This document shows, piece by piece, positions 1 to 64,000 of a stretch of DNA of 64,000 nt. Both the position numbers and the translations under genes were made by a program. The DNA comes from Spartobacteria bacterium (GTDB lineage Bacteria > Verrucomicrobiota > Verrucomicrobiia > Chthoniobacterales > UBA10450), in contig PNAS01000075.1 of NCBI GenBank assembly GCA_003169695.1, positions 1 to 64,000 on the forward strand, given 5' to 3'. Every line of letters begins with the position of its first letter. The stretch's first letter is position 1. The notes beneath the pieces were generated by a model, which searched no databases, was not told where the DNA came from, and worked only from the letters and a program-made list of their open reading frames with translations.

Positions 1-873
1 GTAGTACATCCAGCGGCCGAATACGAAGACATTGCACGCGATCAGCACCCCGAAGGAATAGATGAAAAACCGGCGTCCGCGAAGACGCAGGTTCGCGTCG
101 GGTGCGATCTCCTTAGGCTTCAACCCCAAATCCCTGTAGAGGAAAACCGTTTCATAAAGGCGGACGATGACGACCCAGACGACGAACAAGCCCGCAAAGG
201 TTGTGGGTTCGGGCATCCAAGGGTACAGCAGTTCGGCGGACGGCTTGCCGGCACTTTGCGTCAGCCACTGCACCCAGCTGTTCCATTCTATGCAGAAGAA
301 GTGGATCACCGCGAAGAGGATGACCAGCCGCAGCCCAAAGCGGTGGAGAAACCACCACCGGTTCGCCCCGAGGAGAATGACTGCATTCTGAAACGAGATG
401 AACATAAGAAAAATGACAACCAGGGACCCGGCCAGTCCCGCGCCGTAGGTGACTGAAGTGAGGGGAATTTCGGATTGGGGAAATATCAACGGAAGAAAGA
501 AATATGCGACGAGCGGATGAAAGAGCGCGAAAAATCCGCCGACAATGCCGATCTCCTTCCGATACTGGATCATATAATCGAAGGCATTGAAGTAGCGATA
601 GATTGGACCGATGAGAAAGGTGAAGGCGAGAAGTATCATGCCGACCACGGCGATCACTTTGTCAGGGACATAGAATGCGTCGATGCCCGGCGGAGCGTTG
701 AAGAAATAGGTGCGTTGGATCATGTAATACCCCCCGTAAAAAACAGTGAGTACCAAAGCGATCAGGATCGACACCACATAGTCGTGAAAGCTGAACGGTT
801 TAGCGCGACCGCGTTTCGCTGCGGCGCCAGCGGGACCGACCGCCTGCGGTGTAACATCATGATGATTAGCCAT
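1..873 (-). CDS. Ferric-reductase-like transmembrane protein, 3' end missing
   Basis: The reading frame enters from the left edge without a stop and begins at ATG 873, behind a strong GGAGG about eight bases upstream, giving 291 residues of an unfinished protein. It has a hydrophilic start (ANHHDVTPQ) and then about six hydrophobic segments. The segment containing FHPLVAYFF and the later run WWFLHRFGLRLVILFAVIHFF resemble the W..LHRL.Y....HF pattern of the ferric reductase-like transmembrane domain (MsrQ/YedZ and NOX families), where the paired histidines bind haem. This suggests a membrane haem-b electron carrier, possibly with an FAD/NAD domain beyond the window. The substrate cannot be inferred. 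The ferric-reductase assignment rests on histidine spacing and is moderate; the coding call is firm. Confidence 0.72.
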   Translation of the reverse strand, partial: MANHHDVTPQAVGPAGAAAKRGRAKPFSFHDYVVSILIALVLTVFYGGYYMIQRTYFFNAPPGIDAFYVPDKVIAVVGMILLAFTFLIGPIYRYFNAFDYMIQYRKEIGIVGGFFALFHPLVAYFFLPLIFPQSEIPLTSVTYGAGLAGSLVVIFLMFISFQNAVILLGANRWWFLHRFGLRLVILFAVIHFFCIEWNSWVQWLTQSAGKPSAELLYPWMPEPTTFAGLFVVWVVIVRLYETVFLYRDLGLKPKEIAPDANLRLRGRRFFIYSFGVLIACNVFVFGRWMYY

Positions 874-1772
874 AGTATATCCTCCCGTCGCAGAATATCC
901 GAAATACGGTTCGGATAACAAGACCTTTACTCGTCCGCGTCCGCTCGCTCCGTCTCGGCAAGGCCGCCACTTGGAAATCAAGGGTGCAAAAGGCGATGAC
1001 CTTCAAGCCGGGCGAGTTCACGAAGCAGCGGCTGGAACTCCAGGCGAAGCGGGACAAGGCGCTGCGCCGCCCAGCCAGTCACATCTAAAGGCTCAGGATC
1101 TCGATCTTTTTTGGCGAATACGCCAAGACGCTGCCAGCTGCGGCAAAGCGAGCAAGCCCGCGCTGAAAGCTGAGGTAGCGAAAGATGTGACGAGCCTCCG
1201 AAAAATCCTCGACCGCTGGACCGGGCGCCGTCAAAACGCGCTGTTTACTCCGCGTACAAAATCGGCAGATGGCCGCAAACGAATTGGGCATTGCGGAAAA
1301 CCTTGAGTGCCCGGCGATCATATTTGCCTAGCGTCGGGCGCTCTTTCTCGACCGCTTTTAGGCACGGGCCCTGCTGATTCGGCGCGGGCTCTGTCGCCCA
1401 AATCGAAGCGGGTCCAGGTTCATTGTAAGGATGTCATAGGTCGATTTTTCTGGCCACCGGTTAACACATTGGAACACAAATAAGAATGCTTGAAGCAGGC
1501 GCGCCAGACGAGAAGCGCATTCAGGTGCGGTACAAAGGCGGCGTTGTTGGCGAGTGCGACCCTAATCGGATTGTGAACCGGTGTGTGGCGATAGAACCCA
1601 AAGTTTCGCCTCAAGACGACAAGCGCGATGAAGCTCAATTACTCGATGAGCGGAAGGCGACCTGCGTCAAAGTCGGTCTGTTGATAAATTTCGGACGAAC
1701 AAGAGTCGAAGACAAGCGGCTCGCCTTTTGATCTGCGTTTCATCTTTGTCTATCTGTGGCTGATTTCGTTTT
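874..1772. other. Gap with no convincing gene
   Basis: About 900 bases separate two genes. Open frames of 60-110 codons occur on both strands, but none has a good ribosome site or a recognisable protein. The most protein-like short stretch is on the plus strand from ATG 996 to TAA 1086-1088, about 30 residues rich in K, R and E and starting MTFKPGEF. It could be the tail of a decayed gene. The last 40 bases carry a copy of the CATCTGTGG-type repeat listed separately. I see no RNA gene or clear terminator. Confidence 0.5.
1731..1767 (+). repeat. Dispersed CATCTGTGGCT repeat upstream of malQ
   Basis: This stretch aligns over about 37 bases with 3529-3567, the interval just before mdh. Shared blocks are GTTTCATC and ATCTGTGGCT, in the same order and spacing. 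It ends a few bases before the malQ start codon, just as the other copy ends just before the mdh start codon. Confidence 0.6.
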
Positions 1773-3509
1773 GTGAATCTGTCGCCCGATCGGAAAATCG
1801 CAGGAGTGCTGACGCCACTTTTCGCGCTTCGCACAGAAACCGATCTGGGCATCGGCGATTTGGAGGCGCTGCGGCAGTTCATCGATTGGGCGACGGGAAT
1901 AGGATTCAGGATCGTCCAGCTCTTACCGATCAATGAAATGGGGGGTGATCATAGTCCGTACAACGCGATCAGCTCAGTCGCGCTTGAACCGACGACCCTG
2001 CACCTCGCACCCGGATCGCCCGCGGATCTCTCGCCAGAAGATTTCGACGACGTTATCGCGCACAACGATCTCGAGAAGTTGCGCAAAGGTCCGGTGAAAC
2101 ACGCTCGCGTTCGCCATCTGAAGACCGCTCTCTTGGAGAAGTCATTTATGAATTTTGCCCGCTGCGGTGAGAAAGACCCAACTTATTCGACAGACTTCAA
2201 TACTTTCTGCGAAAACGAGCGAGCGTGGCTGGTGGATTACGCGTTCTTCCGTGCGCTCATGGAAGAAAATGGAAACAGCGAAAGGTGGGACCAATGGCGA
2301 GAGGAACATTTCACCGCGGATTCGGCGCGCGATTGGCTCGCCGCGCAATCTCCCGAGAAGCAGACCCGGTTCGACGAGCGTGCCAGGTTTCATCGATATG
2401 TGCAGTGGATCGCTCACTCGCAATGGACGGCGGTCAAATCGTACGCCGAAGAGCGCGGCGTTGGGTTGATGGGCGACATCCCATTCGGGGTCAATTACTA
2501 CAGCGCGGACGTTTATTCGCGCCGGGATGAATTTGCTCTGGAGTGGTCTGGTGGCGCGCCACCCGAGCCCTATTTCAAGGACGACGAGTTTACTCAGAAG
2601 TGGGGACAGAACTGGGGGATCCCGCTTTACCGGTGGGACGTGATGCGGACGCGGAATTTTGCCTGGTGGCGGCAGCGAGTCCGCGGCGTGCGAAAAGTTT
2701 TCCATGTCTTTCGGATCGATCACGTGCTCGGCTTTTACCGGATCTACGCGTTTCCCTGGCGACCCCAACGCAATCCGGAGTTTCTCCCGCTCTCCTGGGA
2801 TGAAATGCGCGAACGACACGGCGGGGCCATTCCGCAGTTTTACCCGCGCGATGATTCCACCTGGGAAAACTGCGAGGCGAATCGCCGCGAAGGCGAAGAA
2901 TTCCTGCGAGTGGTTCTCGAGGAGTCGGGTGATACGCGCGTTGTCGGTGAGGATCTGGGAACCGTGCCGCACTATGTTCGGCCCAGCTTGCGTTCGTTAG
3001 GCGTTGCGACTTTCAAGATTCCACAGTGGGAGAATCATGACGATGGCCGTTCGATCGCAGGCAGCGATTACCAACGTCTCTCCGTCGCCACTTACGCGAC
3101 CCACGATCACAAACCCTTGCGGGCACTCTGGCAGGAGGCCTTTGCGAAAATGAGTGCCACCGCACCACAAGCTCAACATGATCTGGCGAAGATCGCCGAG
3201 TTCGCGGGCGTGCCACCACCGAAAGCTGAGGCCGATTTTGACAACGATTTTTATTCGCCTGTGATGGAAGCGCTTTTTCGGAGCGAATCATGGATCGCCA
3301 TCGTCATGATCACCGATCTGCTTGCGCGGAAGGATCGGTTCAACGTCCCGGGGACCGCGGCCAGCTCGAACTGGAGCCGGCGAATGCAAAAGACTGGGGA
3401 GGGTCTGGACGCGAGCCCTACGATCCAAAAGCGCCTCACGCTCATCCGCGAACTCCTGGAGAAGACGGGGAGAATCGAGCCACGGATGAACACCGATTTT
3501 CACGGATGA
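1773..3509 (+). CDS. malQ: 4-alpha-glucanotransferase (GH77, amylomaltase)
   Basis: The 578-residue product transfers alpha-1,4-glucan segments between oligosaccharides, a cytoplasmic step in maltodextrin, glycogen or starch turnover. GH77 hallmarks are plain: the N-terminal GVLTPLFALR and LGIGD, then LQLLPIN and SPYNAISSVALEP. The putative nucleophile Asp is in FRIDHVLGFYR (about residue 316), the acid/base Glu in VVGEDLGTVP (about 393) and the third Asp in YATHDHKPLR (about 445). The start used is GTG; no strong ribosome site precedes it, so a nearby start is possible. The last codons (RMNTDFHG) lie inside an intergenic-type repeat, so the native C-terminus has probably been replaced or extended. 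mdh follows after 58 bases on the same strand. Confidence 0.95.
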   Translation: MNLSPDRKIAGVLTPLFALRTETDLGIGDLEALRQFIDWATGIGFRIVQLLPINEMGGDHSPYNAISSVALEPTTLHLAPGSPADLSPEDFDDVIAHNDLEKLRKGPVKHARVRHLKTALLEKSFMNFARCGEKDPTYSTDFNTFCENERAWLVDYAFFRALMEENGNSERWDQWREEHFTADSARDWLAAQSPEKQTRFDERARFHRYVQWIAHSQWTAVKSYAEERGVGLMGDIPFGVNYYSADVYSRRDEFALEWSGGAPPEPYFKDDEFTQKWGQNWGIPLYRWDVMRTRNFAWWRQRVRGVRKVFHVFRIDHVLGFYRIYAFPWRPQRNPEFLPLSWDEMRERHGGAIPQFYPRDDSTWENCEANRREGEEFLRVVLEESGDTRVVGEDLGTVPHYVRPSLRSLGVATFKIPQWENHDDGRSIAGSDYQRLSVATYATHDHKPLRALWQEAFAKMSATAPQAQHDLAKIAEFAGVPPPKAEADFDNDFYSPVMEALFRSESWIAIVMITDLLARKDRFNVPGTAASSNWSRRMQKTGEGLDASPTIQKRLTLIRELLEKTGRIEPRMNTDFHG

Positions 3510-3556
3510 CAGAACTGCGTTTTCAAAATCCGTGTTTCATCCGGATTCATCTGTGG
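3479..3556. repeat. Inverted CATCCGTG repeat spanning the malQ stop
   Basis: The left arm (3479-3509) contains CACGGATGAACACCGAT and the right arm (3526-3556) contains the inverse complement in imperfect form (ATCCGTGTTTCATCCGGAT). The arms could pair as a long imperfect hairpin between malQ and mdh. The malQ stop codon lies in the left arm. A hairpin terminator is possible, but no T-run follows. Confidence 0.6.
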
Positions 3557-3567
3557 CTAAATAAATT

Positions 3568-4551
3568 ATGAACTCACCCATTAAAGTCGCGATCACCGGC
3601 GCTGCTGGACAGATTGGTTATGCGCTCGTCTTCCGCGTCGCGTCGGGCGCGATGTTTGGTCCAGACCAGCCCGTCGCGTTGCACTTGATCGAAATCCCAG
3701 CCGGCTTCGAGGCGCTCAAAGGGGTCGTCATGGAACTGGATGATTGCGCGTTCCCGCTTCTCAAAAGCGTCGTCGCCACCACCGATCTCAACGAAGGATT
3801 TCGAGATGTGAATTGGGCGCTGCTCGTTGGAAGTGTTCCGCGCAAAGCTGGGATGGAGCGGAAAGATTTGCTCGGGATCAACGGCAAAATTTTCATCGGA
3901 CAGGGACAGGCGATCGAAAAGAATGCCGCGAAGGATGTCCGCATCCTCGTAATCGGAAATCCGTGCAACACGAACTGCTTGATCGCGATGAACAATTCGA
4001 AGTCGATCCCGCGCGATCGCTGGTTTGCGATGACGCGGCTCGATGAGAATCGCGCGAAAGCGCAGCTCGCGCAGAAAGCCGGCGTGGATGTCACCGAAGT
4101 CACCAACATGACCATCTGGGGGAATCACTCGGCGACGCAGTATCCCGATTCTTACAATGCGAGAATCAAAGGCCGCTCCGCGGCAGAGGTGATCGGCGAC
4201 GAATCGTGGCTGAAGGAAACGTTCATCCCGGCGGTGCAACAACGCGGCGCGGCTATCATCAAGGCGCGCGGTTCTTCCTCCGCGGGATCGGCCGCGAATG
4301 CGATCGTGGACACGGTGCGCTCACTCACTACCGATACGGCTGAGAGCGATTGGCATAGCGTGGCCGTTTGTTCGGATGGCAGCTACGGCGTCGAGGAGGG
4401 ATTGATCTGCTCGTTCCCGGTCCGCACTCGCAACGGGAAGTGGGAGATTGTGCAAAACGTTCCGGTCAATGACTTCAGCCGATCAAAGGTCGAAGCTTCG
4501 GTCGCTGAGTTGAAGGAAGAAAGATCGCTGGTCGGCGAATTGATTGCATAA
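3568..4551 (+). CDS. mdh: Malate dehydrogenase
   Basis: The 327-residue cytoplasmic enzyme interconverts malate and oxaloacetate with NAD(H) in the TCA cycle. The dinucleotide-binding loop GAAGQIG is at residues 11-17. Substrate-binding arginines sit in [11 protein letters not shown] (about 92 and 98) and in TRLDENRA (157), with Asp159 and the catalytic His187 in [12 protein letters not shown]. Length and motifs match the type 2 group of LDH/MDH proteins used by many bacteria rather than the citrate-linked 300-residue type. The gene appears complete. No clear ribosome site precedes the ATG; the upstream 40 bases are a dispersed repeat. Co-transcription with malQ is possible but not shown. Confidence 0.95.
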
Positions 4552-4569
4552 CACGATCGTCGGGCTACG

Positions 4570-5300
4570 ACGGTGCAGAGAGTGTGCTCCTTGCCTCGAT
4601 GAAATTGTTGGTGTGTCGAAACCTCGCATGTCGCAAGTCCCGCTACCGCGAGGAATTGGGTAAATCGTTTTGGACTAAGCTGCCACCAGGTTACGCCATA
4701 GGAAGTTTTCCGGGGTCGAGGCGAGACGGCAGACTGGTTCTTTCAACTCTGGATAGAACATATCGATGATGACGAGAGTGTCGGCTCTTGCCGCGCATTG
4801 CTCCACGATCTGGAGAGGACTGTGGCAGTGCAGCAAAACAGATCCAATAACGGCGATATCGAATTGTCCAAGATTGGCCGCAATTGATAAATATCTCCAT
4901 AATAAATCTGCGCCTTGGAATGATGAGCGGCGTGATTGAACCAATATGAATCCTTCAAACGTCGCATCACGATCTGCCGTGGACCGAACACTTCGTCCAG
5001 CTTGGAAGGCGGATAGGGAACGAAGTCCCAGCCGTGATCGTCTGTCGCTTCGGCGGAGACGACTTCGGCGCCGCGCTTTTCCATCTCGAAGGTAAGAAAA
5101 CCGCTGGCGAGTCCAATTTCCAGAACGCGTTGAGCGGCAAACGTGACATGGCCCAGGTACGCATCCACTCATCGCGCAGATCCCAGTCGCCATTTATCAC
5201 TCCATGCCCCGGGGAGTTCCATCGTGTGGTAGAAATAACAATCGGCGACATTTTTTGCCTCCCGCGGAACGGCGAATAAATTATCGTTGCTCACAGATGA
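4570..5300 (-). pseudogene. Frameshifted SAM-dependent methyltransferase
   Basis: Pieces of one methyltransferase can be followed on the minus strand through several frames. They are AKNVADCYFYHTMELPG near 5210-5260, HGVINGDWDLRDEWMRT near 5165-5215, then VLEIGLASGFLTFEMEKRGAEVV through DVF..MRRLKDSYWF to YYGDIYQL (about 4890-5165). Next comes LGQFDIAVIGSVLLHCHSPLQIVEQC to ENFLWRN (about 4690-4880), then TWWQLSPKRFTQFLAVAG near 4630-4690. That needs at least four frame changes, so no full-length protein is made. The glycine-rich motif I and the conserved HCHSPLQ segment identify it as a class I methyltransferase of the DUF1698-like kind. An intact, dissimilar methyltransferase lies immediately upstream. 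Confidence 0.85.
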
Positions 5301-5314
5301 TCGAACACGCCCTT

Positions 5315-6007
5315 CTACGGCTTGATTGCATGAATCGCTCCGCTGAACCACTCAGCATTAAACTTTGGCTTCGCAAAAAGCGCCCATTGTTGCCTCGGAT
5401 GTTTCCAATTCAACACCTCGAATCTCAAGTTCGCTTCCGTCGCCAGGTTTTCTAACGTGGACAGCCTGAAGTTGACGCATTCAGGATAAATCCAACCGGT
5501 GCGCGTTGAATCTTGTTCGCTCGGCAGAAAAGTGGCGACGAGCGCTCCGGTCTCAACGAGGGATTGCGAGATGCCAGAGAGCCATTGAGCGATCAAGTCC
5601 AGTCCACAATGACTGAAGATTGATTGGGCCACCGCAAAATCGAACCGGACTCCCGCGCGCGAAAGAGTTGTTGGTGAGTCAGAGAAGAAAAATGTTGGAT
5701 CTTTAATTTGCACAAGAGTTTCACCTATCTCTCTTTTAATTCCCTCCTTAACAAGCCATTCGTTAGGTTCAATTCCGAAATATTTTCCCTTATTGAGGTA
5801 CGGGATGAGTAACCGCCCAATACGAAGCGAGCCACATCCCACATCGAGAAGTGAATGTTGCTGGCGCAAACCAAGCGTGGTCAAAAGATTGAATGTCGTC
5901 GCCGCGATCAAATCGAAATCTTCCGGTGGCCCGACATAGGCCCGGTAATGCGAATCGCCTGGCTTCAGGCCCAAGCCGAGGCTTTCGTCATTTGAAGATT
6001 CTTTCAT
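5315..6007 (-). CDS. Class I SAM-dependent methyltransferase
   Basis: The 230-residue cytoplasmic protein has the Rossmann SAM-binding motif SLLDVGCGSLRIGRLLIPYL at about residues 53-72. An acidic strand end follows (YFGIEPN) and a motif IV-like segment RFDFAVAQSIFSHCG. The target is unknown. Its start at 6007 lies three bases from the sulfatase stop at 6010, so the two are likely co-transcribed with purC further upstream. The sulfatase and the glycan genes to the right suggest, without proving, a polysaccharide-related substrate. The C-terminal tail (FNAEWFSGAIHAIKP) is unremarkable, and the frame is intact next to a decayed methyltransferase. Confidence 0.85.
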   Translation of the reverse strand: MKESSNDESLGLGLKPGDSHYRAYVGPPEDFDLIAATTFNLLTTLGLRQQHSLLDVGCGSLRIGRLLIPYLNKGKYFGIEPNEWLVKEGIKREIGETLVQIKDPTFFFSDSPTTLSRAGVRFDFAVAQSIFSHCGLDLIAQWLSGISQSLVETGALVATFLPSEQDSTRTGWIYPECVNFRLSTLENLATEANLRFEVLNWKHPRQQWALFAKPKFNAEWFSGAIHAIKP

Positions 6008-6009
6008 GA

Positions 6010-7551
6010 TTATTTTATGCGCTTGAAAGTGAGTGGGTCGAGATTTTTCAGTCCATCCTTCGGATTGTCAGGAAATCCTGTCACGCCGAAGGATTGCTCG
6101 AATTGATAGATGCGCGTGCGTGGCCGTTCGCGAAACGGGAATGAGCGAAGATTGTCGCCATCGAGCGCATCCAAAGCGCCGGTTCCGCGGCACGCATTGA
6201 CCGCTAGAGCGTGGAGATTGCTTCGGGTTGCCGAAGCAGAGGCGATGCAGTTGGTAAGCTCGTCTGGATCTTCCTGGCGATGAAACAACTGTTCACGACC
6301 ACCGTTAGCCATGAAAATGTATTTCCACTCATCGGTCACCACCATGATCTTAAAATCATGCGAGCCGGGGGGTTCAGTCACGCCGATGAGAGATTTGCGC
6401 GGAGTAGACTCGCCTTGCACCAAGCCTAAGACATCAATTCCTTCACGCAGCTCGGCTCTTCCTCCCGCACGAGTCGCAATACCGAACAGATCGGCCAGAC
6501 TGATAAGATCGCTCTTGATTATTCCCGCCGGAAGCGTCGCGGGCCAACTAAGAAGGAGGGGAATATGGCAAGCAGCTTCGAAAAAATTTTGTTTCTGCCA
6601 GCCGTGATGATCACCAAGCAAGTCTCCATGATCTGAGAAAAAACAGATCAGAGTGTTTTGCGAATTGGATCCCGCCTCGACGGCGTCGAGAATCCGACCG
6701 ATGCAAAGATCTATATAAGAAATTTCGCCGTAGTAACGCGCCTTCACGATCCGTGAAAGGGGCAAATTAACTGCATCAGCCCAAATTGCGTAGCGCATGT
6801 AAGGAATTTCTTCGTCCATGTGATCGTGTTCGACACTCGCTAAAATCGGATCGGGCAAGCGGTCGGGATCGTACATGCGATTAAAAGGGATCGGAGGGGC
6901 GAGCGGCGGATGGGGACCAACGAAGGAAACAAAACCAAAGAACGGACGCTGGTTGTCCGTGTTTGCGATTTGCTCGACGACGCGATCGCCGACCCACGAT
7001 TCGACTCCCAACTCCGGTGGGAGCGGGCTTCTTTGCGGAATGTAATACATTTCCGTCCGTTCTCCCATGAGCTGTTCCAGGAAACTAAATTCCGGATGCG
7101 CCTGGTTCAGCCACGACGCGTAATCGTCTCCCGGCCGGCTAATCGCGTTGTAACTCTCTTCGCTCCGAAAGAATGCCTCGTATCCGAGATCTTCATCCCA
7201 CGGCGAAGTATGAAACTTTCCCACGCCAAAAGTCCGGTAACCAAGACGCGACATCGTGCGCGCTAGGTATTCCCCGCAACGGTTCTCCATCTTCTCGGCC
7301 CTGCCGCCGATGGGCTTCAGGCCCGCGTTATTAAAAACCCGAGTGGTAAGCGGTTCGCAGCCTGTTCGAATCGTATAGCGGGCCGCCACACAAACCGGAC
7401 AAGTCGCATAAGCATTTGAAAAGGTGACGCCACGCCTGATAAGGCGATCGAGGTTTGGAGTGTAGATATGTGAATTGCCAAGAGCGGCGATCGTATCGAA
7501 TCGCTGCTGATCCGTCATGATGAACAGAATGTCGGGCTGTGTCGGTGACAT
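6010..7551 (-). CDS. Sulfatase (alkaline phosphatase superfamily)
   Basis: The 513-residue hydrolase would cleave sulfate esters, probably from sulfated glycans. It opens with the metal-site segment DILFIMTDQQ (Asp14). The sulfatase signature is CVAAR at residues 54-58, a CxAxR variant of CxPxR in which the Cys becomes formylglycine, followed by YTIRTG. The second metal-binding stretch is FFSDHGDLLGDHHGWQK. No signal peptide is visible at this start, so it may be cytoplasmic unless a longer start exists. It starts five bases after the purC stop and ends two bases before the methyltransferase start, an operon-like arrangement. Regulation is not evident. Confidence 0.93.
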   Translation of the reverse strand: MSPTQPDILFIMTDQQRFDTIAALGNSHIYTPNLDRLIRRGVTFSNAYATCPVCVAARYTIRTGCEPLTTRVFNNAGLKPIGGRAEKMENRCGEYLARTMSRLGYRTFGVGKFHTSPWDEDLGYEAFFRSEESYNAISRPGDDYASWLNQAHPEFSFLEQLMGERTEMYYIPQRSPLPPELGVESWVGDRVVEQIANTDNQRPFFGFVSFVGPHPPLAPPIPFNRMYDPDRLPDPILASVEHDHMDEEIPYMRYAIWADAVNLPLSRIVKARYYGEISYIDLCIGRILDAVEAGSNSQNTLICFFSDHGDLLGDHHGWQKQNFFEAACHIPLLLSWPATLPAGIIKSDLISLADLFGIATRAGGRAELREGIDVLGLVQGESTPRKSLIGVTEPPGSHDFKIMVVTDEWKYIFMANGGREQLFHRQEDPDELTNCIASASATRSNLHALAVNACRGTGALDALDGDNLRSFPFRERPRTRIYQFEQSFGVTGFPDNPKDGLKNLDPLTFKRIK

Positions 7552-7556
7552 CTATT

Positions 7557-8459
7557 TCACGAACTTGAATCCTGAATGTCATTGCCAGTCAGTTGACGGA
7601 ATGCTTCCCGATATTTGGCGGAAGTTTTTTCGATCACGTCCTTCGGCAATCGCGGGCCTGGAGGTGTCTTGTCCCAGTCGAGCGTTTCGAGATAATCGCG
7701 CACGAATTGTTTATCGAAACTTGGCGGGCTCTTTCCCGGTGCGTAGCTGTCGGCGGGCCAAAAGCGCGATGAATCCGGCGTGAGACATTCGTCGATTAAC
7801 AACAACTCGTGATCGAAGCGACCGAATTCAAACTTCGTGTCGGCCACGATGATCCCGCATTTCGCGGCGTGCGCTCTGCCTGCTTCGTATATTTTCAGAC
7901 TCAGATCTTTGACGCTTTCCGCGACGCCGGTACCGAGCAGCCGGCAGCACTCCTTCCAATCGATGTTCTCGTCATGGCCGACATCGCTTTTCGTGGAAGG
8001 GGTGAAGATCGGCTCAGGCAATTGAGACGCGAGTTGCAAACCCGGTGGCAGCGTGACCCCGGAAATCGTTCCGCTTTCCCGATATTCTTTCCAGCCGGAT
8101 CCGGCCAGATAGCCGCGGACGACACATTCCACGGGAAGCGGCTGCGCTTTGCGCACGATCATTGAACGGCCGTGCAATTGCTCGTGAAACGGAGCAAGGT
8201 CGCGTGGGAATTTTTCGATGTCGGCGGTGATCATGTGGTTTCGCACAAACGTGAAACGCCGAAACCAAAACGCCGAAAGCTGATTCAAGACAGCGCCCTT
8301 GCCCGGAATCGGATCGGGAAAAACGACGTCAAAGGCGGAAAGCCGATCGGTCGCGACGAAAAGGAGCGTTTCGCCGAGGTCAAAGACTTCGCGGACTTTG
8401 CCGCTGCGGAGTTTTTTTATTCCAGGAAGATCGAGCGAAGTGATGGGTAATGGTTGCAT
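7557..8459 (-). CDS. purC: Phosphoribosylaminoimidazole-succinocarboxamide synthase
   Basis: The 300-residue cytoplasmic enzyme ligates aspartate to CAIR with ATP in purine synthesis. The family pattern is clear: KLRSGKVREVFDLGETLLFVATDRLSAFDVVFPDPIPGKG near the N-terminus, VVRGYLAGSGWKEY in the middle and ADTKFEFG later. I start it at ATG 8459 (MQPLPITSLDLPGIKKL), because the 18 further codons up to 8513 (MNVEHRTSNVDLNQ...) come from a dispersed intergenic repeat and have no family counterpart. It is divergent from rlmI, with about 60 bases between the starts, and leads the purC-sulfatase-methyltransferase strand. Length is normal for the longer SAICAR synthetase type. Confidence 0.95.
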   Translation of the reverse strand: MQPLPITSLDLPGIKKLRSGKVREVFDLGETLLFVATDRLSAFDVVFPDPIPGKGAVLNQLSAFWFRRFTFVRNHMITADIEKFPRDLAPFHEQLHGRSMIVRKAQPLPVECVVRGYLAGSGWKEYRESGTISGVTLPPGLQLASQLPEPIFTPSTKSDVGHDENIDWKECCRLLGTGVAESVKDLSLKIYEAGRAHAAKCGIIVADTKFEFGRFDHELLLIDECLTPDSSRFWPADSYAPGKSPPSFDKQFVRDYLETLDWDKTPPGPRLPKDVIEKTSAKYREAFRQLTGNDIQDSSS

Positions 8460-8477
8460 GCGATGTCGGGTCTGATT

Positions 8478-8516
8478 CAAATCAACGTTGGACGTTCGGT
8501 GTTCGACGTTCACCCT
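8478..8516. repeat. ACGTTCGA-type dispersed repeat
   Basis: The segment AACGTTGGACGTTCGGTGTT followed by CGACGTTCA is made of near-tandem GTTSGACGTTC units between the divergent starts of purC and rlmI. Related stretches occur at 12103-12136, 20606-20632 and 38224-38240. When read in frame they give N- or C-terminal residues such as VEHRTSNV and KRETSNARL. Confidence 0.65.
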
Positions 8517-8521
8517 TCGCT

Positions 8522-9700
8522 ATGGCCGGCCTTGTCGTCAAACCTCGCGCGCGAATTTTGCATGGCCACGACTGGGTGTTCTCCGGAGAGGTCCTCAAGG
8601 CATTTGGAAATCCCGCCGATGGTGACGTTATTTCGCTGAAAGATGGAAGAGACCGCCTGATCGGCAGCGCGATTTATAACAGCAAATCGCAGATCGTCGC
8701 GCGGCGATTCTCGCGGCGGCGGCAGGATCTCGACCTCGATTTTTTCAAACGCCGGATTGCGCAAGCGATGGATTATCGGAAGCGGCGCGGCATCGACCCG
8801 CGACTATGCCGCGTTGTCTGGAGCGAGAGCGATGGATTGCCCGGTGTGATCGTCGATCGCTACGGAAATCACGCGGTCTTGCAAACGCTGACGCTGGCGA
8901 TGGATATGCGAAAGAGTCTGATTCTGGAGGCGTTGAAGGCGGCAGGCGAGGCGCCTGCCCTGCAATCAATCATCGAGCGCAACGACGCTCCGGTAAGACG
9001 GGCGGAAGGGATGGAGCTACAGAGCGGAGTCTTGATGGGAGAACCGCCGGGCGAAACGGAAATCGAGATCGCTGGCTTGCGCCTCATTGTCGACCTCTTG
9101 CACGCGCAGAAGACGGGCTTCTACCTGGATCAATTGGCGCATTACGAAACCATCGCACGCCATGCGCACGGGCGACGCGTCCTGGATTGTTTTACGAATC
9201 AGGGCGCATTCGCGCTCGCTTGCGCGCGGGCGGGCGCATCGAAGGTAACCGCTGTGGAAGCGAGCGCGGAAAGTATCGCGAGCGCGCAGCGAAACGGAGC
9301 GCGCAACAAACTGCGCGTCGACTGGATTGAACAAGACGTATTTCAATTCGTGCGCGCGGCGGAGAAAACCGAAGCCGAATACGATCTGATTATTCTCGAT
9401 CCCCCTTCTTTCACGAAAACGAAAGGCGGATTGCACGACGCGTTGCGCGGCTATCGCGAGCTGCACGTGCGGGCATTCAAGCTCCTCTCGCGCGACGGAG
9501 TACTCGCAACTTTTTCCTGCTCGCATCACGTGAGCGAATCCCTTTTCTACCAGACGATTGCGGACGCGCTGGTCGATGCACGCCGGTCCGCCCGCAGGCT
9601 GTGTCGTTTCGAGCAAGCGCTCGATCATCCGGTCCTTCCAACGTTGCCCGAAACAGAGTACTTCAAGGGCGTGCTCCTCGAGATGATGCCCGGCAGATGA
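8522..9700 (+). CDS. rlmI: 23S rRNA (cytosine-C5)-methyltransferase, RlmI family
   Basis: The 392-residue cytoplasmic enzyme should methylate a cytosine of 23S rRNA (C1962 in E. coli) using SAM. An N-terminal PUA-like domain (AGLVVKPRARILHGHDWVFSGEV) is followed by the RlmI central domain. The SAM motif is RVLDCFTNQGAFALACARAGA, then VTAVEAS. The m5C motif IV is LIILDPPSFTKTKGG, with the catalytic Cys in FSCSHHVS. I start at ATG 8522 because the 24 codons upstream read through the dispersed repeat. The C-terminus (EMMPGR) also survives as a damaged copy at 12233-12333. A second methyltransferase follows on the same strand. Confidence 0.93.
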   Translation: MAGLVVKPRARILHGHDWVFSGEVLKAFGNPADGDVISLKDGRDRLIGSAIYNSKSQIVARRFSRRRQDLDLDFFKRRIAQAMDYRKRRGIDPRLCRVVWSESDGLPGVIVDRYGNHAVLQTLTLAMDMRKSLILEALKAAGEAPALQSIIERNDAPVRRAEGMELQSGVLMGEPPGETEIEIAGLRLIVDLLHAQKTGFYLDQLAHYETIARHAHGRRVLDCFTNQGAFALACARAGASKVTAVEASAESIASAQRNGARNKLRVDWIEQDVFQFVRAAEKTEAEYDLIILDPPSFTKTKGGLHDALRGYRELHVRAFKLLSRDGVLATFSCSHHVSESLFYQTIADALVDARRSARRLCRFEQALDHPVLPTLPETEYFKGVLLEMMPGR

Positions 9701-9758
9701 AGGCGCCCAAGTCGGAAAAGCCTGTGGGCTGCAACCACGACGTTTTGGGATTTCTCGA

Positions 9759-10457
9759 ATGAGATCGGATTTGACATCAGAGTTCGCGAAATTGGCGCCG
9801 TGGGTCTTCCAGTTTCGGATCGACGGACATGACTATGGTGGCGCAATCAGCGCAGCCGGCGACGTGCGAGTGGAGCGGTTTTTTCGCTTCGCGCCCAACG
9901 CGGCAAACATTCTCGAACTCGGCGCGCTGGAAGGAGCGCACACATTTATCCTGGCGGGGCGTCCCGGCGTAAAACGGGTCCTGGCCCTCGAAGGCCGCGA
10001 GGTGAACCTCCGCAAGGCCCGATTCGTTCAGGAACTTTTGCGAGTGGAAAACGCTGAATTCCTGCAAACCAACCTCGAGGAGGGAGACTTGGCGGCGCTC
10101 GGAGAGTTCGATGCCGTCTTTTGTTCCGGTCTCTTATATCACCTGCCGGAACCGTGGCATCTGATCGAACAACTCCCGGCCATTGCACCGAAGCTTTTCA
10201 TCTGGACCCACTATGCGGCGGAGTCCGAAGCGGAGATCCTTCCCGGCGGCAGGCGAGGCAAAATCCATTTCGAAGGTGGAGCAGATGAACCGCTCAGTGG
10301 CATGTCTTCCACCGCGACATGGCTGACGCTAGGATCCTTAATCACATCGCTGACCACGAGTGGATATGAGAGCGTCCACGTGATCCACAATGATCCGACG
10401 CATGCAAACGGACCGGCGGTTACGATCGGCGCTACGATCAATGAGCTCTCGCGATAG
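9759..10457 (+). CDS. SAM-dependent methyltransferase, DUF1698-like
   Basis: The 232-residue protein has a SAM-binding Rossmann core: NILELGALEGAHTFILAG at about residues 50-67, VLALEGREVNLRKA, and the motif IV-like FDAVFCSGLLYHLPEPWHLI. The LLYHLPEPW segment resembles the CmoB/DUF1698 group and many glycan or tailoring methyltransferases. The N-terminal FQFRIDGHDYGG is typical of relatives that act in cell-surface glycan clusters. Substrate unknown. It lies 58 bases after rlmI on the same strand and ends ten bases before the convergent glycosyltransferase. Confidence 0.85.
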   Translation: MRSDLTSEFAKLAPWVFQFRIDGHDYGGAISAAGDVRVERFFRFAPNAANILELGALEGAHTFILAGRPGVKRVLALEGREVNLRKARFVQELLRVENAEFLQTNLEEGDLAALGEFDAVFCSGLLYHLPEPWHLIEQLPAIAPKLFIWTHYAAESEAEILPGGRRGKIHFEGGADEPLSGMSSTATWLTLGSLITSLTTSGYESVHVIHNDPTHANGPAVTIGATINELSR

Positions 10458-10466
10458 CGATCAGGC

Positions 10467-12083
10467 TCATTCCAGGACATTGCCTTTCAAGATGAGAATG
10501 CGTTCATCGTTGGTTCGCCACAGATAAGGCACGACCGGAGTCACGATCAGCCCGAAATCTGCCCGAACCGCTAGCGGTAAGACTTTCGACTTCCAACGAT
10601 CACGATAGGCAGACCAACGATTTGGATCGCTAGCATAGCGGAGATCGAATTCACCGGTCACGATGTAATCGAAGCGCTGCCGTTCAAGAAGGTCCGCAGC
10701 TTCGAACCAGGGAATGACCGTGGACCGGGCCGCGATCCGTTTCCATTCAGCCGGCAAAATCGAAAGCTCCCGGATGCCGAGAACCGTCTCTTCTTTCGTG
10801 GCATGTTGCTGGAGCCAATCAACAGCCTGAATACGACTATCCCGATGCGCCATTCGGCGCTGCACCTGCCGGAATGACGAGAGGGCGAGGGAAACGATGC
10901 AGCCGGCAATTAATGCAACGGTTACAACGAAGCGCAGCCATGGATGCGCTCCTCTGCGCGCCCAATCGATGAGATCAGAAAATGCGATCGCGGCCGCGAT
11001 ACACAAAGGCGGAACGAGAGGCAAAAAACTGCGGAAGGGTCGAAAGGACTGACCCATGAACGACGCGATAAGCATGGCGGCAAAACAAATCCAACCAAGC
11101 GCGACGGCTCGTGTGTTTCTTTGCCGCAGCATCAAGATGATCCCTACAGACCCAATGAGGAGTAAGGGCGCACCCAGTTCGAGCGTTGAGATCGCCTGAA
11201 CGAAGTAACCCTGCGGCGAAGGACGCCGGCCATAGTCCCGAAGATTAGCCAAAATGTCGCGCCAGACCGTGATCGGCTTAAGAAAAGTCATCGGTGCACC
11301 CAGGAGGATTCCAAGAACAAGTCCTCCGGCTGCTGGAAAAAATAATCGAAGACGGCGCGACCATCCAACCGGGAGTATTAAGATAGTTGTGATAACAGCC
11401 ATGCCGACGGTCGCGGCAGGGTATTTCGAGGCAAAGGCAAGTCCGGTCGCCAATCCTGCGAGCGCGACGTCTCGCCAAACTGGTTTGCTCGCTTCCGCCT
11501 GGATTCGAGCGCAAAGGTAAAGGGCTACGAGCACAAAAAAAGTCGCGAACGTATCCACGATCACGATCGACGCGCGGGTCACGAGCGCCGGACATACCGC
11601 CACTAGAAGCATCGCCAGGAGGCGGGCACGATCCTTGGCCAGTCGCGCCGCGAAAGTCCCGGCTAGAATCACGCTGGCAATGCTCAGGCAAGCAGTCGCT
11701 GTCCGGCCGGCGACAATTAGTTCGACCGGTGCGATGAAATCATAATTCAGTTTCGAGGACGGAAGGTCGCGCTCGTGTGGAAGGTCTTCTTGAAAACGGT
11801 GACCATGAAAATGGTGATAGAATCCTCCATAAGAAAGCAAGGTCACGCCGGCGCAATAGGCCGGGAGGGCTGGTAAACCGTACCAGTAAACATCGAGACT
11901 GCGATTGTTAAACGCGTCGATCGTTTGATGAAGCACGTGACCCTCGTCGACATAGTCGCTGTAAGGCAAGCCAGATCGAATTGGCAAAACTCGGAACAAT
12001 ATCGCCAGGGCAAGAATCGCACCCCAGCAAATCCAGTGGAGGATACGCTCCTTTGCAAACGACTCGCGCGACAACACCATCAT
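10467..12083 (-). CDS. Membrane glycosyltransferase, ArnT/PMT (GT39/GT83) type
   Basis: The 538-residue polytopic protein has about eleven hydrophobic segments. The first outer loop carries YSDYVDEGHVLHQ, which matches the acidic (D/E)E motif used by GT-C glycosyltransferases. A conserved region FASKYPA (first cytoplasmic loop) and a soluble C-terminal part (residues about 430-538) follow. It would transfer a sugar from a polyprenyl-phosphate donor outside the cytoplasmic membrane. I start at ATG 12083 (MMVLSRESF); the 16 codons further upstream (MNVQARMSNLQFPEIS) come from a dispersed repeat. Acceptor unknown; neighbours are methyl- and glycosyltransferases. Confidence 0.85.
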   Translation of the reverse strand: MMVLSRESFAKERILHWICWGAILALAILFRVLPIRSGLPYSDYVDEGHVLHQTIDAFNNRSLDVYWYGLPALPAYCAGVTLLSYGGFYHHFHGHRFQEDLPHERDLPSSKLNYDFIAPVELIVAGRTATACLSIASVILAGTFAARLAKDRARLLAMLLVAVCPALVTRASIVIVDTFATFFVLVALYLCARIQAEASKPVWRDVALAGLATGLAFASKYPAATVGMAVITTILILPVGWSRRLRLFFPAAGGLVLGILLGAPMTFLKPITVWRDILANLRDYGRRPSPQGYFVQAISTLELGAPLLLIGSVGIILMLRQRNTRAVALGWICFAAMLIASFMGQSFRPFRSFLPLVPPLCIAAAIAFSDLIDWARRGAHPWLRFVVTVALIAGCIVSLALSSFRQVQRRMAHRDSRIQAVDWLQQHATKEETVLGIRELSILPAEWKRIAARSTVIPWFEAADLLERQRFDYIVTGEFDLRYASDPNRWSAYRDRWKSKVLPLAVRADFGLIVTPVVPYLWRTNDERILILKGNVLE

Positions 12084-12102
12084 ACTAATCTCGGGGAATT
12101 GA

Positions 12103-12136
12103 AGGTTGGACATCCGTGCTTGGACATTCAACGTTG
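12103..12136. repeat. ACGTTCGA-type dispersed repeat
   Basis: GGTTGGACATCCGTGCTTGG and ACATTCAACGTTGA resemble the element between purC and rlmI. It underlies the putative extra N-terminal codons of the ArnT/PMT-like gene. Confidence 0.5.
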
Positions 12137-12137
12137 A

Positions 12138-12224
12138 TTTAGGTTACACCGGAGGGTGACGCGATCGCGTGGCGGAAATTGTGACGCAGAGGGAGCGCCG
12201 GGTTTTGATACTGGTGTAATGGCC
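12138..12224 (+). pseudogene. Copy of the 3' end of the FkbM methyltransferase gene
   Basis: From about 12138 to 12224 the plus strand nearly repeats 15497-15579, the last codons of the FkbM gene plus 40 bases downstream. The run GCGATCGCGTGGCGGAAATT is identical in both and the surrounding CCGGAGGGTGA.GCGATCG matches. Only the tail PEGDAIAWRKL-stop equivalent is present, so this is a scrap of a duplicated and mostly deleted gene. Confidence 0.8.
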
Positions 12225-12232
12225 CGTCCGCC

Positions 12233-12333
12233 GGCTACGTCGCTTCGAGCAAGCGCTAGATCATCCGGCGCTGCCGACGATTTCCAGAGACAGAATATTT
12301 CAGAGGTGTTTTGTTCGAGATGGCAATGTCATG
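12233..12333 (+). pseudogene. Copy of the 3' end of rlmI
   Basis: This stretch aligns with 9595-9700. It keeps CGAGCAAGCGCT.GATCATCCGG and, after a one-base deletion, the codons for ETEYFRGVLFEMA against ETEYFKGVLLEM in intact rlmI. The frame shift and missing 5' part show it is non-functional. It directly follows the FkbM-tail scrap. Confidence 0.82.
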
Positions 12334-12423
12334 ACGTGCGCGCGGTGGATATTCGTCGCGGGGAAAACTTCAAGGGTCTTGCAATGGACCGACGCAACAG
12401 TCGCCTCTTGCCGGCTCTATTGA

Positions 12424-14067
12424 ATGGGTGAGCGTGTCTCTAACATGCTCCGAATGATTCCGTACGCTCGGAAGTTTTCACAAACCGGATTTGCTGTGGT
12501 GATCGCGACACTGATCGCGTTGAAACTTTGGCTCGTGCACGCCGAGGATATTATCGGAAGCGCAACGCAGTATGACGCGCTCTGGTACGTTCGTTCGGCC
12601 AGCCATTGGTATTGGTATGCGCCCTACACCTGGACTGCATTTGTGCGGCCGTGCGCGTATCCTTTATGGATCGCGGTCATTCATCTGCTGCATGTTCCGC
12701 TGCGGCTCGCGATTGAACTACTTCAAGTAGGCGGCGCGCTCGTGCTTCTGATTGCTCTGCGCAGAATGGGCACCAATCGCTGGGTGAGCAGCGTGTGCTT
12801 TGCGGCCATCTGCTTCCACCCAGCGGGCTTCCAGCTCGATGACTATACGATGTCCGACACATTTTACGCGGCTGCCCTGTGGTATGTGCTCGGCGGTTTG
12901 TTGCTTACGGCCGGGACGCGACGCACGTGGATTGCCATCGGAACAGGTCTTGCGATCGCGATCCTTTGGAATACGCGTGAAGAAGGTCTGCTCATCGTGG
13001 CCATGGTGGTGATCTGGTCGGCAATATTTTTTGCTCATGAAAAAAACCATGGCGGCTCAACGCGCCTGACACTTGCGCGGATCACAGGACCGATCGTCGT
13101 GACATGCGCCGTCGCCGCGGTGGCGATCATCGGTGTTTATACGACAAATTACTTCGTCTACCGCTCCTTCGCGCGGTCCGAAATGACGGCGCGCAGCTTT
13201 CAATCGTTGTTTCACAGTCTCCTGCGGATCCGACCTTCCGAGCCAAAGAGGTACGTGCCCATTACGAGCGACACGTTGCAGCGCGCTTTCAAGGTGAGTC
13301 CTACCTTCGCGGAACTTCGGACGCAATTCGACGGGCCTCTCGGTGAAGCGTGGCGCATCGAAACCTATCATCGCGTGGGGGTGCGTAACGAGATTGGCGT
13401 CGGCTGGATCGTCTGGGCGACGCGTCAGGCCGCAAGCGCCGTCGGCGTGTTCGACACCGCGGAAAAATCGCAGCGCTTCTTTAAGAAGGCGGCACGGGAA
13501 ATTAATTCCGCGTGCGACGACGGCCGCTTACCGACCCGATTCGTCGTGGATGGTTTTCTGGATCCGTTGGTGCAAAGTGGCGGTTTGAGCACGCTGCCGA
13601 ACTCCATTATGCGCGTGGGCGCCAGATGCTTCACCCGCTGGCCGATAGGCTCGATCGGCGATGACGAGATCTTGACCCCAGCTGAAGCTTCGCTTTACGA
13701 CGAGATGACGCTCCGCCGTTCAGCTGGAGTTCCGCAGAGGATCGGCCTCGCTGTCTCGCTTGAGAATTTGATCGGGCGTTATCATTTCATCGCTGTTTTT
13801 CTGCTTCATTTGCTCGCGATCGTTGCACTAACATCACTTGCGATTTTTCGACGCGGAGCAGGAGGCTCTACCGGCGTTGGGATAGCGATCTTTCTGCTCG
13901 GGAGCGCCGTGTTTTTGCGAGTGCTTCTACTTGCCTGGCTTGATGCGACTGCGTTTGACGCCACCGGCGACCGATTTCTCTTTCCGGTTCTGCCGCTGTG
14001 GACCGTCGTGCTCGTACTCACAATAGGGCATGCCTTGGCGCGGGCTCGGCTCGAGCGAGAAACGTGA
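12424..14067 (+). CDS. Polytopic membrane protein, possible GT-C fold glycosyltransferase
   Basis: The 547-residue protein has about ten hydrophobic segments, and no close family name can be given. Near the N-terminus, after a first membrane helix, sits the acidic loop GSATQYDALWYVRSASH, in the position where GT-C enzymes keep a catalytic Asp. The loops LDDYTMSDTFY and TREEGLL recall the arrangement of polyprenyl-phosphate glycosyltransferases. A large extracytoplasmic region spans about residues 240-440, then four helices end the protein. Start could be ATG 12424, 12445 or 12454. Flanked by gene scraps; context suggests surface-glycan assembly. Confidence 0.75.
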   Translation: MGERVSNMLRMIPYARKFSQTGFAVVIATLIALKLWLVHAEDIIGSATQYDALWYVRSASHWYWYAPYTWTAFVRPCAYPLWIAVIHLLHVPLRLAIELLQVGGALVLLIALRRMGTNRWVSSVCFAAICFHPAGFQLDDYTMSDTFYAAALWYVLGGLLLTAGTRRTWIAIGTGLAIAILWNTREEGLLIVAMVVIWSAIFFAHEKNHGGSTRLTLARITGPIVVTCAVAAVAIIGVYTTNYFVYRSFARSEMTARSFQSLFHSLLRIRPSEPKRYVPITSDTLQRAFKVSPTFAELRTQFDGPLGEAWRIETYHRVGVRNEIGVGWIVWATRQAASAVGVFDTAEKSQRFFKKAAREINSACDDGRLPTRFVVDGFLDPLVQSGGLSTLPNSIMRVGARCFTRWPIGSIGDDEILTPAEASLYDEMTLRRSAGVPQRIGLAVSLENLIGRYHFIAVFLLHLLAIVALTSLAIFRRGAGGSTGVGIAIFLLGSAVFLRVLLLAWLDATAFDATGDRFLFPVLPLWTVVLVLTIGHALARARLERET

Positions 14068-14429
14068 ATGAAACTGCCGCGGCTATTGGCCGTCATCACC
14101 GTTGGCGCGCTCGCGCCATTTTTGTGCAAGGCGTTTGACATCGACGCTTAACCCGTACGGTTTTGTGGTGAACTGGTCCTCGATGGCGCAGCCTATGTGG
14201 CTTCCGACGCAAAATCCGCCGCTCTGTTTGTACCGCATTGCCATCATTGCTTCCGTGGTGTGCTGGAATGAGGTGGGACTGCACGCTGCATTCATGTTGC
14301 CGGCAATCGCGGCGGTACTGAGAACCTTCGCGATTGCAAAGCCGCTGATCGCGCTTCCCGCGTCTGCGGATATGACCGCCGTAGCGGTGCACACGGTCGG
14401 GAGCTTAACGAGTGCGGCAGCGGACAACC
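14068..14429. other. Gap with a decayed glycosyltransferase-like scrap
   Basis: About 360 bases lie between two plus-strand genes. Near 14323-14412 the plus strand reads FAIAKPLIALPASADM..VAVHTVGSLTS in one frame. This aligns with the start of the GT8-like gene at 15695 (FALTEDSTAFRQYAEM..VAVHTARKFTS), and GCGGTGCACACGG is identical at the DNA level. It is most likely a degenerate copy of that gene's 5' end. Open frames of about 114 codons on both strands otherwise look uncoded. Confidence 0.5.
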
Positions 14430-15539
14430 ATGCAAGCGCACGCTGACTTCATTTTTCATCTCGACGAACCGCGCGAGCAATTCCGCGCGGGACGGATGCC
14501 TCTGCGCGGGTGGGTCACGACCCAACGGGAACTGAGCGACCTTCGACTTTGCGGCCGGACGGAGCGAAATCTCGGGCTGGAGGAGCGACCAGACGTGCGC
14601 CGGGCGTTTCCGAATTATTCGTTCGCCACGGGCTTTCATGATGAAGTCGATCCGCGCGATCTTCATGAAGGCGCGCTGCATTTTACTTTCGCAGTCGGCG
14701 GCGCCTTACACAGGGCGATCGAGCGTCTTTCTCCGCCGCCTTCGACGCCTTCCGGTTTATCGCGCGCATGGGCGCAATTCTGTCGCTTCATCGCGCTGCA
14801 GCGCTTGCGTCTTGCGCACAGTTCCCGTTCGCGCTGGAATGCCGCGCTCTCCGCCTTTCTGCTCGACGTCCAGATGACCCGCGGAGCGGTTTTTCGTCGC
14901 GACGAAGCCAATCGGCTCATCGCGCTCTTCGCCGACGTTTTTCCAGAAGCATTCGTCGTGCAGATTGGCGCCAACGATGGGGCGGCGGGCGATCCACTGG
15001 TCGATTTGTTCTCGAAAACACGCTGGAGCGGACTGCTTGTTGAACCAGTACCCGATCTCTACGAAACGCTGGCGGCGCGTTATCGCGATCGACCCGGCGT
15101 ACGAGTGGAACGCGCCGCCGTCTCGACGCGTGATGGAGAAGCGCCGCTTTATCGTCTGCGCAGTGTGCCGGGTAAGACGCCGGAATGGTTCAATCAGCTG
15201 GCGACATTGAATCGCGAGGTGCTTTTCAGACATCGCTCGTCCATTCCGGAGATCGATTCGCTCCTGATCGAGGAGCGCGTTCCGACGGTGCGGCTCGATA
15301 CGCTACTGGTCCGGCATGGCGTTTCGCGGATCGATCTGCTCGTGATCGACACGGAAGGCCACGACTCCGAAATCTTGCGCTCGCTCGATTTCACGCGCTT
15401 TCGGCCGGTGTTGTTGATGTTCGAACACCAGCATCTTTCCGCAGACGACAAAACGGCCGCCTATGCGCTGCTGGAAACGTGCGGATACAGGTTCCAGGAA
15501 ACTCCGGAGGGTGATGCGATCGCGTGGCGGAAATTGTAA
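14430..15539 (+). CDS. FkbM family methyltransferase with N-terminal accessory domain
   Basis: The 369-residue protein ends in an FkbM-type methyltransferase (about residues 150-369). Its SAM site is FVVQIGANDGAAGDPLVDLF, followed by GLLVEPVPDLYETL, ERAAVS and VPTVRLDTLLVRHG...IDLLVIDTEGHDSEIL, the usual FkbM order. These enzymes O-methylate sugars or polyketides. The first 100 residues form a separate, probably beta-rich domain (FHLDEP...GWV..RELSDLRLCG...) that I cannot name. Start chosen at ATG 14430; ATG 14412 would add six codons. A damaged copy of its 3' end lies at 12138. The GT8-like gene follows, suggesting joint glycan modification. Confidence 0.87.
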   Translation: MQAHADFIFHLDEPREQFRAGRMPLRGWVTTQRELSDLRLCGRTERNLGLEERPDVRRAFPNYSFATGFHDEVDPRDLHEGALHFTFAVGGALHRAIERLSPPPSTPSGLSRAWAQFCRFIALQRLRLAHSSRSRWNAALSAFLLDVQMTRGAVFRRDEANRLIALFADVFPEAFVVQIGANDGAAGDPLVDLFSKTRWSGLLVEPVPDLYETLAARYRDRPGVRVERAAVSTRDGEAPLYRLRSVPGKTPEWFNQLATLNREVLFRHRSSIPEIDSLLIEERVPTVRLDTLLVRHGVSRIDLLVIDTEGHDSEILRSLDFTRFRPVLLMFEHQHLSADDKTAAYALLETCGYRFQETPEGDAIAWRKL

Positions 15540-15694
15540 CGCAGCGTGAGCACCGTGTCTCAGTGCTGGTGAAATGGCCACCTTCTTTCAGGACTAGGAT
15601 CCGTCTGTCGCTAGTCCACCAAAGAAAATATTTGGTCTCCGCATGTGCCTTGGACACTTGATCTGAACGCGAACCGGAGTCGAATCCCGTAATC

Positions 15695-16486
15695 ATGCAG
15701 TGGTTTTTTGCTCTCACCGAAGATTCGACCGCGTTTCGGCAATACGCCGAGATGATTATGGTCGCGGTGCACACGGCCAGGAAATTTACCTCGCTCGTCC
15801 CGCACTGCATTTACGACGGCGGCGATAATGATTTCACCGAGTGGTTAACAAATCACGACGTGCGGATTATTCGGCACCGCACTTTTCTCCGCGAGCCCCT
15901 GACGGAACTGGGCCAGCGCAAAGGAAATCCTCATCTCGCGCCGGCGCTTTCGGGCGCCTTCTCTCGCGTGGAACTCCCGGAGATCGTGGAGCGGCTGGGC
16001 GGCGCCACCCGTATTCTCTATACGGACTGCGATGTGATTTTCGCCGCTGAGGTGGTCCCCGAGCTGGAGACAACCCCTTGCAAATATTTCGCTGTCGCTC
16101 CGGAATCGACGCAGGACGATTACGTGAATATGAACACGGGCGTGATGCTGATGAATACGGATCGCTTGCGTGAAAGTCTGCCGGAATTGCGCGAATATAT
16201 TTCGAAAAATCTCGCGGCGCTCGAAAGCGAAGCGTGGGACCAGGCAGCCTATCGCCGCTTCTACCGTGACAGCGACGGCCCGCTCTGGGATCGGCTGCGA
16301 CCGGAACTGAACTGGAAACCGTACTGGGGAGAAAATGCGCAGGCGAAAATCATTCATTTCCACGGACCCAAGCCGTTTCAGCGGGAGCACTTCGAATCGC
16401 ATTGGCCAGAGCTCATACCTTTGACCGGCGGCAACTTTTATGCACTGGCGGAACAGTGGTCCGAGCTGCTGCGTGGAGCTCGTTAA
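15695..16486 (+). CDS. GT8-like glycosyltransferase
   Basis: The 263-residue cytoplasmic protein shows GT-A fold, family 8-like features. LPEIVERLGGATRILYTDCDVIF contains the DxD metal/nucleotide-sugar motif (TDCDV, about residue 109). It is followed by YVNMNTGVMLMN, the conserved N-x-G-V segment, and ends with AKIIHFHGPKPF, where the late His completes metal binding. It would transfer a hexose or related sugar from a nucleotide donor. It lies 155 bases downstream of the FkbM methyltransferase. That gap holds no gene, but its first 40 bases are the sequence duplicated at 12190-12224. The acceptor is unknown. Confidence 0.85.
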   Translation: MQWFFALTEDSTAFRQYAEMIMVAVHTARKFTSLVPHCIYDGGDNDFTEWLTNHDVRIIRHRTFLREPLTELGQRKGNPHLAPALSGAFSRVELPEIVERLGGATRILYTDCDVIFAAEVVPELETTPCKYFAVAPESTQDDYVNMNTGVMLMNTDRLRESLPELREYISKNLAALESEAWDQAAYRRFYRDSDGPLWDRLRPELNWKPYWGENAQAKIIHFHGPKPFQREHFESHWPELIPLTGGNFYALAEQWSELLRGAR

Positions 16487-16547
16487 TTCCGAAAATCGCC
16501 CGGGGAAAATTGAGGAATTCTGAAGTTTCGCCAGCCGATACCGCTGG

Positions 16548-17717
16548 TCAGTGGGCACGAGTCTGTTTTTGCATCATCCAGCGGCCAACCGGTTCGCGCA
16601 GACGTGTGCAACGCACTTCAAAGAATCGATAAAGAAGGCCGCTGAACATGATGGTCGCGCCGAGCTCGAGAGCGAAAAACCCAAAAGCCTGAAAAATTGA
16701 CTTTTGCCAGGCCGGGAAAAGATAACGATCGATCAAGGTGAAGATTGGCAAGTGCGCGAGGTACATCGCGTAGGACCAAAGAGCGATCTTTCGGACAGAC
16801 CAACTGGCGATGTTCTCGTGCGCGCGCGTCCAACCCGCAGCGGCGGGCAGCAGGAGGGCAAAACCCAGGGAAACAAGGTTGAATCGAAAGGTGCGCGCAA
16901 AAAACGAATCTGGGGCGTAGGCAAGGCGGCCGTCGTGAATTCGCCAGAGCGCAACGTAAATGATGAGCAAAAGCGTTGCCCCAATAATTGCGAGAGCTCG
17001 GGCATGGCGTAGCCAAAGATTCGGCCAGCGACTCGCGGCCCACGCGGCGAACATCCCGATCATAATGGCATCGAAACGGCCCACCACCACGAAGCGCTGC
17101 CATTGATCCCACGCGTGGTCGGCGATTTGCGCACTAAAAACACGCGCAATAGTGGAAAACAGGTAAAAGGTGGCCGCCGAAACAATGAAAACGCGGTCGA
17201 ACTTTCGCACGAGAAATAGCCCCGCCGCCAACGTCGCTGGAAAAAGCAAATAGAACCATTCTTCGATCGCCAGACTCCATGATTCGCCAAAAAAAGTCAG
17301 CCGATTCGACGTGAAAGTGCGCAGGAATAGTCCGTGTTGAGCGATCTCTCCGGGAAGGAGCGAATGGTGACGGAGACGGTATTCAATCGCGACGTTTACA
17401 GCCAGGAAGAGAAGGAAAAGCGGAAGGGTGCGAAACCATCGACGGAAATAGAACAAAAGCAGTGTCCGCGGATTGCCAATGGCGGGACCTGTGCGGAGCA
17501 GAATTTGGCCGATTAAAAAGCCACTCAGGACAAAAAACAGTTCCACGCCATAAAAGCCGCCATGACCAAAAAAGCCGAGCGCGGCTCCGAGATGGGGATA
17601 GAGAACACCGAACGAGTGGGCAAGGACCACGGCGAAGACCGCGGCCGCCCGCAACGCGTCCAGCCCAAAGACGCGACGGTGAGCAGGCGCGGTGAGGTCT
17701 TGGCCGTCGGTACTCAT
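16548..17717 (-). CDS. Acyltransferase 3 family membrane protein (OafA/YrhL type)
   Basis: The 389-residue protein has about ten membrane segments and the acyltransferase-3 landmarks. These are an N-terminal GLDALRAAAVFAVVLAHS with the catalytic His, then GVELFFVLSGFLIG, RRWFRTLPLF, and FFGESWSLAIEEWFYLLFP in the middle. It would transfer acyl groups, often O-acetyl, to surface glycans or lipids at the cytoplasmic membrane. I start at ATG 17717 (MSTDGQ); the longer frame begins with TTG. It is convergent with the GT8-like gene, 61 bases apart, and closes the glycan block. Confidence 0.92.
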   Translation of the reverse strand: MSTDGQDLTAPAHRRVFGLDALRAAAVFAVVLAHSFGVLYPHLGAALGFFGHGGFYGVELFFVLSGFLIGQILLRTGPAIGNPRTLLLFYFRRWFRTLPLFLLFLAVNVAIEYRLRHHSLLPGEIAQHGLFLRTFTSNRLTFFGESWSLAIEEWFYLLFPATLAAGLFLVRKFDRVFIVSAATFYLFSTIARVFSAQIADHAWDQWQRFVVVGRFDAIMIGMFAAWAASRWPNLWLRHARALAIIGATLLLIIYVALWRIHDGRLAYAPDSFFARTFRFNLVSLGFALLLPAAAGWTRAHENIASWSVRKIALWSYAMYLAHLPIFTLIDRYLFPAWQKSIFQAFGFFALELGATIMFSGLLYRFFEVRCTRLREPVGRWMMQKQTRAH

Positions 17718-17844
17718 GAAAAGCAATTCTATTGTGACGGGAAAGGTTTTGTAAAACTTGTGGAATTCTAATGGCGGACCATTAAGGTCAGTTCATCGGG
17801 CTCGGCTAAAAAAAGCGAGCCCGTCTCAGCATTAATAGATTGCC

Positions 17845-18474
17845 ATGGCTGAACGAATACGACCGATCGAACAAATGCTGGAACTAAGCGAAGAAGAGGC
17901 GATGTCGCCCGAGCATCTCGATTCCCAAGTCCAAAAGGCGCAGGAGCAACTTCTGCAATTGAAGCGGCAGTCGGAGCAAATCGAGAAGCAGAAACGCGAA
18001 CTGGAAGAGCTGAGCCGGCGCCAGGAAGAACTGGAACGCGGGCGCGCGGAGATGACGGACAAGCTGTCGCGGTCGCTCGTGATTCTCGAACGCGAAGGGT
18101 ACGATTCGCAAAAAAAACTCGAACAAATTCGGACAACCCACGAGAGCTTTAGTCAACATTTACAGCTCCTCGAGGCGATCGAGCCCAAGACCTGGAACCC
18201 GGCAGAACTGCCGAAAGAGTTGAGCCGCGCCCTGAGCACGGTGGACGACGCTCGGACGGAATTCAGCCAGCAACGCAGCCGCCTCGAAGCCGGGAACAGC
18301 GATCAATCAGCCGATCTGAACTTGCCGGACGCCGCGCCGGGTCTTTCGGGACTGGGCGGCGGAAAAACGTTCGCGCAATGGGTGCAGATCGGTTTCGCTC
18401 TGACGCTGCCGTTGATTATTTTTGGGTTGGCCGCGCTCCTGGTTTTCTTCTGGATGGCCACGAAGGGTCAATGA
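17845..18474 (+). CDS. Coiled-coil protein with C-terminal membrane anchor, unknown function
   Basis: The 209-residue protein is mostly charged helix. Residues 25-75 are dense in Q, E, K, R and L with heptad-like spacing (QVQKAQEQLLQLKRQSEQIE..), and a second helical stretch follows to about 150. A short glycine-rich linker (GLSGLGGGK) leads to one hydrophobic segment near the end (ALTLPLIIFGLAALLVFFW). It is probably tethered to the cytoplasmic membrane with the coil inside. I recognise no family. It sits six bases before another coiled-coil/membrane protein and just upstream of gatC-gatA, so the four genes may be one transcript. Confidence 0.82.
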   Translation: MAERIRPIEQMLELSEEEAMSPEHLDSQVQKAQEQLLQLKRQSEQIEKQKRELEELSRRQEELERGRAEMTDKLSRSLVILEREGYDSQKKLEQIRTTHESFSQHLQLLEAIEPKTWNPAELPKELSRALSTVDDARTEFSQQRSRLEAGNSDQSADLNLPDAAPGLSGLGGGKTFAQWVQIGFALTLPLIIFGLAALLVFFWMATKGQ

Positions 18475-18480
18475 TTCCGC

Positions 18481-18846
18481 ATGCGTCGCCGACCGCTTAA
18501 AGGCGGAACACCGCTCAACCAGAAACAGGAAGAACTCGCGCAGCGCGAAACGCAGCTTCGCGGCGAAATGGAAAAGCTGGAGCGCATGATTGCGGAAGCT
18601 CCTCGGGTTGCCGAGGAAAACACGCGCCGGCAACGCGAGGAATTGTTGACCCGCGCCAGCGAAGGCCGCAGCCGGCTGGATGTCTCGGTCGCGCTCCAGG
18701 ACAAGCGTTGGGCCGACGATAGCCACGTCGGCGGCCGGCGCGTTTCGTTGCGAAAGGAACGGCGCGAGGGTCGGATCGTTTTTCTTGTTCTCGTGATTGC
18801 GCTTTGTGTCGCCGTCATTTGGCTGGTGAGCCATCTTCATTTTTAG
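18481..18846 (+). CDS. Small coiled-coil membrane protein, unknown function
   Basis: The 121-residue protein has a basic start (MRRRPLKGG) and a helical, charged region of about 50 residues (QKQEELAQRETQLRGEMEK..). A more polar middle follows, and one C-terminal membrane helix (IVFLVLVIALCVAVIWLV). Its architecture repeats that of the preceding gene, and the two may form a membrane-bound pair. It begins six bases after that gene and ends eleven bases before gatC. Function is not inferable. Confidence 0.8.
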   Translation: MRRRPLKGGTPLNQKQEELAQRETQLRGEMEKLERMIAEAPRVAEENTRRQREELLTRASEGRSRLDVSVALQDKRWADDSHVGGRRVSLRKERREGRIVFLVLVIALCVAVIWLVSHLHF

Positions 18847-18857
18847 TCGATTGCCGC

Positions 18858-19148
18858 ATGGCCGAGCTTGCTCAAATCGACGTGGCGCACGTCGCGAAAC
18901 TCGCACGACTCGATCTCACCAAGGAGGAGACGAAACTCTTTCAAGCGCAGCTTGGGCGCGTTCTGGAATACGCAGAGAAATTGCGGGAGCCGGATACCAG
19001 CTACGTGGAAGCCGCAGCGCACGCGGTCCCCATTTTCAATATCTTCCGCGAAGATGAGCCGCGCGCCGGGTTTACCGCTGAGGAAGCGTTGAGCAACGCA
19101 CCGCGCCAGGCGAACGGCCTCTTCATTGTCACGAAGGTCGTTGAATGA
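18858..19148 (+). CDS. gatC: Asp-tRNA(Asn)/Glu-tRNA(Gln) amidotransferase subunit C
   Basis: The 96-residue protein is the small GatC subunit that wraps around GatA and stabilises it against GatB. Family sequence is evident: IDVAHVAKLARLDLTKEET, LGRVLEYAEKL, and the central VPIFNIFREDEP, with a C-terminal NGLFIVTKVVE in place of the usual F.VP.V.. ending. Start is ATG 18858; the longer frame from 18804 runs into the upstream gene. The stop overlaps the gatA start by four bases (ATGA), so they are coupled. gatB is not in this window. Confidence 0.95.
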   Translation: MAELAQIDVAHVAKLARLDLTKEETKLFQAQLGRVLEYAEKLREPDTSYVEAAAHAVPIFNIFREDEPRAGFTAEEALSNAPRQANGLFIVTKVVE

Positions 19149-20632
19149 CGGCGCTCGACCTGCCGAGGCTGAACATCGCCGAACTGCAGACGCTTCTCCG
19201 TCAACGCGAAGTTTCCCCGCGCGAGGTCCTGGAGGCGCTCCGGTCCCGTATCGCGGAAGTAGAGCCTCAGATCGATGCGTATCTGTCGATTGATTTCGAC
19301 GATGCTCTCAAACAAGCAGAACGCACCGATGTGAATTTGGCGCTCGGGGGCGTGCCCATCGCAATCAAAGATATCATCAGCGTGGCCGGTCAGCCGTGCA
19401 CCTGCGCATCGAAGATTCTGCAGGACTATCGGGCGCTCTACGACGCGACCGTCATTCGCAAACTCAGAGCAGTCGGCGCGATTCCATTTGGAAAAACAAA
19501 CATGGACGAATTTGCGATGGGCTCGTCGACGGAGAATTCGAGCGTGAAACTCACTCGAAATCCCTGGGACGTGTCACGCGTGCCCGGAGGCTCCAGTGGC
19601 GGCTCAGCCGCGGCGGTGGCGGCAGATACAGCGTTTGGAGCGCTCGGAACAGACACCGGCGGGTCGATCCGCCAACCAGCGGCTCTTTCCGGCGTGGTGG
19701 GGGTGAAACCGAGTTATGGCCGCGTCTCACGCTTCGGCCTGGTCGCGTTCGCGTCGTCCCTCGATCAAGCCGGCCCGTTGACCAAGACGGTGCGCGACGC
19801 GGCGATGGTGATGAACGCGATCGCCGGGCCCGATGCGCAGGACTCGACCTGCTTGAACGAAGCGGTACCCGATTATACCGCTGATCTTGGGCGTGACGTA
19901 CGCGGAATCCGGCTCGGTCTGCCAAAAGAATACATGATCGAGGGAATCGATCCGCAGGTGAGAGCGGCGATGGAAAAAGCGGTCGCGCATTTCAACTCGT
20001 TAGGCGCGGAAATCATCGACGTTTCATTGCCCCACACGGAATACGCGATTGCCTCTTATTATATGATCGCGAGCGCGGAGGCGTCGGCGAATCTCGCGCG
20101 CTTCGACGGAGTGCGTTACGGCCATCGCGCGGAGAACCCGCGGAACGTGTTCGACCATTATGGCCGGACGCGGGAAGAAGGATTTGGTCCGGAAGTGAAG
20201 CGGCGCATCATTCTCGGCACCTACGTTCTCAGCTCCGGATATTACGAGGCGTATTACGCGCGCGCGCAAAAAGTGAGGACGCTGATCCGCCGTGACTTTG
20301 CCGAGGCCTTTCAAAAGGTGGATGCGCTCATCTCGCCGACGTCACCGGTGCCGGCATTTCCACTTGGGGAGAAAAGCTCCGATCCGTTGCAGATGTATCT
20401 GGCGGATATTTTCACAAACGCGGCGAACCTGGCCGGCATTTGCGGGATCAGTCTGCCGTGCGGTTTTGCGCGGATAGAGAATGGGACGCAATTGCCGGTT
20501 GGGTTGCAGTTGCTGGGGAACGCACTGGATGAGGGGCGGATCTTGCAGATTGCGTACGCGTATGAGCAAAGCACGGACTGGCACAAACAGCGGCCGCCGA
20601 TGAAGAGGGAAACGTCCAACGCCCGACTTTGA
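19145..20632 (+). CDS. gatA: Asp-tRNA(Asn)/Glu-tRNA(Gln) amidotransferase subunit A
   Basis: The 495-residue amidase generates ammonia from glutamine to amidate Glu-tRNA(Gln) or Asp-tRNA(Asn). The amidase-signature triad is present: Lys75 in PIAIKD, cis-Ser150 in VPGGSSGGSAAAVA and nucleophile Ser174 in GTDTGGSIRQPAA. Downstream family blocks include KPSYGRVSRFGLVAFASSLDQ and the late NLAGICGISLPCGF. Length is normal. The last codons (KRETSNARL) resemble the in-frame reading of the ACGTTCGA repeat and may be a repeat-derived tail. It is coupled to gatC by an ATGA overlap. The partner gatB must be elsewhere. Confidence 0.96.
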   Translation: MTALDLPRLNIAELQTLLRQREVSPREVLEALRSRIAEVEPQIDAYLSIDFDDALKQAERTDVNLALGGVPIAIKDIISVAGQPCTCASKILQDYRALYDATVIRKLRAVGAIPFGKTNMDEFAMGSSTENSSVKLTRNPWDVSRVPGGSSGGSAAAVAADTAFGALGTDTGGSIRQPAALSGVVGVKPSYGRVSRFGLVAFASSLDQAGPLTKTVRDAAMVMNAIAGPDAQDSTCLNEAVPDYTADLGRDVRGIRLGLPKEYMIEGIDPQVRAAMEKAVAHFNSLGAEIIDVSLPHTEYAIASYYMIASAEASANLARFDGVRYGHRAENPRNVFDHYGRTREEGFGPEVKRRIILGTYVLSSGYYEAYYARAQKVRTLIRRDFAEAFQKVDALISPTSPVPAFPLGEKSSDPLQMYLADIFTNAANLAGICGISLPCGFARIENGTQLPVGLQLLGNALDEGRILQIAYAYEQSTDWHKQRPPMKRETSNARL

Positions 20633-21146
20633 ACACAGGTTAGTCGCAGTGAGTTCGAGGTCCGCCCGCGGCATTACTTGGTTCGACGCTCTCCGCCGTC
20701 GCCATAGTTTCTCTCTCGATTCCACTACGGATTTCGCGCAAACCTACCGCAATACGCTCTTCCCCACGCTCCTGCTTTTCATCGGTCTGGCGATCGAGCT
20801 TTTTCAGTTAAAGCGAGCGGGGCCGCAACGTCCTTTCCGGATGACGTGAACTTTGCCCGGACCACGCTCTGCGGCGATGGAAGCCGCGACATGCTGACGA
20901 AGCGCTTGATACCACCAATAGTGGCCTTCGACTGAGTGCATGATGTCGTGTTCGACGGGAGATATATGAACCGTCTATCGTTCGTAAGAGCCTGCACTCG
21001 GTCGCCTGCCACTGCATGCAATTCCTGAAATGACTTGTCGCAAGCGGTTGCCTTTCGTCTACCGGATGATTTGCCCGCCTCGCCATAATAACCATTTTCA
21101 AAGGAGCATTCTTGGGTCGCGCCAGCAGCGCCCGACCGATGCCAGG
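20633..21146. other. Gap with a methyltransferase N-terminal scrap
   Basis: About 500 bases lie between gatA and the ABC operon. A plus-strand frame of 66 codons (20649-20849) has one hydrophobic run but no good start, and I do not call it. On the minus strand from about 20960 down to 20823 one frame reads VEHDIMHSVEGHYWWYQALR and then QHVAASIAAERG. This is the pattern opening many class I methyltransferases (M..VE..HWWY..LR). No SAM motif follows, so it is a remnant. Confidence 0.55.
20823..20960 (-). pseudogene. Remnant of a methyltransferase N-terminus
   Basis: The frame keeps HSVEGHYWWYQALRQHVAAS, a typical opening of SAM-dependent methyltransferases. It then runs into KVHVIRKGRCGPARFN and a stop without motif I. 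Upstream frames are broken. The identification is by pattern only. Confidence 0.5.
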
Positions 21147-21914
21147 CTATCGCAAGCCCGTGCCCCAGCGCTGATGGAGAAATCGCTCGATCGGTGCGAA
21201 CAAGATCTTGTCGGTGAGCAAGCCAATTAAAACAATGACCAGCATCACGCCGATCACCTGGTCCATGGCATGCAGTTCACGTCCGTAATGCAAAAGATGT
21301 CCAAGCCCGAAGCCGGTCAAAATGGTCACGTAAATTTCGGCCGCCATGAGTGACCGCCAGGCGAAGGCCCAACCTTGTTTCATGCCGCTGACGAGATAGG
21401 GCAACGACGCCGGGAGGATGACTTTCGTCCATTTGTGCAAGCCACTCGATCCCATGGTCCGCGCGGCCCGCGCGAAGATGGGCGGGATGTTGCGCACGCC
21501 GGTATCGGTGGCGATCACGACCGACCAGACCGTTCCCATGACAACGACGAACAACATCGCGCTTTCTGTTTGGCCAAACCAAAGCAAGGCGAGAGGGATC
21601 CAACAAACGCTCGGCAAAGTCTGCAAACCAAGCGCCAGGACGCCGATCGTGTCTTCGACGAACTTCCAGGCGGACGTGAGGAGCCCGAGCGGCAACCCGA
21701 TCGCAATCCCGATCAAGTAACCAACCACGAGCCGCCGCACAGTTACGCCCGTGGCCTGGAGCAACGTTCCGTCGCGCGCCGCGCCCAGGAGATATTCGCC
21801 GACACTTTGCGGCGACGGCAATAGGATGGGCGACCAAATTTTTGCCTGCACGATCACCGACCAGATCACAAGCAGAACGAGAAAAAATATCGTCGCCAGA
21901 AGAGTGCGTTTCAT
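21147..21914 (-). CDS. ABC transporter permease, NitT/TauT (SsuC/TauC) type
   Basis: The 255-residue inner-membrane permease has about six helices. The BPD_transp_1 EAA-type loop is recognisable in ARAARTMGSSGLHKWTKVILPASLPYLVSGMKQGWAFAW, the usual coupling helix of SsuC/TauC/NrtB permeases. The likely start is ATG 21914, which overlaps the ATPase stop by four bases (ATGA); the longer frame runs back through the ATPase gene. Together with the ATPase and binding protein it forms a complete importer for a small oxyanion or organosulfur compound. The exact ligand (sulfonate, taurine, nitrate or other) cannot be read from sequence. Confidence 0.93.
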   Translation of the reverse strand: MKRTLLATIFFLVLLVIWSVIVQAKIWSPILLPSPQSVGEYLLGAARDGTLLQATGVTVRRLVVGYLIGIAIGLPLGLLTSAWKFVEDTIGVLALGLQTLPSVCWIPLALLWFGQTESAMLFVVVMGTVWSVVIATDTGVRNIPPIFARAARTMGSSGLHKWTKVILPASLPYLVSGMKQGWAFAWRSLMAAEIYVTILTGFGLGHLLHYGRELHAMDQVIGVMLVIVLIGLLTDKILFAPIERFLHQRWGTGLR

Positions 21915-22717
21915 GAGTCGGACACCTCTCCGGCCGAATGGCCTTTCAGGGCGCGGGTAATTTCGCCGGAGTGCTCTGCGAGCTCGACGCTGTTGATGTC
22001 GCGCGGCCGTGGAAGGCGAATGTCGAATTGCTCGCGGATTCGGCCGGGATTGCGCGAGAACAAGATCACGCAATCGGCGAGGCAGACGGCTTCGCGCACG
22101 TTGTGGGTGACGAAGACGATTGTTTTCCGTCGCTTTTGCCAGATCCGCTGAATGTCGCTGTAAAGTTGCTCGCGGGTGAGCGCATCGAGCGCGGCAAAAG
22201 GTTCATCCATCAACAAGACGCGCGGATTCGGGGCGAGCGCGCGCGCCAGAGCGACGCGTTGTTTCATCCCGCCAGAAAGCTCGTGCACATGCGCGGCCGA
22301 GAACTTCTCCAAGCCGACCAGTTGAATGAAAAACTTCGCGATCTCCAGACGTTCCTTATTCGTTAGGCCAGGTTTGAGTTTCAACCCAAACATGACGTTG
22401 CCGGTCACATCGAGCCAGGGAAAGAGCGCGGATTCCTGAAACATGACGAGTCGATGGCGGCCGGGATTGAGAACGGGTTCGTTGTCGGCCATGACCACGC
22501 CCTCGTCCGGCGTCTCGAGGCCCGAGATGATATCCAGCAAGGTCGATTTGCCGCAACCGCTCGGCCCGACCAGGCAAACGAACTCGCCTTCGCCGATGTT
22601 GAGCGAGACATTATCCAGCGCATGCACCGTCTGCCGCGTGGTGCGAAACCACTTCGAAACATTCTCGACGATGAGCTTCGCCGGTGGCGGCCCAATTAAC
22701 TCCTCCTGAAGCGACAT
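21911..22717 (-). CDS. ABC transporter ATPase, NitT/TauT (SsuB/TauB) type
   Basis: The 268-residue ATPase has Walker A GPSGCGKST, the Q-loop segment MFQESALFPWLDV, the signature LSGGMKQRVALARAL, Walker B VLLMDEPFAALDA and the switch His in FVTHNVREA. The D-loop DEPFAALDALTR and the FPWL Q-loop are characteristic of the SsuB/TauB/NrtD group. It powers import through the permease encoded next. Its ATG shares a base with the stop of the binding-protein gene (TAATG), and its own stop overlaps the permease start, so the three are translationally coupled. Confidence 0.95.
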   Translation of the reverse strand: MSLQEELIGPPPAKLIVENVSKWFRTTRQTVHALDNVSLNIGEGEFVCLVGPSGCGKSTLLDIISGLETPDEGVVMADNEPVLNPGRHRLVMFQESALFPWLDVTGNVMFGLKLKPGLTNKERLEIAKFFIQLVGLEKFSAAHVHELSGGMKQRVALARALAPNPRVLLMDEPFAALDALTREQLYSDIQRIWQKRRKTIVFVTHNVREAVCLADCVILFSRNPGRIREQFDIRLPRPRDINSVELAEHSGEITRALKGHSAGEVSDS

Positions 22718-23682
22718 TAGGGTTTCTCGAACAGGCTCGAGAGATCAGGCGCTCTCTTGATGAAGCCGGCTTTAATCGAGTTCTGCAGAAAGCTCTCGAC
22801 GGAGGCGCGTGGCACCTCGGCCGTGAACACGATCCGTTTCCATGATTGTGCGATGTGGTCAGGAGCCATGTCGCTTCTGGTTTCTTCGAGCAGTTCGGCT
22901 CGCACGAGCTTCTGTGCCTCTTCCGGATTCCTGGCCATCCACTCCGTCAACTCGGCGTGGGCTTGAGCGAACTTCTTTGCGAGATCGCGATGTTCGGCGA
23001 AGAACTTGACGCTGGAAACCAAAACGGTGGTCGCGACATCTTTTTCATCCACGAGAATTTTGCCGCCGGATTCACGCTCGAGCTGGGAGACCCACGGCTC
23101 AACGGTCCAAACTGCATCGATCCTTTTTTGCTGGAACAATGCCAGCTGATCGGGATTTTGCGTAGGCAAGACCTGCGCGTCACCGCCGAGCTGCGTGATT
23201 TTCAGGCCGCCTGCCGTCAACCACGCGCGGCATGAAATATCCTGCGTGTTCCCGAGCTGCGGAGTTGCAATTTTCTTTCCGCGAAAATCAGCGGGCGTTT
23301 TCAGATCTTGGTCTGGTTGCACAACCAGCGCCGCGCCGCCGTTCGCCGCGCCCGCGATCAACCGGATTTCGGCGCCGTTTGATTTCGTATAAGCGTTCAG
23401 TGCCGGTCCAGGGCCGACGTAAGTTAAATCAATCGACTGTGCGAAGATCGCTTCCATGGCGCTCGGTCCGGCATTGTAAACGAACCATTCGATCTTGGTG
23501 CCGGGACCAAGCCGCTCTTCGAACCAGCCTTTGCCTTGCCGCGAGAGATTGTGCGCCACCAGTGCCTGGGCGTGGGTAATATTCGGGAAGTGCCCGACGC
23601 GAAGGACAGCATTTTCTGCCGCTTCCACGAGGCCCGTGAAGGCAAACGCGATGGACAAAGTAAGCAGGGAGATCGTTTTCAT
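22717..23682 (-). CDS. ABC transporter substrate-binding protein, SsuA/TauA type
   Basis: The 321-residue protein carries a signal peptide (MKTISLLTLSIAFAFTGLVEA, cleavage after VEA-) and is exported. The mature part matches NMT1/SsuA-like binding proteins: VLRVGHFPNITHAQALVA, then AMEAIFAQSIDLTYVGPGPALNAY, DFRGKKIATPQLGNTQD and IDAVWTVEPWVSQLE. Start chosen at ATG 23682; a start 11 codons upstream is less likely. First gene of the three-gene importer operon. The YVGPGPALNAY segment resembles that of aliphatic-sulfonate-binding proteins, but ligand specificity is not proven. Confidence 0.93.
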   Translation of the reverse strand: MKTISLLTLSIAFAFTGLVEAAENAVLRVGHFPNITHAQALVAHNLSRQGKGWFEERLGPGTKIEWFVYNAGPSAMEAIFAQSIDLTYVGPGPALNAYTKSNGAEIRLIAGAANGGAALVVQPDQDLKTPADFRGKKIATPQLGNTQDISCRAWLTAGGLKITQLGGDAQVLPTQNPDQLALFQQKRIDAVWTVEPWVSQLERESGGKILVDEKDVATTVLVSSVKFFAEHRDLAKKFAQAHAELTEWMARNPEEAQKLVRAELLEETRSDMAPDHIAQSWKRIVFTAEVPRASVESFLQNSIKAGFIKRAPDLSSLFEKP

Positions 23683-23743
23683 AAGTGGTTGCCTGGCCGT
23701 TGCCACGAGTATCAAAAATCCACTTTCGAGGCAGCTAAAACCT

Positions 23744-26700
23744 TTATTCTTGAATTTCTATTTTCCCCAAACCCGCGGCCTCAAGCTGAGGATTCAGCGC
23801 GGGAAGGTCCTGCGATTCGATCGCTCGCCATCGCTGAACTATGGATTCTGATTCGCGTTGAAGATCGGCGATGGCGGCTAGGACCGCAAGCGTGGGCGCG
23901 GCATCGACTTCCTGGATGTTCCCAAACAGCGTCCCTAGTCTTTCCAAGAGATCCAGGCTGAGCGCGGCACTCGCTCGACGGCTCGGCGGACCGGCGATCT
24001 CCTGTAATTTCTTGTTCAGCGCATCGAGCTGCGCCGCCACTGGATTTTGCCCGGCGCGTTCTTTCGCTTTTCCGAGTTCCGTGCTCAATCGGCTGAGGCC
24101 GTTGTTTACCGCTTCAAGCGTCGGGCGGATTTCATAGAGTTCTTTGCTTAGCTCAAACTGTTGCGCCAGGTCCGCCGTCGAAGTTTTCACGCGTGGATCG
24201 ATTTTCACGGAGAGCGGTTGTGCGTAGCTTTTTCCATTCATCGTTAAGACCACCGAGTAATCGCCCGGCACTACCCAGGGTGAAGTCGATTTGGGCGCCG
24301 TGTGGCGATAGACCGCTGTCATCGGATATTCCGGCTCGATGCCGGGAATAGGTGCGTAATGCATGTCCCACAGAAAACGGTGCATCCCGCGCTCGTTGGG
24401 CAATGTTTGCTGCGGCCGCACCCAATAAGCTGGAATCTTTAGTTTCGGGTCGATGGGCGGGGCTGCGTCCACGCTAGAATAGCGCCGTACCACATTCCTT
24501 TTCCCGTCCTTGATCTCCAGCGTAATCGCGCCGGACGCGTTCTTGCCCAAATAATAATCAATCATCGCACCGTCCGGAGGATTCTCGCCGGCGGGCTCAT
24601 CCGGCGGTATGGGCGTGTCTGTGTTCAAGCTCGATCGCACGCGCAACGCGGTTTGCGGTTTGAAGAGAATCGATTCTTCATTGCCCGTTTCGAGCTGCCG
24701 CAATGGTGTGATGTTATCCAAAATCCAAAATCCGCGCCCGTGCGTTGCCACCGCGATGTCGTCTCCTTTGATGATCAAATCTCTGACGGAAGTCGCGGGC
24801 ATATTCAACCGGAAAGGCTGCCAGTTTTCACCGTCGTCCAACGAGATGTAAACAGCCCGCTCCGTTCCCGCGAACAACAAGCCTTTTCGCTGCGTGTCTT
24901 CGCGCACGACGTTCACGGTTTGTCCGCCAGGAATGCCTTTCACGATTTCGCTCCAAGTCTTGCCGCCATCATGGGTCCGGTAAATGTGGGGACGCATATC
25001 GTCGAGCCGGATGGTGTTCACTGCGGCGTAGGCTGTGTTGGCGTCGAAATGTCCGGCATCGACCAGGGAAATCTTTTGCCAGGCGGAAATCTGCGGCGGC
25101 GTAACGTCCGTCCAATTTTTGCCGCCGTCGGTCGTTGCATGAATCAATCCGTCATCCGTGCCGGCCCAGATTCGCTTCGGATCGAGCGGCGAAGGTGCGA
25201 CGGTGTAAATCACGCCGCGCGGCGTCGGTTGCGCGGTTGGTTGTGAACGATACTTTCCGACTGTGGCCGGAATTTCAAAAGTCTTGCGCGTCAAATCCTG
25301 GCTGATTTGCTCCCACGCCTGTCCGCCATCGCGCGTTCTCCAGAGTGTGTTTGCGGCAAAGAAAAGAACATGCGGATCAACCGGCGAAAAAACCACCGGC
25401 TGCGTCCGCAGCATCCGAAACTCGGAAGAGGGAAACGCGTTCGGCAGGATGTTTTGGGCTTGTCCGGTGCGGCGATCGTAGCGCGTTAGTTTACCGCCGT
25501 AGACGATATCCGGATCGACCGGATCAGGCGCGACGTATCCATATTCTTCCGCCGCGACTGGATGCCAGTCCCGAAAAGTAATCTCACCGTCTTGACCGCG
25601 GCTCGAAATGCAAACCGAACCACTTTCCTGCTGCCCACTGCACAAACGATACGGAAAAGCGTTATCCGCGCTGACGTGATAGAGCTGCGCGGTGGATTGA
25701 TTGAACCATGAACTCCAGGTTTCGCCGCCGTTGACGGTGATGATCGCGCCCTGGTCGCTCCCGAGCAAAATAATGGAGGTATTGTTTGGATTTACCCAGA
25801 CGTTTTGATAATCGTCGCCCCCGGGCGCCCCGCGTAAACCGTTCCACGTTTTGCCGCCGTCAGTTGATTTCCAGCAAACGACAGTCGCGGAATAAACGAT
25901 GCTTGCGTCCTTTGGATCGAATCGCACCACGGGCAAATCACCGCCTCCGATTGCCAGTCCTGGACGCGAATCGGTAGTGGCGACGAACCAATTCTCGCCG
26001 GCGTCGTCGGATCGATAAAGCCCCGCGCCTTTCGCCGTGCCGACCGCGGCGAAAAGACTCTTGGGCGAGCGCGGAGCCACGGCGAGATTTGCCTGAACGA
26101 TCCCATCAGGCAGACCTTTGCTGAGCTGATTCCAGGTCTTCCCGCCGTCGATTGATTTGAAGATTCCGCCGTTGCCGCCATTCCAACCTCCATTTTCCCA
26201 CGGGCCTTCTCGCGCCTCCCACAGCGAAGCGTAAACGGTTTCTGGATTCGCCGGATCAATCTGCACGTCCGCGCCGCCGGTGTTTTCGTCGCGGTAAAGA
26301 ATCTTCTCGAAGGTCTTGCCTCCGTCGGTTGAACGAAAAACGCCACGTTCTTCGCTCGGGCCATAGGGATGACCGGCGACAGCAACAAAAACGCGATCAG
26401 CATTGCGCGGGTCGACGGCGATTTGCGAGATCTGCTGACCGTCACGCAGGCCAAGATGCGTCCAGGTCCTGCCCGCGTCACTCGATTTGTAGATGCCGTC
26501 ACCCACCGATAAATCGGGACGGTGCAAACCTTCGCCACTGCCGACGTAGATTATCTCAGGATTGGAATCCGAAACGGCGATCGCTCCGACTGAACCGGTC
26601 GGTTGGTCGTCGAAGATCGGTTGCCAGGTCCGACCGTAATCCGTCGTCTTAAAAACACCGCCGTTGACCTGCGCGATATAAAACACATTGGGCTGCGAAG

Positions 26701-26890
26701 GGACGCCGGCAACAGCTCGTGTTCGTCCGCCGCGGAACGGCCCGATGTTGCGCCAATGCAATGCTTGTTTGAAATCCTGATTGAGTTCAGCCCTAGCTAT
26801 CGCCAGATGGCCTAGGGCAAACGCAAAAATAACAAGCCGGAACAAAGCGGTTTCTGTTCGTGAAAAAAAATGCCGGACTTTCGCATCCAT
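23744..26890 (-). CDS. Large secreted sortilin/VPS10-type beta-propeller protein
   Basis: The 1048-residue protein begins with a basic stretch and a hydrophobic segment (ALFRLVIFAFALGHLAIARA) that should act as a signal. Repeated Asp-box/BNR motifs then build one or two propellers: GGVFKTTDYGRTW, GIYKSSDAGRTW, GVFRSTDGGKTF, GIFKSIDGGKTW, GLYRSDDAGENW and more up to about residue 690. A C-terminal part (about 720-1048) has DGAMIDYYLGKNASGAITLEI and a helical tail. Such proteins are common in Verrucomicrobiota and Acidobacteriota and often labelled glycosyl hydrolase, but no catalytic residues can be assigned. Separate from its neighbours; the upstream serine hydrolase is divergent, with 62 bases between starts. 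Confidence 0.88.
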   Translation of the reverse strand: MDAKVRHFFSRTETALFRLVIFAFALGHLAIARAELNQDFKQALHWRNIGPFRGGRTRAVAGVPSQPNVFYIAQVNGGVFKTTDYGRTWQPIFDDQPTGSVGAIAVSDSNPEIIYVGSGEGLHRPDLSVGDGIYKSSDAGRTWTHLGLRDGQQISQIAVDPRNADRVFVAVAGHPYGPSEERGVFRSTDGGKTFEKILYRDENTGGADVQIDPANPETVYASLWEAREGPWENGGWNGGNGGIFKSIDGGKTWNQLSKGLPDGIVQANLAVAPRSPKSLFAAVGTAKGAGLYRSDDAGENWFVATTDSRPGLAIGGGDLPVVRFDPKDASIVYSATVVCWKSTDGGKTWNGLRGAPGGDDYQNVWVNPNNTSIILLGSDQGAIITVNGGETWSSWFNQSTAQLYHVSADNAFPYRLCSGQQESGSVCISSRGQDGEITFRDWHPVAAEEYGYVAPDPVDPDIVYGGKLTRYDRRTGQAQNILPNAFPSSEFRMLRTQPVVFSPVDPHVLFFAANTLWRTRDGGQAWEQISQDLTRKTFEIPATVGKYRSQPTAQPTPRGVIYTVAPSPLDPKRIWAGTDDGLIHATTDGGKNWTDVTPPQISAWQKISLVDAGHFDANTAYAAVNTIRLDDMRPHIYRTHDGGKTWSEIVKGIPGGQTVNVVREDTQRKGLLFAGTERAVYISLDDGENWQPFRLNMPATSVRDLIIKGDDIAVATHGRGFWILDNITPLRQLETGNEESILFKPQTALRVRSSLNTDTPIPPDEPAGENPPDGAMIDYYLGKNASGAITLEIKDGKRNVVRRYSSVDAAPPIDPKLKIPAYWVRPQQTLPNERGMHRFLWDMHYAPIPGIEPEYPMTAVYRHTAPKSTSPWVVPGDYSVVLTMNGKSYAQPLSVKIDPRVKTSTADLAQQFELSKELYEIRPTLEAVNNGLSRLSTELGKAKERAGQNPVAAQLDALNKKLQEIAGPPSRRASAALSLDLLERLGTLFGNIQEVDAAPTLAVLAAIADLQRESESIVQRWRAIESQDLPALNPQLEAAGLGKIEIQE

Positions 26891-26952
26891 GGGGGACCTT
26901 CGCCGCCGCCAAGACTCTTGCCAGCGACTAAACGTGCCGACAGGATGGTCAC

Positions 26953-28962
26953 GTGAAAACTCATGTTTGGTCGCACTACCGCCTTGTCATAGTCGCGAGC
27001 GCATTCATGTTCGCATTCTCACTGACTTGGAAGGCAGCCGCTCAAGGTCCCGCGCCCAGTCCGCTATTTTCTCCGGCTCCGGTTTCCTCGGCGCCATCGG
27101 CACCGGAACCGAGCGGGGTCCATGACCTGACGAAGGCTGATCTCGAAGCCTTTCTCGACGCGCTTCTCCCCGCTCAACTACAGAGCCGGGATATCGCGGG
27201 CGCGGTCGTCGCGGTCGTAAAGGATGGACAGGTCCTGCTGGCCAAGGGTTATGGCTATGCCGACTTCGCCACAAAAAAACCGGTCGTGGCCGACCAAACA
27301 TTATTTCGCCCCGGCTCCATCTCGAAGGTCTTCACCGCGACAGCCGTGATGCAGTTGGTCGAGCAAGGCAAACTCGATCTTGATCGCGACGTGAACGACT
27401 ACCTCGACTTCACCATTCCAAAGACATTCGCGGAGCCGGTCACCTTACGGCGACTTCTCACCCACACGGCCGGATTCGAAGAGACGCTGAAAAATCTTTT
27501 CGTGCCGAGCGCCAAAGAAATGCTTCCGCTCCACGATTATTTAATCGGCGCGATGCCGGAACGCATTTTCCGGCCGGGAACCGTGCCGTCGTATTCCAAC
27601 TACGGATTAGCGCTGGCCGGTTACATTGTGGAGCGCAGCTCAGGCGAATCGTTTGAAAAATACATTGCGGCACACATTCTGACGCCGCTGCGCATGGAGC
27701 ACTCGAGCTTCGCGCAACCGCTTCCCCCAAGGCTCGAAGCGACTAGGTCTCAGGGATATCTCGCGGCGGCACAAGGCGCAAAGAATTTTGAGTTTATTCC
27801 AGCCGCTCCTGCCGGCGCGCTTTCCACCACTGGTGTCGATATGACGCGTTTCATGCTCGCCTTCCTGGCTAACGGCACACTCGACGGCGCCACCATCCTA
27901 ACACCAGAAGCGGTCCGCGCGATGGAAGCGCACCAGTTTGAGCTGCATCCCGGGCTTCGCGCGCTCGGCTTTGTCTTGATGGAGTACTCTTCGACCGGCC
28001 AGCGCATCGTCGGACACGCCGGCGATACGATTTATTTCCATAGCGACATGATCATGATGCCGGAAGCGCGCGCCGGCCTTTTCATTTCGTATAACAGCGC
28101 GGGATCGCGATTCGGCGGCGGACGCGGCGAAGTGATCCGCGCATTTTTGAATCGCTATTTCCCCGATCCCGCCGCATCGCTGCCGGAAGTTGATCCGAAG
28201 ATGGCGCAAAGCGATGGGCGCGCCGTTGCCGGACTCTACAACACCAGCCGCCGCTCCGAGTCGACGTTTTTGAAAATCGCCGCCATCCTCGGTCAATACG
28301 CGGTGCGTAGCGATGAAAAGGGAATCCTGACCCTCGAGGGTAACAAGAATTTGCGCGGCAGCCTAAAACGCTGGCGTGAGATTGGTCCGCTTCTCTATCA
28401 CGAAGTGGATGGACCTGAGCTGATTGCGTTTCGCCGCAACGAAAAGGGCGCTGTGACCGAGCTTTTGTCCAGCCCGGTTACCCTGGAGCAACGCGTGACG
28501 GGCCTTGCGAGCAAGACGCTGATGCTTCCGCTCATTGGCGGAAGCCTCGCGCTGCTCATTGCGACCGTCTTGCTTTGGCCGGTCGCGGCAGTGACTCGGA
28601 AGCGGTATGCACAACGACTGCCTTTCTCGCCACGCGATCGCCTCCTTTTTCTCCTTTCGCGCGTCGTATGTATCCTGGAGATCAGTTGCGTCGCCCTAGT
28701 TGGACTGCCGTTGAGTCGCACAGACACCAATATTTCCTACATCGGCGACGGACTGAATCCATGGCTCATTGCGGCGCATATAACCGGATGGCTTGCCGCA
28801 TTGGGGTTAATCGCGCTCGCCATCACCGCGGTGAGATTCTGGAAGATTGCGGAGCTTGGTTGGTGGGCCCGCGTTCATGCGACGCTGCTGCTGCTCGCCA
28901 GCGTCACGTTCATTGCCTTCGCGTGGTACGGGCATTTGCTCAGCCCATCGCTTAAGTTCTAA
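26953..28962 (+). CDS. Membrane serine hydrolase, beta-lactamase/class C PBP family
   Basis: The 669-residue protein has an N-terminal signal or anchor (LVIVASAFMFAFSLTWKAAAQ), a Pro/Ser-rich spacer, then a beta-lactamase-type domain (about 60-400). The S-x-x-K motif is in FRPGSISKVFTATAVMQL, the Y-x-N motif in VPSYSNYGLALAGYIVE and a third-motif equivalent in RIVGHAGDT. The C-terminal 200 residues carry about five membrane helices. Relatives act as D-amino-acid peptidases, esterases or peptidoglycan-related hydrolases. The active site should face the periplasm. It is divergent from the propeller gene. Specific substrate unknown. Confidence 0.9.
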   Translation: MKTHVWSHYRLVIVASAFMFAFSLTWKAAAQGPAPSPLFSPAPVSSAPSAPEPSGVHDLTKADLEAFLDALLPAQLQSRDIAGAVVAVVKDGQVLLAKGYGYADFATKKPVVADQTLFRPGSISKVFTATAVMQLVEQGKLDLDRDVNDYLDFTIPKTFAEPVTLRRLLTHTAGFEETLKNLFVPSAKEMLPLHDYLIGAMPERIFRPGTVPSYSNYGLALAGYIVERSSGESFEKYIAAHILTPLRMEHSSFAQPLPPRLEATRSQGYLAAAQGAKNFEFIPAAPAGALSTTGVDMTRFMLAFLANGTLDGATILTPEAVRAMEAHQFELHPGLRALGFVLMEYSSTGQRIVGHAGDTIYFHSDMIMMPEARAGLFISYNSAGSRFGGGRGEVIRAFLNRYFPDPAASLPEVDPKMAQSDGRAVAGLYNTSRRSESTFLKIAAILGQYAVRSDEKGILTLEGNKNLRGSLKRWREIGPLLYHEVDGPELIAFRRNEKGAVTELLSSPVTLEQRVTGLASKTLMLPLIGGSLALLIATVLLWPVAAVTRKRYAQRLPFSPRDRLLFLLSRVVCILEISCVALVGLPLSRTDTNISYIGDGLNPWLIAAHITGWLAALGLIALAITAVRFWKIAELGWWARVHATLLLLASVTFIAFAWYGHLLSPSLKF

Positions 28963-29139
28963 TATGCCTTCGCTGAATAGTTGAGTCGTTTGAGCGTGCC
29001 CAGTTTCCTGCAAAGGCTTCACAGTGGGGCTGTATTCCGCCGGCTCCAATACGCCTCCTGGTGCACATGCCGCCGCAGCTCTCGCCCTAGCCACCATCGG
29101 AATAGGGCCGCGTTGAATTGGTGTAGTCGAACGGTCGGA

Positions 29140-29502
29140 TCAGAGGTTCGCCAGGCGGATATTGCCGTTCGGGAAAAACGTAAAACTCCAGCCTTCGACC
29201 ATCGAAATCTTTGCGATTTCGTTCCATTGGCCGCTTACTGACACATCGGGGCAGAGCAGGCGCAATTGCTCGCCGCTAACGGTGCTTGCGCCCTGCGCTT
29301 GAATTTCGGCTCGTATCCTTCGGACCTGAGATTTCAGTGTCGGGCGCATGGATGAAATCGTTGTATCAGCACGGGCCCAACTAAGATGACGCCCGGGCGT
29401 GAGATTTTGCTGCTCTTTCATCTCGTTTTCAACGTAAGAGAAAGCATTTCTTGAGCCCCTAGCCTGGTTCAGCAAGAACCGTTTCGGGTAGCGCATGGCC
29501 AT
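29140..29502 (-). CDS. Hypothetical protein
   Basis: I place the start at ATG 29502 because GGAGGTGAT lies at ideal distance before it; the frame continues further up but those codons overlap the divergent gene. The 120-residue product is basic in the first half and ends in a compact SFTFFPNGNIRLANL. No family is recognised. The segment IRAEIQAQGASTVSGEQLRLLCP looks helical. Its first codons overlap the divergent gene at 29495 by eight bases. Confidence 0.55.
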   Translation of the reverse strand: MAMRYPKRFLLNQARGSRNAFSYVENEMKEQQNLTPGRHLSWARADTTISSMRPTLKSQVRRIRAEIQAQGASTVSGEQLRLLCPDVSVSGQWNEIAKISMVEGWSFTFFPNGNIRLANL

Positions 29503-29920
29503 AGAATCACCTCCGTTACCTCCGAGCGCGAAGCGGGAGCGCGGGAAAGTTCTGCATGGACGGTTCGCGATTTGGGCCGATGATTGCTGGGTGAGCGAAC
29601 GGATACGGAAGCTGGGCGAAGCCATCGAAACAACGCACGAATGCAACGCCGTGCATGTCGGGACTGAGATCGTGGTAGAGTTCTTTCGAGATAGCGTAGC
29701 GTGGAACGGGTTGGTCGAAATCTTTGATCTGAAAGGCCACCCGAAGGCGAAACGGTGCTACGCTTGGAGCTACCCAGTTACGGATGATACGCAATGCGTC
29801 ACTGTACTTGAAATCGCGCCTATAGATTCCGCCGAATCAGCGGTTCGGGTGGGCCATTGCGAGGGGCCTACAGCATTGAAAAACGCCTTGCGCGCGTTAA
29901 CCGCGTTCTTGACCGCTTAG
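29495..29920 (+). CDS. Hypothetical protein
   Basis: The 141-residue product has a basic, proline-rich start and a well-ordered core (GRFAIWADDCWVSERIRKLGEAIE, then GLVEIFDLKGHPKAKRCYAWSY, then VTVLEIAPIDSAESAV). The alternation of strands and charged turns looks like a real soluble domain. I know no named family. The start ATG overlaps the divergent gene at 29502 by eight bases, and no strong ribosome site precedes it, so the true start may be downstream. It is followed by a perfect 13-bp hairpin. Confidence 0.65.
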   Translation: MAIESPPLPPSAKRERGKVLHGRFAIWADDCWVSERIRKLGEAIETTHECNAVHVGTEIVVEFFRDSVAWNGLVEIFDLKGHPKAKRCYAWSYPVTDDTQCVTVLEIAPIDSAESAVRVGHCEGPTALKNALRALTAFLTA

Positions 29921-29921
29921 G

Positions 29922-29955
29922 ATCACCGCCGAGCGAAAACATGCTCGGCGGTGAT
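29922..29955. terminator. Shared hairpin between convergent genes
   Basis: ATCACCGCCGAGC (29922-29934) and its exact inverse complement GCTCGGCGGTGAT (29943-29955) flank an eight-base loop. It sits one base after the stop of the plus-strand gene and 15 bases beyond the stop of the minus-strand lipoprotein. It can therefore serve both. Only short T-runs follow. Confidence 0.7.
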
Positions 29956-29970
29956 TTCGTCCGGGCGCTC

Positions 29971-30108
29971 TTAGCGCGCGTACATCGAGCTCTTCGTTCT
30001 GTCGAATTTCTTTTCCGTTGTCGTATCGGTGGCTGGAGCATTGGCGCAGCTGGTGATGAAAGAAGCGACGACGAGAAGGGCAGCAAGCGGGATCAATTTG
30101 ATTTTCAT
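29971..30108 (-). CDS. Small lipoprotein
   Basis: A complete 45-codon frame that is easy to miss: a basic start (MKIKLIPLAALLVVAS), a lipobox FITSC with Cys21, then a short hydrophilic tail (ANAPATDTTTEKKFDRTKSS) ending MYAR. Length, hydrophobic core and the Cys after S/T fit a bacterial lipoprotein signal for signal peptidase II. The mature protein would be only about 25 residues, tethered to a membrane. Function unknown. It ends 15 bases short of the shared hairpin at 29922-29955. The ribosome site is weak. Confidence 0.65.
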   Translation of the reverse strand: MKIKLIPLAALLVVASFITSCANAPATDTTTEKKFDRTKSSMYAR

Positions 30109-30230
30109 TCCGCGTTCTCAATGCAAGCGGCATGCCATGCGTTGAACGTCGATTTCAAACATTTGAGTTACAGCGCTTTACATCTCCAGCTTTTGCGAAC
30201 CCTAGCCCTTCTTTATTCCAAAATCGGGAT

Positions 30231-30338
30231 TTATCGTTTCGCTTTTGGGATGAGTGTGAATGCTGTGGCGTCGCGCAACTCCAATTGCCGATTGGCCAGG
30301 GCGTAAGACACGCCGAACTGGGTAAGCGATGGGCCTAT
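30231..30338 (-). pseudogene. Scrap of a secreted-protein C-terminal module
   Basis: The minus-strand frame IGPSLTQFGVSYALANRQLE then LRDA aligns with [24 protein letters not shown] in the C-terminal module of the 35638-38046 protein. It soon runs into unrelated codons and a stop. No start exists. Confidence 0.75.
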
Positions 30339-30358
30339 ATGTTGTTAACTGCTTGAAC

Positions 30359-30379
30359 AGAGAGCGTGTCTCGCTCTCT
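30359..30379. terminator. Perfect 8-bp hairpin after a truncated gene end
   Basis: AGAGAGCG, loop TGTCT, CGCTCTCT. On the minus strand it follows the stop of the truncated module (30398-30400) by about 20 bases. This suggests the original terminator of the lost gene. Confidence 0.6.
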
Positions 30380-30397
30380 GGCGTTTTCGCTTTCGTT

Positions 30398-30627
30398 TTA
30401 TTGGAGATTAAAAGCTTCCACCAAACCAACCCCGGTCGTGTTGTTCTTGCCGCGCACAATCGCCGTGTAACCCCCCGGCGCGAGCGCCTGCACGAGCGCC
30501 GATTCCAAATCGTTTGCTGGCGGAATTCCCGTCGCCTCAATTTCTGCTTGCTGCGATTGGCCGGTCTGATCGTTGATCTTCCAGTTGTCGTTGGTCGCAA
30601 TCGTAGTTCCATTTCCGTCGTGCAGTT
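30398..30627 (-). pseudogene. Truncated C-terminus of a secreted protein module
   Basis: The frame reads ELHDGNGTTIATNDNWK and then [42 protein letters not shown] before TAA. It aligns residue for residue with the module in the 35638-38046 protein (TDDNWRDDP..., [41 protein letters not shown]). Its 5' part is missing; homology stops exactly where a tRNA-like 3' end begins at 30629. Confidence 0.85.
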
Positions 30628-30628
30628 C

Positions 30629-30653
30629 AGGGGTTCGAACCCCCTAGGCTCCA
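30629..30653 (+). repeat. tRNA or tmRNA 3'-end fragment (att-like)
   Basis: AGGGG TTCGAAC CCCCT forms a perfect T-arm with canonical loop, followed by AGGCTCC and a discriminator A, the 3' half of an acceptor stem. No 5' half is present in the preceding 80 bases. A U at position 70 of the acceptor would pair with G3, as in tRNA-Ala and tmRNA, both common integration targets. Such fragments are what integrating elements leave behind. Confidence 0.72.
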
Positions 30654-30676
30654 GTCTTCGCTGGCCGTCTGCGGCT

Positions 30677-30723
30677 AAGCGAAGACTGTCGCGCCGTAGT
30701 CCGGCAGCTGCCGGACGGACCGG
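30677..30723. repeat. 47-base direct repeat, copy 1
   Basis: This segment recurs at 30789-30835 with a handful of mismatches. Its core GTCCGGCAGCTGCCGGAC is a perfect 18-bp palindrome. The surrounding GCGAAGA/GCCGTAG words recur up to 30945. Confidence 0.85.
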
Positions 30724-30788
30724 AATGAACGTTCAACGGTTTTGTCAGCCAGCTTCGACTCGGCAGGCCAATTTTTTTGTCTGAGGCC

Positions 30789-30835
30789 AAGCGAAGAACG
30801 TTGCGCCATAGTCCGGCAGCTGCCGGACGGACCGG
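30789..30835. repeat. 47-base direct repeat, copy 2
   Basis: The second copy of the element at 30677-30723, in the same orientation and with the same 18-bp palindrome. The two are 65 bases apart. Confidence 0.85.
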
Positions 30836-31113
30836 CAACGAACCTTCATGGCGTTTAGCGGCCCTGTCACGTCGTAGCTTTCCTAGCGCGCCGTAGCTTT
30901 AGCGAAGGAGGCAGCGAAGACGGAAGCTTCGACTCGGCAAGCCAGTTTTGTTCTTGTATCCCTTAGCTCTTCAGGGAGAGAATTCAATACACGGCAGAAT
31001 AATGAATCCATTCTTTTCCGTTTACATTCCACAGTGCCACTTGATTCCGGACATTTCTACGTAGGCCGCCGAACCAAGATCTCTCCTACTCGCGAACGCC
31101 CAAATAAACAAAT

Positions 31114-32895
31114 ATGAGTCCGCGCGACTTTCTTGCCGAGCTGAAGCGACGTAACGTTGTCCGCACGGCGGTTCTCTATCTCGGCGCTGTATGGGCGCTC
31201 GCGCAAGGTATTTCGCAACTGGGACCATCGCTCGGTGCGCCCGAGTGGGCGACGCGTTGGTTTCTCGTAGCTGCGGGGATCGGGTTTCCTTTTTGGCTTG
31301 CCTTCGCCTGGTTCTACGAATTCACGCCGGAAGGTCTGAAGCGCGAAAGTGAGATCGATCCCGCTGAATCGATCGAGCAACACGCCGGGGGACGCAAGCT
31401 CGACTTCGCGATCATCGGCGTGCTGGCTGTCGCAGTCGTGCTCCTGCTGACGGACCGTTTCGTTTTGCGCCATGGAGTTAACGAGACGGCGGCCTTGGGG
31501 ATCAGCGAAAAGTCGATCGCTGTTCTGCCGTTCGTTAATATGAGTGAGGACAAGGCGAACGAGTTTTTCTCCGACGGCATCTCCGAGGAGCTGCTCAATT
31601 TGCTGGCCAAGGTGCCGCATCTTCAAGTGGCAGCACGTACTTCGTCGTTCTCTTTCAAAGGCAAGCAGGTCGAGATTCCGGAAATCGCGCGGCAGCTCCA
31701 CGTGGCCAACGTGCTCGAGGGATCAGTGCGCAAGAGCGGCGATCAATTGCGAATCACGGCCCAGCTGGTCCGCGCGGCCGAGGGTTACCATCTATGGTCG
31801 GAAACCTACGACCGCAAGCTCGACGACATCTTTAAGATCCAAGACGAGATCGCGGGCGAGGTGGTAAAGCAGTTGAAAGTAACGCTACTCGGCGCCGCGC
31901 CGGCTGCACGCCAAACCGATCCGCAAGCGTATGCTCTTTACCTCCAAGCCCAGCAGCTTGGGCGGCAGTTCACTCCGGACGCGTTCAAACGATCTGACGC
32001 CCTTTACCGCCAGGTGCTCGCAATCGATCCGAGCTATGCCCCGGCTTGGAATAGGCTATCCGCGAATTTAGCCAATGAGGCGATTATGGGCCTGCTGGCA
32101 AACAAGGAGGCTTTCGCCGGGTCGCGTGAGGCAGCGGCGAAAGCGCTCGCGATTGATCCGGATTACGCCTCAGCACACGCCACACTTGGTTTGATAGCGT
32201 TGTATCAAAATGACTTCGCGGAAGCGGCGAAGCATTTCGAACGCGCACTAGCCCTCGATGCCACCGATGTGACCGTGCTTGCCAATACCGCGTCGTTTCT
32301 TATGGAACTCGGACGCTTGGATGATGCGCTGACCCTGTATCACACTGCTATTCGCCGCGATCCGGTGAATGTGTCGGCTCTGTACAATCTCGGCACGAAT
32401 CAGCGGATCGCCGGCCAATATGATGCCGCGATCGAGTCCTTCCACACGGTGCTTAACCTGAGCCCGGGTCAAGGGGGCGCGCACGCGCTACTTGGAATAA
32501 CGCTTGTTCTCAAGGGCGACGCGCGAGCCGGGATAGCCGAGATCGAACAGGAAAAAAATGAATACCTTCGCATGCTTGGCTCGCCTATGGCCTATCACGC
32601 GCTTGGACGTAACGCCGATTCCGACCAGGCGCTCACGGCGCTGATTGCAAAATACGGCAAGGAATCGCCCTATTTCATCGCCCAGCAATATGCCTTCCGC
32701 GGTGAAGCTGACAAGGCCTTCGAGTGGCTTGACAAAGCGGCCGAAGACAAAGACCCGGGCCTCTCTGAGATCGCGCTCGAGAACCTGTTTGACAAAATTC
32801 GCTCCGACCCGCGCTGGCTGCCCTTCCTGCGTAAGCTCGGTCGGGCCCCCGAGCAACTCGCCACAGTCCAATTCAAGGTCAACCTCCCGCCGTAA
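31114..32895 (+). CDS. Membrane TolB/FlgO-like and TPR protein, paralogue 1
   Basis: The 593-residue protein starts with the conserved cytoplasmic leader (RDFLAELKRRNVVRTAV) and membrane segments up to about 70. A short juxtamembrane PEGLKRESE and another helix follow. Residues about 130-265 form the TolB/FlgO-like domain found next to class III cyclases and sensors (KSIAVLPFVNMSEDKANEFFSDGISEELLNLL... VLEGSVRKSG... IQDEIAGEVVKQL). The rest is tetratricopeptide repeats (about 270-590). Likely a membrane-anchored scaffold with an extracytoplasmic or cytoplasmic TPR arm. Two further intact paralogues and two fragments lie in this window. It is flanked by tRNA-like 3'-end fragments. Confidence 0.88.
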   Translation: MSPRDFLAELKRRNVVRTAVLYLGAVWALAQGISQLGPSLGAPEWATRWFLVAAGIGFPFWLAFAWFYEFTPEGLKRESEIDPAESIEQHAGGRKLDFAIIGVLAVAVVLLLTDRFVLRHGVNETAALGISEKSIAVLPFVNMSEDKANEFFSDGISEELLNLLAKVPHLQVAARTSSFSFKGKQVEIPEIARQLHVANVLEGSVRKSGDQLRITAQLVRAAEGYHLWSETYDRKLDDIFKIQDEIAGEVVKQLKVTLLGAAPAARQTDPQAYALYLQAQQLGRQFTPDAFKRSDALYRQVLAIDPSYAPAWNRLSANLANEAIMGLLANKEAFAGSREAAAKALAIDPDYASAHATLGLIALYQNDFAEAAKHFERALALDATDVTVLANTASFLMELGRLDDALTLYHTAIRRDPVNVSALYNLGTNQRIAGQYDAAIESFHTVLNLSPGQGGAHALLGITLVLKGDARAGIAEIEQEKNEYLRMLGSPMAYHALGRNADSDQALTALIAKYGKESPYFIAQQYAFRGEADKAFEWLDKAAEDKDPGLSEIALENLFDKIRSDPRWLPFLRKLGRAPEQLATVQFKVNLPP

Positions 32896-32914
32896 GCAGT
32901 GACCCCGAAGAACG

Positions 32915-33035
32915 CGGACTCGCCGCATTATGTTCACCGATATGGTGGGCTACAGCGCGCTCTCGAGTTGTTGGAAGGCCAGCTGCCTGCGGAAAATTTA
33001 TTGATGGCAGGCTCGGCTGATGGAGAGCCGTACTG
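32915..33035 (+). pseudogene. Remnant of a class III adenylate/guanylate cyclase gene
   Basis: RTRRIMFTDMVGYSALS at 32915-32965 is the opening of the cyclase catalytic domain (family: RRLAAIMFTDMVGYSAL). After a frame change, ALELLEGQLPAENLL follows near 32960-33005. Everything else of the domain is gone. Cyclases of this type are often fused to TolB/TPR parts like those encoded next to it. Confidence 0.75.
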
Positions 33036-33209
33036 AAGTTGACCAAAGCAGCTTGGAATTCCGAGATCGCAAACCTAGCAGATCGAAAACTAGTCAGACT
33101 GACCTCGTAAACTGCAGAATCACAAAAAGGTCCTGGAGCAGGGTTCGACCCTCGTAGAATCAAGACTTCTTACGCACGTTTCTTGGCCATTTTAGCCGAA
33201 TTTCACAAA

Positions 33210-33234
33210 AGGGGAACGGACCCCCTAGGCTCCA
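33210..33234 (+). repeat. Second tRNA/tmRNA 3'-end fragment, decayed
   Basis: AGGGG AACGGAC CCCCT AGGCTCC A matches the fragment at 30629-30653 in 22 of 25 positions, with changes confined to the T-loop. Same orientation. No 5' half is present. Confidence 0.72.
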
Positions 33235-33261
33235 GGGATTTCTGTATTACATTAACGATCC

Positions 33262-33306
33262 TTACTTTGGTTTTTCCTCGCAGAGTTTTTCGAAGCGCGG
33301 ATCTAT
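33262..33306 (-). pseudogene. C-terminal scrap of a TolB-TPR paralogue
   Basis: The minus-strand codons read DPRFEKLCEEKPK-stop. This matches the end of the intact paralogue at 46972-48993 (DPRFQKLCEEKKP-stop). Nothing of the body remains. Confidence 0.75.
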
Positions 33307-33395
33307 GCCGATGAATAAAGCGTGCCCGATCTCAAACTGAATTTGTTTCTACTTCGGCCATCCGGCGCGATTGTAGGCGTTTGCCGGAAGCGCCT

Positions 33396-35246
33396 CTACT
33401 CATTTTTCACTGGCACTGAGCTTTGAAATATTTTGTTAACGAGCGCTTGGAAGCGTGAATCAGAATGCAGCTTATCGAATTGAGGTTGAATGTTTATAAA
33501 CACGAGGAAATCGTCAGATTCCTCGTAGGCTTTTGCTAACCAAGCCAAAGCCTGCTCCTTATCCCCAAGTATTGAATAGATGTCGGCCAGCCCTGTCGCA
33601 GTAGCACTACCTTGTTCGTATAATTTTTTTGCCGACTCCAGTCTGCCTTGCCAGTAAATCGGACCGCGCAAGGCTCCGTAAGCATTCTGCAACGGACCGG
33701 TCATGGCATACCACGCGCGTGGAGCGTCACCGCCGGCAAGCTCAAAGGCTTGTCCGCGGTGCGCAAGGTCGATAGCTTTCTCGTGCTCCGCAAGCGCTTC
33801 GTTAAATCGGCCCGTCCGATCATACGCCTCAGCCAAAGCAAAGTGAGCAAAAGGAAAATTGGAATCCATTTCTACCGCCTTGGTGAAGTATTCAATCGCC
33901 CGATCGTACCGTCTTGAATAAAGATAGGGACAACCTAGTTCGGTATTAATGATTATGGAAAAGGGATCCAGTTCCTTCGCCTTCTCCATCTCTAAAATAG
34001 CCTCGTCATGCCTCCCCACCAGTGATAAGTAAATCGAATACCATTGATGCCCGGTGGAGTAGTTCGGATTCCGCTCAAGACCGCGCTTAAACTCCGGCTC
34101 GGCGGCTTTCGCCCATTTATGCCAGACCCTCACATTGGCTAGCGCGATGTGCGCTTCAGCGAGTTTATCGTCGATCTCAAGGGCCTTTATAGCGGCGGCC
34201 TCCGCCTTCGGGTACGCTTCCTTTCCCGGCGTCCGACTGTAATTTGGAAGGACGGCATAGGCATCGGCCAGTCCGGCGTAAGCCGGTCCGTAGGCCGGAT
34301 CTTTGTCGATAGCTTGGTTAAAGTAGTCAATCGATGTCTTGAGGCCATCGCTTGTCCGCTTGTTCCAGAAATATCTTCCTTTTAGGTAAAGTTGATGTGC
34401 TTCAGAGTTTTCTGTCGGTTGATTACGAATTGCCTCTTCTTCCCGGCCGGTGAGTTTTGCTCGCAACTGATCAGCGATGGCTTTGGCCACCTCACTCTCG
34501 ACTGCAAAGATGTCGGTCAGTTTGCGATCAAAGGTATCGGCCCAAAGATGAGAATCATTGGCTGCTTTAATCAGCTGCACGTTCACCCGCACCGCATCGC
34601 CATTCTTCTGCACGCTTCCTTCCACGATGTTGGCAACGCCAAGTTGCCTGGCGATCTCAGGCAGGTTTTCCGGCGCGCTCTTGTAATGCTCCGTAGAAGT
34701 GCGCGAGATCACCTTCAAATCGGCGATCTTGGATAAGCGGGTCAGAATTTCGTCCTGGATGCCGTCGGCAAAGTAGGCGTTCGCTTTGTCTTCGCTCCGG
34801 TTTTCGAAAGGCAACACCGCGATCGATTTTTCAACGATTCCCGTCGCCACGGTGGACACTTTCCTCGATCCATTGATGAGCCCGACGCGCTCGGCCGCCA
34901 AGTAAGCAACGGCAGCGAGCAATAGTGCGCCTAGGACATAGTTGAGCTTGCGATCGATGCCGAGCCGGTCGCGTCGCGCTCCTGGCGCTTCACCACTCGT
35001 TGGCAACGCTCCGGTTCGCACGATACCCTCCGAGGTGATGTCGAAGAGCCAGGCCAGAATGAGGGTAATGGGAAATCCGGCGACGATCACGAGCACGATA
35101 ATTCGCTGCGCCAGCACCGACACCTCGAAAATGGGGAAGACCTGCGTAACGACCTGCACGAGTAACCAACCGGCGACGGCATAGGCTGCGCCCACCTTGT
35201 AAACATGGCGTCGCTGGAGCTCGGCGAAAAAGTTGCGCGGGTTCAT
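33396..35246 (-). CDS. Membrane TolB/FlgO-like and TPR protein, paralogue 2
   Basis: The 616-residue protein has the family order. A cytoplasmic leader NFFAELQRRHVYKVGAAY comes first, then two membrane helices by about residue 70 and the motif EGIVRTG. A third helix (LNYVLGALLLAAVAYLAA) precedes the TolB/FlgO-like domain (KSIAVLPFENRSEDKANAYFADGIQDEILTRL ... VEGSVQKNGD ... DIFAVESEVAKAIADQL). Then come tetratricopeptide repeats to the end. Start taken at ATG 35246; a GTG two codons upstream is possible. The start overlaps, as ATGA, the stop of a truncated paralogous leader ORF. Role unknown. Confidence 0.88.
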   Translation of the reverse strand: MNPRNFFAELQRRHVYKVGAAYAVAGWLLVQVVTQVFPIFEVSVLAQRIIVLVIVAGFPITLILAWLFDITSEGIVRTGALPTSGEAPGARRDRLGIDRKLNYVLGALLLAAVAYLAAERVGLINGSRKVSTVATGIVEKSIAVLPFENRSEDKANAYFADGIQDEILTRLSKIADLKVISRTSTEHYKSAPENLPEIARQLGVANIVEGSVQKNGDAVRVNVQLIKAANDSHLWADTFDRKLTDIFAVESEVAKAIADQLRAKLTGREEEAIRNQPTENSEAHQLYLKGRYFWNKRTSDGLKTSIDYFNQAIDKDPAYGPAYAGLADAYAVLPNYSRTPGKEAYPKAEAAAIKALEIDDKLAEAHIALANVRVWHKWAKAAEPEFKRGLERNPNYSTGHQWYSIYLSLVGRHDEAILEMEKAKELDPFSIIINTELGCPYLYSRRYDRAIEYFTKAVEMDSNFPFAHFALAEAYDRTGRFNEALAEHEKAIDLAHRGQAFELAGGDAPRAWYAMTGPLQNAYGALRGPIYWQGRLESAKKLYEQGSATATGLADIYSILGDKEQALAWLAKAYEESDDFLVFINIQPQFDKLHSDSRFQALVNKIFQSSVPVKNE

Positions 35247-35416
35247 TGACACTTACCTGGGCAGAAAGTGAAAGGGTCCGTCTTTGATTCTCGGCAGTCA
35301 ATTCGCCGCATCGTGCTTGCCACCTGGATCAGAAGCCACGCTCCGACGAGAGAGAGTCCCGCCACGCGGATGACATTGCGCCGCTTCAGTTCGGCGAAGA
35401 AGTTGGGCGGGTTCAT
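35243..35416 (-). pseudogene. Truncated TolB-TPR paralogue N-terminus
   Basis: The frame from ATG 35416 encodes NPPNFFAELKRRNVIRVAGL and then SLVGAWLLIQVAST, the family's leader and first helix. It then breaks into unrelated residues (MRRIDCRESKTD...) and a stop. The stop TGA overlaps the start ATG of the full-length paralogue (ATGA). It looks like an internal deletion in a tandem pair. A translated 57-residue membrane peptide remains possible. Confidence 0.8.
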
Positions 35417-35637
35417 CGCCAGTGCCGCTGATAGTAGCGCTCTGACGAAATTCGGGAAGTGGAATTCCGCCGTTTGCGTCGGTGCACCAATGCCGAACTC
35501 GAAGCCGGCATTCCGCCGCAAGAGAAGGGTAGGCACCCCCGGAAGCCCCTCCCTTTAGCGAAATTAAAACGAAAAATCGTTAGGGTCGCCACACCGTCTT
35601 ATAGCCACAAATACGCGCGTGCGCGACGGTGACCAAC

Positions 35638-38046
35638 TTACGGGGCCCCGTTATCGTAAACTTCCACCAGGCCGACACCAGTGCCGTCATCCAGTCCCGC
35701 AAGCAGCGCCGTATAAGCACCCGGCGGCAACGTCGCCGCTATGGCGGACTCCAGATCGTTGCCCGGCGCAAGTCCCGCCGCGGTGATTTCCGCCGCTTGC
35801 GCTGCGTTATCCTGCCAGTCGTCATCGGAGATGAGCAGCGTTCCGTTGCTGTTGCGCAACTCCAACGTTGGATTGGCCAGCGCATCAGGCACCCCGAACG
35901 CAATGAGACTGGGACCCAGTCCGCGAATTATAACTCTGTCGTCGCCCCCCCTGTTCCCCAGCGTGAAGCCCGCGATCACGATGTCGCTTCCTGTCCCGCA
36001 GAACGCGCGCGTGCTAATATTGCCCAGTTTCGAGAGAGCGGCCTGATCAAGGTCATAAACTTCAACCAAGGCGACACCCGAGGTGTTATTCTTGCCTCTC
36101 ACGATCGCGGTATACGCTCCGGGAGCTAAGGTGGCATCAATCGCTGATTCGAGATTATTGGTCGGCGGGATGCCGTCGGCTATGATCAGAGCTTCCTGCA
36201 TGGGGTCGTCTCTCCAGTTGTCGTCCGTGATGGTGACAAATGCGCCGGGACCGTGCAGCTCCAGCACCGGGTCAGCGAGCGCGTCGGGGACACCGAATTG
36301 TGCCAGCGAAGGTCCAATGGCCCGGAGGAGGACATGTTTCGGAACGGTGCCCGTGATGATGAAGCCGCCGATGCCAACATTATCACCGGTCTGAACCAGG
36401 ATGCGCGTCGAGAGGTTGATAGCCTGCGCCGCCGACGCCGGTGTTGGTGTCGCTGTGGGCGTAGCCGTCGGTGTTGTCGTGGGTGTCGGACTCGGTGTTG
36501 CGGTTGGGGTTGGACTCGGTGTCGGAGTTACAGTTGGAGTTGGAGTCGGTATTGGGGTCGGCGTCGGCGTTGGCGTCGAAGGAGTCGGTGTGGCTGAGGG
36601 TGTCGGAGTAGGTATTCCCCCAGGAGTGACGCGAACGTAATAAATATCCTCCTCGAGATTAAACGTGGCGGTATACGCGACATCGCCTCCGGCATTGTCG
36701 GAAACGATTGTGATGTAATCGCCCATCTTGTTCTGAGCCGGATAACCGAGGAAGGGGTTGAACGAATTGCTCACCACCACGTTGGGCGACCACGTATCGC
36801 CTGCGTCCGTGCTGAAAGAATAGAAGAGCTGCGAATCGGTATTGTTCGCGGCGTTCCGCGTGTCCAGCCAAACGGAATCAATCCGCCCATTCGGCGCGAC
36901 TGAAAGCGTGCCGAGCCAGTGCCATTTGTTGTGATTAACAGGATCGTCGTTGACCCGCTTGGGGGCGTTGAAGGTTTGTCCGCTGTCTGTGCTGCGCACG
37001 AACATGACGTCGCTCCCAGTGTTGAAGCCGGTCGGCTGCACGCTCGCCATCATGTAAACATTGTTATTAGAACTGGTGCCCGAACGATCCGCCACCAGGA
37101 AAACCTGCCCGATCAGTCCTTCCGGATTTATCGTATCAAAGTAATCGATAACGCCGCCCATGTTGACTGCGGTGCTTTGGTCGAAACTGGGTGTCACGGC
37201 CCCGTTCTTTGCATTGGTCGAACGAAGGCACCAAAACTGGGTCAAGGAAGTGGTTACGCCGCCGAAAAAGAGGTTGCCGTTCGAGTCCACGTCGGGCGTT
37301 CCCCACTGGGGAGCGTTGGGAATGGTGATCGGATTCATCCAGGTGAACCCGCCGTCGGTGGAACGGCTAAATTCCCCGGGAGCGTAAGGGCTGGAGTTAT
37401 CCCAAAACTGGTATTGGAATCCGTGACCGGTGCTGGTCGGGTTATTGTCAATTGCGAACCACTGCTTGTCGCCCCCCTTGGCGGGTGCAATGTTCGTGAA
37501 AGTCTGGCCGCCGTCGAGCGAGCGCCAGAGGGTGACGTCAAATGTCTCCAAAAGGCTGAGAAAGAGGAAACGCCCCGTGTCATCGGAGCGCAACACCGGG
37601 TCGCTCCGGAAAACGTTGTTCTCGAGCACGCCCGGGAAAGTCCAGGTCGCACCGCCATCGCTGGTATATCCATAGCCGCCCTGCCGGAAGTTGGAAGTAA
37701 CGCTATCGAACTGCCTCCAACCGATTACCATCCTATTGTGGTTGGTGGGGTCCACGCTGATAGACGGCTCGTTCGCCGCGTCGCCCGTGGTGTTCTGTCC
37801 GCTCCCGTTGACGTTGACCTGATGACTTATGAAGGGGCCTTCCTGCGAGACCATTCCGGGCGAAACTCCTATTCCCCACAACGGGGACGGAGCGGGCGGA
37901 TTGTCGTATTCTTCGAGTGGCTCGGTCGGAAGTGGCTTCTTCGGCGCGGTCTGGCCTGAAGCGAAAGCAGTTGCAAGCAGGAAAACCAGACAAGTAAAAA
38001 AGCTCGCCTTCGACACTCTAAAACACCTCAAGCTGAATACGAGCAT
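35638..38046 (-). CDS. Secreted sialidase-like propeller protein with PT linker and paired C-terminal modules
   Basis: The 802-residue protein has a signal peptide ([19 protein letters not shown]). A propeller with Asp-box-like motifs covers residues 60-480 ([59 protein letters not shown]). A Thr/Pro-rich linker of about 60 residues follows, with many TPTP units. Two copies of a module of roughly 115 residues close it; each has IGG/IAGF, a [16 protein letters not shown] stretch, DD.W.D, and LESAI.ATL.PGAYTA. The catalytic Arg triad of true sialidases is not evident. Probably a surface or secreted binding protein. The same C-terminal module survives as scraps at 30231-30627. Confidence 0.87.
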
Positions 38047-38629
38047 CGTATAACATAGATCAACATCGACCGGGCGTCCGGCGAATTTCTCGACGTTCGC
38101 CGCAATTCACTTTTCGGTTTCGAGTGTGTCTTGGTCATTCTGCCATTCGAAGATTTGAATTTGTTTCGGATTTCGCGATTCGAATTTTCCGAAATTGTAG
38201 AGCCGGCCTTGCCGTCTCCCTCTTCATTCGATGTTCGACGGCGCCAGGCTGCGAAAAAGGCCGAACGCGTTTCCCTCGCGGACATCTACGACGCGGTGGA
38301 ATCCCCGTCGGTAATTCTCGTCAACGAACGCAAAGCGTTAAAGGAGTGCCATGTGAGCTTGCAATATGAAGAGCATCATGAGCCGCGTGGCCCAGAGCAC
38401 CAAGCAGGCCGTCAGAAAACACCTGACCGGCATCACCCTGGCCCAACTCGTCCGCAAAGTGTGCGTTCAGGACAAGGCGATTCGTTCCAAACGTTGATTG
38501 GAAACGCCCGCTTCCATTTTCGACAATTGTCGCAGTCTGGCGTCGTTCGATTTCCGCGACGACCACCGGTAACTGAATGTTAGATGTTTAGACGCGACGC
38601 GACCCCATCCCCCCGCTGGAGCAATGCTC
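38047..38629. other. Gap with dispersed repeats and a possible small ORF
   Basis: The left part (38130-38200) is low-complexity TTTCGGATTTCGCGATTCGA-type sequence, typical of intergenic repeats. A frame from ATG 38366 to TGA 38497 encodes 43 basic residues (MKSIMSRVAQSTKQAVRKHL...) with no clear ribosome site. I rate it as unlikely but cannot exclude it. The right end carries a GTCGCGTCTAAA motif copy and a GGAGCAATGCTCC hairpin overlapping the RNase H stop codon. Confidence 0.5.
38587..38606 (-). repeat. GTCGCRTCTAAA repeat, left of the defence-like cluster
   Basis: On the minus strand GGGGTCGCGTCGCGTCTAAA and then CATCTAACATTCAG resembles GGGGTCGCATCTAAATATTT at 42640-42659. A third copy lies on the minus strand at 42789-42800 (GTCGCGTCTAAA, identical 12 bases). 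Confidence 0.6.
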
Positions 38630-39448
38630 CTACGCCGAGCGAGGCACGATTACGGGTGCGATTTCCTCAATGATCCGTTCAATAATCGGATACTGCGGAT
38701 TCGCGTTGAACGAAACACGATAGGAATGGTGCCGGTGTAGATCCACAGCTACCTCCGCGGACGTAAAAGCGGACGCTTTTTGTAGGACTTCCCCAGATTG
38801 CTCATCACAGACTTCGAAATAGATCTTGTGGTCGGATCGGCCCAGCAAGCGAGTACGATAGATTCGTATCAGAACTTCTTGACCGTGGGCTGCAAACAGT
38901 GACGCGGCACGTTTGGAGCCTGCCTTCGATCGCCCAACCTTTCCGGGTCTGAATCCACGATCAACGCTCCAAGGCTCAGATGAGGCGGCCTTGGCCGATT
39001 TGTCGACAGCCTTTAATATCAGCGACTTTTTGCCGAGCATCCATTTCAGCTCAGTCCGCACCTTGACCTTACCGCGAAGAGACAGAAGATTTTTCCAGAG
39101 GTCGCGATTTTCAACCGGCCTCCCCTCAAGGTTTCGCCACCCGTTTTTTCGCCACTGCTCGGCAAGAAAAAAGCAGTCGTGAACGTACTTCGAGTCGGTG
39201 ACAATCTGTACTCGTTCGACCCGCAAATCGTAGCCCTGTTTGCGCACGTACTCGAATGCCCGAATGCATGCCAGCAGTTCCATTCGGTTATTTGTAGTTT
39301 CTTGAAAGCCTTCCTGAAACAGCGGTTCATCGGGACAATTCCAATCGCTCGGAAACTCGACCCAAGCCGCCAGGCCCCCGGCACCTCCCGGATTGTCTTT
39401 AGCAGACCCGTCGATGTAACTTTTGAGAGCGTGCGGGTCGAGCGACAT
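38630..39448 (-). CDS. RNase H family nuclease with C-terminal extension
   Basis: The 272-residue protein has an RNase HI fold in residues 8-155, with the acidic residues in place: Asp13 (YIDGSAKD), Glu57 (NNRMELLA), Asp85 (VTDSKYV) and Asp149 (KAVDKSAK). It should cut RNA in RNA-DNA hybrids. The rest (about 180-272), IRIYRTRLLGRSDHKIYFEV... to IIERIIEEIAPVIVP, is a separate domain I cannot name, absent from housekeeping RnhA. It lies 124 bases downstream of the ATPase/TOPRIM gene on the same strand and may belong to that operon. The stop codon falls inside a short palindromic repeat. Confidence 0.9.
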   Translation of the reverse strand: MSLDPHALKSYIDGSAKDNPGGAGGLAAWVEFPSDWNCPDEPLFQEGFQETTNNRMELLACIRAFEYVRKQGYDLRVERVQIVTDSKYVHDCFFLAEQWRKNGWRNLEGRPVENRDLWKNLLSLRGKVKVRTELKWMLGKKSLILKAVDKSAKAASSEPWSVDRGFRPGKVGRSKAGSKRAASLFAAHGQEVLIRIYRTRLLGRSDHKIYFEVCDEQSGEVLQKASAFTSAEVAVDLHRHHSYRVSFNANPQYPIIERIIEEIAPVIVPRSA

Positions 39449-39572
39449 CGTTTAGCTCTACATTAGTCTTTTCTCGCTCGTTCTCCCATGATTGTGAAAT
39501 CACTAACGCCATGGCGGATGACTTTTTAGTCGTACTTCCTAGGTTGCGGGAAAAATGGTGTGCAGGTGAACG

Positions 39573-41294
39573 CTATTTCAACACAAATTTTACGAATCCG
39601 TCGGTGAAACTTCGCGCTTCGAGCAATTCTGCATCGGCATCCAGGTCCCTCGTTTCAAGGACAGCATTGACCCAGCTCGGTCCGTGTCCTCCTACATTCT
39701 TGTCAAAGCATTCCAGTTCACCAACCGGCACCACAAAAAGACCCTTCGCAGCCAATTGACCAACCAGGCGCCCGTACGCCAAAGTCGCCTCCCCTGGGGG
39801 CACATATACCTTTCCCAAAGATTTCGCGAGAGACCACGGTGAACTCTGGCGCAATATTTTTCGGATGTTATCCGCCGCTCCACTCGGGAAAACGGTTTCT
39901 GTAACCGTGTTAAGCTCGATCGAGATGTCTTTGACAACTGCTTCTGTATTAAGCTCGGGTCTCTTGGAATTAATTGCCCCCGTTACAGACGTCCAATCTT
40001 TTTCGATCACCGCCCAAATCCCGCCGCAACTCTCGAAAATCCTTCGAAGTACCGGCTCGTCTCGCAAAACATCAAAATCCACAACTGCAGCGAATGGAAC
40101 GTCTAACGCAGCGAGGGCGTTGATTACCATCGCAATTCGATCTTTTCCGCCGCAATGCGTGAACATCAAATCGCGTTGCGGCTGATCCTCCCTTCCACGT
40201 TTTCTGTCAGCTATCGCGGCGTAAAAGCGACAGTCTGAATCGCTCTCACAGATCACGACGCCCTGATGAAACACCGCATCCAATATATTCGAGTAGTGAA
40301 GCAAGGAATCCTTCCACACTTTCTTCACTGCGGACTTGTCAAGGACACGAACGGGATTCTTCCCGTTACTTCGCCGAACTCTCACCACGTGAACATTTCC
40401 TTTATCGCGATCGAGTAGTCCCTTAAGAAAATCCCCGCTGTGCGTTGCACAAAACATCTGGGTAGCTGCCGGTAGCTCCGCTGCCAACATCTTGCCGAGG
40501 ACTCTCGCCTGGGGTGGGTGCAAAAATGCCTCCGGCTCATCTACAAGCAACACATCTCGGGGATTCAAGAGTGCGTATAATACAACTCCTACAAAGCTCT
40601 TTACCCCGTCCCCTTGTAAATCAACCCTATCTAATGTCTCAAGCTTTTGCGCATAAGATAATGAAGCGCGATCCTCAGGCTCCTCGAGCTTGGGGCTAGT
40701 TCCGCAGTACAGTGGCACATTACTGCCGGCATTCCGATGTACGATAAGATCTTTGTCGAAGGCCTGACGAAAAAACCCACTAACCCTCTTTTCCTCCTCG
40801 TCATCTCTCTGCATTACATGAATCGGATGCTTGGGATGCTCAACAGTAAGCTGAATGTTGGGCGGTGGGGCGCACGCTCCGAGTCGCGCCTCCGTTGTGA
40901 GCAGCGTACATAATACGTTGCGAAGACCACTCAGCTTGCCGGTCCACCAGGAACTCGCCTGTGATCTATGCAATTGATACCCCATTCCCGAATAAATAGG
41001 GTTGGGGTCTTCCGGGTTCCTGACGATCGACTCCCTTTCGAAATAAGCGACAATGTCCTCGCTTGTTCCGTGTCGCTCTAGTTCAAGTGACGTGATGACA
41101 GTGGCAGGCGGAGGGTCGGGAGCATTGGCAACTGCCTCGTAGATTTCGGCTAGTGCCACACTCTTCCCAGAATTGTTGGGTCCTACGAGCGCGACGATAT
41201 CTCCAGCTCCAAACGAGAGTCGTGAACCGTCACTAAACGTAACGCTCGTTATAGTGATTCCCCACTGTCTCTTAGATTCTACTTCAGGCTCCAT
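39573..41294 (-). CDS. OLD-like AAA/ABC ATPase with C-terminal TOPRIM nuclease domain
   Basis: The 573-residue protein combines an SMC/ABC-type ATPase with a TOPRIM domain, the layout of OLD-family nucleases. Visible motifs are Walker A GPNNSGKS (38-45), a signature-like LQGDGVKSF (about 227), Walker B DVLLVDEPEAFLHPPQ (about 247-262) and the switch His in CATHSGDF (285). The TOPRIM part has Glu350 (VVICESDSDCRFY) and an acidic pair in VVDFD (406-408), expected to hold metal for DNA or RNA cleavage. It follows the HEPN gene after 66 bases on the same strand. Relatives occur in phage-defence and toxin-like systems such as Gabija and PARIS, but this is not their gene arrangement. Confidence 0.9.
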   Translation of the reverse strand: MEPEVESKRQWGITITSVTFSDGSRLSFGAGDIVALVGPNNSGKSVALAEIYEAVANAPDPPPATVITSLELERHGTSEDIVAYFERESIVRNPEDPNPIYSGMGYQLHRSQASSWWTGKLSGLRNVLCTLLTTEARLGACAPPPNIQLTVEHPKHPIHVMQRDDEEEKRVSGFFRQAFDKDLIVHRNAGSNVPLYCGTSPKLEEPEDRASLSYAQKLETLDRVDLQGDGVKSFVGVVLYALLNPRDVLLVDEPEAFLHPPQARVLGKMLAAELPAATQMFCATHSGDFLKGLLDRDKGNVHVVRVRRSNGKNPVRVLDKSAVKKVWKDSLLHYSNILDAVFHQGVVICESDSDCRFYAAIADRKRGREDQPQRDLMFTHCGGKDRIAMVINALAALDVPFAAVVDFDVLRDEPVLRRIFESCGGIWAVIEKDWTSVTGAINSKRPELNTEAVVKDISIELNTVTETVFPSGAADNIRKILRQSSPWSLAKSLGKVYVPPGEATLAYGRLVGQLAAKGLFVVPVGELECFDKNVGGHGPSWVNAVLETRDLDADAELLEARSFTDGFVKFVLK

Positions 41295-41360
41295 CTCGTC
41301 GTCGCTAACGCGCTATACAAAAAAGGAAATGACGAGGAGGCTGTCTGATCGCATCTCGGC

Positions 41361-41930
41361 TCACGGAGCAATAACTCTGAACCAATCCCGCATGACCTGC
41401 CTAATACGATCAAGTTCTTCCTCAGGGATGTCAGTCATGTGTGCAACCGTATTGCGTAGATGAGTAATCAAACGCCCCTCAGTCAGAAGCGCCTTATCGC
41501 GCAGCAAATCCGCGAAGCCCTTGTCCCAACATGAATCGATGACGCGCAACAGCTGAGGAAATGTCATCAACGCAGATTTGTCTCGCGAACCGAGTGCCAT
41601 CCAAGCTTTTATTTCCTCCGTACTCTCAAGCCGTCCCACCTCGTTTTGGACGTCCATCGGTACCAGGTCCCACCAATTACCTTGGCCTGCAGCTTTTGAG
41701 AGAACCTCGACGATGAGTTCTCGCAAGTAGTTCTCGAAAATAAAAAACAACCGATATGCCATCGCTGCACGCGAAGCCCGCCTTGCGTCCTCCGGAAGTG
41801 ATCGAGCGATGTCGTATGTGGGTCCAAGTAGGATCGGTTCGCTCGGCGCGGTGGATGGCTCCTTCGCAACGGCTCGCTCGGCGCTCTGGCCCAATAGGAG
41901 GAAAAGGGCTAAACGATCGTCCTGCATCAT
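41361..41930 (-). CDS. HEPN-domain protein, Swt1-like
   Basis: The 189-residue, mostly helical protein ends with the HEPN signature RNTVAH (Arg159 to His164, the R-x4-H motif) inside LITHLRNTVAHMTDIPEEEL. A preceding helix (AMAYRLFFIFENYLRELIVEVL) matches the packing helix of Swt1-type HEPN proteins. HEPN domains with this motif commonly act as metal-independent RNases in toxin, abortive-infection and CRISPR-associated proteins, so an RNase or RNA-binding role is inferred. Its start overlaps the stop of the DUF5343 gene by four bases (ATGA), showing tight coupling. The ATPase/TOPRIM gene follows. Confidence 0.8.
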   Translation of the reverse strand: MMQDDRLALFLLLGQSAERAVAKEPSTAPSEPILLGPTYDIARSLPEDARRASRAAMAYRLFFIFENYLRELIVEVLSKAAGQGNWWDLVPMDVQNEVGRLESTEEIKAWMALGSRDKSALMTFPQLLRVIDSCWDKGFADLLRDKALLTEGRLITHLRNTVAHMTDIPEEELDRIRQVMRDWFRVIAP

Positions 41931-42538
41931 CTGAATACTTTCCTTACTGCTTCGAATATATTGATGTACGTATCTTCGGTTCCGTTGGCAGGCAGATGTA
42001 TCTGAATGTTGTAATGAAACTCTGGGCGTAAGCGGCCACGTTGTTGCTGCTGATCGTCCCCAGTTTCGTCCTTCGTCCCGGAGTCTTCCCCGGTTTCTTC
42101 CTCCAGTTTCGGCGCTTCGCCGAACTTGGCCAGCTTTAGGAGAGCACCCAGCGTAAAAGCGATCCTCTTTGTCATCCCTTCATCCGTTCCAGCCACCTGA
42201 GCGATTAATCCTCGTAGTTCTTCCGGCGACAACGCGTACGCCTTTTCATTAGATGCAAAAAGGGGTGCATACGCCCGGCGAACTCCAGCACCGATCGCGA
42301 GCGCAGCGCGTGCCGGGTTTTTCAGTGCGTCGTATTCTGCCGTTGGCTTTCCCGACGCGTCTAAAAAGCCGAGCGTTTTGAGAAGCGCTATTAGCGGCCG
42401 GTCTCCGGCACTCTTCAAACCGAGAGTGTCGGCTAGAAATCTTGTCGTAAATGAGTCCGGGCGTTTCGCGCTAGCAATGTTCCTAAACAGTTTTTCCAGA
42501 TTCTTGTACGACGCCAAGTAGGGCAGTTCTGAGGGCAT
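41927..42538 (-). CDS. DUF5343 family protein
   Basis: The 203-residue protein resembles DUF5343: an N-terminal LPYLASYKNLEKLFRNIASA, a winged-helix-like DSFTTRFLADTLGLKSAGDRPLIALLKTLGFLD, then NPARAALAIGAGVRRAYAPLF. After a Glu/Gln-rich linker (about 145-165) it ends with FHYNIQIHLPANGTEDTYINIFEAVRKVF, a strand-helix end found in that family. Such proteins probably bind DNA or a partner as the regulatory or recognition part of two-gene HEPN modules; this is inference. It has a ribosome site (AAAAGGAAA) and overlaps the HEPN gene by ATGA. First well-supported gene of the cluster. Confidence 0.82.
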   Translation of the reverse strand: MPSELPYLASYKNLEKLFRNIASAKRPDSFTTRFLADTLGLKSAGDRPLIALLKTLGFLDASGKPTAEYDALKNPARAALAIGAGVRRAYAPLFASNEKAYALSPEELRGLIAQVAGTDEGMTKRIAFTLGALLKLAKFGEAPKLEEETGEDSGTKDETGDDQQQQRGRLRPEFHYNIQIHLPANGTEDTYINIFEAVRKVFR

Positions 42539-42555
42539 AGTGTTTCCTTTTCATA

Positions 42556-42777
42556 TCAGTCATAACCTCCCTCCCGACTATTGACAATGAAATACACCTC
42601 GGGGGCGTCCAAGATAGGGGTCAGGCGTGGGTTCATCGGGGTCGCATCTAAATATTTTGACATTTCTGCGTCAGCTTCTTTAGCCCTTGTCGGTCGCGGC
42701 GCGGGTTCGCGTTTAAAGATTTTGATATTCTCCTTTACTCGAACGCGGAAATGCCTACCTGCCAGCCGGAGCCGCAA
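42556..42777 (-). CDS. Small basic hypothetical protein
   Basis: A 73-codon frame ends 17 bases before the DUF5343 start. The product is strongly basic in its first half (RLRLAGRHFRVRVKENIKIF) and ends in IVNSREGGYD. Part of the frame (about 42640-42670) is the GTCGCATCTAAA repeat read in reverse, which argues that it may be accidental. It may instead be a leader region of the operon. Low confidence as a gene. Confidence 0.35.
   Translation of the reverse strand: MRLRLAGRHFRVRVKENIKIFKREPAPRPTRAKEADAEMSKYLDATPMNPRLTPILDAPEVYFIVNSREGGYD
42637..42670 (+). repeat. GTCGCRTCTAAA repeat, right of the defence-like cluster
   Basis: CGGGGTCGCATCTAAATATT then TTGACATTTCTG. It is inverted relative to the copy at 38587-38606, so the two bracket the four-gene cluster pointing outwards. 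Confidence 0.6.
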
Positions 42778-42788
42778 TTGTTGAAAAA

Positions 42789-42800
42789 TTTAGACGCGAC
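42789..42800 (-). repeat. GTCGCGTCTAAA copy
   Basis: TTTAGACGCGAC on the plus strand is identical to 38587-38598. It faces the 42637 copy, so the small 42556 ORF lies partly inside an inverted pair. Confidence 0.6.
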
Positions 42801-42808
42801 ACCTGCAC

Positions 42809-44815
42809 CTAGCGCTCGCTGCGTTTGATGTCGCGAAACGTTCTGGTTGTGACCTGTTCCCTTGAGGAAACGATTTCGACTCCGCCGGAGCCGCGCTTCC
42901 TAACCGTCCATGTAAGGTTTGCGTTACCTGTCACGCGCTTTAATTGTGACGGGTTGCGCACATCAAAAATAATTTCAAAAGTCACACGCCATTCAGAATC
43001 GCTGAGTTTCTCAACCACGGGGCCCTTGAAAATCCTGTTATGCTGCTGGGGCCACTGCTCAAGGTCTCGTTGGAGTTCTTGCGCTAGCTGCTGGCGAGAA
43101 AGCATGCCGGCATCGAGATAGTTAGTTGGATCTGCGTATAATGATGCTTCCTGGGCCGAATCGATACTGCTTACCGTCAACCATTTTTCAAAGAGTTCCC
43201 AAATATCTCGACTCAACGCTGCGGATGAGCTGCCGCCTTCTGGGGGCGAAAGGTAGCTAACGTTAAACCATCCAGAAACGCCACTAATGCTGGTTACTTG
43301 CTGCCAGACCACGGGCAGCGGTGGTTCATTGTTGCGAACACGACCGTCCCCTAGGGATACGCGATCTCGGGACTGCAGCGTTGCCAAGATTCCCGATCTG
43401 CTATCTGGCGCAGCTCGAATATTTAACCCTTGCGTGGCAGGGGCTATGACTATTGCTGTAGGATGGTGATCACCTTCCAGCGGCGCTGCTGCGACTGCAG
43501 GGCTCGGAGACACAACCGAGAGTCCTCCAGGTGAAACGGCAGGTGTCGCAGACAATTCTGCCAGTCTAGCACCGGCTTCTTGAGATTTGGCTGGCTCATT
43601 GAGTTTTGCGTAGGTGTCACTCAAGTTGCGCCAAATATCGGGATCTCTTGGAGTGAGCCTTGCTGCCTTCTGCAACGCATCGGCGGCGTCTGCAAATCTG
43701 CCCTCCTGTTGATACGAATAGCCTAGGATCCCCCAAGCCGGGCCAAAATCTGGCGATTGTTTGACAGCCTGCGCCGCGGCATCCTTTGCTTCGCCAAAAC
43801 GGCGAAGCTTAACGTAAGTCAGAGCCAGGTTTGTCCAGCCGATGCCATTCGTTGGATCGATTTTCAAGGCGTGCTGGTACGCTTGAACTGCGTCATCCAA
43901 CAGATTTAGCCTATCATAAACTAAGCCGAGTTTGAAAAGGAATGATTCATTCTCGGCATACTTTGACTGCAGTTTGTTGAGTGTTTTTAGCGCTTTGGCT
44001 GGATCATTCTTTGCCAGCGCAGCCTCTGCTTCGATAAAGTCTGGATCATTTAGCACGATATGCTTTTGATCCGTGGCAATCGTCCAAAGCGGGGCCGCTT
44101 CTGTCGTCGGGGTAAGTTGACTTAACAACTGGGAGATGTATTCCGCGGGTCTTGCAAAGTTCACGGATTGCCCTTTTGCAACAATAAACGTCGCGACTCC
44201 GACAACGTTGCCTTGCGGATCAATCACAGGTGAACCGCTCGATCCAGGTGAAATCGCAGCCGTAATTTGCAACCACTCGTCGTCCGGTTTTGCCGTCCGC
44301 TGTCCCGAGATAATTCCCTCCGACACGCTGCCTTCAAGTCCAAAAGGACTACCTACCACGACGACTCGCGTTCCTGCCTCTGGCAATGCACCTGTAGCGA
44401 TGCGGAGAAACGGAACCTTTTTTGCGTCGACCTTGGCGATTACTAAATCCTTTTCAATCGCGACCTTGAGGACGCCAAGGATATTGTAAGCGGCACCATT
44501 TTCTAACTTTGCCTCGGCGGTGACGGCGCCCTCTAGAACATGGGCATTCGTGACAAGCGTTCCATCGGCGGCTACAAAAAAACCGGTGCCAACTTTTACC
44601 GTTTTTCCGGTCTTATCTTGCACGGCGATCAACGCAACAGCAGAGCGGGCGTCCGCGGCAATTTTCCCGACGTCGAAGGTTGCTACAATTGGTTGCGGGC
44701 TCGCAGATGCATCTGGGGCAACGAGCGGAGTTGCTGAGGGAGATTGTGCTAAAACCTGGCTTTGGGCGCCTAAAATTGCACTGAGGAGGAGAACCTTGGG
44801 AACCTGCGATTTCAT
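42809..44815 (-). CDS. Secreted trypsin-like protease with TPR and SH3-like regions
   Basis: The 668-residue protein has a signal peptide (KVLLLSAILGAQSQVLAQ) and a Ser/Pro-rich spacer. The trypsin-like domain (about 55-230) keeps the triad: His in LVTNAHVLEG, Asp in IEKDLVIAKVD and Ser in ISPGSSGSPVID. There is no PDZ domain. Residues about 255-420 are tetratricopeptide repeats, then an SH3-like stretch (LNIRAAPDSRSGILATL... VSGWFNVSYLSPPEGG, about 460-540) and a final mixed domain (560-668). Likely periplasmic or surface-exposed, HtrA-like quality control or a scaffold. ATG 44815 preferred; a GTG seven codons upstream is possible. Confidence 0.88.
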   Translation of the reverse strand: MKSQVPKVLLLSAILGAQSQVLAQSPSATPLVAPDASASPQPIVATFDVGKIAADARSAVALIAVQDKTGKTVKVGTGFFVAADGTLVTNAHVLEGAVTAEAKLENGAAYNILGVLKVAIEKDLVIAKVDAKKVPFLRIATGALPEAGTRVVVVGSPFGLEGSVSEGIISGQRTAKPDDEWLQITAAISPGSSGSPVIDPQGNVVGVATFIVAKGQSVNFARPAEYISQLLSQLTPTTEAAPLWTIATDQKHIVLNDPDFIEAEAALAKNDPAKALKTLNKLQSKYAENESFLFKLGLVYDRLNLLDDAVQAYQHALKIDPTNGIGWTNLALTYVKLRRFGEAKDAAAQAVKQSPDFGPAWGILGYSYQQEGRFADAADALQKAARLTPRDPDIWRNLSDTYAKLNEPAKSQEAGARLAELSATPAVSPGGLSVVSPSPAVAAAPLEGDHHPTAIVIAPATQGLNIRAAPDSRSGILATLQSRDRVSLGDGRVRNNEPPLPVVWQQVTSISGVSGWFNVSYLSPPEGGSSSAALSRDIWELFEKWLTVSSIDSAQEASLYADPTNYLDAGMLSRQQLAQELQRDLEQWPQQHNRIFKGPVVEKLSDSEWRVTFEIIFDVRNPSQLKRVTGNANLTWTVRKRGSGGVEIVSSREQVTTRTFRDIKRSER

Positions 44816-44964
44816 GGACAGGCTTTTTTTACACACTCCGTGCGGGCGCAGGCAAGGTTAAACGCCACAGCCAAGATCGGCGGGCGGACGGTCTGAAATG
44901 ACTTCGGAAGAGATAACAATGCAGACTTGTCTGTCCGCGGGTTTTGGCCATAACTGTGCGGGAC

Positions 44965-45711
44965 ATGAGACTAAGAAGTCTTGCCCTTGCGTTCGCTCTT
45001 GGCGTGGCGGCTAACGCACTAGCGCAGGACGAGCCTCGCCCCCGCCCGACCTGGCAGGATGCGATGGCGAAGGGCATGGCACCCTATCATCAACTGACGG
45101 TGGATGATTTCCCGATCAACAATAAGGCGCATCCTCAGGACAACTTCTACATCAACACCGCGACGGCGCCGCAGTACCATTTCATCCTCAAGCCTTACAA
45201 CGGTTTCATCTACGCCGCGATCGACGAGTGGATGGTCTTCTCCGGCCTGGACAAGAATGGAACCTCTCGCAAAAGCCGTTTCAAAGCGATGCAAGCGGCG
45301 TTGCCATATGCGCAGGCGATTCTCGACATCAATGAAATCCATGCGCGGCAAATCGCAGCCTTGAAGCCGGGCGAATTGCCCTCGGCGCGCGGCAACACTG
45401 TGGAGGAGGCGCGGACGCAACTGACCGTCAAGCTCAAGGAATTCCTCGCGGTGAAATACAAGGAAGGTGAGGCCGAGGCGGAAGCATTTATGAAAGCGAC
45501 AGGTCATAACGCAAACAAGAAAAAGGTGCGGGAGTTGATGGCTGAGATCAGGAAGCGCCTTGAGGCGACGCCAGCCACGACGGTTCCATTTCCCGACGCA
45601 CCCGCACCGGGATCGTCACCAGTCTTAACTCCGACTCCGATACCTCCTGTATCGCCAGCGGCAACCGGCACTACGGTTTCATCAACGTCGTCCACGGCAC
45701 CAAAATTGTAG
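44965..45711 (+). CDS. Secreted protein of unknown function
   Basis: The 248-residue protein has a signal peptide (MRLRSLALAFALGVAANALAQ). The mature part has HQLTVDDFPINNKAHPQDNF, then YHFILKPYNGFIYAAIDEWMVFSGLDKNGTSR, then a helical region with EIHARQIAALKPGE. The residues from HQLTVDDFP to EIHARQIA look like a compact domain of about 110 residues, perhaps protease-inhibitor-like, followed by a charged helix and a Pro/Thr/Ser tail. I cannot name a family. ATG 44965 is preferred over the upstream TTG at 44944. The stop codon TAG lies inside a TGTAGGGC palindromic repeat. It is divergent from the protease gene by 150 bases. Confidence 0.75.
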   Translation: MRLRSLALAFALGVAANALAQDEPRPRPTWQDAMAKGMAPYHQLTVDDFPINNKAHPQDNFYINTATAPQYHFILKPYNGFIYAAIDEWMVFSGLDKNGTSRKSRFKAMQAALPYAQAILDINEIHARQIAALKPGELPSARGNTVEEARTQLTVKLKEFLAVKYKEGEAEAEAFMKATGHNANKKKVRELMAEIRKRLEATPATTVPFPDAPAPGSSPVLTPTPIPPVSPAATGTTVSSTSSTAPKL

Positions 45712-45732
45712 GGCTGGCGGGGTCGCCCTACA
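45707..45732. repeat. TGTAGGGC...GCCCTACA palindrome over a stop codon
   Basis: Perfect 8-bp arms, 10-base loop. It contains the TAG stop of the preceding gene and may act as a terminator hairpin. Its ends match those of the longer repeats at 51727, 54875 and 55677. Confidence 0.7.
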
Positions 45733-45783
45733 GACAAGATTGAACTTTGCTCATACATCGGGTTCGGGTTACTGACCTCTGAC

Positions 45784-46932
45784 ATGCCTGGCCTGTTTGA
45801 TCCGCTCACGATTCGAGATCTGACGTTTGCCAATCGGGTGTTCGTCTCGCCGATGTGCCAGTATTCGAGCGCCGACGGATATGCTAACGACTGGCATTTC
45901 GTTCATCTCGGCAGTCGTGCGGTTGGTGGCGCTGGCCTGGTCATGACCGAGGCAACGGCCGTTCTCCCTGAGGGACGCATCAGTCCGCAGGACCTCGGCA
46001 TCTGGTCCGACGGGCACATGGAGATGCTGGGTCGAATCGTCAGTTTCATTCATGAACAAGGGAGCATCGCCGGAATGCAACTGGCCCATGCCGGCCGCAA
46101 GGCCAGCACGCGCCGGCCATGGGAGGCTCCGGGCGCAATTCCCGAAGCCGAAGGAGGCTGGAAGAAGGTCGTGGCCCCAAGCGCATTGCCGTTCACCGAC
46201 ACCTATCCGATGCCGCAGGCCCTCACACGTGATGGCATTCAAGAGATTGTCGCTGCTTTTGCCGCAGCCGCCCGCCGGGCCTGCCAGGCTGGCTTCCGCG
46301 TCATCGAGATCCATGGCGCGCACGGCTACCTGATTCACGAGTTTCTGTCGCCTCTCAGCAACAAACGTGAGGACGAGTACGGCGGTTCATTCGAGAATCG
46401 AACCCGGCTGTGCCGTGAGGTTGTTGCAGCAGTTCGATCCTCGTGGCCGAAGGAGTTGCCGTTATTCCTGCGCATTTCGGCGACCGATTGGGTCGAGGGC
46501 GGTTGGGATATCGATCAGTCGGTCAAACTCGCCGGCGAGTTGAAGCAAATGGGAGTCGATCTCATCGATTGTTCTTCCGGTGGCAACGTGCCCCACGCGA
46601 CAATTCCGGTCGGCCCCGGTTACCAGGTGGCCTTTGCCGAGCGTATCCGCCGCCAAACCGGAATCATGACGGGCGCGGTCGGAATGATCACTTCACCAGT
46701 TCAGGCGGAGCACATCATTCGGACGGAACAGGCGGATGCAGTGATCATGGCGCGCGAGTTTTTGCGCGATCCGTATTGGGCCTTGCGCGCAGCTCGAGAA
46801 CTGGAGCAACCGATCGCGTGGCCTGTCCAATATCTCCGGGCGGGTCCGAAAGGCGCGCAGCCCCGGGTTCCGGTTGATCTGAAGAGCTTCGAATCGTGCT
46901 TCGAAGAACAACACGGCGTTCCGGAGCAGTGA
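45784..46932 (+). CDS. NADH:flavin oxidoreductase, Old Yellow Enzyme (YqjM type)
   Basis: The 382-residue FMN enzyme reduces activated alkenes such as enones with NAD(P)H. Family blocks are clear: FANRVFVSPMCQYSSADGYAND (with the Cys of the YqjM subgroup), MQLAHAGRKAS, FRVIEIHGAHGYLIHEFLSPLSNKR and the later RISATDWVEGGW. IDCSSGGNVP and AVIMAREFLRDPYWALRAA then complete the barrel. Length and the Cys after PM are typical of the YqjM (thermophilic-like) class. Cytoplasmic; no signal. Isolated from its neighbours, so the natural substrate is unknown. Confidence 0.93.
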   Translation: MPGLFDPLTIRDLTFANRVFVSPMCQYSSADGYANDWHFVHLGSRAVGGAGLVMTEATAVLPEGRISPQDLGIWSDGHMEMLGRIVSFIHEQGSIAGMQLAHAGRKASTRRPWEAPGAIPEAEGGWKKVVAPSALPFTDTYPMPQALTRDGIQEIVAAFAAAARRACQAGFRVIEIHGAHGYLIHEFLSPLSNKREDEYGGSFENRTRLCREVVAAVRSSWPKELPLFLRISATDWVEGGWDIDQSVKLAGELKQMGVDLIDCSSGGNVPHATIPVGPGYQVAFAERIRRQTGIMTGAVGMITSPVQAEHIIRTEQADAVIMAREFLRDPYWALRAARELEQPIAWPVQYLRAGPKGAQPRVPVDLKSFESCFEEQHGVPEQ

Positions 46933-46971
46933 GGCTCCGCTGATATACCCCCAACCCATTGGCCGGGTGAT

Positions 46972-48993
46972 TCACGGTTTCTTCTCCTCGCAGAGCTTCT
47001 GGAAACGGGGGTCGCCACGCAAAGGGTCCCATTTCGGATCGAGCCTTAGAAGCGCCGGCGTAAGGCAGTTAACATACGGAATCGTCAAAAGATGTTGCAG
47101 TCTTGGAATCGCCCGGTTTTTGTCGTCGAACTCGGCCTCGATGGCCGCCAAATGCTCCTCGTAGGAAGGCCCTTCCACTGCATCCTTCCCACTTGGCAGC
47201 AGCATGGTCGCACGCTCAGCTTCTTTTATCGCTGCATCCTTTTCGCCGAGCGCAGCATGAATTTCCGAAAGCCCTAAAGCAAAAAACGGGCTATCCGGGG
47301 CCTTCTGGCCGACCGTCTCCAGCGGACTAAGCATTTGTTGAGCAATGGCTCGCGCGCCGGAAACATCGCCGGCATATTTCTGGGCGATGACCAGAAACAA
47401 TGGCTCAAAAAGCCTTTCGAACTCGGACAGATCGCGAGATTCAGTGAGTCGGCTATGAATCAATCGAATGGCTTCATCGAAGTGCCGCTCTAGAAACAAT
47501 TGGTTCACTTTCGGTAGGAAGGCAGTAAGCGACGGAGTCTGTGCGTTCACGCTAGCCAGCAATTTTCCGGCTTGTTCCAGATTGCCCTCGGCTTGGTAAA
47601 TTGCTGCTTCGGACGCGAGGGTGTCGGGGTCATTCGGAACAAGGTCCAATACCCTATCGTACGTTTTTAGCGCAGCCGGGAATTGCCGAAGCATCGCGTA
47701 AGTCTCCGCGGCCTTCGCCAGCCATTGAGTGTTGCGCGGATCGAGCGCAAGAGTTTGCTCCCAGTAGGCAACGCTTTGATCCCACTGCCCTTGGCGTCGT
47801 GCGATCAGGGCGAGAGCGCCAGGGACATCGCTGCTGCCTGGCAAAAGCTCCCGGACGCGGCCGAACGTCGCTTTGGCAAGCTCGTAATCTCGCTGCACCC
47901 AATATTGATAATAAGCCTGCGCAAGAAGGGTTTCGGGCGAGTTCGGTTGGAGTTTTTGCGCGGTGCTTAAGGCCCGCTCGGTCGCGTCACGGCGTGCGGC
48001 GGTCGTATCCATACCGCTGAAATACAACTGAGCGTTCGCGCGAGAGAGTCTGGCCCAAGCCACCGCAAACGCTGGGTCGAGTTGGACCGACTGCTCGTAA
48101 AAGTCGACAACCTTCTGTGAATCGGTTGGAGAGGACGCGCGCGTTTCAAGAGCCAACCCCCGGAGGTACGCGTCGTAAGCCTCTGAATTGTTTGTCGGCT
48201 TAATCGCCAGGGCTTGTTGCTCGCCGCCAGTAAGCTTCGCTTGCAACGACTCGGCGATTGCTTTGGCGACTTCGCTCTCGACACCGAAGATGTCGACGAG
48301 TTTGCGGTCGTAGGTATCGGCCCACAGATGCGAATCGCTGGCCGCCTGGATGAGTTGGACGTTAATCCGTACCTGATCGGCGGCCTTCTGGACGCTGCCC
48401 TCCAGGATGTTCGCGACGCCAAGCTGCTTCGCGATCTCGGAGAGATTGCCTGGCTTGCTCTGATATTGCTGGGTTGAGGTGCGCGAGATCACCTTCAAAT
48501 CGGCAATCTTCGCCAACCTCGTGATAATCTCGTCCTGAATACCTGACGCGAAATACGCGTTGTCCGGATCGCGGCTCAGGTTGTCGAACGGCAGCACGGC
48601 AATCGATTTTGCGGAAACCTCAGCCGACACGCTTTGCTTCGTGGACGCGGTGAAGCGGCCAAGGAAGAACAGGCCGGTCGACAGCGCTCCCGCGATCAAA
48701 ACCACGTAAATCCAGGCGTGACTTCGTGATCGTGGCGCGGGAGCCCCATCAGCAACTTCAGTTCGCTTCAGGCCTTCCGGTGTCAGCTCAAACGCCCACG
48801 CGATTACGAGCGCGATTGCAAAACCGATGATGATCAGCAACACGACGAGCCGCACCACCCAATTCGGAATTTCAAAGAATGGGAAAACCTGCGTTGCAAC
48901 TTGAATCAACAGCCACGCGACGACCGCGTAGGCGACGGCGACTTTGTAAACGTTGCGCCGCTTCAGCTCGGTGAAGAATTTTTCCAGATTCAT
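46972..48993 (-). CDS. Membrane TolB/FlgO-like and TPR protein, paralogue 3
   Basis: The 673-residue protein has the leader EKFFTELKRRNVYKVAVAYA and helices at about 20-70. The motif FELTPEGLKRTE follows, then another helix (about 95-115). The TolB/FlgO-like domain is KSIAVLPFDNLSRDPDNAYFASGIQDEIITRL through LEGSVQKAADQVRINVQLIQA to DIFGVESEVAKAIAESL. A long run of tetratricopeptide repeats reaches the C-terminal DPRFQKLCEEKKP. It is the longest of the three intact copies here and its last residues match the scrap at 33262-33306. It may scaffold or sense at the membrane; function unknown. Confidence 0.88.
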   Translation of the reverse strand: MNLEKFFTELKRRNVYKVAVAYAVVAWLLIQVATQVFPFFEIPNWVVRLVVLLIIIGFAIALVIAWAFELTPEGLKRTEVADGAPAPRSRSHAWIYVVLIAGALSTGLFFLGRFTASTKQSVSAEVSAKSIAVLPFDNLSRDPDNAYFASGIQDEIITRLAKIADLKVISRTSTQQYQSKPGNLSEIAKQLGVANILEGSVQKAADQVRINVQLIQAASDSHLWADTYDRKLVDIFGVESEVAKAIAESLQAKLTGGEQQALAIKPTNNSEAYDAYLRGLALETRASSPTDSQKVVDFYEQSVQLDPAFAVAWARLSRANAQLYFSGMDTTAARRDATERALSTAQKLQPNSPETLLAQAYYQYWVQRDYELAKATFGRVRELLPGSSDVPGALALIARRQGQWDQSVAYWEQTLALDPRNTQWLAKAAETYAMLRQFPAALKTYDRVLDLVPNDPDTLASEAAIYQAEGNLEQAGKLLASVNAQTPSLTAFLPKVNQLFLERHFDEAIRLIHSRLTESRDLSEFERLFEPLFLVIAQKYAGDVSGARAIAQQMLSPLETVGQKAPDSPFFALGLSEIHAALGEKDAAIKEAERATMLLPSGKDAVEGPSYEEHLAAIEAEFDDKNRAIPRLQHLLTIPYVNCLTPALLRLDPKWDPLRGDPRFQKLCEEKKP

Positions 48994-49481
48994 CTCTGAT
49001 GAACATTTGCCACGCGAGCTTGGTTATACACTTACAAAGCCGCTAAACAAGTTTACAAAAGCGCGAAGCAATTCGTTTAATGACGCGTAGCTGTCGGGCC
49101 ATTTGGAAGGTGTCTGCTTTCGGTGCGGAGGCTATGACAAAAAGTTATCAAGTGGCGGCTTGGCCCAGAAGAAATCACAGTTTGCGGCTGCCGTTTCGGT
49201 TGAAATTAGCCTGATATGAAAAAAATGTAGGACTCAGTACGCTACGTGGATTCGTTAGGTATTCGCAAGATGCTCCGGCTATGCCTGCGTCTGCTCGGTA
49301 GATTTTTGCTGCAGAATTTCGGACAATTTTTCTCCAGCAGCGTGCAAGGACGGTGAGCGTGTTGATGGATAGGTCGTTTTCTAGTTCGCGAAGGCCCCGC
49401 GTCGGAAGCTGGCGCAAAATCATGAACCTGATTGCGCTTGCGCGGCTGATCGCGTTTGCCGTGATGCTGGCGCTCTCACGG
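48994..49481. other. Gap without a convincing gene
   Basis: About 490 bases. A minus-strand frame of 126 codons (49175-49555) overlaps the downstream end of the next gene and is rich in R and S in its first third, like an out-of-frame reading. Its second half (ELENDLSINTLTVLARCWRK then IVRNSAAKIYRADAG) looks more protein-like but has no known match. On the plus strand a short MNLIALARLIAFAVMLALSRL occurs near 49424. I call neither. The region next to 48993 should hold the promoter of the TPR gene. Confidence 0.45.
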
Positions 49482-50921
49482 CTACGGCGTTGACGTTTCC
49501 GTCTCCGCCGGATCGAGAGCGACGTCGACGTTGCTCGCACTCGCTCGCGCTCCATCCGTGAGCTCGCGCTGCTTGCGGCCGAGCGAGCGTCCCACGAAAA
49601 CCCACACGCCCGCGATTGGAATGGTCAAGAACGCGATCGCCGCGAGGCTTGCGCCGACGGCTTGGATGCCCATGAACGCCCAGGCCCCGAGGCAATCGCC
49701 GAGGCGATAGATGAAGGTGTCGACGAAGCTCTTGGATTTGTACTTCACCTCGCGCTCGACGACGGTGTAGAGAGCCTCGCGCGCCGGTTGCGCGGTGGCA
49801 AAGTTGCTGATGCGGAGCAGGATTTGCACGCCCGCGAGGACGGCCAACTCCGGCGCGAGCTGGCCCACGGTGAACCCGCGCGCCCCGAGCCAGGGCCCAT
49901 AGATCATCGCCAGCGACAGTGCGATCCATCCGAGCACCGCGATCGCCGGCTGCGAGATCAGCGCAAACGTGATGCCGAACCAACGGATCAGGCGAGCCGT
50001 GAGCAGAAGTTGGATGAGCACCGTGCCGAGCTGCACCCAGAACTCGATGTTAGCAAAGTACTCAGTGCGCACGTCGCGATCGTGAATGGTGAGATCGACG
50101 AGCTTGCCCTGTTGGTAATACAGGAACGTTCCGATCAGCCCGTACATGAACGTGTAGCTCGCGATCCAGCGCAGATAGCTCTGGCTGACGATGAGCTTCA
50201 AGCCACGCCACATGTCCGCCGTCGAGATGGCCGCTGGCGGCGGGGCGTTTTGTCCTGGCGGTGCCGCATCGATACGATGGATGACGACGAGACGGCGCAC
50301 ACTGAAGACCGCGACCTCGAGCAGGACGATCGACAGAAAGAGCAGATTCACACTGCCGATCGGCTTCGCGAGCAAGCTCGCGATCTTCGAGCCAGCCAGC
50401 GCACCGAGCGTTCCGCCGACGCCGATGAAACCAAAGAGCCGCTTGGCCTGGTCGAGGCGCCAGATGTCGGCCATGAACCCGCGGAACACGGAGACGACGA
50501 ACAGGTTGAACACACTGAACCAGATGAAGAACGTGTACGCCGCCGCGAGCTTGGAGCTCTCCGGCAGGAACTTCAGCGCCAGCCAGAACGCGAGCAGGCA
50601 CGCGATCGAAACCCGGTAGACGATCGGAATGAACCGCTTGCGTGGCAGTTTTGTCACAAGCAGCGCGAAGGGCGGGCTGACGACCACCATCGCGACGAGC
50701 GTCCCCGTGAAGAGCCACGGGTATTTATCGGCGCCGCCGTTCAAACCCATCGAGTCGCGCAGCGGTCGCAGCACGAACGTGCTCGCGAGCAGGCTGAAGA
50801 AATAGAGCCACGACCACGCGATTGAGCGCATCTCCCTCGGTTCGATGGCCACGACGCGCTGCAGTGCGCGCACAAACGCACCGGTCTGCGCTTCGTCCGC
50901 ATCGTCGTCGTTCACGCTCAT
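49482..50921 (-). CDS. NTP/NDP-exchange-transporter-like membrane protein
   Basis: The 479-residue protein has about eleven hydrophobic segments and opens like ATP/ADP translocase-like proteins: MRSIAWSWLYFFSLLASTFVLRPLRDSMG, then GVGGTLGALAGSKIAS and, late, RYKSKSFVDTF-like KYKSKSFVDTFIYRLGDCLGAW. These are conserved in the Npt1/TLC-related free-living bacterial group, whose substrates are mostly unknown. Start at ATG 50921 (MSVNDDD) with GGGAG nearby. Base composition looks more G/C-rich than the neighbours, hinting at transfer. It overlaps a truncated paralogous ORF by ATGA. Confidence 0.82.
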   Translation of the reverse strand: MSVNDDDADEAQTGAFVRALQRVVAIEPREMRSIAWSWLYFFSLLASTFVLRPLRDSMGLNGGADKYPWLFTGTLVAMVVVSPPFALLVTKLPRKRFIPIVYRVSIACLLAFWLALKFLPESSKLAAAYTFFIWFSVFNLFVVSVFRGFMADIWRLDQAKRLFGFIGVGGTLGALAGSKIASLLAKPIGSVNLLFLSIVLLEVAVFSVRRLVVIHRIDAAPPGQNAPPPAAISTADMWRGLKLIVSQSYLRWIASYTFMYGLIGTFLYYQQGKLVDLTIHDRDVRTEYFANIEFWVQLGTVLIQLLLTARLIRWFGITFALISQPAIAVLGWIALSLAMIYGPWLGARGFTVGQLAPELAVLAGVQILLRISNFATAQPAREALYTVVEREVKYKSKSFVDTFIYRLGDCLGAWAFMGIQAVGASLAAIAFLTIPIAGVWVFVGRSLGRKQRELTDGARASASNVDVALDPAETETSTP

Positions 50922-51034
50922 GAATAACTCCCGAGGACGACGAAGTTGAAAACGAAGGCGAGGCCGAGCGCGCGCAGCTCGTCCGGCTTCACGTCGACGG
51001 CGCGCTGGCGCAGAGATGTAAGGATGCCGTTCAT
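50918..51034 (-). pseudogene. Truncated transporter paralogue N-terminus
   Basis: A 38-codon frame from ATG 51034 encodes MNGILTSLRQRAVDVKPDEL then RALGLAFVFNFVVLGSYS. It looks like the N-terminus of the same transporter family (V..RP.E.RAL..AF.YFF.VL..YY). The stop TGA overlaps the start of the full-length transporter (ATGA). Its own start overlaps the rhomboid stop (ATGA). It probably marks an internal deletion in a former tandem pair and may still be translated. Confidence 0.78.
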
Positions 51035-51726
51035 CTGGAACTCGAGGCACGAGCACCGGCGAGCACCGGCGAGACTGCATTCAAAGGGAGCACGAGTGCA
51101 ACTGCGGTCCCGACAACCAAGCCGACGACATGCCCGATCATGGTAACGCGTGGTAACACTGAGTAGGTTAGTCCCAAGAAGAGCGGGACCAGGAGACGGA
51201 GTCGAACCAAGCGACTTTGTGAGGGAAGCCTGAAGACCAACACGAGCCCGGCCCCCAGGAGGGCAAATAGTCCGCCCGACGCGCCGAGCGAGACGCCCTG
51301 CGAAGGCCAGAACAGATGTTTCATGAGGATCCCTGCGCAGCTCGCCACCGATCCGCCCAGAAAGATGAGGAGGAGCGACGCGGTCCCAGCGCGGAGTTCG
51401 ACAACGGGTCCGACCAAGAGCAACAGAAGAGTATTGAGCGCGAAATGTGTGAGATCGTAATGTAAGAACCCGGCCGTGAGCAGACGCCAGTATTCGTAAT
51501 GAATCTGACCGCTATCGGGTAGAGCGCCGAGGCCAAGGAGACCCGCATCATTTCCGGCTGCATTTCTCGCGAGTTCGAGGAGGAACGTCGTGCTCATAAC
51601 GCAGAAGATGGCTACCGATCCGAGATAGGTGCGCATGGGGCTTGAGTGTAATGGATACCTAACGCGAACAAGATCAGACACGGGTGGTGAGGGCAAGTGT
51701 GCCTCTTTTTTCATCAATCCAAACAT
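51031..51726 (-). CDS. Rhomboid family intramembrane serine protease
   Basis: The 231-residue protein (or about 201 residues from ATG 51636) has six membrane helices. The rhomboid active site is present: Ser in VSLGASGGLFALLGAG and His in VTMIGHVVGLVVG, preceded by HYEYWRLLTAGFLHYDLTHFALN with the conserved WR and H.N region. It cleaves transmembrane substrates within the bilayer. Which start is used is unclear; the 51636 start (MRTYLGSVAIF) is close to the first helix. Its stop overlaps the truncated transporter leader, so rhomboid, leader and transporter form one coupled transcript. Confidence 0.92.
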   Translation of the reverse strand: MFGLMKKEAHLPSPPVSDLVRVRYPLHSSPMRTYLGSVAIFCVMSTTFLLELARNAAGNDAGLLGLGALPDSGQIHYEYWRLLTAGFLHYDLTHFALNTLLLLLVGPVVELRAGTASLLLIFLGGSVASCAGILMKHLFWPSQGVSLGASGGLFALLGAGLVLVFRLPSQSRLVRLRLLVPLFLGLTYSVLPRVTMIGHVVGLVVGTAVALVLPLNAVSPVLAGARASSSR

Positions 51727-51789
51727 TGTAGGCCGTCTCTGTGAGACGGCGGGCTAATCAAATCCGGCGTCTGACACAGACGCCCTACA
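51727..51789. repeat. TGTAGG palindromic repeat, copy A
   Basis: Two adjacent hairpins, GCCGTCTC TGT GAGACGGC and GGCGTCTG ACA CAGACGCC, joined by an AT-richer spacer and bounded by TGTAGG and CCTACA. Copies B (54875-54936) and C (55677-55745) share the second hairpin exactly or almost so. A further hairpin (TCACGGCG AGAGAG CGCCGTGA, 51793-51814) follows directly. Confidence 0.9.
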
Positions 51790-51792
51790 AAA

Positions 51793-51814
51793 TCACGGCG
51801 AGAGAGCGCCGTGA
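51793..51814. terminator. Perfect 8-bp hairpin downstream of the first dehydrogenase
   Basis: TCACGGCG, loop AGAGAG, CGCCGTGA. It lies 19 bases past the stop (51833) of the minus-strand gene, where a terminator is expected. It may instead be part of the neighbouring repeat. Confidence 0.5.
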
Positions 51815-51832
51815 CTACAGCGTGGGATATCA

Positions 51833-53338
51833 TTATGAGACGGAGCCTTCCGCCCAACGCTTCCGAAGGTAGATAGCATTGATGATCCACGCGATCGGGT
51901 TGAAGCTCAAGATTGTCAACACGACCCACGCCCAGTGGCAGCGCTGGGCGAAGAACCAGGCGAGGACCGCGTAAATGAGGCCGCAGACGATCACGGCCGT
52001 GGCGCCGGATTCAAGGAAGGCCCCGAGACCAAGGCCGTGGATGAACGACATGACGCTAAAGTAGTAACCCCACCTGTAGCCCCTCTTGTCGGGATGGCGC
52101 TGCCGGAAACGACGATTGAGAATGAACGCGACGACAACAGGCAGAATGAGCACGGCAAGAGGGACGCCGATGAGCACAGATGCAACGAGAACCGGTCCGG
52201 GCGAGCTAGCAGAACCGGGAGCGCGATTGGTCGTCACCAATGGTTCGATGTTATCTCCCACAGTTATTACCACCTTCCCTCGAGCGTGACCTTCTTCGAG
52301 ATAACCGAGAGCCTCAGGGAGCTGACTGAGCGTGTAAGTTCTGTCGATAACCGGTTTCACCTTTCCGGTCTGGATGAGATCAGCCAGGATGGTCAGGTCT
52401 TTTCTGTTCATCTCCGCCAGCATCATGCTCATCTCCTGGGTCACGAGCGGTTTCAGCACCAGCATTTTTATCACACCAATCAGAGGACCGGTCCAGCGGC
52501 TGTCGTTTACTCCTCCTCCTCCGATCAGGATGATTTTGCCCTTGGGATCTAAGACGCGCCTGCATTCTGAGAGCGAGCGGTTTCCAACGTTGTCGATAAC
52601 CAGGTCGTAACGTTGCCCGCTTTGGGTGAAGTCCTCTTTCGTGTAATCAATGACGTGATCCGCGCCGATTGATCGGACCATCTCCGCATTCCTGCCACTA
52701 CATACGCCGGTCACCTCAGCGCCGAACGACTTGGCGATCTGAACAGCGAAGGTGCCCACGCCTCCCGACGCGCCGTTGATCAGGACCTTCTGTCCCGGCT
52801 GCACGTGTCCCTTGTCGCGAAGAGCCTGCAATGCGGTGACTGCCGCCACAGGCACTGAAGCCGCCTGCTCGAAAGTCAAGTTAGCCGGTTTCAAGGCCAA
52901 TGCCTTTTCCGAAGCAACTACATACTCGGCAAAAGCGCCAAAACGATTTCCGTAGACCTCATCGCCCGGTTTGAACTGCGTTACGTTCTTGCCCACCGCT
53001 TCAACCGTCCCCGCGTAGTCAACGCCTAGTCGTGTGATTTTCGGTTTGAGTAGCCCAAACTCTACCAGGCGACCGAGGTAGGGCGTGCCTTCCATGTAAT
53101 GCCAGTCGAGTGGATTGACCGAAGCTCCACGCACTCTGATCAGGAGTTGATTGTCCAAAGGAACAGGCTTTTCGATTTCTTCAAGCCGCAGGACGTCGGG
53201 TGAACCAAAGTCGCGATAGACAATGGCTTTCATCCGTGGAGCAACGCCAGGACTTGGTGTCTGGGCCAGCGCTGCGCCGGTAAACAAAAGCGCAGCCGTG
53301 CAGATTGCAGTGATTAAGAGGTGTAAATGTGCTTTCAT
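51833..53338 (-). CDS. Exported MDR (quinone-reductase-like) enzyme with C-terminal membrane domain
   Basis: The 501-residue protein opens with a signal-like segment (HLLITAICTAALLFTGAALAQ). A medium-chain dehydrogenase domain (about 36-365) follows: MKAIVYRDFGSPDVLRLEEI, RLGVDYAGTVEAVGKNVTQFKPGDEVYG, then the NADPH loop INGASGGVGTFAVQIAKSFGAEVTGVCSGR and GADHVIDYTKEDF. It lacks the zinc ligands of alcohol dehydrogenases, matching the quinone-oxidoreductase subgroup. Residues about 385-501 add three or four membrane helices, unlike the sister genes at 55803, 57679 and 58930, which use one N-terminal helix. Substrate unknown. Confidence 0.88.
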   Translation of the reverse strand: MKAHLHLLITAICTAALLFTGAALAQTPSPGVAPRMKAIVYRDFGSPDVLRLEEIEKPVPLDNQLLIRVRGASVNPLDWHYMEGTPYLGRLVEFGLLKPKITRLGVDYAGTVEAVGKNVTQFKPGDEVYGNRFGAFAEYVVASEKALALKPANLTFEQAASVPVAAVTALQALRDKGHVQPGQKVLINGASGGVGTFAVQIAKSFGAEVTGVCSGRNAEMVRSIGADHVIDYTKEDFTQSGQRYDLVIDNVGNRSLSECRRVLDPKGKIILIGGGGVNDSRWTGPLIGVIKMLVLKPLVTQEMSMMLAEMNRKDLTILADLIQTGKVKPVIDRTYTLSQLPEALGYLEEGHARGKVVITVGDNIEPLVTTNRAPGSASSPGPVLVASVLIGVPLAVLILPVVVAFILNRRFRQRHPDKRGYRWGYYFSVMSFIHGLGLGAFLESGATAVIVCGLIYAVLAWFFAQRCHWAWVVLTILSFNPIAWIINAIYLRKRWAEGSVS

Positions 53339-53410
53339 AACGAATCAGACTGAATCATTTGGTTTGTTGTGGTCGAGGTTGAAAACACAGGCTATTGAGC
53401 AAACGCCGAA

Positions 53411-54100
53411 TCAGGAGGCTGGGGCGTCGGATGGTTGCACCTGCGCCCCCCAGATCAAAAGCCAGAGAATAATCAAGAGCTCCCCAACACCCAGAATCAT
53501 CAACTTGTGAGCAATGTGCTCGTAAGCTGGGAAAAGCAAAGATGTCGTGCTAACGGCCAGATCAGCAAAACAGCCGACGATCAGGATGATGCCAAGAATT
53601 CGAGGAATAAACCCGGATCGAAATACAAGAAGCCCGAACGGTAGGAGCCAGAGACCCCACAGTGCTGTGACCGCGTTTATTCCATAGTTACGCAAGCTCA
53701 GAAATCCCATTATCAGGGCATCCAGTTGATGTTTGTCGAATGCTGCCCAGTAATCGGCCCCGTTCAAAAGTACGAGTGGAGCGATCCCGCAGAGCATAGT
53801 GGCAAACGTCATCGGCACCTGAACTAGAACCAGTGCCACCATCAGTGCGGCCAGTTTCTTGTTCACTCCTTTGAGCAATTGATACAGAGTCAGCACAAGG
53901 AAGACAAAAACGATCTGCGACGCCAGATCACTGACGATACAGAGCCGGTAAAACAGCTGATGAGAATTAATCTTGTTAGCGGTGGCTGCGGCATCACCAC
54001 GTACTATGAAAGAAGGGATCGTCAGACCAACGGTGGAGGTCACTGCCAATAGCAGATACAGTAGTCCTGCGATTCTTGCGGTCTTTTTGATTGAACTCAT
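53411..54100 (-). CDS. DUF4386-like membrane protein
   Basis: The 229-residue protein has six or more hydrophobic segments. It opens SSIKKTARIAGLLYLLLAVTS, the (K)TARIAGLLYL signature of DUF4386 proteins, and later has VFLVLTLYQLLKGVNKKLAALM, FRSGFIPRILGIILIVGCFADL and a C-terminal helix. The family is membrane-embedded with no assigned biochemical role. It sits in the array of MDR enzymes, between the first MDR gene and the truncated copy. I start at ATG 54100; TTG 54112 is possible. Two more members are at 54862 and 56915. Confidence 0.85.
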   Translation of the reverse strand: MSSIKKTARIAGLLYLLLAVTSTVGLTIPSFIVRGDAAATANKINSHQLFYRLCIVSDLASQIVFVFLVLTLYQLLKGVNKKLAALMVALVLVQVPMTFATMLCGIAPLVLLNGADYWAAFDKHQLDALIMGFLSLRNYGINAVTALWGLWLLPFGLLVFRSGFIPRILGIILIVGCFADLAVSTTSLLFPAYEHIAHKLMILGVGELLIILWLLIWGAQVQPSDAPAS

Positions 54101-54131
54101 GTCCTCTCTCAATCTATCAAATCACTGTCGT

Positions 54132-54353
54132 TCACTTGAGTCCCAAGACAGGATCGTCAGTCGGATCGGGCTTGCCGATCTCTTCAAGTCGAAGGACATC
54201 GGGTGAACCAAACTCGTGATAGACGATAGCTTTCATCAGTGGGGCAGTGCTCGCTGTAGCGGCGGTCTGTGACCGCCGATCAGGCTCCTGGTTGAGAGCT
54301 GCGTCTGCGAACAAAAGCGCAACCGTGCACGTCGTAGTGATCAAGAGTTGCAA
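54132..54353 (-). pseudogene. Truncated MDR dehydrogenase
   Basis: The 73-codon frame encodes a signal-like LLITTTCTVALLFADAALNQ and then, after DRRSQTAATAS, the MDR start APLMKAIVYHEFGSPDVLRL and EEIGKPDPTDDPVLGLK before a stop. The first and last parts parallel the 51833-53338 enzyme (MKAIVYRDFGSPDVLRLEEI). The insert between them is the read-through of a CGGCGGTC TGT GACCGCCG palindrome. The rest of the enzyme is lost. Confidence 0.88.
54260..54278. repeat. Palindrome inserted in a truncated gene
   Basis: CGGCGGTC, loop TGT, GACCGCCG: perfect 8-bp arms, preceded by TGTAG as in the other repeats. It contributes residues DRRSQTAAT to the broken frame. Confidence 0.8.
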
Positions 54354-54862
54354 ATGTGTTTTCCTAAAGAACCAGGGTTCTGGAGTCTAACGTTCCGGAG
54401 TGAAAGTACCAGGCCGACGCAGATGAAAGCGAGGAATAAGAGATTTACGAAGGATCCGGATGATGTGGCGTTCCTGACCATAGGAAGGAAATGAAGGATC
54501 AGTTTTCTGCTCAGATCCTCCAGCAGAAGGAGCGCAAACATGAAGGGAATCATGCTGCGGTATCGCATCAGGACCAAGATACAGAGCAAACAAATCACAA
54601 AGTGTTCGAGTCCCCAGGTCGCAAAAAGCGAAACGACCGTCTGGGCACCGGCGGGCGCCAAGGCGTCGAGTGGGGCTCCGTCGGCGGAAACTGCCACAAA
54701 ATAACCGTTGAAGATGCAATTCAAGCTCATGGCAATATTCATGAGCACGAGCAGGGCAAAGAACCAGAGCGCGAGCTTATGCCCACGATAGCCATTGTCG
54801 ATATGTTGGGGAATAAGCGTTATTGTCATGTCCCAGGGCGACCTCATCGCGATCGGCTGCAT
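54341..54862 (-). CDS. Four-helix membrane protein, unknown function
   Basis: The 173-residue protein has a short polar N-terminus and four hydrophobic segments: KLALWFFALLVLMNIAMSL, AQTVVSLFATWGLEHFVICLLCILVLM, MIPFMFALLLLEDLSRKLILH and VNLLFLAFICVGLVLSL. Acidic and basic residues between helices 3 and 4 (LLLEDLSRKL) could matter for function. No family recognised. The start at 54862 shares a base with the stop of the preceding DUF4386-like gene (TAATG), which favours this start. The stop lies inside the truncated MDR frame. Confidence 0.72.
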   Translation of the reverse strand: MQPIAMRSPWDMTITLIPQHIDNGYRGHKLALWFFALLVLMNIAMSLNCIFNGYFVAVSADGAPLDALAPAGAQTVVSLFATWGLEHFVICLLCILVLMRYRSMIPFMFALLLLEDLSRKLILHFLPMVRNATSSGSFVNLLFLAFICVGLVLSLRNVRLQNPGSLGKHICNS

Positions 54863-55641
54863 TACTCCACCGATTGTAGGCCGTCTCTGTGAGACGGCGA
54901 GCTATCCGATCCGGTGTCTGACACAGACGCCCTACAAGACACGCCTGGCCGTAATCCCTTAAACAAAAGCCAAAAACTGAGTACCATTTCGAAAAGGGCC
55001 ATGGGCGAATCGAACCAGTAGTCGTTCACGATCTTGTTGAAGTGGGGGAAAATGAGGAAAACGAAGGCACAGATGACGCACCATGCAGACGAGATCACAC
55101 CGACGGCAGCTAATGCCCTGGGGATATAGTTCGACTTAAGCCATAGGTAGCTGCAAACGGTGGCTGCCAAGCCAAAGAACGGCAGGCCGACGTAATAGTC
55201 ATCGAAATTCGCTGCGACGTATAGCCGCGCCAAGACTTGCAGTCGATCGGCCTCAAAGACTTGCAAGTAACTAGCACTACCCAAGAGCCGCAGCGCGCTC
55301 AGCATATTAAGCGTCGTAAGTAGCCACAACAGGGCGAAGACCATGCGGAAGAGTGCCCCAATCAAGGCGAGACCCCGGTTCACGGGCCTGAGAATCACGT
55401 AGAGCGCTGCGAGTAAAAGGACAACGTCTGCGCTATAAAGAAGGAAGCAGGTGGCGGTGAGACGAAATTGTCTTTCGTGCGCCACGATGTTCCGAGCGGT
55501 TTCGGCAACATTACCCGGGACAATGAGAGGGTTGAGCAGCACATAGTTAGCGAACACCACAATCGCCATGCCGAACAGGTAAGTGAATCCCGCGACCTTT
55601 GCGGCCGTCCGTTGTGAGTTGTCGATCTTACTGATTGTCAT
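54862..55641 (-). CDS. DUF4386-like membrane protein with repeat-derived C-terminus
   Basis: The 259-residue protein opens with DNSQRTAAKVAGFTYLFGMA, then has about six helices, RPVNRGLALIGALFRM and LWLKSNYIPRALAAVGVISSAW, matching the DUF4386 family order. The start is ATG 55641 behind GGAAATCAA. The last 25 or so residues (RASVSDTGSDSSPSHRDGLQ then SVE) are encoded by the palindromic repeat at 54875-54936, so its native tail has been replaced or extended. It is coupled to the next gene by TAATG. Repeat copy C lies just upstream. Confidence 0.85.
   Translation of the reverse strand: MTISKIDNSQRTAAKVAGFTYLFGMAIVVFANYVLLNPLIVPGNVAETARNIVAHERQFRLTATCFLLYSADVVLLLAALYVILRPVNRGLALIGALFRMVFALLWLLTTLNMLSALRLLGSASYLQVFEADRLQVLARLYVAANFDDYYVGLPFFGLAATVCSYLWLKSNYIPRALAAVGVISSAWCVICAFVFLIFPHFNKIVNDYWFDSPMALFEMVLSFWLLFKGLRPGVSCRASVSDTGSDSSPSHRDGLQSVE
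54875..54936. repeat. TGTAGG palindromic repeat, copy B
   Basis: GCCGTCTC TGT GAGACGGC followed by GGTGTCTG ACA CAGACGCC between TGTAGG and CCTACA. It lies within the 3' end of the DUF4386-like coding sequence. Confidence 0.92.
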
Positions 55642-55676
55642 TTGATTTCCTTCCAGACGTGGTTGCAAGGGTCATT

Positions 55677-55745
55677 TGTCGGACGTTTCTGTGAAACGCC
55701 ATCGGCTTTCTTCCCAGGATCGGCGTCTGACACAGACGCCCTACA
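55677..55745. repeat. TGTAGG palindromic repeat, copy C
   Basis: The right hairpin GGCGTCTG ACA CAGACGCC and CCTACA end are identical to copy A. The left hairpin (GGACGTTTC TGT GAAACGCC) is diverged. It lies between the DUF4386-like gene start and the stop of the next MDR gene. Confidence 0.88.
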
Positions 55746-55802
55746 ATCCGGATTCCTTTTGAGCGCGCGTAACACAGATTTCTCGTCGGTCAGGTTTTGT
55801 TG

Positions 55803-56918
55803 TTATTCCACAGTTACTACTACTTTTCCTCGAGCGTGTCCTGTTTCCAGGTATCGAAGAGCGTCAGGGGTCTTATTCAATTTGTAAGTCCTATCGATGA
55901 CTGGCGTCATCTTTCCATCCCGCATGAGATCAGCGAGGATGGTCAGGTCCGCTTCGTTCAGGTTGGCAATATAGGTGATGAATTTCTGGCTAACGAACCA
56001 AGACCCCACATAAGCATTGAGCTCACCAAGCAAACGACCCGCGGAACCGTCGTGCCATCCTGCTCCTCCGATGCCAGCCATGACACAGATACCATTTGGA
56101 TTCAAGATCCGTTGACGCTCGGAGAACGAATGGTTCCCGACAAGGTCATAAATCAGATCGTATCGCTGATCGGTTTTGGTGAAATCTTCCTTCGTGTAGT
56201 CGATCACGTGATCTGCACCGATTGATCGGACCATCTCGAGATTTCGCGTGCTACATACGCCAGTCACTTCTGTCCCGAACGATTTCGCTATCTGCACCGC
56301 GAAAGTGCCCACGCCTCCTGACGCGCCGTTGACCAGGACCTTCTGGCCAGGCTTAATCTTTCCTTTATCGCGAAGACCTTGCAGAGCGGTGATGGCTGCG
56401 ACGGGAACAGAAGCCGCTTGCTCAAACGTCATGTTCGCGGGTTTGAGCGCGACCGCGCGACTGGCCAGAACGCACACGTACTCGGCCAAAGCCCCGTTTT
56501 TCCCACCGAACACCTCATCGCCAGGCTTGAACTCAGTCACGTTTTTGCCGACTGCTTCCACTGTCCCCGCATAGTCGACGCCTAATCGAGTGTCTTTCGG
56601 TTTGCGCATCCCCAGGATCGGGCGGATCAACAACGGCCCGCGAATTGTAAGGTCCAGGGGATTCAAGGAAGCCGCGTGAACTTTGACCAAAACCTGGTTG
56701 TCTGTCGGCACCGGCTTCTCAACGTCTACCAACGTTAGAACTTCGGGTCCCCCATACTCGCAATGAACGATAGCTTTCATGGGATTTGCCGGAGCACCGG
56801 TCTTGCGATCACAGTCATTAGTCGACCTCCAGTAAGCGATGAACCCCACCAGGAACGTCAATATTAACGCGACCAAAATCGCGCGCGTACCCCACCTTAA
56901 AATTCGTTTTAGCTTCAT
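55803..56918 (-). CDS. Membrane-anchored MDR (quinone-reductase-like) enzyme
   Basis: The 371-residue protein has a single N-terminal helix (RWGTRAILVALILTFLVGFIAYW) after MKLKRIL, then a complete MDR catalytic domain: MKAIVHCEYGGPEVLTLVDV, RLGVDYAGTVEAVGKNVTEFKPGDEVFG, NGASGGVGTFAVQIAKSFGTEVTGVCSTR and GADHVIDYTKEDFTKTDQRYDLIYDLVGN. No zinc ligands. The enzyme is therefore tethered to the membrane, probably with the soluble part outside if the short leader stays inside (inference). ATG 56918 overlaps the stop of the DUF4386-like gene at 56915 (ATGA); longer starts run through that gene. Confidence 0.9.
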   Translation of the reverse strand: MKLKRILRWGTRAILVALILTFLVGFIAYWRSTNDCDRKTGAPANPMKAIVHCEYGGPEVLTLVDVEKPVPTDNQVLVKVHAASLNPLDLTIRGPLLIRPILGMRKPKDTRLGVDYAGTVEAVGKNVTEFKPGDEVFGGKNGALAEYVCVLASRAVALKPANMTFEQAASVPVAAITALQGLRDKGKIKPGQKVLVNGASGGVGTFAVQIAKSFGTEVTGVCSTRNLEMVRSIGADHVIDYTKEDFTKTDQRYDLIYDLVGNHSFSERQRILNPNGICVMAGIGGAGWHDGSAGRLLGELNAYVGSWFVSQKFITYIANLNEADLTILADLMRDGKMTPVIDRTYKLNKTPDALRYLETGHARGKVVVTVE

Positions 56919-57676
56919 ATGCGTAACGAGGCTTGTTCCTTCCATCGTTGTTCGTTCACGCCCTTCACGAGCAGCCATAGCATCAGTGATATTTCCCCGG
57001 GGCCGGCGAGCGCGAGGTTGTAGGGATACAGATAGTGTGCGAGCGGCCGCCACAGAAGGGTCAGGTAACCAAAGCCGGCAAGGACCTCCAGCACGCCAAT
57101 AATTCGAGGCAGGAAGGTTGACCTGAAGATGAGGTAGCCGATCAGGACACACCAGAACCCGAAGAACACCAGGCCGATGTCGTAAGCCTGCGCATTTAAT
57201 TTGAGAAGCATGAGGGCCAAAGCCTGCAACTGTTCAGGCGCAAATGCGCTCAATGAGCTCTTGCCTTGCAGGACGAGCAAGGGGGCGAGGTGAAAAAGAC
57301 TGCTAAGGGCCCACATCGCGCATCCCAGGAGCATGACGAACCCAGCGAGTAACGAGACGCTCCTATTGACCGGCTTAAAGAGACCATAGAAGAGAACCGC
57401 CCAAATGAGATGGAACGGCACAGTCATCAGGGAAGCCACGAACCCTAGCCGAAATAGAGACTCGTGCGAAAGGATGTTGGCCGCTGACGCGGTTGCGCTG
57501 GCGGGCACAACGAGCATGTCGAGAACGACCATTTGGCCAAAAACTGACGTCAGGCTTCCGAGCAAATAGGAGACGCCAGCCATCCGGGCCTTGAAACGCG
57601 GCGACGCTTCCATCGTTGAACGTTCACGCCCATCACTGTCGCCTGAGATACCGGCTGTTCGCTTCATCTCGTGCAT
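56915..57676 (-). CDS. DUF4386-like membrane protein
   Basis: The 253-residue protein has a polar N-terminal 30 residues and then ARMAGVSYLLGSLTSVFGQ, the family opening, and about six helices with GLFKPVNRSVSLLAGFVMLLG and FRSTFLPRIIGVLEVLAGFGYL. I choose ATG 57676 because AAAAGGTG precedes it; the frame also allows GTG 57682, which would overlap the MDR stop as GTGA. The end (NEQRWKEQASLRI) is read from the same DNA that opens the next MDR gene. Paired with that enzyme by overlap, which supports a shared complex. Confidence 0.83.
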   Translation of the reverse strand: MHEMKRTAGISGDSDGRERSTMEASPRFKARMAGVSYLLGSLTSVFGQMVVLDMLVVPASATASAANILSHESLFRLGFVASLMTVPFHLIWAVLFYGLFKPVNRSVSLLAGFVMLLGCAMWALSSLFHLAPLLVLQGKSSLSAFAPEQLQALALMLLKLNAQAYDIGLVFFGFWCVLIGYLIFRSTFLPRIIGVLEVLAGFGYLTLLWRPLAHYLYPYNLALAGPGEISLMLWLLVKGVNEQRWKEQASLRI

Positions 57677-57678
57677 TG

Positions 57679-58812
57679 TCACCTTTTATCGTCCTCCTCC
57701 ACAGTGATAACCATTTTACCGCGAGCGTGTCCCTGGTCGAAAATGCGGAAAGCCTCAGGGGCGTCATTTAATTTGCAGGTCCGCTCGATGACCGGTGTGA
57801 TCTTTCCCGTCTGTGCGAGGTCGCCCAGCATGATGAGATCCTCTTTGCTCATTTTGGTCATGTACTGGGCGAACTTTTGATTGGTGAACGACGCTAATCC
57901 ACGTGCTATGAAAAGATTACCAATGATGCGTCCCAGGGCCTCGCCTGTTTTTATCCCGGCTCCGCCCATGCCGGCCAAAACGCAGATGCCTTTGGGATTT
58001 AACACGCGACGGCGTTCGGCGAAGGAATGGTTGGCAACGTTATCGAAGATCACGTCGTAACGCTGGTCGCTCTTGGTGAAATCCTTTTTTGTGTAATCGA
58101 TGACGTGATCGGCGCCGATCGATCGGACAAGATCGACATTCCTTGTGCTGCAAACAGCCGTAACCTCTGCGCCAAGCGATTTGGCGATTTGCACGGCGAA
58201 CGTTCCTACACCTCCGGTCGCACCGTTGATCAAGACCTTCTGCCCGGGCTGAATCTTTCCCTCGCGCAGGCCCTGCAGTGCAGTAAGTCCTGCTAGCGGG
58301 ATCGAAGCCGCTTGCTCAAAGGTGACGTTCGCTGGCTTCATAACCAACGTTCGCTCGGAAGCACAGGCATACTCGGCCAGCGAGCCCCGACAGAACCCGA
58401 ACACTTCGTCGCCCGGTTTGAATTGGGTGATGTTCTTGCCGACCGCTTCGACCAAGCCGGCCACATCGCGGCCAAGCCGCGTGTCTCTTGGTTTGCGCAA
58501 CCCGAACATCAAACGACCGATCCACGAATCGCGGATCAAGTACACATCAAGCGCGTTGAGCGAAGCCGCCCGAACTTTAATCAAGATCTGGTCATCGTTC
58601 GGCACAGGTTTCTCAACGTCATCAAGCTTCACGACATCGGGGGGACCGTATTCGCAGAAACAAATTGCTTTCATAGGATTAATTGGAGCTGCCGTGTTGC
58701 GATCACATTCGTTAGTAGACCTCCAGTAAGCGATGAACCCCCACAGGAACGCCAATATCAACGCGACGAAAATCGCGCGCGTACTCCACTTTAGAATGCG
58801 CTTTAGCTTCAT
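57679..58812 (-). CDS. Membrane-anchored MDR (quinone-reductase-like) enzyme
   Basis: The 377-residue protein has one N-terminal helix (KWSTRAIFVALILAFLWGFIAYW) after MKLKRIL, then the MDR domain: MKAICFCEYGPPDVVKLDDV, RLGRDVAGLVEAVGKNITQFKPGDEVFG, NGATGGVGTFAVQIAKSLGAEVTAVCSTR and GADHVIDYTKKDFTKSDQRYDVIFDNVAN. It ends in EEDDKR, beyond the usual VITVE end. Same layout as the 55803 and 58930 genes, with sequence differences throughout, so these are old rather than fresh duplicates. ATG 58812 chosen; a start nine codons upstream is possible. Confidence 0.9.
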   Translation of the reverse strand: MKLKRILKWSTRAIFVALILAFLWGFIAYWRSTNECDRNTAAPINPMKAICFCEYGPPDVVKLDDVEKPVPNDDQILIKVRAASLNALDVYLIRDSWIGRLMFGLRKPRDTRLGRDVAGLVEAVGKNITQFKPGDEVFGFCRGSLAEYACASERTLVMKPANVTFEQAASIPLAGLTALQGLREGKIQPGQKVLINGATGGVGTFAVQIAKSLGAEVTAVCSTRNVDLVRSIGADHVIDYTKKDFTKSDQRYDVIFDNVANHSFAERRRVLNPKGICVLAGMGGAGIKTGEALGRIIGNLFIARGLASFTNQKFAQYMTKMSKEDLIMLGDLAQTGKITPVIERTCKLNDAPEAFRIFDQGHARGKMVITVEEDDKR

Positions 58813-58929
58813 CCGCCTAACGAGGCTTGCTCCTTCCATCGTTGTTCGTTCACGTAGAGGGCGGCCGCGATCCTGGATTGTGTCTTGAGTGAGTTCATCG
58901 TTCTGCCGTTTCCGTAGTGAGGTCGCGTT

Positions 58930-60045
58930 CTACTCCACAGTGATTACTACTTTTCCTCGCGCGTGGCCTGTTTCGAAATACCGCATCGCCTCCGCGGTCT
59001 CGCTCAACTTGTAAGTCCGGTCGATGACCGGTGTAATCTTCCCCGCTTGCATGAGGTCGCTCAACAACTTCAGATCCTCTTTGTCCAGTTTCGTCCCATA
59101 ACTGACGAACTTCTGACGAACGAACCGCGACAACAGATTCGCCTTGAAACCCCCAATAATACGCCCCCACGCTTCCGGGTGGAGTCCTGCTCCTCCGATT
59201 CCGGCAAGGACGCAGATGCCATTAGGAGTTAAGACCCGACGGCGATCTGAGAACGAGTGGTTTTGAACGTTATCAAAAATCACGTCGTACCGCTGGTCGC
59301 CTTTGGTGAAATCCTCTTTGGTGTAGTCAATGACGTGATCTGCGCCGATGGATCGGACAAGCTCCACTTTTCCCGTACTGCATACGGCTGTTACTTCTGC
59401 GCCGAATGACTTCGCTATCTGGACAGCGAAAGTGCCCACGCCTCCCGTTGCGCCGTTGATCAGTACCTTTTGCCCCGGCTGAATCTTACCTTGGCGCAGA
59501 CCCTGCAAGGCGGTGAATCCCGCCCAAGCTACAGAGCCCGCTTGTTCAAACGTTACATTAGCTGGCTTAATAACCAATCCTCGCTCGCGAGCACATGCAT
59601 ACTCCGCAAGAGTAGAACGACCCACGCCAAAGACTTCGTCGCCCACCTTGAACAGCGTCACGTTTTTGCCAACCGCTTCAACCTGGCCGGCCAGATCGTT
59701 GCCTAGCCGTGTCTTCTCTGGCTTGCGCAGCCCGAGCCCGAGCATCAGGCGAAGCGGCCACGGCCCGCGCATCACGCCCGGATCAATAAAATTGAGGGAA
59801 GCCGCGCGAACTCTGATCAAGACTTGATCGTCATTCGGAACAGGCTTTTCAACGTCTTCAAACTTGAGAACGTCAGGTGAACCATACTCGCAAAAACGAA
59901 TGGCTTTCATCGGAACGTTCAGAGCAGCCATCTGGTCACAGTCGTTAGTCGATCTCCAGTAAGCGATGAATCCCACGAGAAACGCCAATATCAACGCGAG
60001 CAAGATCGCTCGTACGATCCACTTTAGAATACGCTTGAGTTTCAT
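58930..60045 (-). CDS. Membrane-anchored MDR (quinone-reductase-like) enzyme
   Basis: The 371-residue protein begins MKLKRILKWIVRAILLALIL with one membrane helix, and then has MKAIRFCEYGSPDVLKFEDV, RLGNDLAGQVEAVGKNVTLFKVGDEVFG, NGATGGVGTFAVQIAKSFGAEVTAVCSTG and GADHVIDYTKEDFTKGDQRYDVIFDNVQN, ending VVITVE. It is the first gene of the array in transcription order. The gap to the next MDR gene (about 117 bases) holds no gene. The ADOP permease gene ends 43 bases upstream on the same strand, so read-through from it is possible. Confidence 0.9.
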   Translation of the reverse strand: MKLKRILKWIVRAILLALILAFLVGFIAYWRSTNDCDQMAALNVPMKAIRFCEYGSPDVLKFEDVEKPVPNDDQVLIRVRAASLNFIDPGVMRGPWPLRLMLGLGLRKPEKTRLGNDLAGQVEAVGKNVTLFKVGDEVFGVGRSTLAEYACARERGLVIKPANVTFEQAGSVAWAGFTALQGLRQGKIQPGQKVLINGATGGVGTFAVQIAKSFGAEVTAVCSTGKVELVRSIGADHVIDYTKEDFTKGDQRYDVIFDNVQNHSFSDRRRVLTPNGICVLAGIGGAGLHPEAWGRIIGGFKANLLSRFVRQKFVSYGTKLDKEDLKLLSDLMQAGKITPVIDRTYKLSETAEAMRYFETGHARGKVVITVE

Positions 60046-60088
60046 AGCCTAAACGGGGCGGAACTTTTCTCGCGTCGACGCATGAATG

Positions 60089-62518
60089 TTACTCCGCGCG
60101 GAGCGCCTCGATGGGATTGATGCGGGCAGCGCGGCGAGCGGGAAGCCAGCAGGCAACCAGTGCGACAGTAACGAGCACAAACGTAGTGCCGATCATTACG
60201 GGAGTATTGTTGAAATGCATGCCGGGATTGCCGGCGGCCAGAAACCGGGATACGCCCAGCGCGCCGACAAGCCCCAGGGCCGATCCAACGAGCGCCATTT
60301 TCACCCCGGAAACCAAGACGATGCCGGTGATGTCCCTGACGCAGGCCCCCAACGCGAATCGAATCGCAAACTCGCCAGCGCGCTGCGCCATCGTGCGGGC
60401 GATAACGCCGTAGATACCTAACGAGGCCAGCGCGAGCCCGAGCACTCCAAAGGTGGCCAGCATGTCCCGCAGGACGGCGCTTTGGTAGTTGGCGCGATCG
60501 ATCGTCACGTCGGCAGGCTGGAGCTGGCGCACCGGCAAGTCCGGATCGAGTCCCGTCATGACGTCCCGGATAGCAGGAACGAGGGTAGATGGCGCAACGC
60601 CGGTGGTGCGCACGGCGATCTCGTTGTAGGGCCGCGGGTCTTGAGCCATGGGCTGATAGAGTTGGAAGGTTACCGGGCCTGGATCCGGCATGACCGACTT
60701 TATGTCGGCCGCGATGCCAACAATTTCGCCCCATTGGAGATTTCCGATCCCGGTTTGAGCGACGCGACGACCGATCGGGTTTTCGTTCCCAAACAGCCCT
60801 GTGGCCATGGCCTGGCTGATGATGAAAACTTTCGGCGAGGTCAGCGTGTCGCGTTCGTTGAAGGCGCGCCCGGCGAGGACCCGTGTCTGGTAGGTGTCAA
60901 AATAGTGTGGACTGATGCTATTAACGACCGCAGCGGGTTCGCGCCCGGATTGAGGTAGCTCGCGGCCCTCGACCAGATACTTGCGGACGTCAGCCCAATT
61001 GAAGAAGGGTGTGGAGGACGAGATGCTGACGGACGCTACGCCGGGCACGGACTGTAACCGTTCCAACGTGAGGCGATGGAAGGCCGCGATCTTGTCGGCA
61101 TCGCCGTAGCTTCCTGCTGGAAGCACGACAGTTCCGGTGAGAAGGCGCTCGGACTGCCAGCCGCCACGAGTGTTATTCAACTCATCGAGACCACGCATAT
61201 AGAGCGCGGCACCCGCGAGCAAAATCATGGCGAGGGCGAACTGACCGACGATGAGCATCTGACGAAAGCGTTGATGACCGCGGCCTCCGGTCATGCCACG
61301 CGCGCCGCTCTTGAGCGTGTCGTTTACATTGAGTCGCATGGCGAAGAGCGCTGGCGCAAGACCGAACGCGACAGCTGTGACGAGCGAAGCCGCGAAGGCC
61401 CAGCCGAGCACACGCCAGTCGAGCGCGAGCGCAACGCTTTCGCCATTTTCTCCCGTGGATCGAACCGCGAGCCAATCAGCGAACCACTGCGCAACGAGGA
61501 TGGCGCAGGCGCCGCCGGCGAAAGCCAGCAAAAGCGACTCGGCAATCAGCGGGCGGAGTAACTGGAGGCGCGAGGCGCCGAGGGCCGAACGCACGGCGAA
61601 CTCACGGGCGCGGGCCATCGTCCGGGCGAGGAGAAGGTTCGCCAGGTTCGAGCAGCCGATGAGCAACACGAAACCGGAAAGGCCGATAAGCATCGCCAGG
61701 ATGCCAGGACCATTCTTCGACATGATGGTGCTGTTAAGCGAAACGGTGCGCCAGATGCTGCCGGCGTTTACCTCGGGAAAATCGGTCGCGAGGCGCGCGC
61801 CGAAGTTGGCGATAAAACCTTCGGCTTCGGCGCGAGAAAGTTTTTCGGAGCGACGGCCAATAAGCCTGAGAATGGTGCCGCGGCGGTCGACGGATTTCTG
61901 TTGGTCGAGAGCAAGTGGCCGGAAGAAATCGAACTCTCCGAGGTGACGCCAATCGTTTAACGTTGCCGGCAGCACGCCAACAATTTCGTGAGGTTCGCCA
62001 TCGACGCGGATGATGCGGCCGATGATGTCACCTTTGCCGCCGAAGCGCTGTTGCCAGCAACGTTGACTGATGAGAACGACGCGATCGTTGCCCGGAGAAT
62101 CTTCTCGCGGCAGGAAATCGCGGCCGAGCTGCGGTTGGACGCGGAGCACGGGGAAAAAATTAGCGGTGGTGCGAAGGGCGTGGACCATCTCGGCGGGTTG
62201 GCCCGGTTCGGAAAGGCTCGTGTCTCCAAGCGCGTAGGCCCCGATCTCACCAAAGGAGTGCATCTCCCGCTGCAGATCGAGGAAATCGGCCGGCGAGACA
62301 CGACCCTGTGGATTTTGCGGCGTCGCGCGGTCGATGCGGTCCAATTGCGCGCTCTCGGGATAGGGCAGCGGTTTCAGCAGAATCGAATTGAGCACGCTGA
62401 ACATGGCGGTGTTGGCGCCGATGCCGAGCCCGAGCGTGATGATGGCGAGGAGGGTGAACCCGGGGCTGCGCGCGAGCGAGCGGACGGCTAAGCGAAGACT
62501 GGATAATAACATAAGCAA
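60089..62518 (-). CDS. ADOP/MacB-type ABC transporter permease
   Basis: The 809-residue protein has the MacB/FtsX layout in duplicate. An N-terminal LRLAVRSLARSPGFTLLAIITLGLGIGANTAMFSV is followed by a large periplasmic MacB-PCD domain (about 55-260), three helices, then a second periplasmic domain (about 480-650) and three more helices, ending AARINPIEALRAE. This matches the duplicated orphan permeases common in Acidobacteriota and Verrucomicrobiota, which usually lack a linked ATPase; none is visible here. Likely function is export or mechanical coupling rather than import. It lies upstream of the MDR array on the same strand. Confidence 0.93.
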   Translation of the reverse strand: MLMLLSSLRLAVRSLARSPGFTLLAIITLGLGIGANTAMFSVLNSILLKPLPYPESAQLDRIDRATPQNPQGRVSPADFLDLQREMHSFGEIGAYALGDTSLSEPGQPAEMVHALRTTANFFPVLRVQPQLGRDFLPREDSPGNDRVVLISQRCWQQRFGGKGDIIGRIIRVDGEPHEIVGVLPATLNDWRHLGEFDFFRPLALDQQKSVDRRGTILRLIGRRSEKLSRAEAEGFIANFGARLATDFPEVNAGSIWRTVSLNSTIMSKNGPGILAMLIGLSGFVLLIGCSNLANLLLARTMARAREFAVRSALGASRLQLLRPLIAESLLLAFAGGACAILVAQWFADWLAVRSTGENGESVALALDWRVLGWAFAASLVTAVAFGLAPALFAMRLNVNDTLKSGARGMTGGRGHQRFRQMLIVGQFALAMILLAGAALYMRGLDELNNTRGGWQSERLLTGTVVLPAGSYGDADKIAAFHRLTLERLQSVPGVASVSISSSTPFFNWADVRKYLVEGRELPQSGREPAAVVNSISPHYFDTYQTRVLAGRAFNERDTLTSPKVFIISQAMATGLFGNENPIGRRVAQTGIGNLQWGEIVGIAADIKSVMPDPGPVTFQLYQPMAQDPRPYNEIAVRTTGVAPSTLVPAIRDVMTGLDPDLPVRQLQPADVTIDRANYQSAVLRDMLATFGVLGLALASLGIYGVIARTMAQRAGEFAIRFALGACVRDITGIVLVSGVKMALVGSALGLVGALGVSRFLAAGNPGMHFNNTPVMIGTTFVLVTVALVACWLPARRAARINPIEALRAE

Positions 62519-62573
62519 TCAGTAGTTGTCAGGCTGGTTCGTTAGGTATCGGTGTCACGTGCTTGGCGATAGG

Positions 62574-63317
62574 CTATCTTTGTTTGGCAAGGGCTCGGTA
62601 GTCCCTGTAGGTAGCTACGGTGTGGGCCCCGCCTTCCTGACCCATCCCTGATCCGGACATGTCGGAGGTCTGCTCCATCAAGAGCGGTTTCCCTTCCGGT
62701 CCCATGCGGTAACGCGCGGTGGATTCGAACTGGTCGAGCTTCATGATAAGCTTAAGCCGCATCGGCCGAACGGTAATGCGCACCTGCTCCACAAACGGCG
62801 CTCCGTTTGCCTCGCTCACAGACGCGTCCGCGGCGGCGTTCTGCGATACATCACTATCCATCATCTTTACGGTATCTTTCGGTAAAGCAGCAAAATGAAA
62901 CACCGTCCGGCCATGCGAGTCGGTAGAAGCCGTCGCAGGCGTACCCAAATAACCTGCCAGACGGTAGTAGCCGGGAAAACGGCGTTTCGCAGACTCCGTC
63001 CGAAAGGTTTTCAAGACATCAGCCGAAGGCGGTGCACCGTCGACGGAGGTGAGTGTCCACCGTGCTTCAGCTGGTTTCGTCGGGTCAAACTTTTCGACAC
63101 TAACGTTCTGTTCAGTTTTCCCGTTAGATGTCTGCTCGGTGCGAATGGTCCGGGTAAAGGCGTAATCATCCGCGCTGACGCTTTGCGCCTGGGCGAGGAT
63201 CCGTTGTTTGAGGTCGTCCGGCTTATTCTGGCCGTGTGCCATGAAAATGGACGCGAGCCAGACGGCTACGCCGGCGATTGCCGCGCGGGTAAGGGGATTG
63301 GTGATGAGGTTCTTCAT
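62574..63317 (-). CDS. Secreted protein of unknown function
   Basis: The 247-residue protein has a signal peptide (LTRAAIAGVAVWLASIFMAHG), then DLKQRILAQAQSVSADDYAF and a mixed alpha/beta body with FHFAALPKDTVKMMDSD and VEQVRITVRPMRLKLIMKLDQFESTARYRMGPEG. The body looks like an outer-membrane-lipoprotein-sorting-like (LolA/LppX) half-barrel, but that is only a guess from strand pattern. ATG 63317 chosen over 63356. It lies 55 bases upstream of the ADOP permease and may be transcribed with it. Confidence 0.78.
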   Translation of the reverse strand: MKNLITNPLTRAAIAGVAVWLASIFMAHGQNKPDDLKQRILAQAQSVSADDYAFTRTIRTEQTSNGKTEQNVSVEKFDPTKPAEARWTLTSVDGAPPSADVLKTFRTESAKRRFPGYYRLAGYLGTPATASTDSHGRTVFHFAALPKDTVKMMDSDVSQNAAADASVSEANGAPFVEQVRITVRPMRLKLIMKLDQFESTARYRMGPEGKPLLMEQTSDMSGSGMGQEGGAHTVATYRDYRALAKQR

Positions 63318-63434
63318 AGTTTGGGTTGTGTGGCAGGCAGCCGGAATGCTTCCCACTCTCGCGCAGACCTGTGGATTGATTCCCTGTTCATTCGCTAGGC
63401 TCTTATGTGCGTTTCAACGTTCGCCCAAAGTGAG

Positions 63435-64000
63435 TTAGAGCGGTCCGCGGTAACGGCGTTGCTGGATGGCCGCAGCGATGAATCCCGCGGCGACGATCAA
63501 CCCGATCCACAGGCCCGGGCTGCTCAGGAATTTCAGCGGATCGAGCTGCGTAAGCCGATCGACTATCGGAACGTGCGCGCCTTTCGGATATTGCACGACG
63601 ACGAACGCCTCCTCGAAGTTGCCCGTGACGCGCTGGCCAACCATGTGCGCGAGATAGGCTGTGCCCATGACGATCTTCTCGATCGCGCAAAGTGCGAGCC
63701 AGGGTAGGACGGCCCAGAGAAACGTCGCGCGACGCGCGTAGCCCCCGACCAGCAGCAGCCATCCATATAACGGCGCCGCCCACAATGCTGAGGTGATTAG
63801 GCCGTAAAACAGAATCACCGACAATCGGAAGATCGGCAGAATCGCCCAAGTCGTACCGGCGAGTCCGCTCGTAGCCAGCGCGGCACTCGTGATGAGTAAC
63901 ATGATCAGCTGCGTGACCTGGACAATAATGAACGTGAGCAGCGGCACGATTACGAGCGGGACAACCGCTTTTGAGAGAACTGTGATGCGATCCGACACCG
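63435..64000 (-). CDS. ABC-2-like membrane protein, 5' end missing
   Basis: The frame is open to the right edge, so the true start lies outside the window. The visible 188 residues have five hydrophobic segments, LWAAPLYGWLLLVGGYARRATFLWAVLPW and, near the end, SSPGLWIGLIVAAGFIAAAIQQRR. This resembles the C-terminal half of ABC-2-type permease proteins of Acidobacteriota and Verrucomicrobiota. Its ATPase would be to the right. It is on the same strand as the secreted protein at 62574, 117 bases apart. Confidence 0.7.
   Translation of the reverse strand, partial: VSDRITVLSKAVVPLVIVPLLTFIIVQVTQLIMLLITSAALATSGLAGTTWAILPIFRLSVILFYGLITSALWAAPLYGWLLLVGGYARRATFLWAVLPWLALCAIEKIVMGTAYLAHMVGQRVTGNFEEAFVVVQYPKGAHVPIVDRLTQLDPLKFLSSPGLWIGLIVAAGFIAAAIQQRRYRGPL

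Follow-up and report, generated by a model that had tools for sequence, protein, structure and literature searches.

Four adjacent genes of a Spartobacteria bacterium are probably a composite of a DUF5343-HEPN pair, an OLD-like ATPase and an RNase HI

In the 64,000-nucleotide stretch of DNA from a Spartobacteria bacterium that we analysed (the window), four genes, here called A to D, follow one another on the minus strand from position 42538 down to 38630. The sequence-only reading had proposed that they form a four-part defence operon, and the question that the locus raises is whether the four belong together. All four open reading frames were recovered where that reading had placed them. Gene A (41927..42538, minus strand), which we studied with Pfam, PADLOC and a structure model, encodes a 203-aa protein of the DUF5343 family (PF17278, E 2e-33). 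Gene B (41361..41930, minus strand; 189 aa) overlaps A through an ATGA and matches HEPN_Swt1 (PF18731, E 6e-13, 49.5 bits against a cut-off of 27.5). Gene C (39573..41294, minus strand; 573 aa) combines an AAA_21 ATPase (E 2e-11) with a C-terminal OLD-like_TOPRIM domain (27 bits, cut-off 23.2), and gene D (38630..39448, minus strand; 272 aa) carries an RNase_H domain (E 2e-18) followed by an additional C-terminal domain roughly 100 aa long. The four Pfam family matches and the A-B coupling, which recurs in other phyla, are far beyond chance.

The layout itself is compatible with a joint transcript. The gaps are 66 bp between B and C and 124 bp between C and D, and a scan of the locus found no terminator-like sites between any of the four genes; given these features and the shared strand, co-transcription of A to D is possible. 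The same locus showed no promoter in a promoter scan, and no Rfam family reached its gathering score within the window. GC content is 0.51-0.54 across A to D and also in the next gene, and 0.55-0.61 further out.

We place a probability of roughly 80% on a composite origin for the region: an A+B pair already catalogued as PDC-M34, an OLD-like gene C of the Class 1 type, and an RNase HI gene D that moves separately. In PADLOC-DB 2.0.0, protein A matched the PDC-M34A profile (PDLC04589) over residues 1-200 at E 1.2e-47, and protein B matched the PDC-M34B profile (PDLC04592) over residues 47-187, its HEPN part, at E 2.6e-22. As both proteins match the same PADLOC pair, A+B is a candidate that has already been catalogued. 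For the other two genes, the nearest PADLOC model to C is 'Old' and D has no match in PADLOC-DB. A literature search by name found no mention of DUF5343 or PDC-M34 in the papers that it covered. A role in conflict or defence, which had been ascribed to the four genes jointly, can plausibly be kept for A+B and for C; a four-gene unit is not supported by the recurrence tests below.

The motifs attributed to the pair were borne out. In B, the HEPN motif R159-NTVA-H164 (41439..41456, minus strand) is intact, and R159 and H164 are invariant in 49/49 aligned full-length B proteins. Among the matches listed in the genome scan described below, 80 of 84 B frames have Rx4H close to their C-terminal end; in the other four, two frames are cut at the locus edge (L060, L110), one is short (L031) and one has an extended tail (L116). 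HEPN domains with an intact Rx4-6H are predicted RNases of defence and stress systems, according to the text available from PMC3710099. The most conserved element of A is its C-terminal tail, YNIQIHLP-x7-Y-x2-IF (41954..42013, minus strand), in which Y176, N177, I178, L182, P183 and F195 are invariant across 45/45 aligned A proteins; this conservation is partly due to selection of the sample, because the A proteins were mostly found through a DNA pattern for that very element.

Structures of A and B were predicted as separate single chains. A joint alignment of A, B and fusion proteins was discarded, as it laid the tails of A on those of B. The model of A is all-helical in its first 140 residues, contains no strand of three or more residues, and is confident apart from a low-confidence linker at about 141-170. 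All of its VIA Z scores stay below 8, the best being 6.1 (Nt.BspD6I), with winged-helix repressors at about 5 and ROQ domains at about 4, and all of these may be chance. The model of B (pLDDT 89.7) found HEPN toxins as its best VIA matches (7ae9, Z 8.4; 6m6u, Z 8.3) and many further HEPN proteins in the top rows, in a fold class where helical bundles can score high by chance; yeast Swt1 followed at Z 6.9, a value not far from what chance gives for such bundles. With Foldseek, neither model found a match at E<=0.001.

Recurrence was examined in other genomes. A pattern for DNA that encodes the conserved A tail was run against 84,980 species genomes; this search, which detects only motif-bearing A, gave at least 119 stretches. 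HMMs derived from the window plus the first 80 loci were then applied to each of the 119 matches listed. Among these, the A HMM matched in 88 and the B HMM in 84, with 81 loci matched by both; for the 39 loci left out of HMM building, the corresponding counts were 30, 29 and 28. Neither A nor B was found in 28 of the 119 matches listed, which we take as chance hits of the pattern. The seven of 88 A loci without B comprise six that are truncated 45-134 bp past A (L044, L072, L089, L091, L109, L122) and one (L097) in which A is an 82-aa remnant frame and B is absent from the following 1.2 kb. Conversely, in the three B-only loci among the matches listed (L038, L087, L133), B starts no more than 120 bp from the locus edge. 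Where phmmer could parse the loci, the A-B gap was -8 to +11 bp in 47 of 51 among the matches listed, and the remaining four reflect alternative starts or a fusion. That fusion (L086) has A and B in one open frame; it is a single example and could be an assembly error.

The pair also diverges together and travels widely. Distance matrices of A and B correlate at 0.895 over 45 loci, the largest value in 2000 shuffles being 0.18, and the DUF5343-HEPN pair spans 15 phylum-level groups in a 49-row tree of B. On viral contigs we found three loci with A; each of them also has B but lacks C and D, and in one (L326) the pair adjoins what we read as a terminase-like gene. Two viral pattern scans for the A tail gave one and four loci with no A protein in them, and single-protein viral scans with A and with C gave no relative. 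Matches to A on Rhizobium plasmids, which made up 48 of 50 records and were no better than E 6e-3, were judged to be chance; one was examined, and the matched stretches are unannotated or lie under an alpha/beta hydrolase gene.

The other half of the locus did not follow. The neighbourhood search that the sequence-only reading had called for returned A+B (81 of 88 A loci among the matches listed) and left C and D out: the D HMM had no match in any of the 119 matches listed, and no clear C-family protein was found by the C HMM in any of the 88 A loci among them. The C HMM was weak in two loci (L056, 5e-7; L065, 4e-6), where it picked up distant ATPases near A-B, and clear in one (L043, 1e-16), which has neither A nor B. 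Not every locus offers room for C and D, the 91 loci with A or B having at least 1.5 kb downstream in 65 cases, at least 2.5 kb in 54 and at least 4 kb in 36. No third gene family recurred beside A-B in more than four of 59 loci from the first 80 listed.

Close relatives of the host and of the proteins gave the same picture. Among 387 genomes of the phylum, the PDC-M34A model matched the window and, apart from it, just one weak fragment of 57 aa in G068, which has no B beside it and was set aside. Among 83 genomes of the family it found the window, the congener G388 (4e-66), G414 (1e-65) and a 35-aa piece in G420 that the A HMM does not find and that we discounted. In G388 and G414, B overlaps A by one base and carries RNVIAH and RNIIMH, respectively, and neither C nor D occurs within the 11 kb (G388) and 8 kb (G414) examined, of which 8.1 kb and only 1.2 kb, respectively, lie 3' of B. 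The A and B proteins of these two genomes are 27-36% identical to those of the window. Near relatives therefore carry A-B unaccompanied by C or D, and their A-B differs in subtype from that of the window.

That subtype has its nearest kin elsewhere. Among the matches listed, the closest Pseudomonadota proteins are 49-55% identical to A (six proteins) and 55-59% identical to B (five proteins), and in the B tree the window clusters with five Pseudomonadota with support 100/100. This grouping points to a lateral arrival of the pair, and the window's A-B was probably acquired in this way. In each of the six closest relatives among the first 80 listed (L025, L035, L060, L065, L070, L081), A and B overlap by one base, and none holds a clear C or any D, L060 ending inside B.

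From these observations we propose how the pair may work. B most likely acts as a toxin, a HEPN RNase that needs no metal and cuts by means of R159 and H164, and A is most likely its co-translated partner, which would bind B and keep it inactive, perhaps restraining it through the conserved tail. A phage or stress signal would release B from A, B would then cut RNA, and the freed toxin would lead to abortive infection or dormancy. C and D would be two separately acquired nucleases that are not part of this module.

The alternative that survives best concerns the pair itself: A+B could be simply a toxin-antitoxin or addiction module that plays no part in phage defence, its spread reflecting selfish maintenance. 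The two-gene overlap, the conserved RNase motif and the patchy distribution would all fit such a module, as would the HEPN-MNT toxins among which B has its best structural matches. We consider it unlikely, though a serious competitor. Against it, PADLOC chose PDC-M34 as a phage-defence candidate, A-B occurs on viral contigs, once by our reading next to a terminase-like gene, and single neighbours of A-B match strong defence models, namely PtuA, ZorD, DpdE and PDC-M01. In its favour again, the overall enrichment of defence genes around A-B is only weak. PADLOC models matched numbered 148 among 148 A-B neighbours (two of these being B proteins) against 58 among 117 controls. The neighbours were 148 of 155, six over 900 aa and one beyond the size limit having been dropped, and the controls were 117 of 122 proteins from unrelated pattern loci (five of L097 dropped), which come from other hosts with defence genes of their own. 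Two PADLOC candidates of other kinds had no defence activity in their host, as reported in the text available from PMC12409345.

Within the composite reading, gene C has a history apart from the pair. The motifs claimed for it are present: Walker A GPNNSGKS, Walker B LLVDEPE, D406-F-D408, and the TOPRIM residues E350, D406 and D408 (40071..40247, minus strand), these three residues being invariant in 8/8 aligned homologues. Its best PADLOC model is 'Old' (E 3e-21), followed by AriA (4e-14) and, weakly, the fused AriAB (6e-7), on the ATPase part. Near the host, relatives of C were found in four phylum genomes out of 387, the window's among them (27-34% identity, with one partial match), and in one of 83 family genomes, that of the window. 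They also occur in seven plasmid records (25-31% identity; 4/7 cover at least 80%), where two of six inspected are split into two frames, and in 46 viral loci (24-42% identity); a cultured-phage collection gave no match to C at 1e-5. In 13 of the 46 viral loci an integrase gene lies directly upstream of the C relative, at -1 to +19 bp. The tie between the ATPase and A-B that had been assumed did not hold, as the A and B HMMs had no match in the 46 viral loci or in the nine plasmid or phylum loci with C relatives. We read C as a stand-alone OLD-like ATPase and predicted nuclease of the Class 1 type, from a family that is also found on plasmids and prophages.

One could still suppose that C was recruited in this one genome as a sensor for the HEPN pair, giving a lineage-specific three-gene unit A-B-C. 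The 66 bp between B and C, free of terminator-like sites, would allow it. C occurs in no other of the 83 family genomes and the window's type of A was not seen in family-mates; given this shared absence, A, B and C may have arrived together. Such a unit is nonetheless highly improbable, because five of the closest relatives (L025, L035, L065, L070, L081) have the pair with no clear C, while L060 ends in B, and because in the congener G388 the pair, there of another subtype, is followed by an unrelated gene.

Gene D is likewise best placed, under the composite reading, as a separate arrival. As claimed, it is an RNase H with four acidic residues (D13/E57/D85/D149, by alignment to solved RNases HI), and its C-terminal domain has no Pfam match and no plasmid or viral relative. 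The His-bearing loop motif is missing from D and has also been lost from the copy in the congener G394, and it is retained in the relative in G056. Against the NCBIfam equivalog NF001236, D scores 84.5 bits, below the cut-off of 160. An RNase H match was found in 76 of the 387 phylum genomes; searched through the C-terminal domain, only the window and G056 appeared. That 387-genome sample holds ten further genomes from the window's order, and none of them matched. A third full-length D (71% identical) lies in G394, and six other genomes of the genus had no match at 1e-5, which does not prove that they lack RNase HI. The link between the RNase H and A-C failed on both occasions where it could be followed: none of A, B and C is found within 16 kb of D in G394 or beside it in G056.

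Of all the readings of the locus, the four-part operon, in which DUF5343-HEPN would cut RNA, C would cut DNA in a nucleotide-dependent manner and D would remove hybrids, with all four needed, is the least probable and is largely refuted by recurrence: its single strand, short gaps, absent terminator-like sites, nucleic-acid enzymes and the joint presence of C and D in the window genome are outweighed by 88 A loci among the matches listed with no D and no clear C, by the A-B pairs of G388 and G414 with neither nearby, by C relatives that stand clear of A and B in 46/46 viral and 9/9 plasmid or phylum loci, and by the D genes of G394 and G056 that stand clear of A-C.

The copy of D in G394 has neighbours of another kind. 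It stands divergently beside a type II-A retron-like cassette, which comprises an HNH gene (4e-15), an NDT_II-A-like gene (3e-13), a short gene that aligns with the N-terminal portion of the RT_II-A model (0.0015), and a reverse transcriptase gene (RT_II-A, 9e-79). A retron ncRNA was looked for at this cassette and not found. G394 is the only one of eight genomes of the genus with an RT_II-A match and one of the two with D; the other, the window genome, has D with no RT_II-A-model match. The text available from PMC8989520 describes retron DNA production as dependent on host RNase H1. One doubtful idea, to which we give little credence, is that D-type RNases H, borne on islands and equipped with their own C-terminal domain, might supply RNA-DNA hybrid processing to defence systems. 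It draws on the one co-occurrence in G394 and on a lineage in most of whose genomes no RNase HI resembling D is seen. If it were true, the window's D would either be left over or work for some other defence that depends on hybrids.

The composite reading guards against the naming of a spurious four-gene system, and it offers a sharper target: a widespread DUF5343-HEPN pair that retains its RNase motif and is carried on viral contigs. The conserved DUF5343 tail and the natural fusion suggest how A might hold a HEPN toxin. The region is otherwise mostly ordinary, and D beside a retron-like cassette is its sole unusual lead, a cheap one for asking whether an RNase H of their own comes with defence islands.

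Comparison with known systems places each part. Ribonuclease HI shares with D the RNase H domain match and the four catalytic acids; D differs in the vanished loop His and in its extra C-terminal domain, present in only three genomes here. Among OLD systems, C was rejected as Gabija (Class 2), since no UvrD-like helicase GajB adjoins it and its neighbours are B and D; as a retron OLD (Class 3), there being no RT_II-A-model match in the window genome and no Rfam family in the window; and as PARIS (Class 4), because it is one chain with its own TOPRIM and not separate AriA and AriB genes. In the window C lies between the HEPN gene and the RNase H gene, and neither a helicase nor a reverse transcriptase was found in the flanking genes scanned. 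Class 1 OLD (P2 Old; TsOLD, 6p74) resembles C in joining an ABC ATPase and a C-terminal TOPRIM in one chain. Sequence similarity to TsOLD is only weak (E 2e-6), and C belongs to a family of its own with a conserved C-terminal GE-x-E motif. Class 1 OLD proteins are single genes, and the P2 old locus is a site for anti-phage cargo, in the text available from PMC10568477. C behaves like the Class 1 OLD described there, in that its relatives are single genes and 13 of the 46 viral loci have it beside an integrase.

For the pair, the type VII HEPN-MNT toxin-antitoxin systems are alike in being two-gene modules with a small HEPN protein, and they include the closest solved folds for B. A-B was ruled out as such a system, however, since A matches DUF5343 only and no nucleotidyltransferase, and is modelled as helices without strands of three or more residues. 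The Swt1-like/Abi2 HEPN family is alike in the Pfam HEPN_Swt1 match, the intact Rx4H and a possible structural similarity to yeast Swt1; its members in the text available from PMC3710099 occur in other fusions and operons (with ATPases, helicases, TM segments and REases), none of which names a DUF5343 partner. PDC-M34, an entry for which the PADLOC library states no mechanism, differs from the window in that the latter falls in a separate B subclade whose stem is long, at 2.54 changes per column, whereas both of its profiles match, the gene order is the same and the genes overlap.

The overlapping pair of DUF5343 and Swt1-like HEPN genes (PADLOC candidate PDC-M34) was also found elsewhere in the window's own family. 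A congener (G388, locus L330) and a family-mate (G414, locus L331) both carry pairs of other subtypes, so the family has acquired this module more than once. Among the loci examined, we noticed only one fusion of the two genes, a single open frame of 396 aa comprising DUF5343 and HEPN on a Tsukamurella pseudospumae contig (L086, 5601-6788).

A second congener (G394, contig C25, 22000-38000; locus L321) encodes a full-length relative of the window's RNase HI protein; its gene lies in divergent orientation next to a retron-like cassette of type II-A and to a gene for an HNH endonuclease (4448-8532 of the locus). The cassette consists of an RT, a small gene resembling the RT_II-A N-terminus, and an NDT-like gene. 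No ncRNA was identified for it; about 200 bp before the RT are gene-free.

Immediately downstream of the window's RNase HI gene, positions 38133-38461 contain stretches of ~35-55 bp and ~220 bp that are also present elsewhere in the window genome and in further genomes of the family, with 84% identity on contig C74 of the window genome (G000). They are possibly a dispersed repeat. Long BNR/Asp-box repeat proteins are encoded at 35638-38046, with a long TP-rich low-complexity stretch, and at 23744-26890, with additional Sortilin-Vps10 matches. The product of 49482-51080 matches TLC ATP/ADP transporters (E 2e-9), a family frequently associated with intracellular bacteria.

One DUF5343-HEPN pair, in Stenotrophobium (L065, 1-2446), has at a distance of ~4 kb a gene for an ATPase and, after it, a UvrD/RecB-like gene, with a recombinase-like gene in between. 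This ATPase-to-UvrD/RecB-like order resembles that of Gabija. An integrase gene abuts the OLD-like ATPase-TOPRIM gene in 13 viral loci, including L178 and L180, where we read the surrounding translations as P2-like. Given such surroundings, the integrase-abutting site would be a cargo spot similar to that of P2 old.

Follow-up and report, generated by a model that had tools for sequence, protein, structure and literature searches.

The mitochondrial matrix protein RTN4IP1 and the chloroplast envelope protein ceQORH use NADPH to reduce quinone intermediates or oxoenes (PMC10830421, PMC5343027). By sequence similarity, RTN4IP1/OPA10 and ceQORH belong to the same MDR fold group as the reductases described below; unlike those, however, they are eukaryotic, have no DUF4386 partner, and are not predicted to be exported into a periplasm. 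Furthermore, an N-terminal anchor helix of the kind described here is, to our knowledge, absent from both. With respect to the periplasm, a precedent for an NADP-using enzyme is glucose-fructose oxidoreductase of Zymomonas, a member of another superfamily that is exported in the folded state by Tat with its cofactor bound; twin-arginine signals direct the export of such folded, cofactor-loaded enzymes.

The ytrGABCDEF operon of Bacillus subtilis combines the gene of a GntR-family regulator with ABC genes and responds to lipid II cycle inhibitors by induction (PMC12772383). In relatives of the genome examined here, the module upstream of comparable arrays likewise combines a GntR regulator with ABC transporter genes. 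We know of no MDR or DUF4386 gene in ytrGABCDEF.

Composition and neighborhood of the array

The window analyzed is a stretch of 64,000 nucleotides from a Spartobacteria bacterium (contig PNAS01000075.1, positions 1 to 64,000). The sequence-only reading had described four intact and one truncated MDR reductases, three DUF4386 proteins, and one four-helix protein on a single strand, and all of these were found by Pfam searches and inspection of open reading frames, at positions 51833-60045 of the minus strand. In minus-strand order, preceded by the upstream neighbor, the features are as follows.

60089-62518, minus strand: ADOP-family ABC permease directly upstream of the array (TIGR03434, 775.9 bits against a cut-off of 622.3)
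58930-60045, minus strand: MDR1, first gene of the array, 371 amino acids; anchor MKLKRILKW-TM-AYWRSTNDC, then a QOR-type MDR domain
58809-58898, minus strand: DUF4386 remnant (MNSLKTQSRIAAALYVNEQRWKEQASLGG) with an internal deletion; its stop and the MDR2 start overlap as ATGA; repeats D4, D7, and D11
57679-58812, minus strand: MDR2, N-terminal anchor and MDR domain; start at 58812, or at 58839 (MEGASLVRRM)
56915-57682, minus strand: DUF4386-a, six transmembrane helices (PF14329, E 2.4e-45)
55803-56918, minus strand: MDR3, N-terminal anchor and MDR domain; ATGA overlap with DUF4386-a
54862-55641, minus strand: DUF4386-b (PF14329); last ~25 residues encoded by dispersed repeats
54341-54862, minus strand: four-helix membrane protein without a Pfam match
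54132-54353, minus strand: MDR4 remnant of the signal-peptide type, truncated at 73 amino acids, start codon lost; repeat D9
53411-54100, minus strand: DUF4386-c (PF14329, E 3e-38)
51833-53338, minus strand: MDR5, N-terminus resembling a signal peptide (...GAALAQ), followed by an MDR domain and a C-terminal membrane tail of 131 residues

MDR domains (PF08240 with PF13602/PF00107) were assigned to 58930-60045, 57679-58839, 55806-56918, and 51833-53338, with PF08240, PF00107, and PF13602 all above cut-off in the four intact MDRs. PF14329 was assigned to 56915-57682, 54862-55668, and 53411-54112, scoring 132.3, 145.5, and 155.5 bits (gathering threshold 27.6) and covering profile positions 1-210 of 210 in all three copies. 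According to whole-genome searches, the 4.1-Mb genome has no DUF4386 gene besides these three, and the four closest MDR copies likewise lie within the array; the clustering is thus not a matter of chance. The four-helix gene is essentially private to this genome, with one partial relative among 117 related genomes.

MDR3 overlaps the stop of DUF4386-a by ATGA, with its start at 56918 rather than 57152; the TAATG of DUF4386-b is present, but is built by the dispersed repeat that encodes the end of the protein, one part of which occurs in 61 copies in the genome.

Comparable arrays occur across the Chthoniobacterales (Ca. Udaeobacter-type) family, and in most cases a GntR/ABC-transporter module lies upstream of them. 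Among the family loci examined, 25 contain an ABC permease, which has no Pfam match, and 24 contain an ABC ATPase. In the window's own genome (locus L107), the ATPase and permease were found and no upstream GntR gene was recognized, the GntR module being present in relatives. The ADOP permease adjoins arrays in several relatives as well.

MDR class, membrane anchor, and orientation

The best full-length NCBIfam model for each intact array MDR is TIGR02824 (PIG3-family NAD(P)H quinone oxidoreductase), at 168-184 bits, far below the curated cut-off of 296.8; this model lacks the N-terminal anchor of the array proteins. Among solved structures, the closest are those of enone and quinone oxidoreductases, RTN4IP1 (2vn8) and ceQORH (5a3j). 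The GxxGxxG nucleotide motif and the Tyr of the VIDY motif are each kept in all 51 anchored MDRs; position 225 is Arg or Lys in 43 of the 51 and Gly in eight, with Lys at 226 in six others or overlapping cases. The zinc-ligand GHE motif is absent from the family consensus, in which the matching stretch reads G-x-D-x-A-G. The array MDRs are classed as reductases that bind NADPH but lack zinc, within the quinone oxidoreductase/enone reductase group, and a role as quinone or lipid reductases, as first proposed, is plausible.

The membrane helix claimed for the N-termini of these otherwise normally soluble enzymes proved real and conserved across the family. On sequence comparison, it is a family-specific feature with the pattern MKxKRxLKW-TM-AYWxSTNDC. 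In all 40 sequences measured, its N-terminal flank is more positive than its C-terminal flank (mean +3.9 versus −0.2). In MDR5 and in a second clade of paralogous MDRs, signal-peptide-like starts take the place of the anchor. Furthermore, Cys36 and Cys52 are both present in 50 sequences, both absent from 24, and never found singly (one motif variant having been read by hand), a co-occurrence that amounts to just three or four independent changes. The loop following the first helix of the MDR5 tail is strongly positive (NRRFRQRHPDKRGYR), which would place the MDR domain outside. Taken together, the flank charges, paralogue signal peptides, and cysteine pair suggest that, on balance, the MDR domain faces the periplasm.

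Such an orientation would be unusual. NADPH is not known to be available in the periplasm, yet the NADPH site is strictly conserved, so that a nicotinamide enzyme appears to be on the membrane's "wrong" side. No twin-arginine signal is present in the array MDR anchors, in contrast to the Tat-exported Zymomonas glucose-fructose oxidoreductase, and no report of an exported MDR enzyme was found within the limits of our search wording. If the MDR domains do face the periplasm, a nicotinamide-dependent reductase works in a compartment where NADPH is not expected, and either the cofactor or the electrons must reach it.

The strongest competing explanation, although rather unlikely, is that the N-terminal helix does no more than tether a cytosol-facing NADPH reductase to the inner membrane for action on membrane quinones or oxidized lipids, after the manner of RTN4IP1 in the mitochondrial matrix and ceQORH at the chloroplast envelope. 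This accords with the full conservation of the NADPH site and with the activity of the nearest solved relatives on quinones and oxoenes (PMC10830421, PMC5343027). It also accords with ancestry: in other phyla, MDRs that pair with DUF4386 are unanchored, so the ancestral pair would have had a soluble, cytosolic MDR. Export is nonetheless predicted by the 40 of 40 flank charges, the signal-peptide-like starts of MDR5 and the second clade, the cysteine pair, and the charges of the MDR5 tail. The unanchored ancestral MDR, the lack of any known periplasmic NADPH, and the absence of twin-arginine signals count, in turn, against the periplasmic reading.

The missing periplasmic NADPH would cease to be a problem if the anchored MDRs were non-enzymatic sensors, binding substrates or nucleotides for the ABC/DUF4386 system, and the diverged paralogues and single-gene transfer would fit the recognition of varied compounds. 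Since all NADPH-contact motifs examined are conserved, however, such a role is improbable.

DUF4386 as a candidate membrane partner

The AlphaFold2 model of DUF4386-a (pLDDT 95.8) predicts with confidence a six-helix membrane protein. A Foldseek search of the model against the PDB returned no match at E ≤ 0.001, and with regard to six-helix haem proteins of the cytochrome b561/STEAP-like kind, structural alignment with b561 by VIA-align gave a Z of 8.2, in a range common for helical bundles and hence uninformative. No His is found among the nearly invariant columns, and the sequence profile yields, at most, weak matches to complex I chain 4L. No mention of DUF4386 was found among 5.39 million open papers.

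Isolated MDR-DUF4386 pairs, the search for which had been proposed as a check, were detected in Bacteroidota, Acidobacteriota, an alphaproteobacterium (Yoonia), and a haloarchaeon. Outside the family, an MDR is the neighbor of DUF4386 in 7 of 128 rank-1 positions, compared with 0 of 228 at ranks 4-6. In Bacteroidota, an MDR adjoins DUF4386 in 11 of 32 loci, on the same strand and frequently overlapping; the haloarchaeal genes overlap by one base. The pairs thus resemble the array in joining the same two families, adjacent, on the same strand, and often overlapping; most, however, differ from it in having one soluble MDR without an N-terminal helix. Gene order also varies, with the MDR mostly first in Bacteroidota and DUF4386 often first in Acidobacteriota and Verrucomicrobiota. 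The gene association across phyla is real, and a physical partnership of the two proteins is probable. DUF4386 now has, with cross-phylum support, a candidate partner enzyme in addition to a confident model, and its function becomes testable.

AlphaFold2 modeling of a natural fused DUF4386-MDR5 frame (locus L073) yielded no docked model (pLDDT 64, pTM 0.44). The alignment of mixed families had put DUF4386 rows on the MDR domain, as judged from ~20% identities; a smaller alignment was used, and the model was still poor. The fused frame occurs in one genome only and could reflect a lost stop codon.

Our best explanation, a tentative one, is that an old MDR-DUF4386 partnership has expanded, with recombination, in a manner specific to this family. 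The MDR would have gained an N-terminal anchor or signal peptide in the Chthoniobacterales family, so that its domain most likely lies at the periplasmic side of the inner membrane and probably faces that side. Lipophilic quinones or α,β-unsaturated carbonyls would be reduced at the envelope, in a process coupled to efflux, with DUF4386 as a six-helix membrane partner binding or passing substrate or reducing power; the ABC and ADOP transporters next to the array may act on the same class of envelope-active compounds. This substrate class, together with a role in resistance, is a less likely possibility still. A bolder version, which we regard as unlikely, is that NADPH-dependent MDRs were relocated to the periplasmic face on two or more occasions within one family, as the anchored array type and as the signal-peptide clade encoded elsewhere in the genome, with the six-helix DUF4386 supplying the enzyme with reducing power or cofactor from across the membrane; if true, a trans-envelope reductase system of this kind would be new.

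Remnants, gene order, and duplication history

The array also bears marks of recombination. The 58809-58898 reading frame, overlooked earlier, joins the N-terminus of one DUF4386 type to the C-terminus of another and is a fourth DUF4386 now reduced to an internally deleted remnant; in a relative (L066), the order DUFc-DUFa-MDR2 is still unbroken. The MDR4 remnant has AGG where a paralogue has its ATG start. Array gene order is shuffled between related genomes, and the alternation of MDR and DUF4386 genes is not significantly better than that obtained by shuffling (P = 0.07 for the window, P = 0.13 for 30 family arrays).

The remnants at 58809-58898 and 54132-54353, the repeats at junctions, the shuffled order, and frame breaks in relatives would fit a recombination hot spot that collects and decays related sequences, its neighbors sharing no joint function. 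The intact genes tested, however, are under purifying selection (dN/dS 0.11-0.25), and the same MDR-DUF4386 neighborhood occurs in an archaeon and in distant phyla that have no such arrays, making this explanation doubtful at best.

DUF4386-a, -b, and -c are mutually 26-32% identical, whereas each has an orthologue of its own, at 55-61% identity, in one Blastocatellia (Acidobacterial) locus with a single MDR, and a family-only DUF4386 clade is rejected (p-AU 0.0002). The MDR copies are 56-74% identical and form one family-level group with weak support (72/61). By these comparisons, the three DUF4386 types are older than the family, whereas the MDR copies multiplied within it. Given these separate histories, the duplicated two-gene unit of the sequence-only reading fails, independent duplication having been named beforehand as the refuting outcome; within the limits of sampling, the two trees refute it. 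Co-evolved pairs arising by tandem duplication of an MDR-DUF4386 unit are therefore highly improbable, despite the alternating order in the window and the contiguous DUFa-MDR3 and MDR2-DUFa-MDR3 blocks kept in two genomes (G295 and G309, respectively), the more so as the alternation does not exceed shuffled expectation and the block shared by five genomes of other genera is MDR1 alone.

This MDR1 block consists of a single gene with gene-exact ends, 88-90% identical to genes in those five genomes. Single genes move between genera, with low synonymous divergence. The organisms belong to the Ca. Udaeobacter group, which comprises globally abundant soil bacteria reported to gain from antibiotic release (PMC7343977), and an exchanged cluster of envelope enzymes and efflux genes would be relevant to its ecology.

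Array content and history

On the minus strand, positions 51833-60045 hold four intact MDR genes and one truncated one (MDR1 to MDR5, numbered from 60045 downward, MDR4 being truncated), three DUF4386 genes (DUF4386-a, -b, and -c, in the same order), and one four-helix membrane gene (TM4). This content, described in the sequence-only reading, was borne out by the sequence and by Pfam, which assigns ADH_N plus ADH_zinc_N or ADH_zinc_N_2 to the MDRs and DUF4386 to the three membrane proteins over their full length. A search of the whole 4.14 Mb genome found no DUF4386 besides these three, and the nearest relatives of MDR1 within the genome are all array members, with the remaining paralogues at ~41% identity or less. 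The start of MDR3 was corrected to 56918, in ATGA overlap with the stop of DUF4386-a. MDR4 is missing its start codon in addition to its body, and the four-helix protein (54341-54862) matches no family and has a single partial relative among 117 related genomes. A small frame separates MDR1 from MDR2:

58809-58898, minus strand, small frame with a start like DUF4386-c (MSSIKKTARIAGLLY) and an end like DUF4386-a (VNEQRWKEQASL)

The stop of this frame overlaps MDR2 in exactly the manner of DUF4386-a over MDR3. From its sequence, the frame looks like a DUF4386 pair collapsed through deletion; locus L066 keeps the uncollapsed order DUFc-DUFa-MDR2.

The alternation of the two gene types had been read as a duplicated two-gene unit, a view that fails on both order and phylogeny. 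Alternation is not significantly better than in shuffled order (P 0.07 in the window; P 0.13 over 30 arrays), and non-alternating runs such as DDDDMMM were observed. The window DUF4386 proteins share only 26-32% mutual identity, and each matches a different gene of Blastocatellia locus L171 (with a single, soluble MDR), at 61%, 59%, and 55%. In a tree of 23 DUF4386 proteins, Acidobacterial members occur in all three groups, and a tree forcing the DUF4386 proteins of the window's Chthoniobacterales family together was rejected (p-AU 0.0002). The window MDRs, in contrast, share 56-74% mutual identity, and those of the family form one group, with weak support (72/61). Since the DUF4386 groups predate the family whereas the MDRs show the opposite pattern, the two were not duplicated as a pair. 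Orthologous MDR subgroups are common to several genera, and therefore most of the MDR duplications date from early in the family.

Anchored reductases and their NADPH site

Nearly all family array MDRs with a readable start begin with MK-x-KR-x-LKW, one hydrophobic stretch, and AYWxSTNDC. Among the 289 genomes of a phylum sample, matches of full length that cover this N-terminal anchor were found only in the sample's three family members, the others beginning near residue 45, and the anchor is absent from DUF4386-linked MDRs of other phyla. Flank charge is more positive on the N side than on the other in 40 of 40 measured sequences (mean +3.9 vs -0.2). By the positive-inside rule, this suggests that the enzyme domain lies on the outer, periplasmic side of the membrane. 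In place of the anchor, MDR5 has a start that reads as signal-peptide-like and ends GAALAQ; such starts also occur in a second, distant MDR clade common to the family, an apparent second origin of exported MDR enzymes, represented in the window's genome by two genes outside the window:

G000:C34:79612-80538 (L105), MDR gene with a signal-peptide-like start
G000:C46:93186-94106 (L106), MDR gene with a signal-peptide-like start

The Cys of NDC and a first-strand Cys (KAIxxC) occur together in 50 sequences, with neither in 24 and one alone in none, taking the L056 variant YSTSTNEC as read by eye. Because the tree has just three or four changes behind this co-occurrence, the pair is a suggestive pointer only.

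Across 51 anchored MDRs, the nucleotide motif and the VIDY tyrosine are invariant, and in nearly all, position 225 or 226 holds a basic residue for the NADPH phosphate; from known structures of the MDR family, we take these residues to be NADPH contacts. The zinc-ligand GHE is absent from the array MDRs, dN/dS is 0.11-0.25, and the structures closest to them come from enone and quinone oxidoreductases, RTN4IP1, and ceQORH. A conserved NADPH site and a putative periplasmic position are hard to reconcile, which is the main question raised by the array and the reason for interest in it. The most economical account would be a membrane-associated NADPH reductase acting on lipophilic electrophiles or quinones; it would pair with the membrane protein DUF4386 as a set within an envelope/efflux operon, its genes being amplified and passed on singly within the family. 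The membrane side, the MDR-DUF4386 complex, and the substrate are what we infer.

DUF4386 and its neighboring genes

The AlphaFold2 model of DUF4386 (131 sequences; mean pLDDT 95.8, pTM 0.90) has six long helices. No PDB chain matched it at E <= 0.001; the Z of 8.2 to cytochrome b561 is one that helical bundles often reach, and the nearly invariant columns include no histidine. At L073:11359-13719, a single open frame of 786 aa, possibly a fusion or possibly a lost stop codon, runs through DUF4386, an MDR5-type MDR, and a C-terminal membrane tail; AlphaFold2 gave no docked model of the complex from it.

Isolated MDR-DUF4386 pairs, which the sequence-only reading had proposed seeking in other genomes, do exist, as adjacent genes were seen in non-family loci. 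Near DUF4386 in 69 such loci, MDRs were counted at rank one (7/128), rank two (2/122), rank three (1/111), and beyond (0/228). An adjacent same-strand MDR was found in 11/32 Bacteroidota, 2/39 Acidobacteriota, and 1/10 Firmicutes loci, these being best-scoring, non-random loci, with the Bacteroidota ones mostly from a phylum sample. On a haloarchaeal plasmid (L108), DUF4386 and MDR share one base and an ester cyclase adjoins; Yoonia also has a pair, in the order MDR-DUF4386.

The window genome belongs to a Chthoniobacterales MAG group and, among named relatives, lies closest to "Spartobacteria" palsa MAGs; the DUF4386 of Candidatus Udaeobacter is of the same kind. DUF4386 is present in 39 of 117 related genomes, often in multiple copies, and the fetched loci show MDR/DUF4386 arrays of variable order in many family genera. 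Upstream or nearby are an ABC permease-like protein (25 loci, a cluster that takes in, via a fused frame, a few SnoaL-only members), an ABC ATPase (24), and a GntR regulator (8), with ADOP permeases and SnoaL proteins as further recurrent neighbors. One open frame at L063:3332-4759 joins an ABC permease-like protein to a SnoaL domain, and SnoaL genes occur in further arrays (L054, L060, L081, L099, and L186). Some Acidobacteriota loci (e.g., L148, L154, L164, and L180) have this ABC module ahead of DUF4386 and no MDR. DUF4386 arrays also exist independently, as an Acidobacteriota contig (L308; G771:C292) has about nine DUF4386 matches and fragments in 10 kb and no MDR.

Gene exchange, repeats, and flanking genes

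MDR1 forms a block whose ends coincide exactly with those of the gene, at 88-90% identity in five genomes from other genera. Its dS is 0.27-0.34, vs 0.76-1.18 for the ABC ATPase (three of the five genomes), 0.99 for rpoB (genome G304), and 1.25 for the adjacent MDR3 orthologue at L061. For DUF4386-a and a gene of genome G309, dS is 0.15, vs 3.2, near saturation, for rpoB. Because of these low values, single genes seem to move between genera. Many compared genomes are MAGs; mis-binning is unlikely for the G304 copy of MDR1, as its contig is 141 kb long.

The 3′ end of DUF4386-b, including the TAATG junction, is formed by a dispersed repeat:

51726-51788, 54874-54935, and 55722-55744, palindromic dispersed repeat, GTAGGGCGTCTGTGTCAGACGCC and a GTCTCACAGAGAC relative

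A genome-wide count gave 61 copies of the first motif, vs 0 in the reversed control, and composite copies lie on both sides of the MDR5-DUFc-MDR4-TM4 segment. One transporter-like multi-helix protein and one rhomboid-like protein (49482-51726) adjoin the array, in a block conserved with MDR5 in genome G290 (93.6% identity, 3.9 kb). A TPR protein (46972-48993) with the N-terminal membrane start FFxELKRRNVYKVAVAY... has relatives near arrays in 8 loci.
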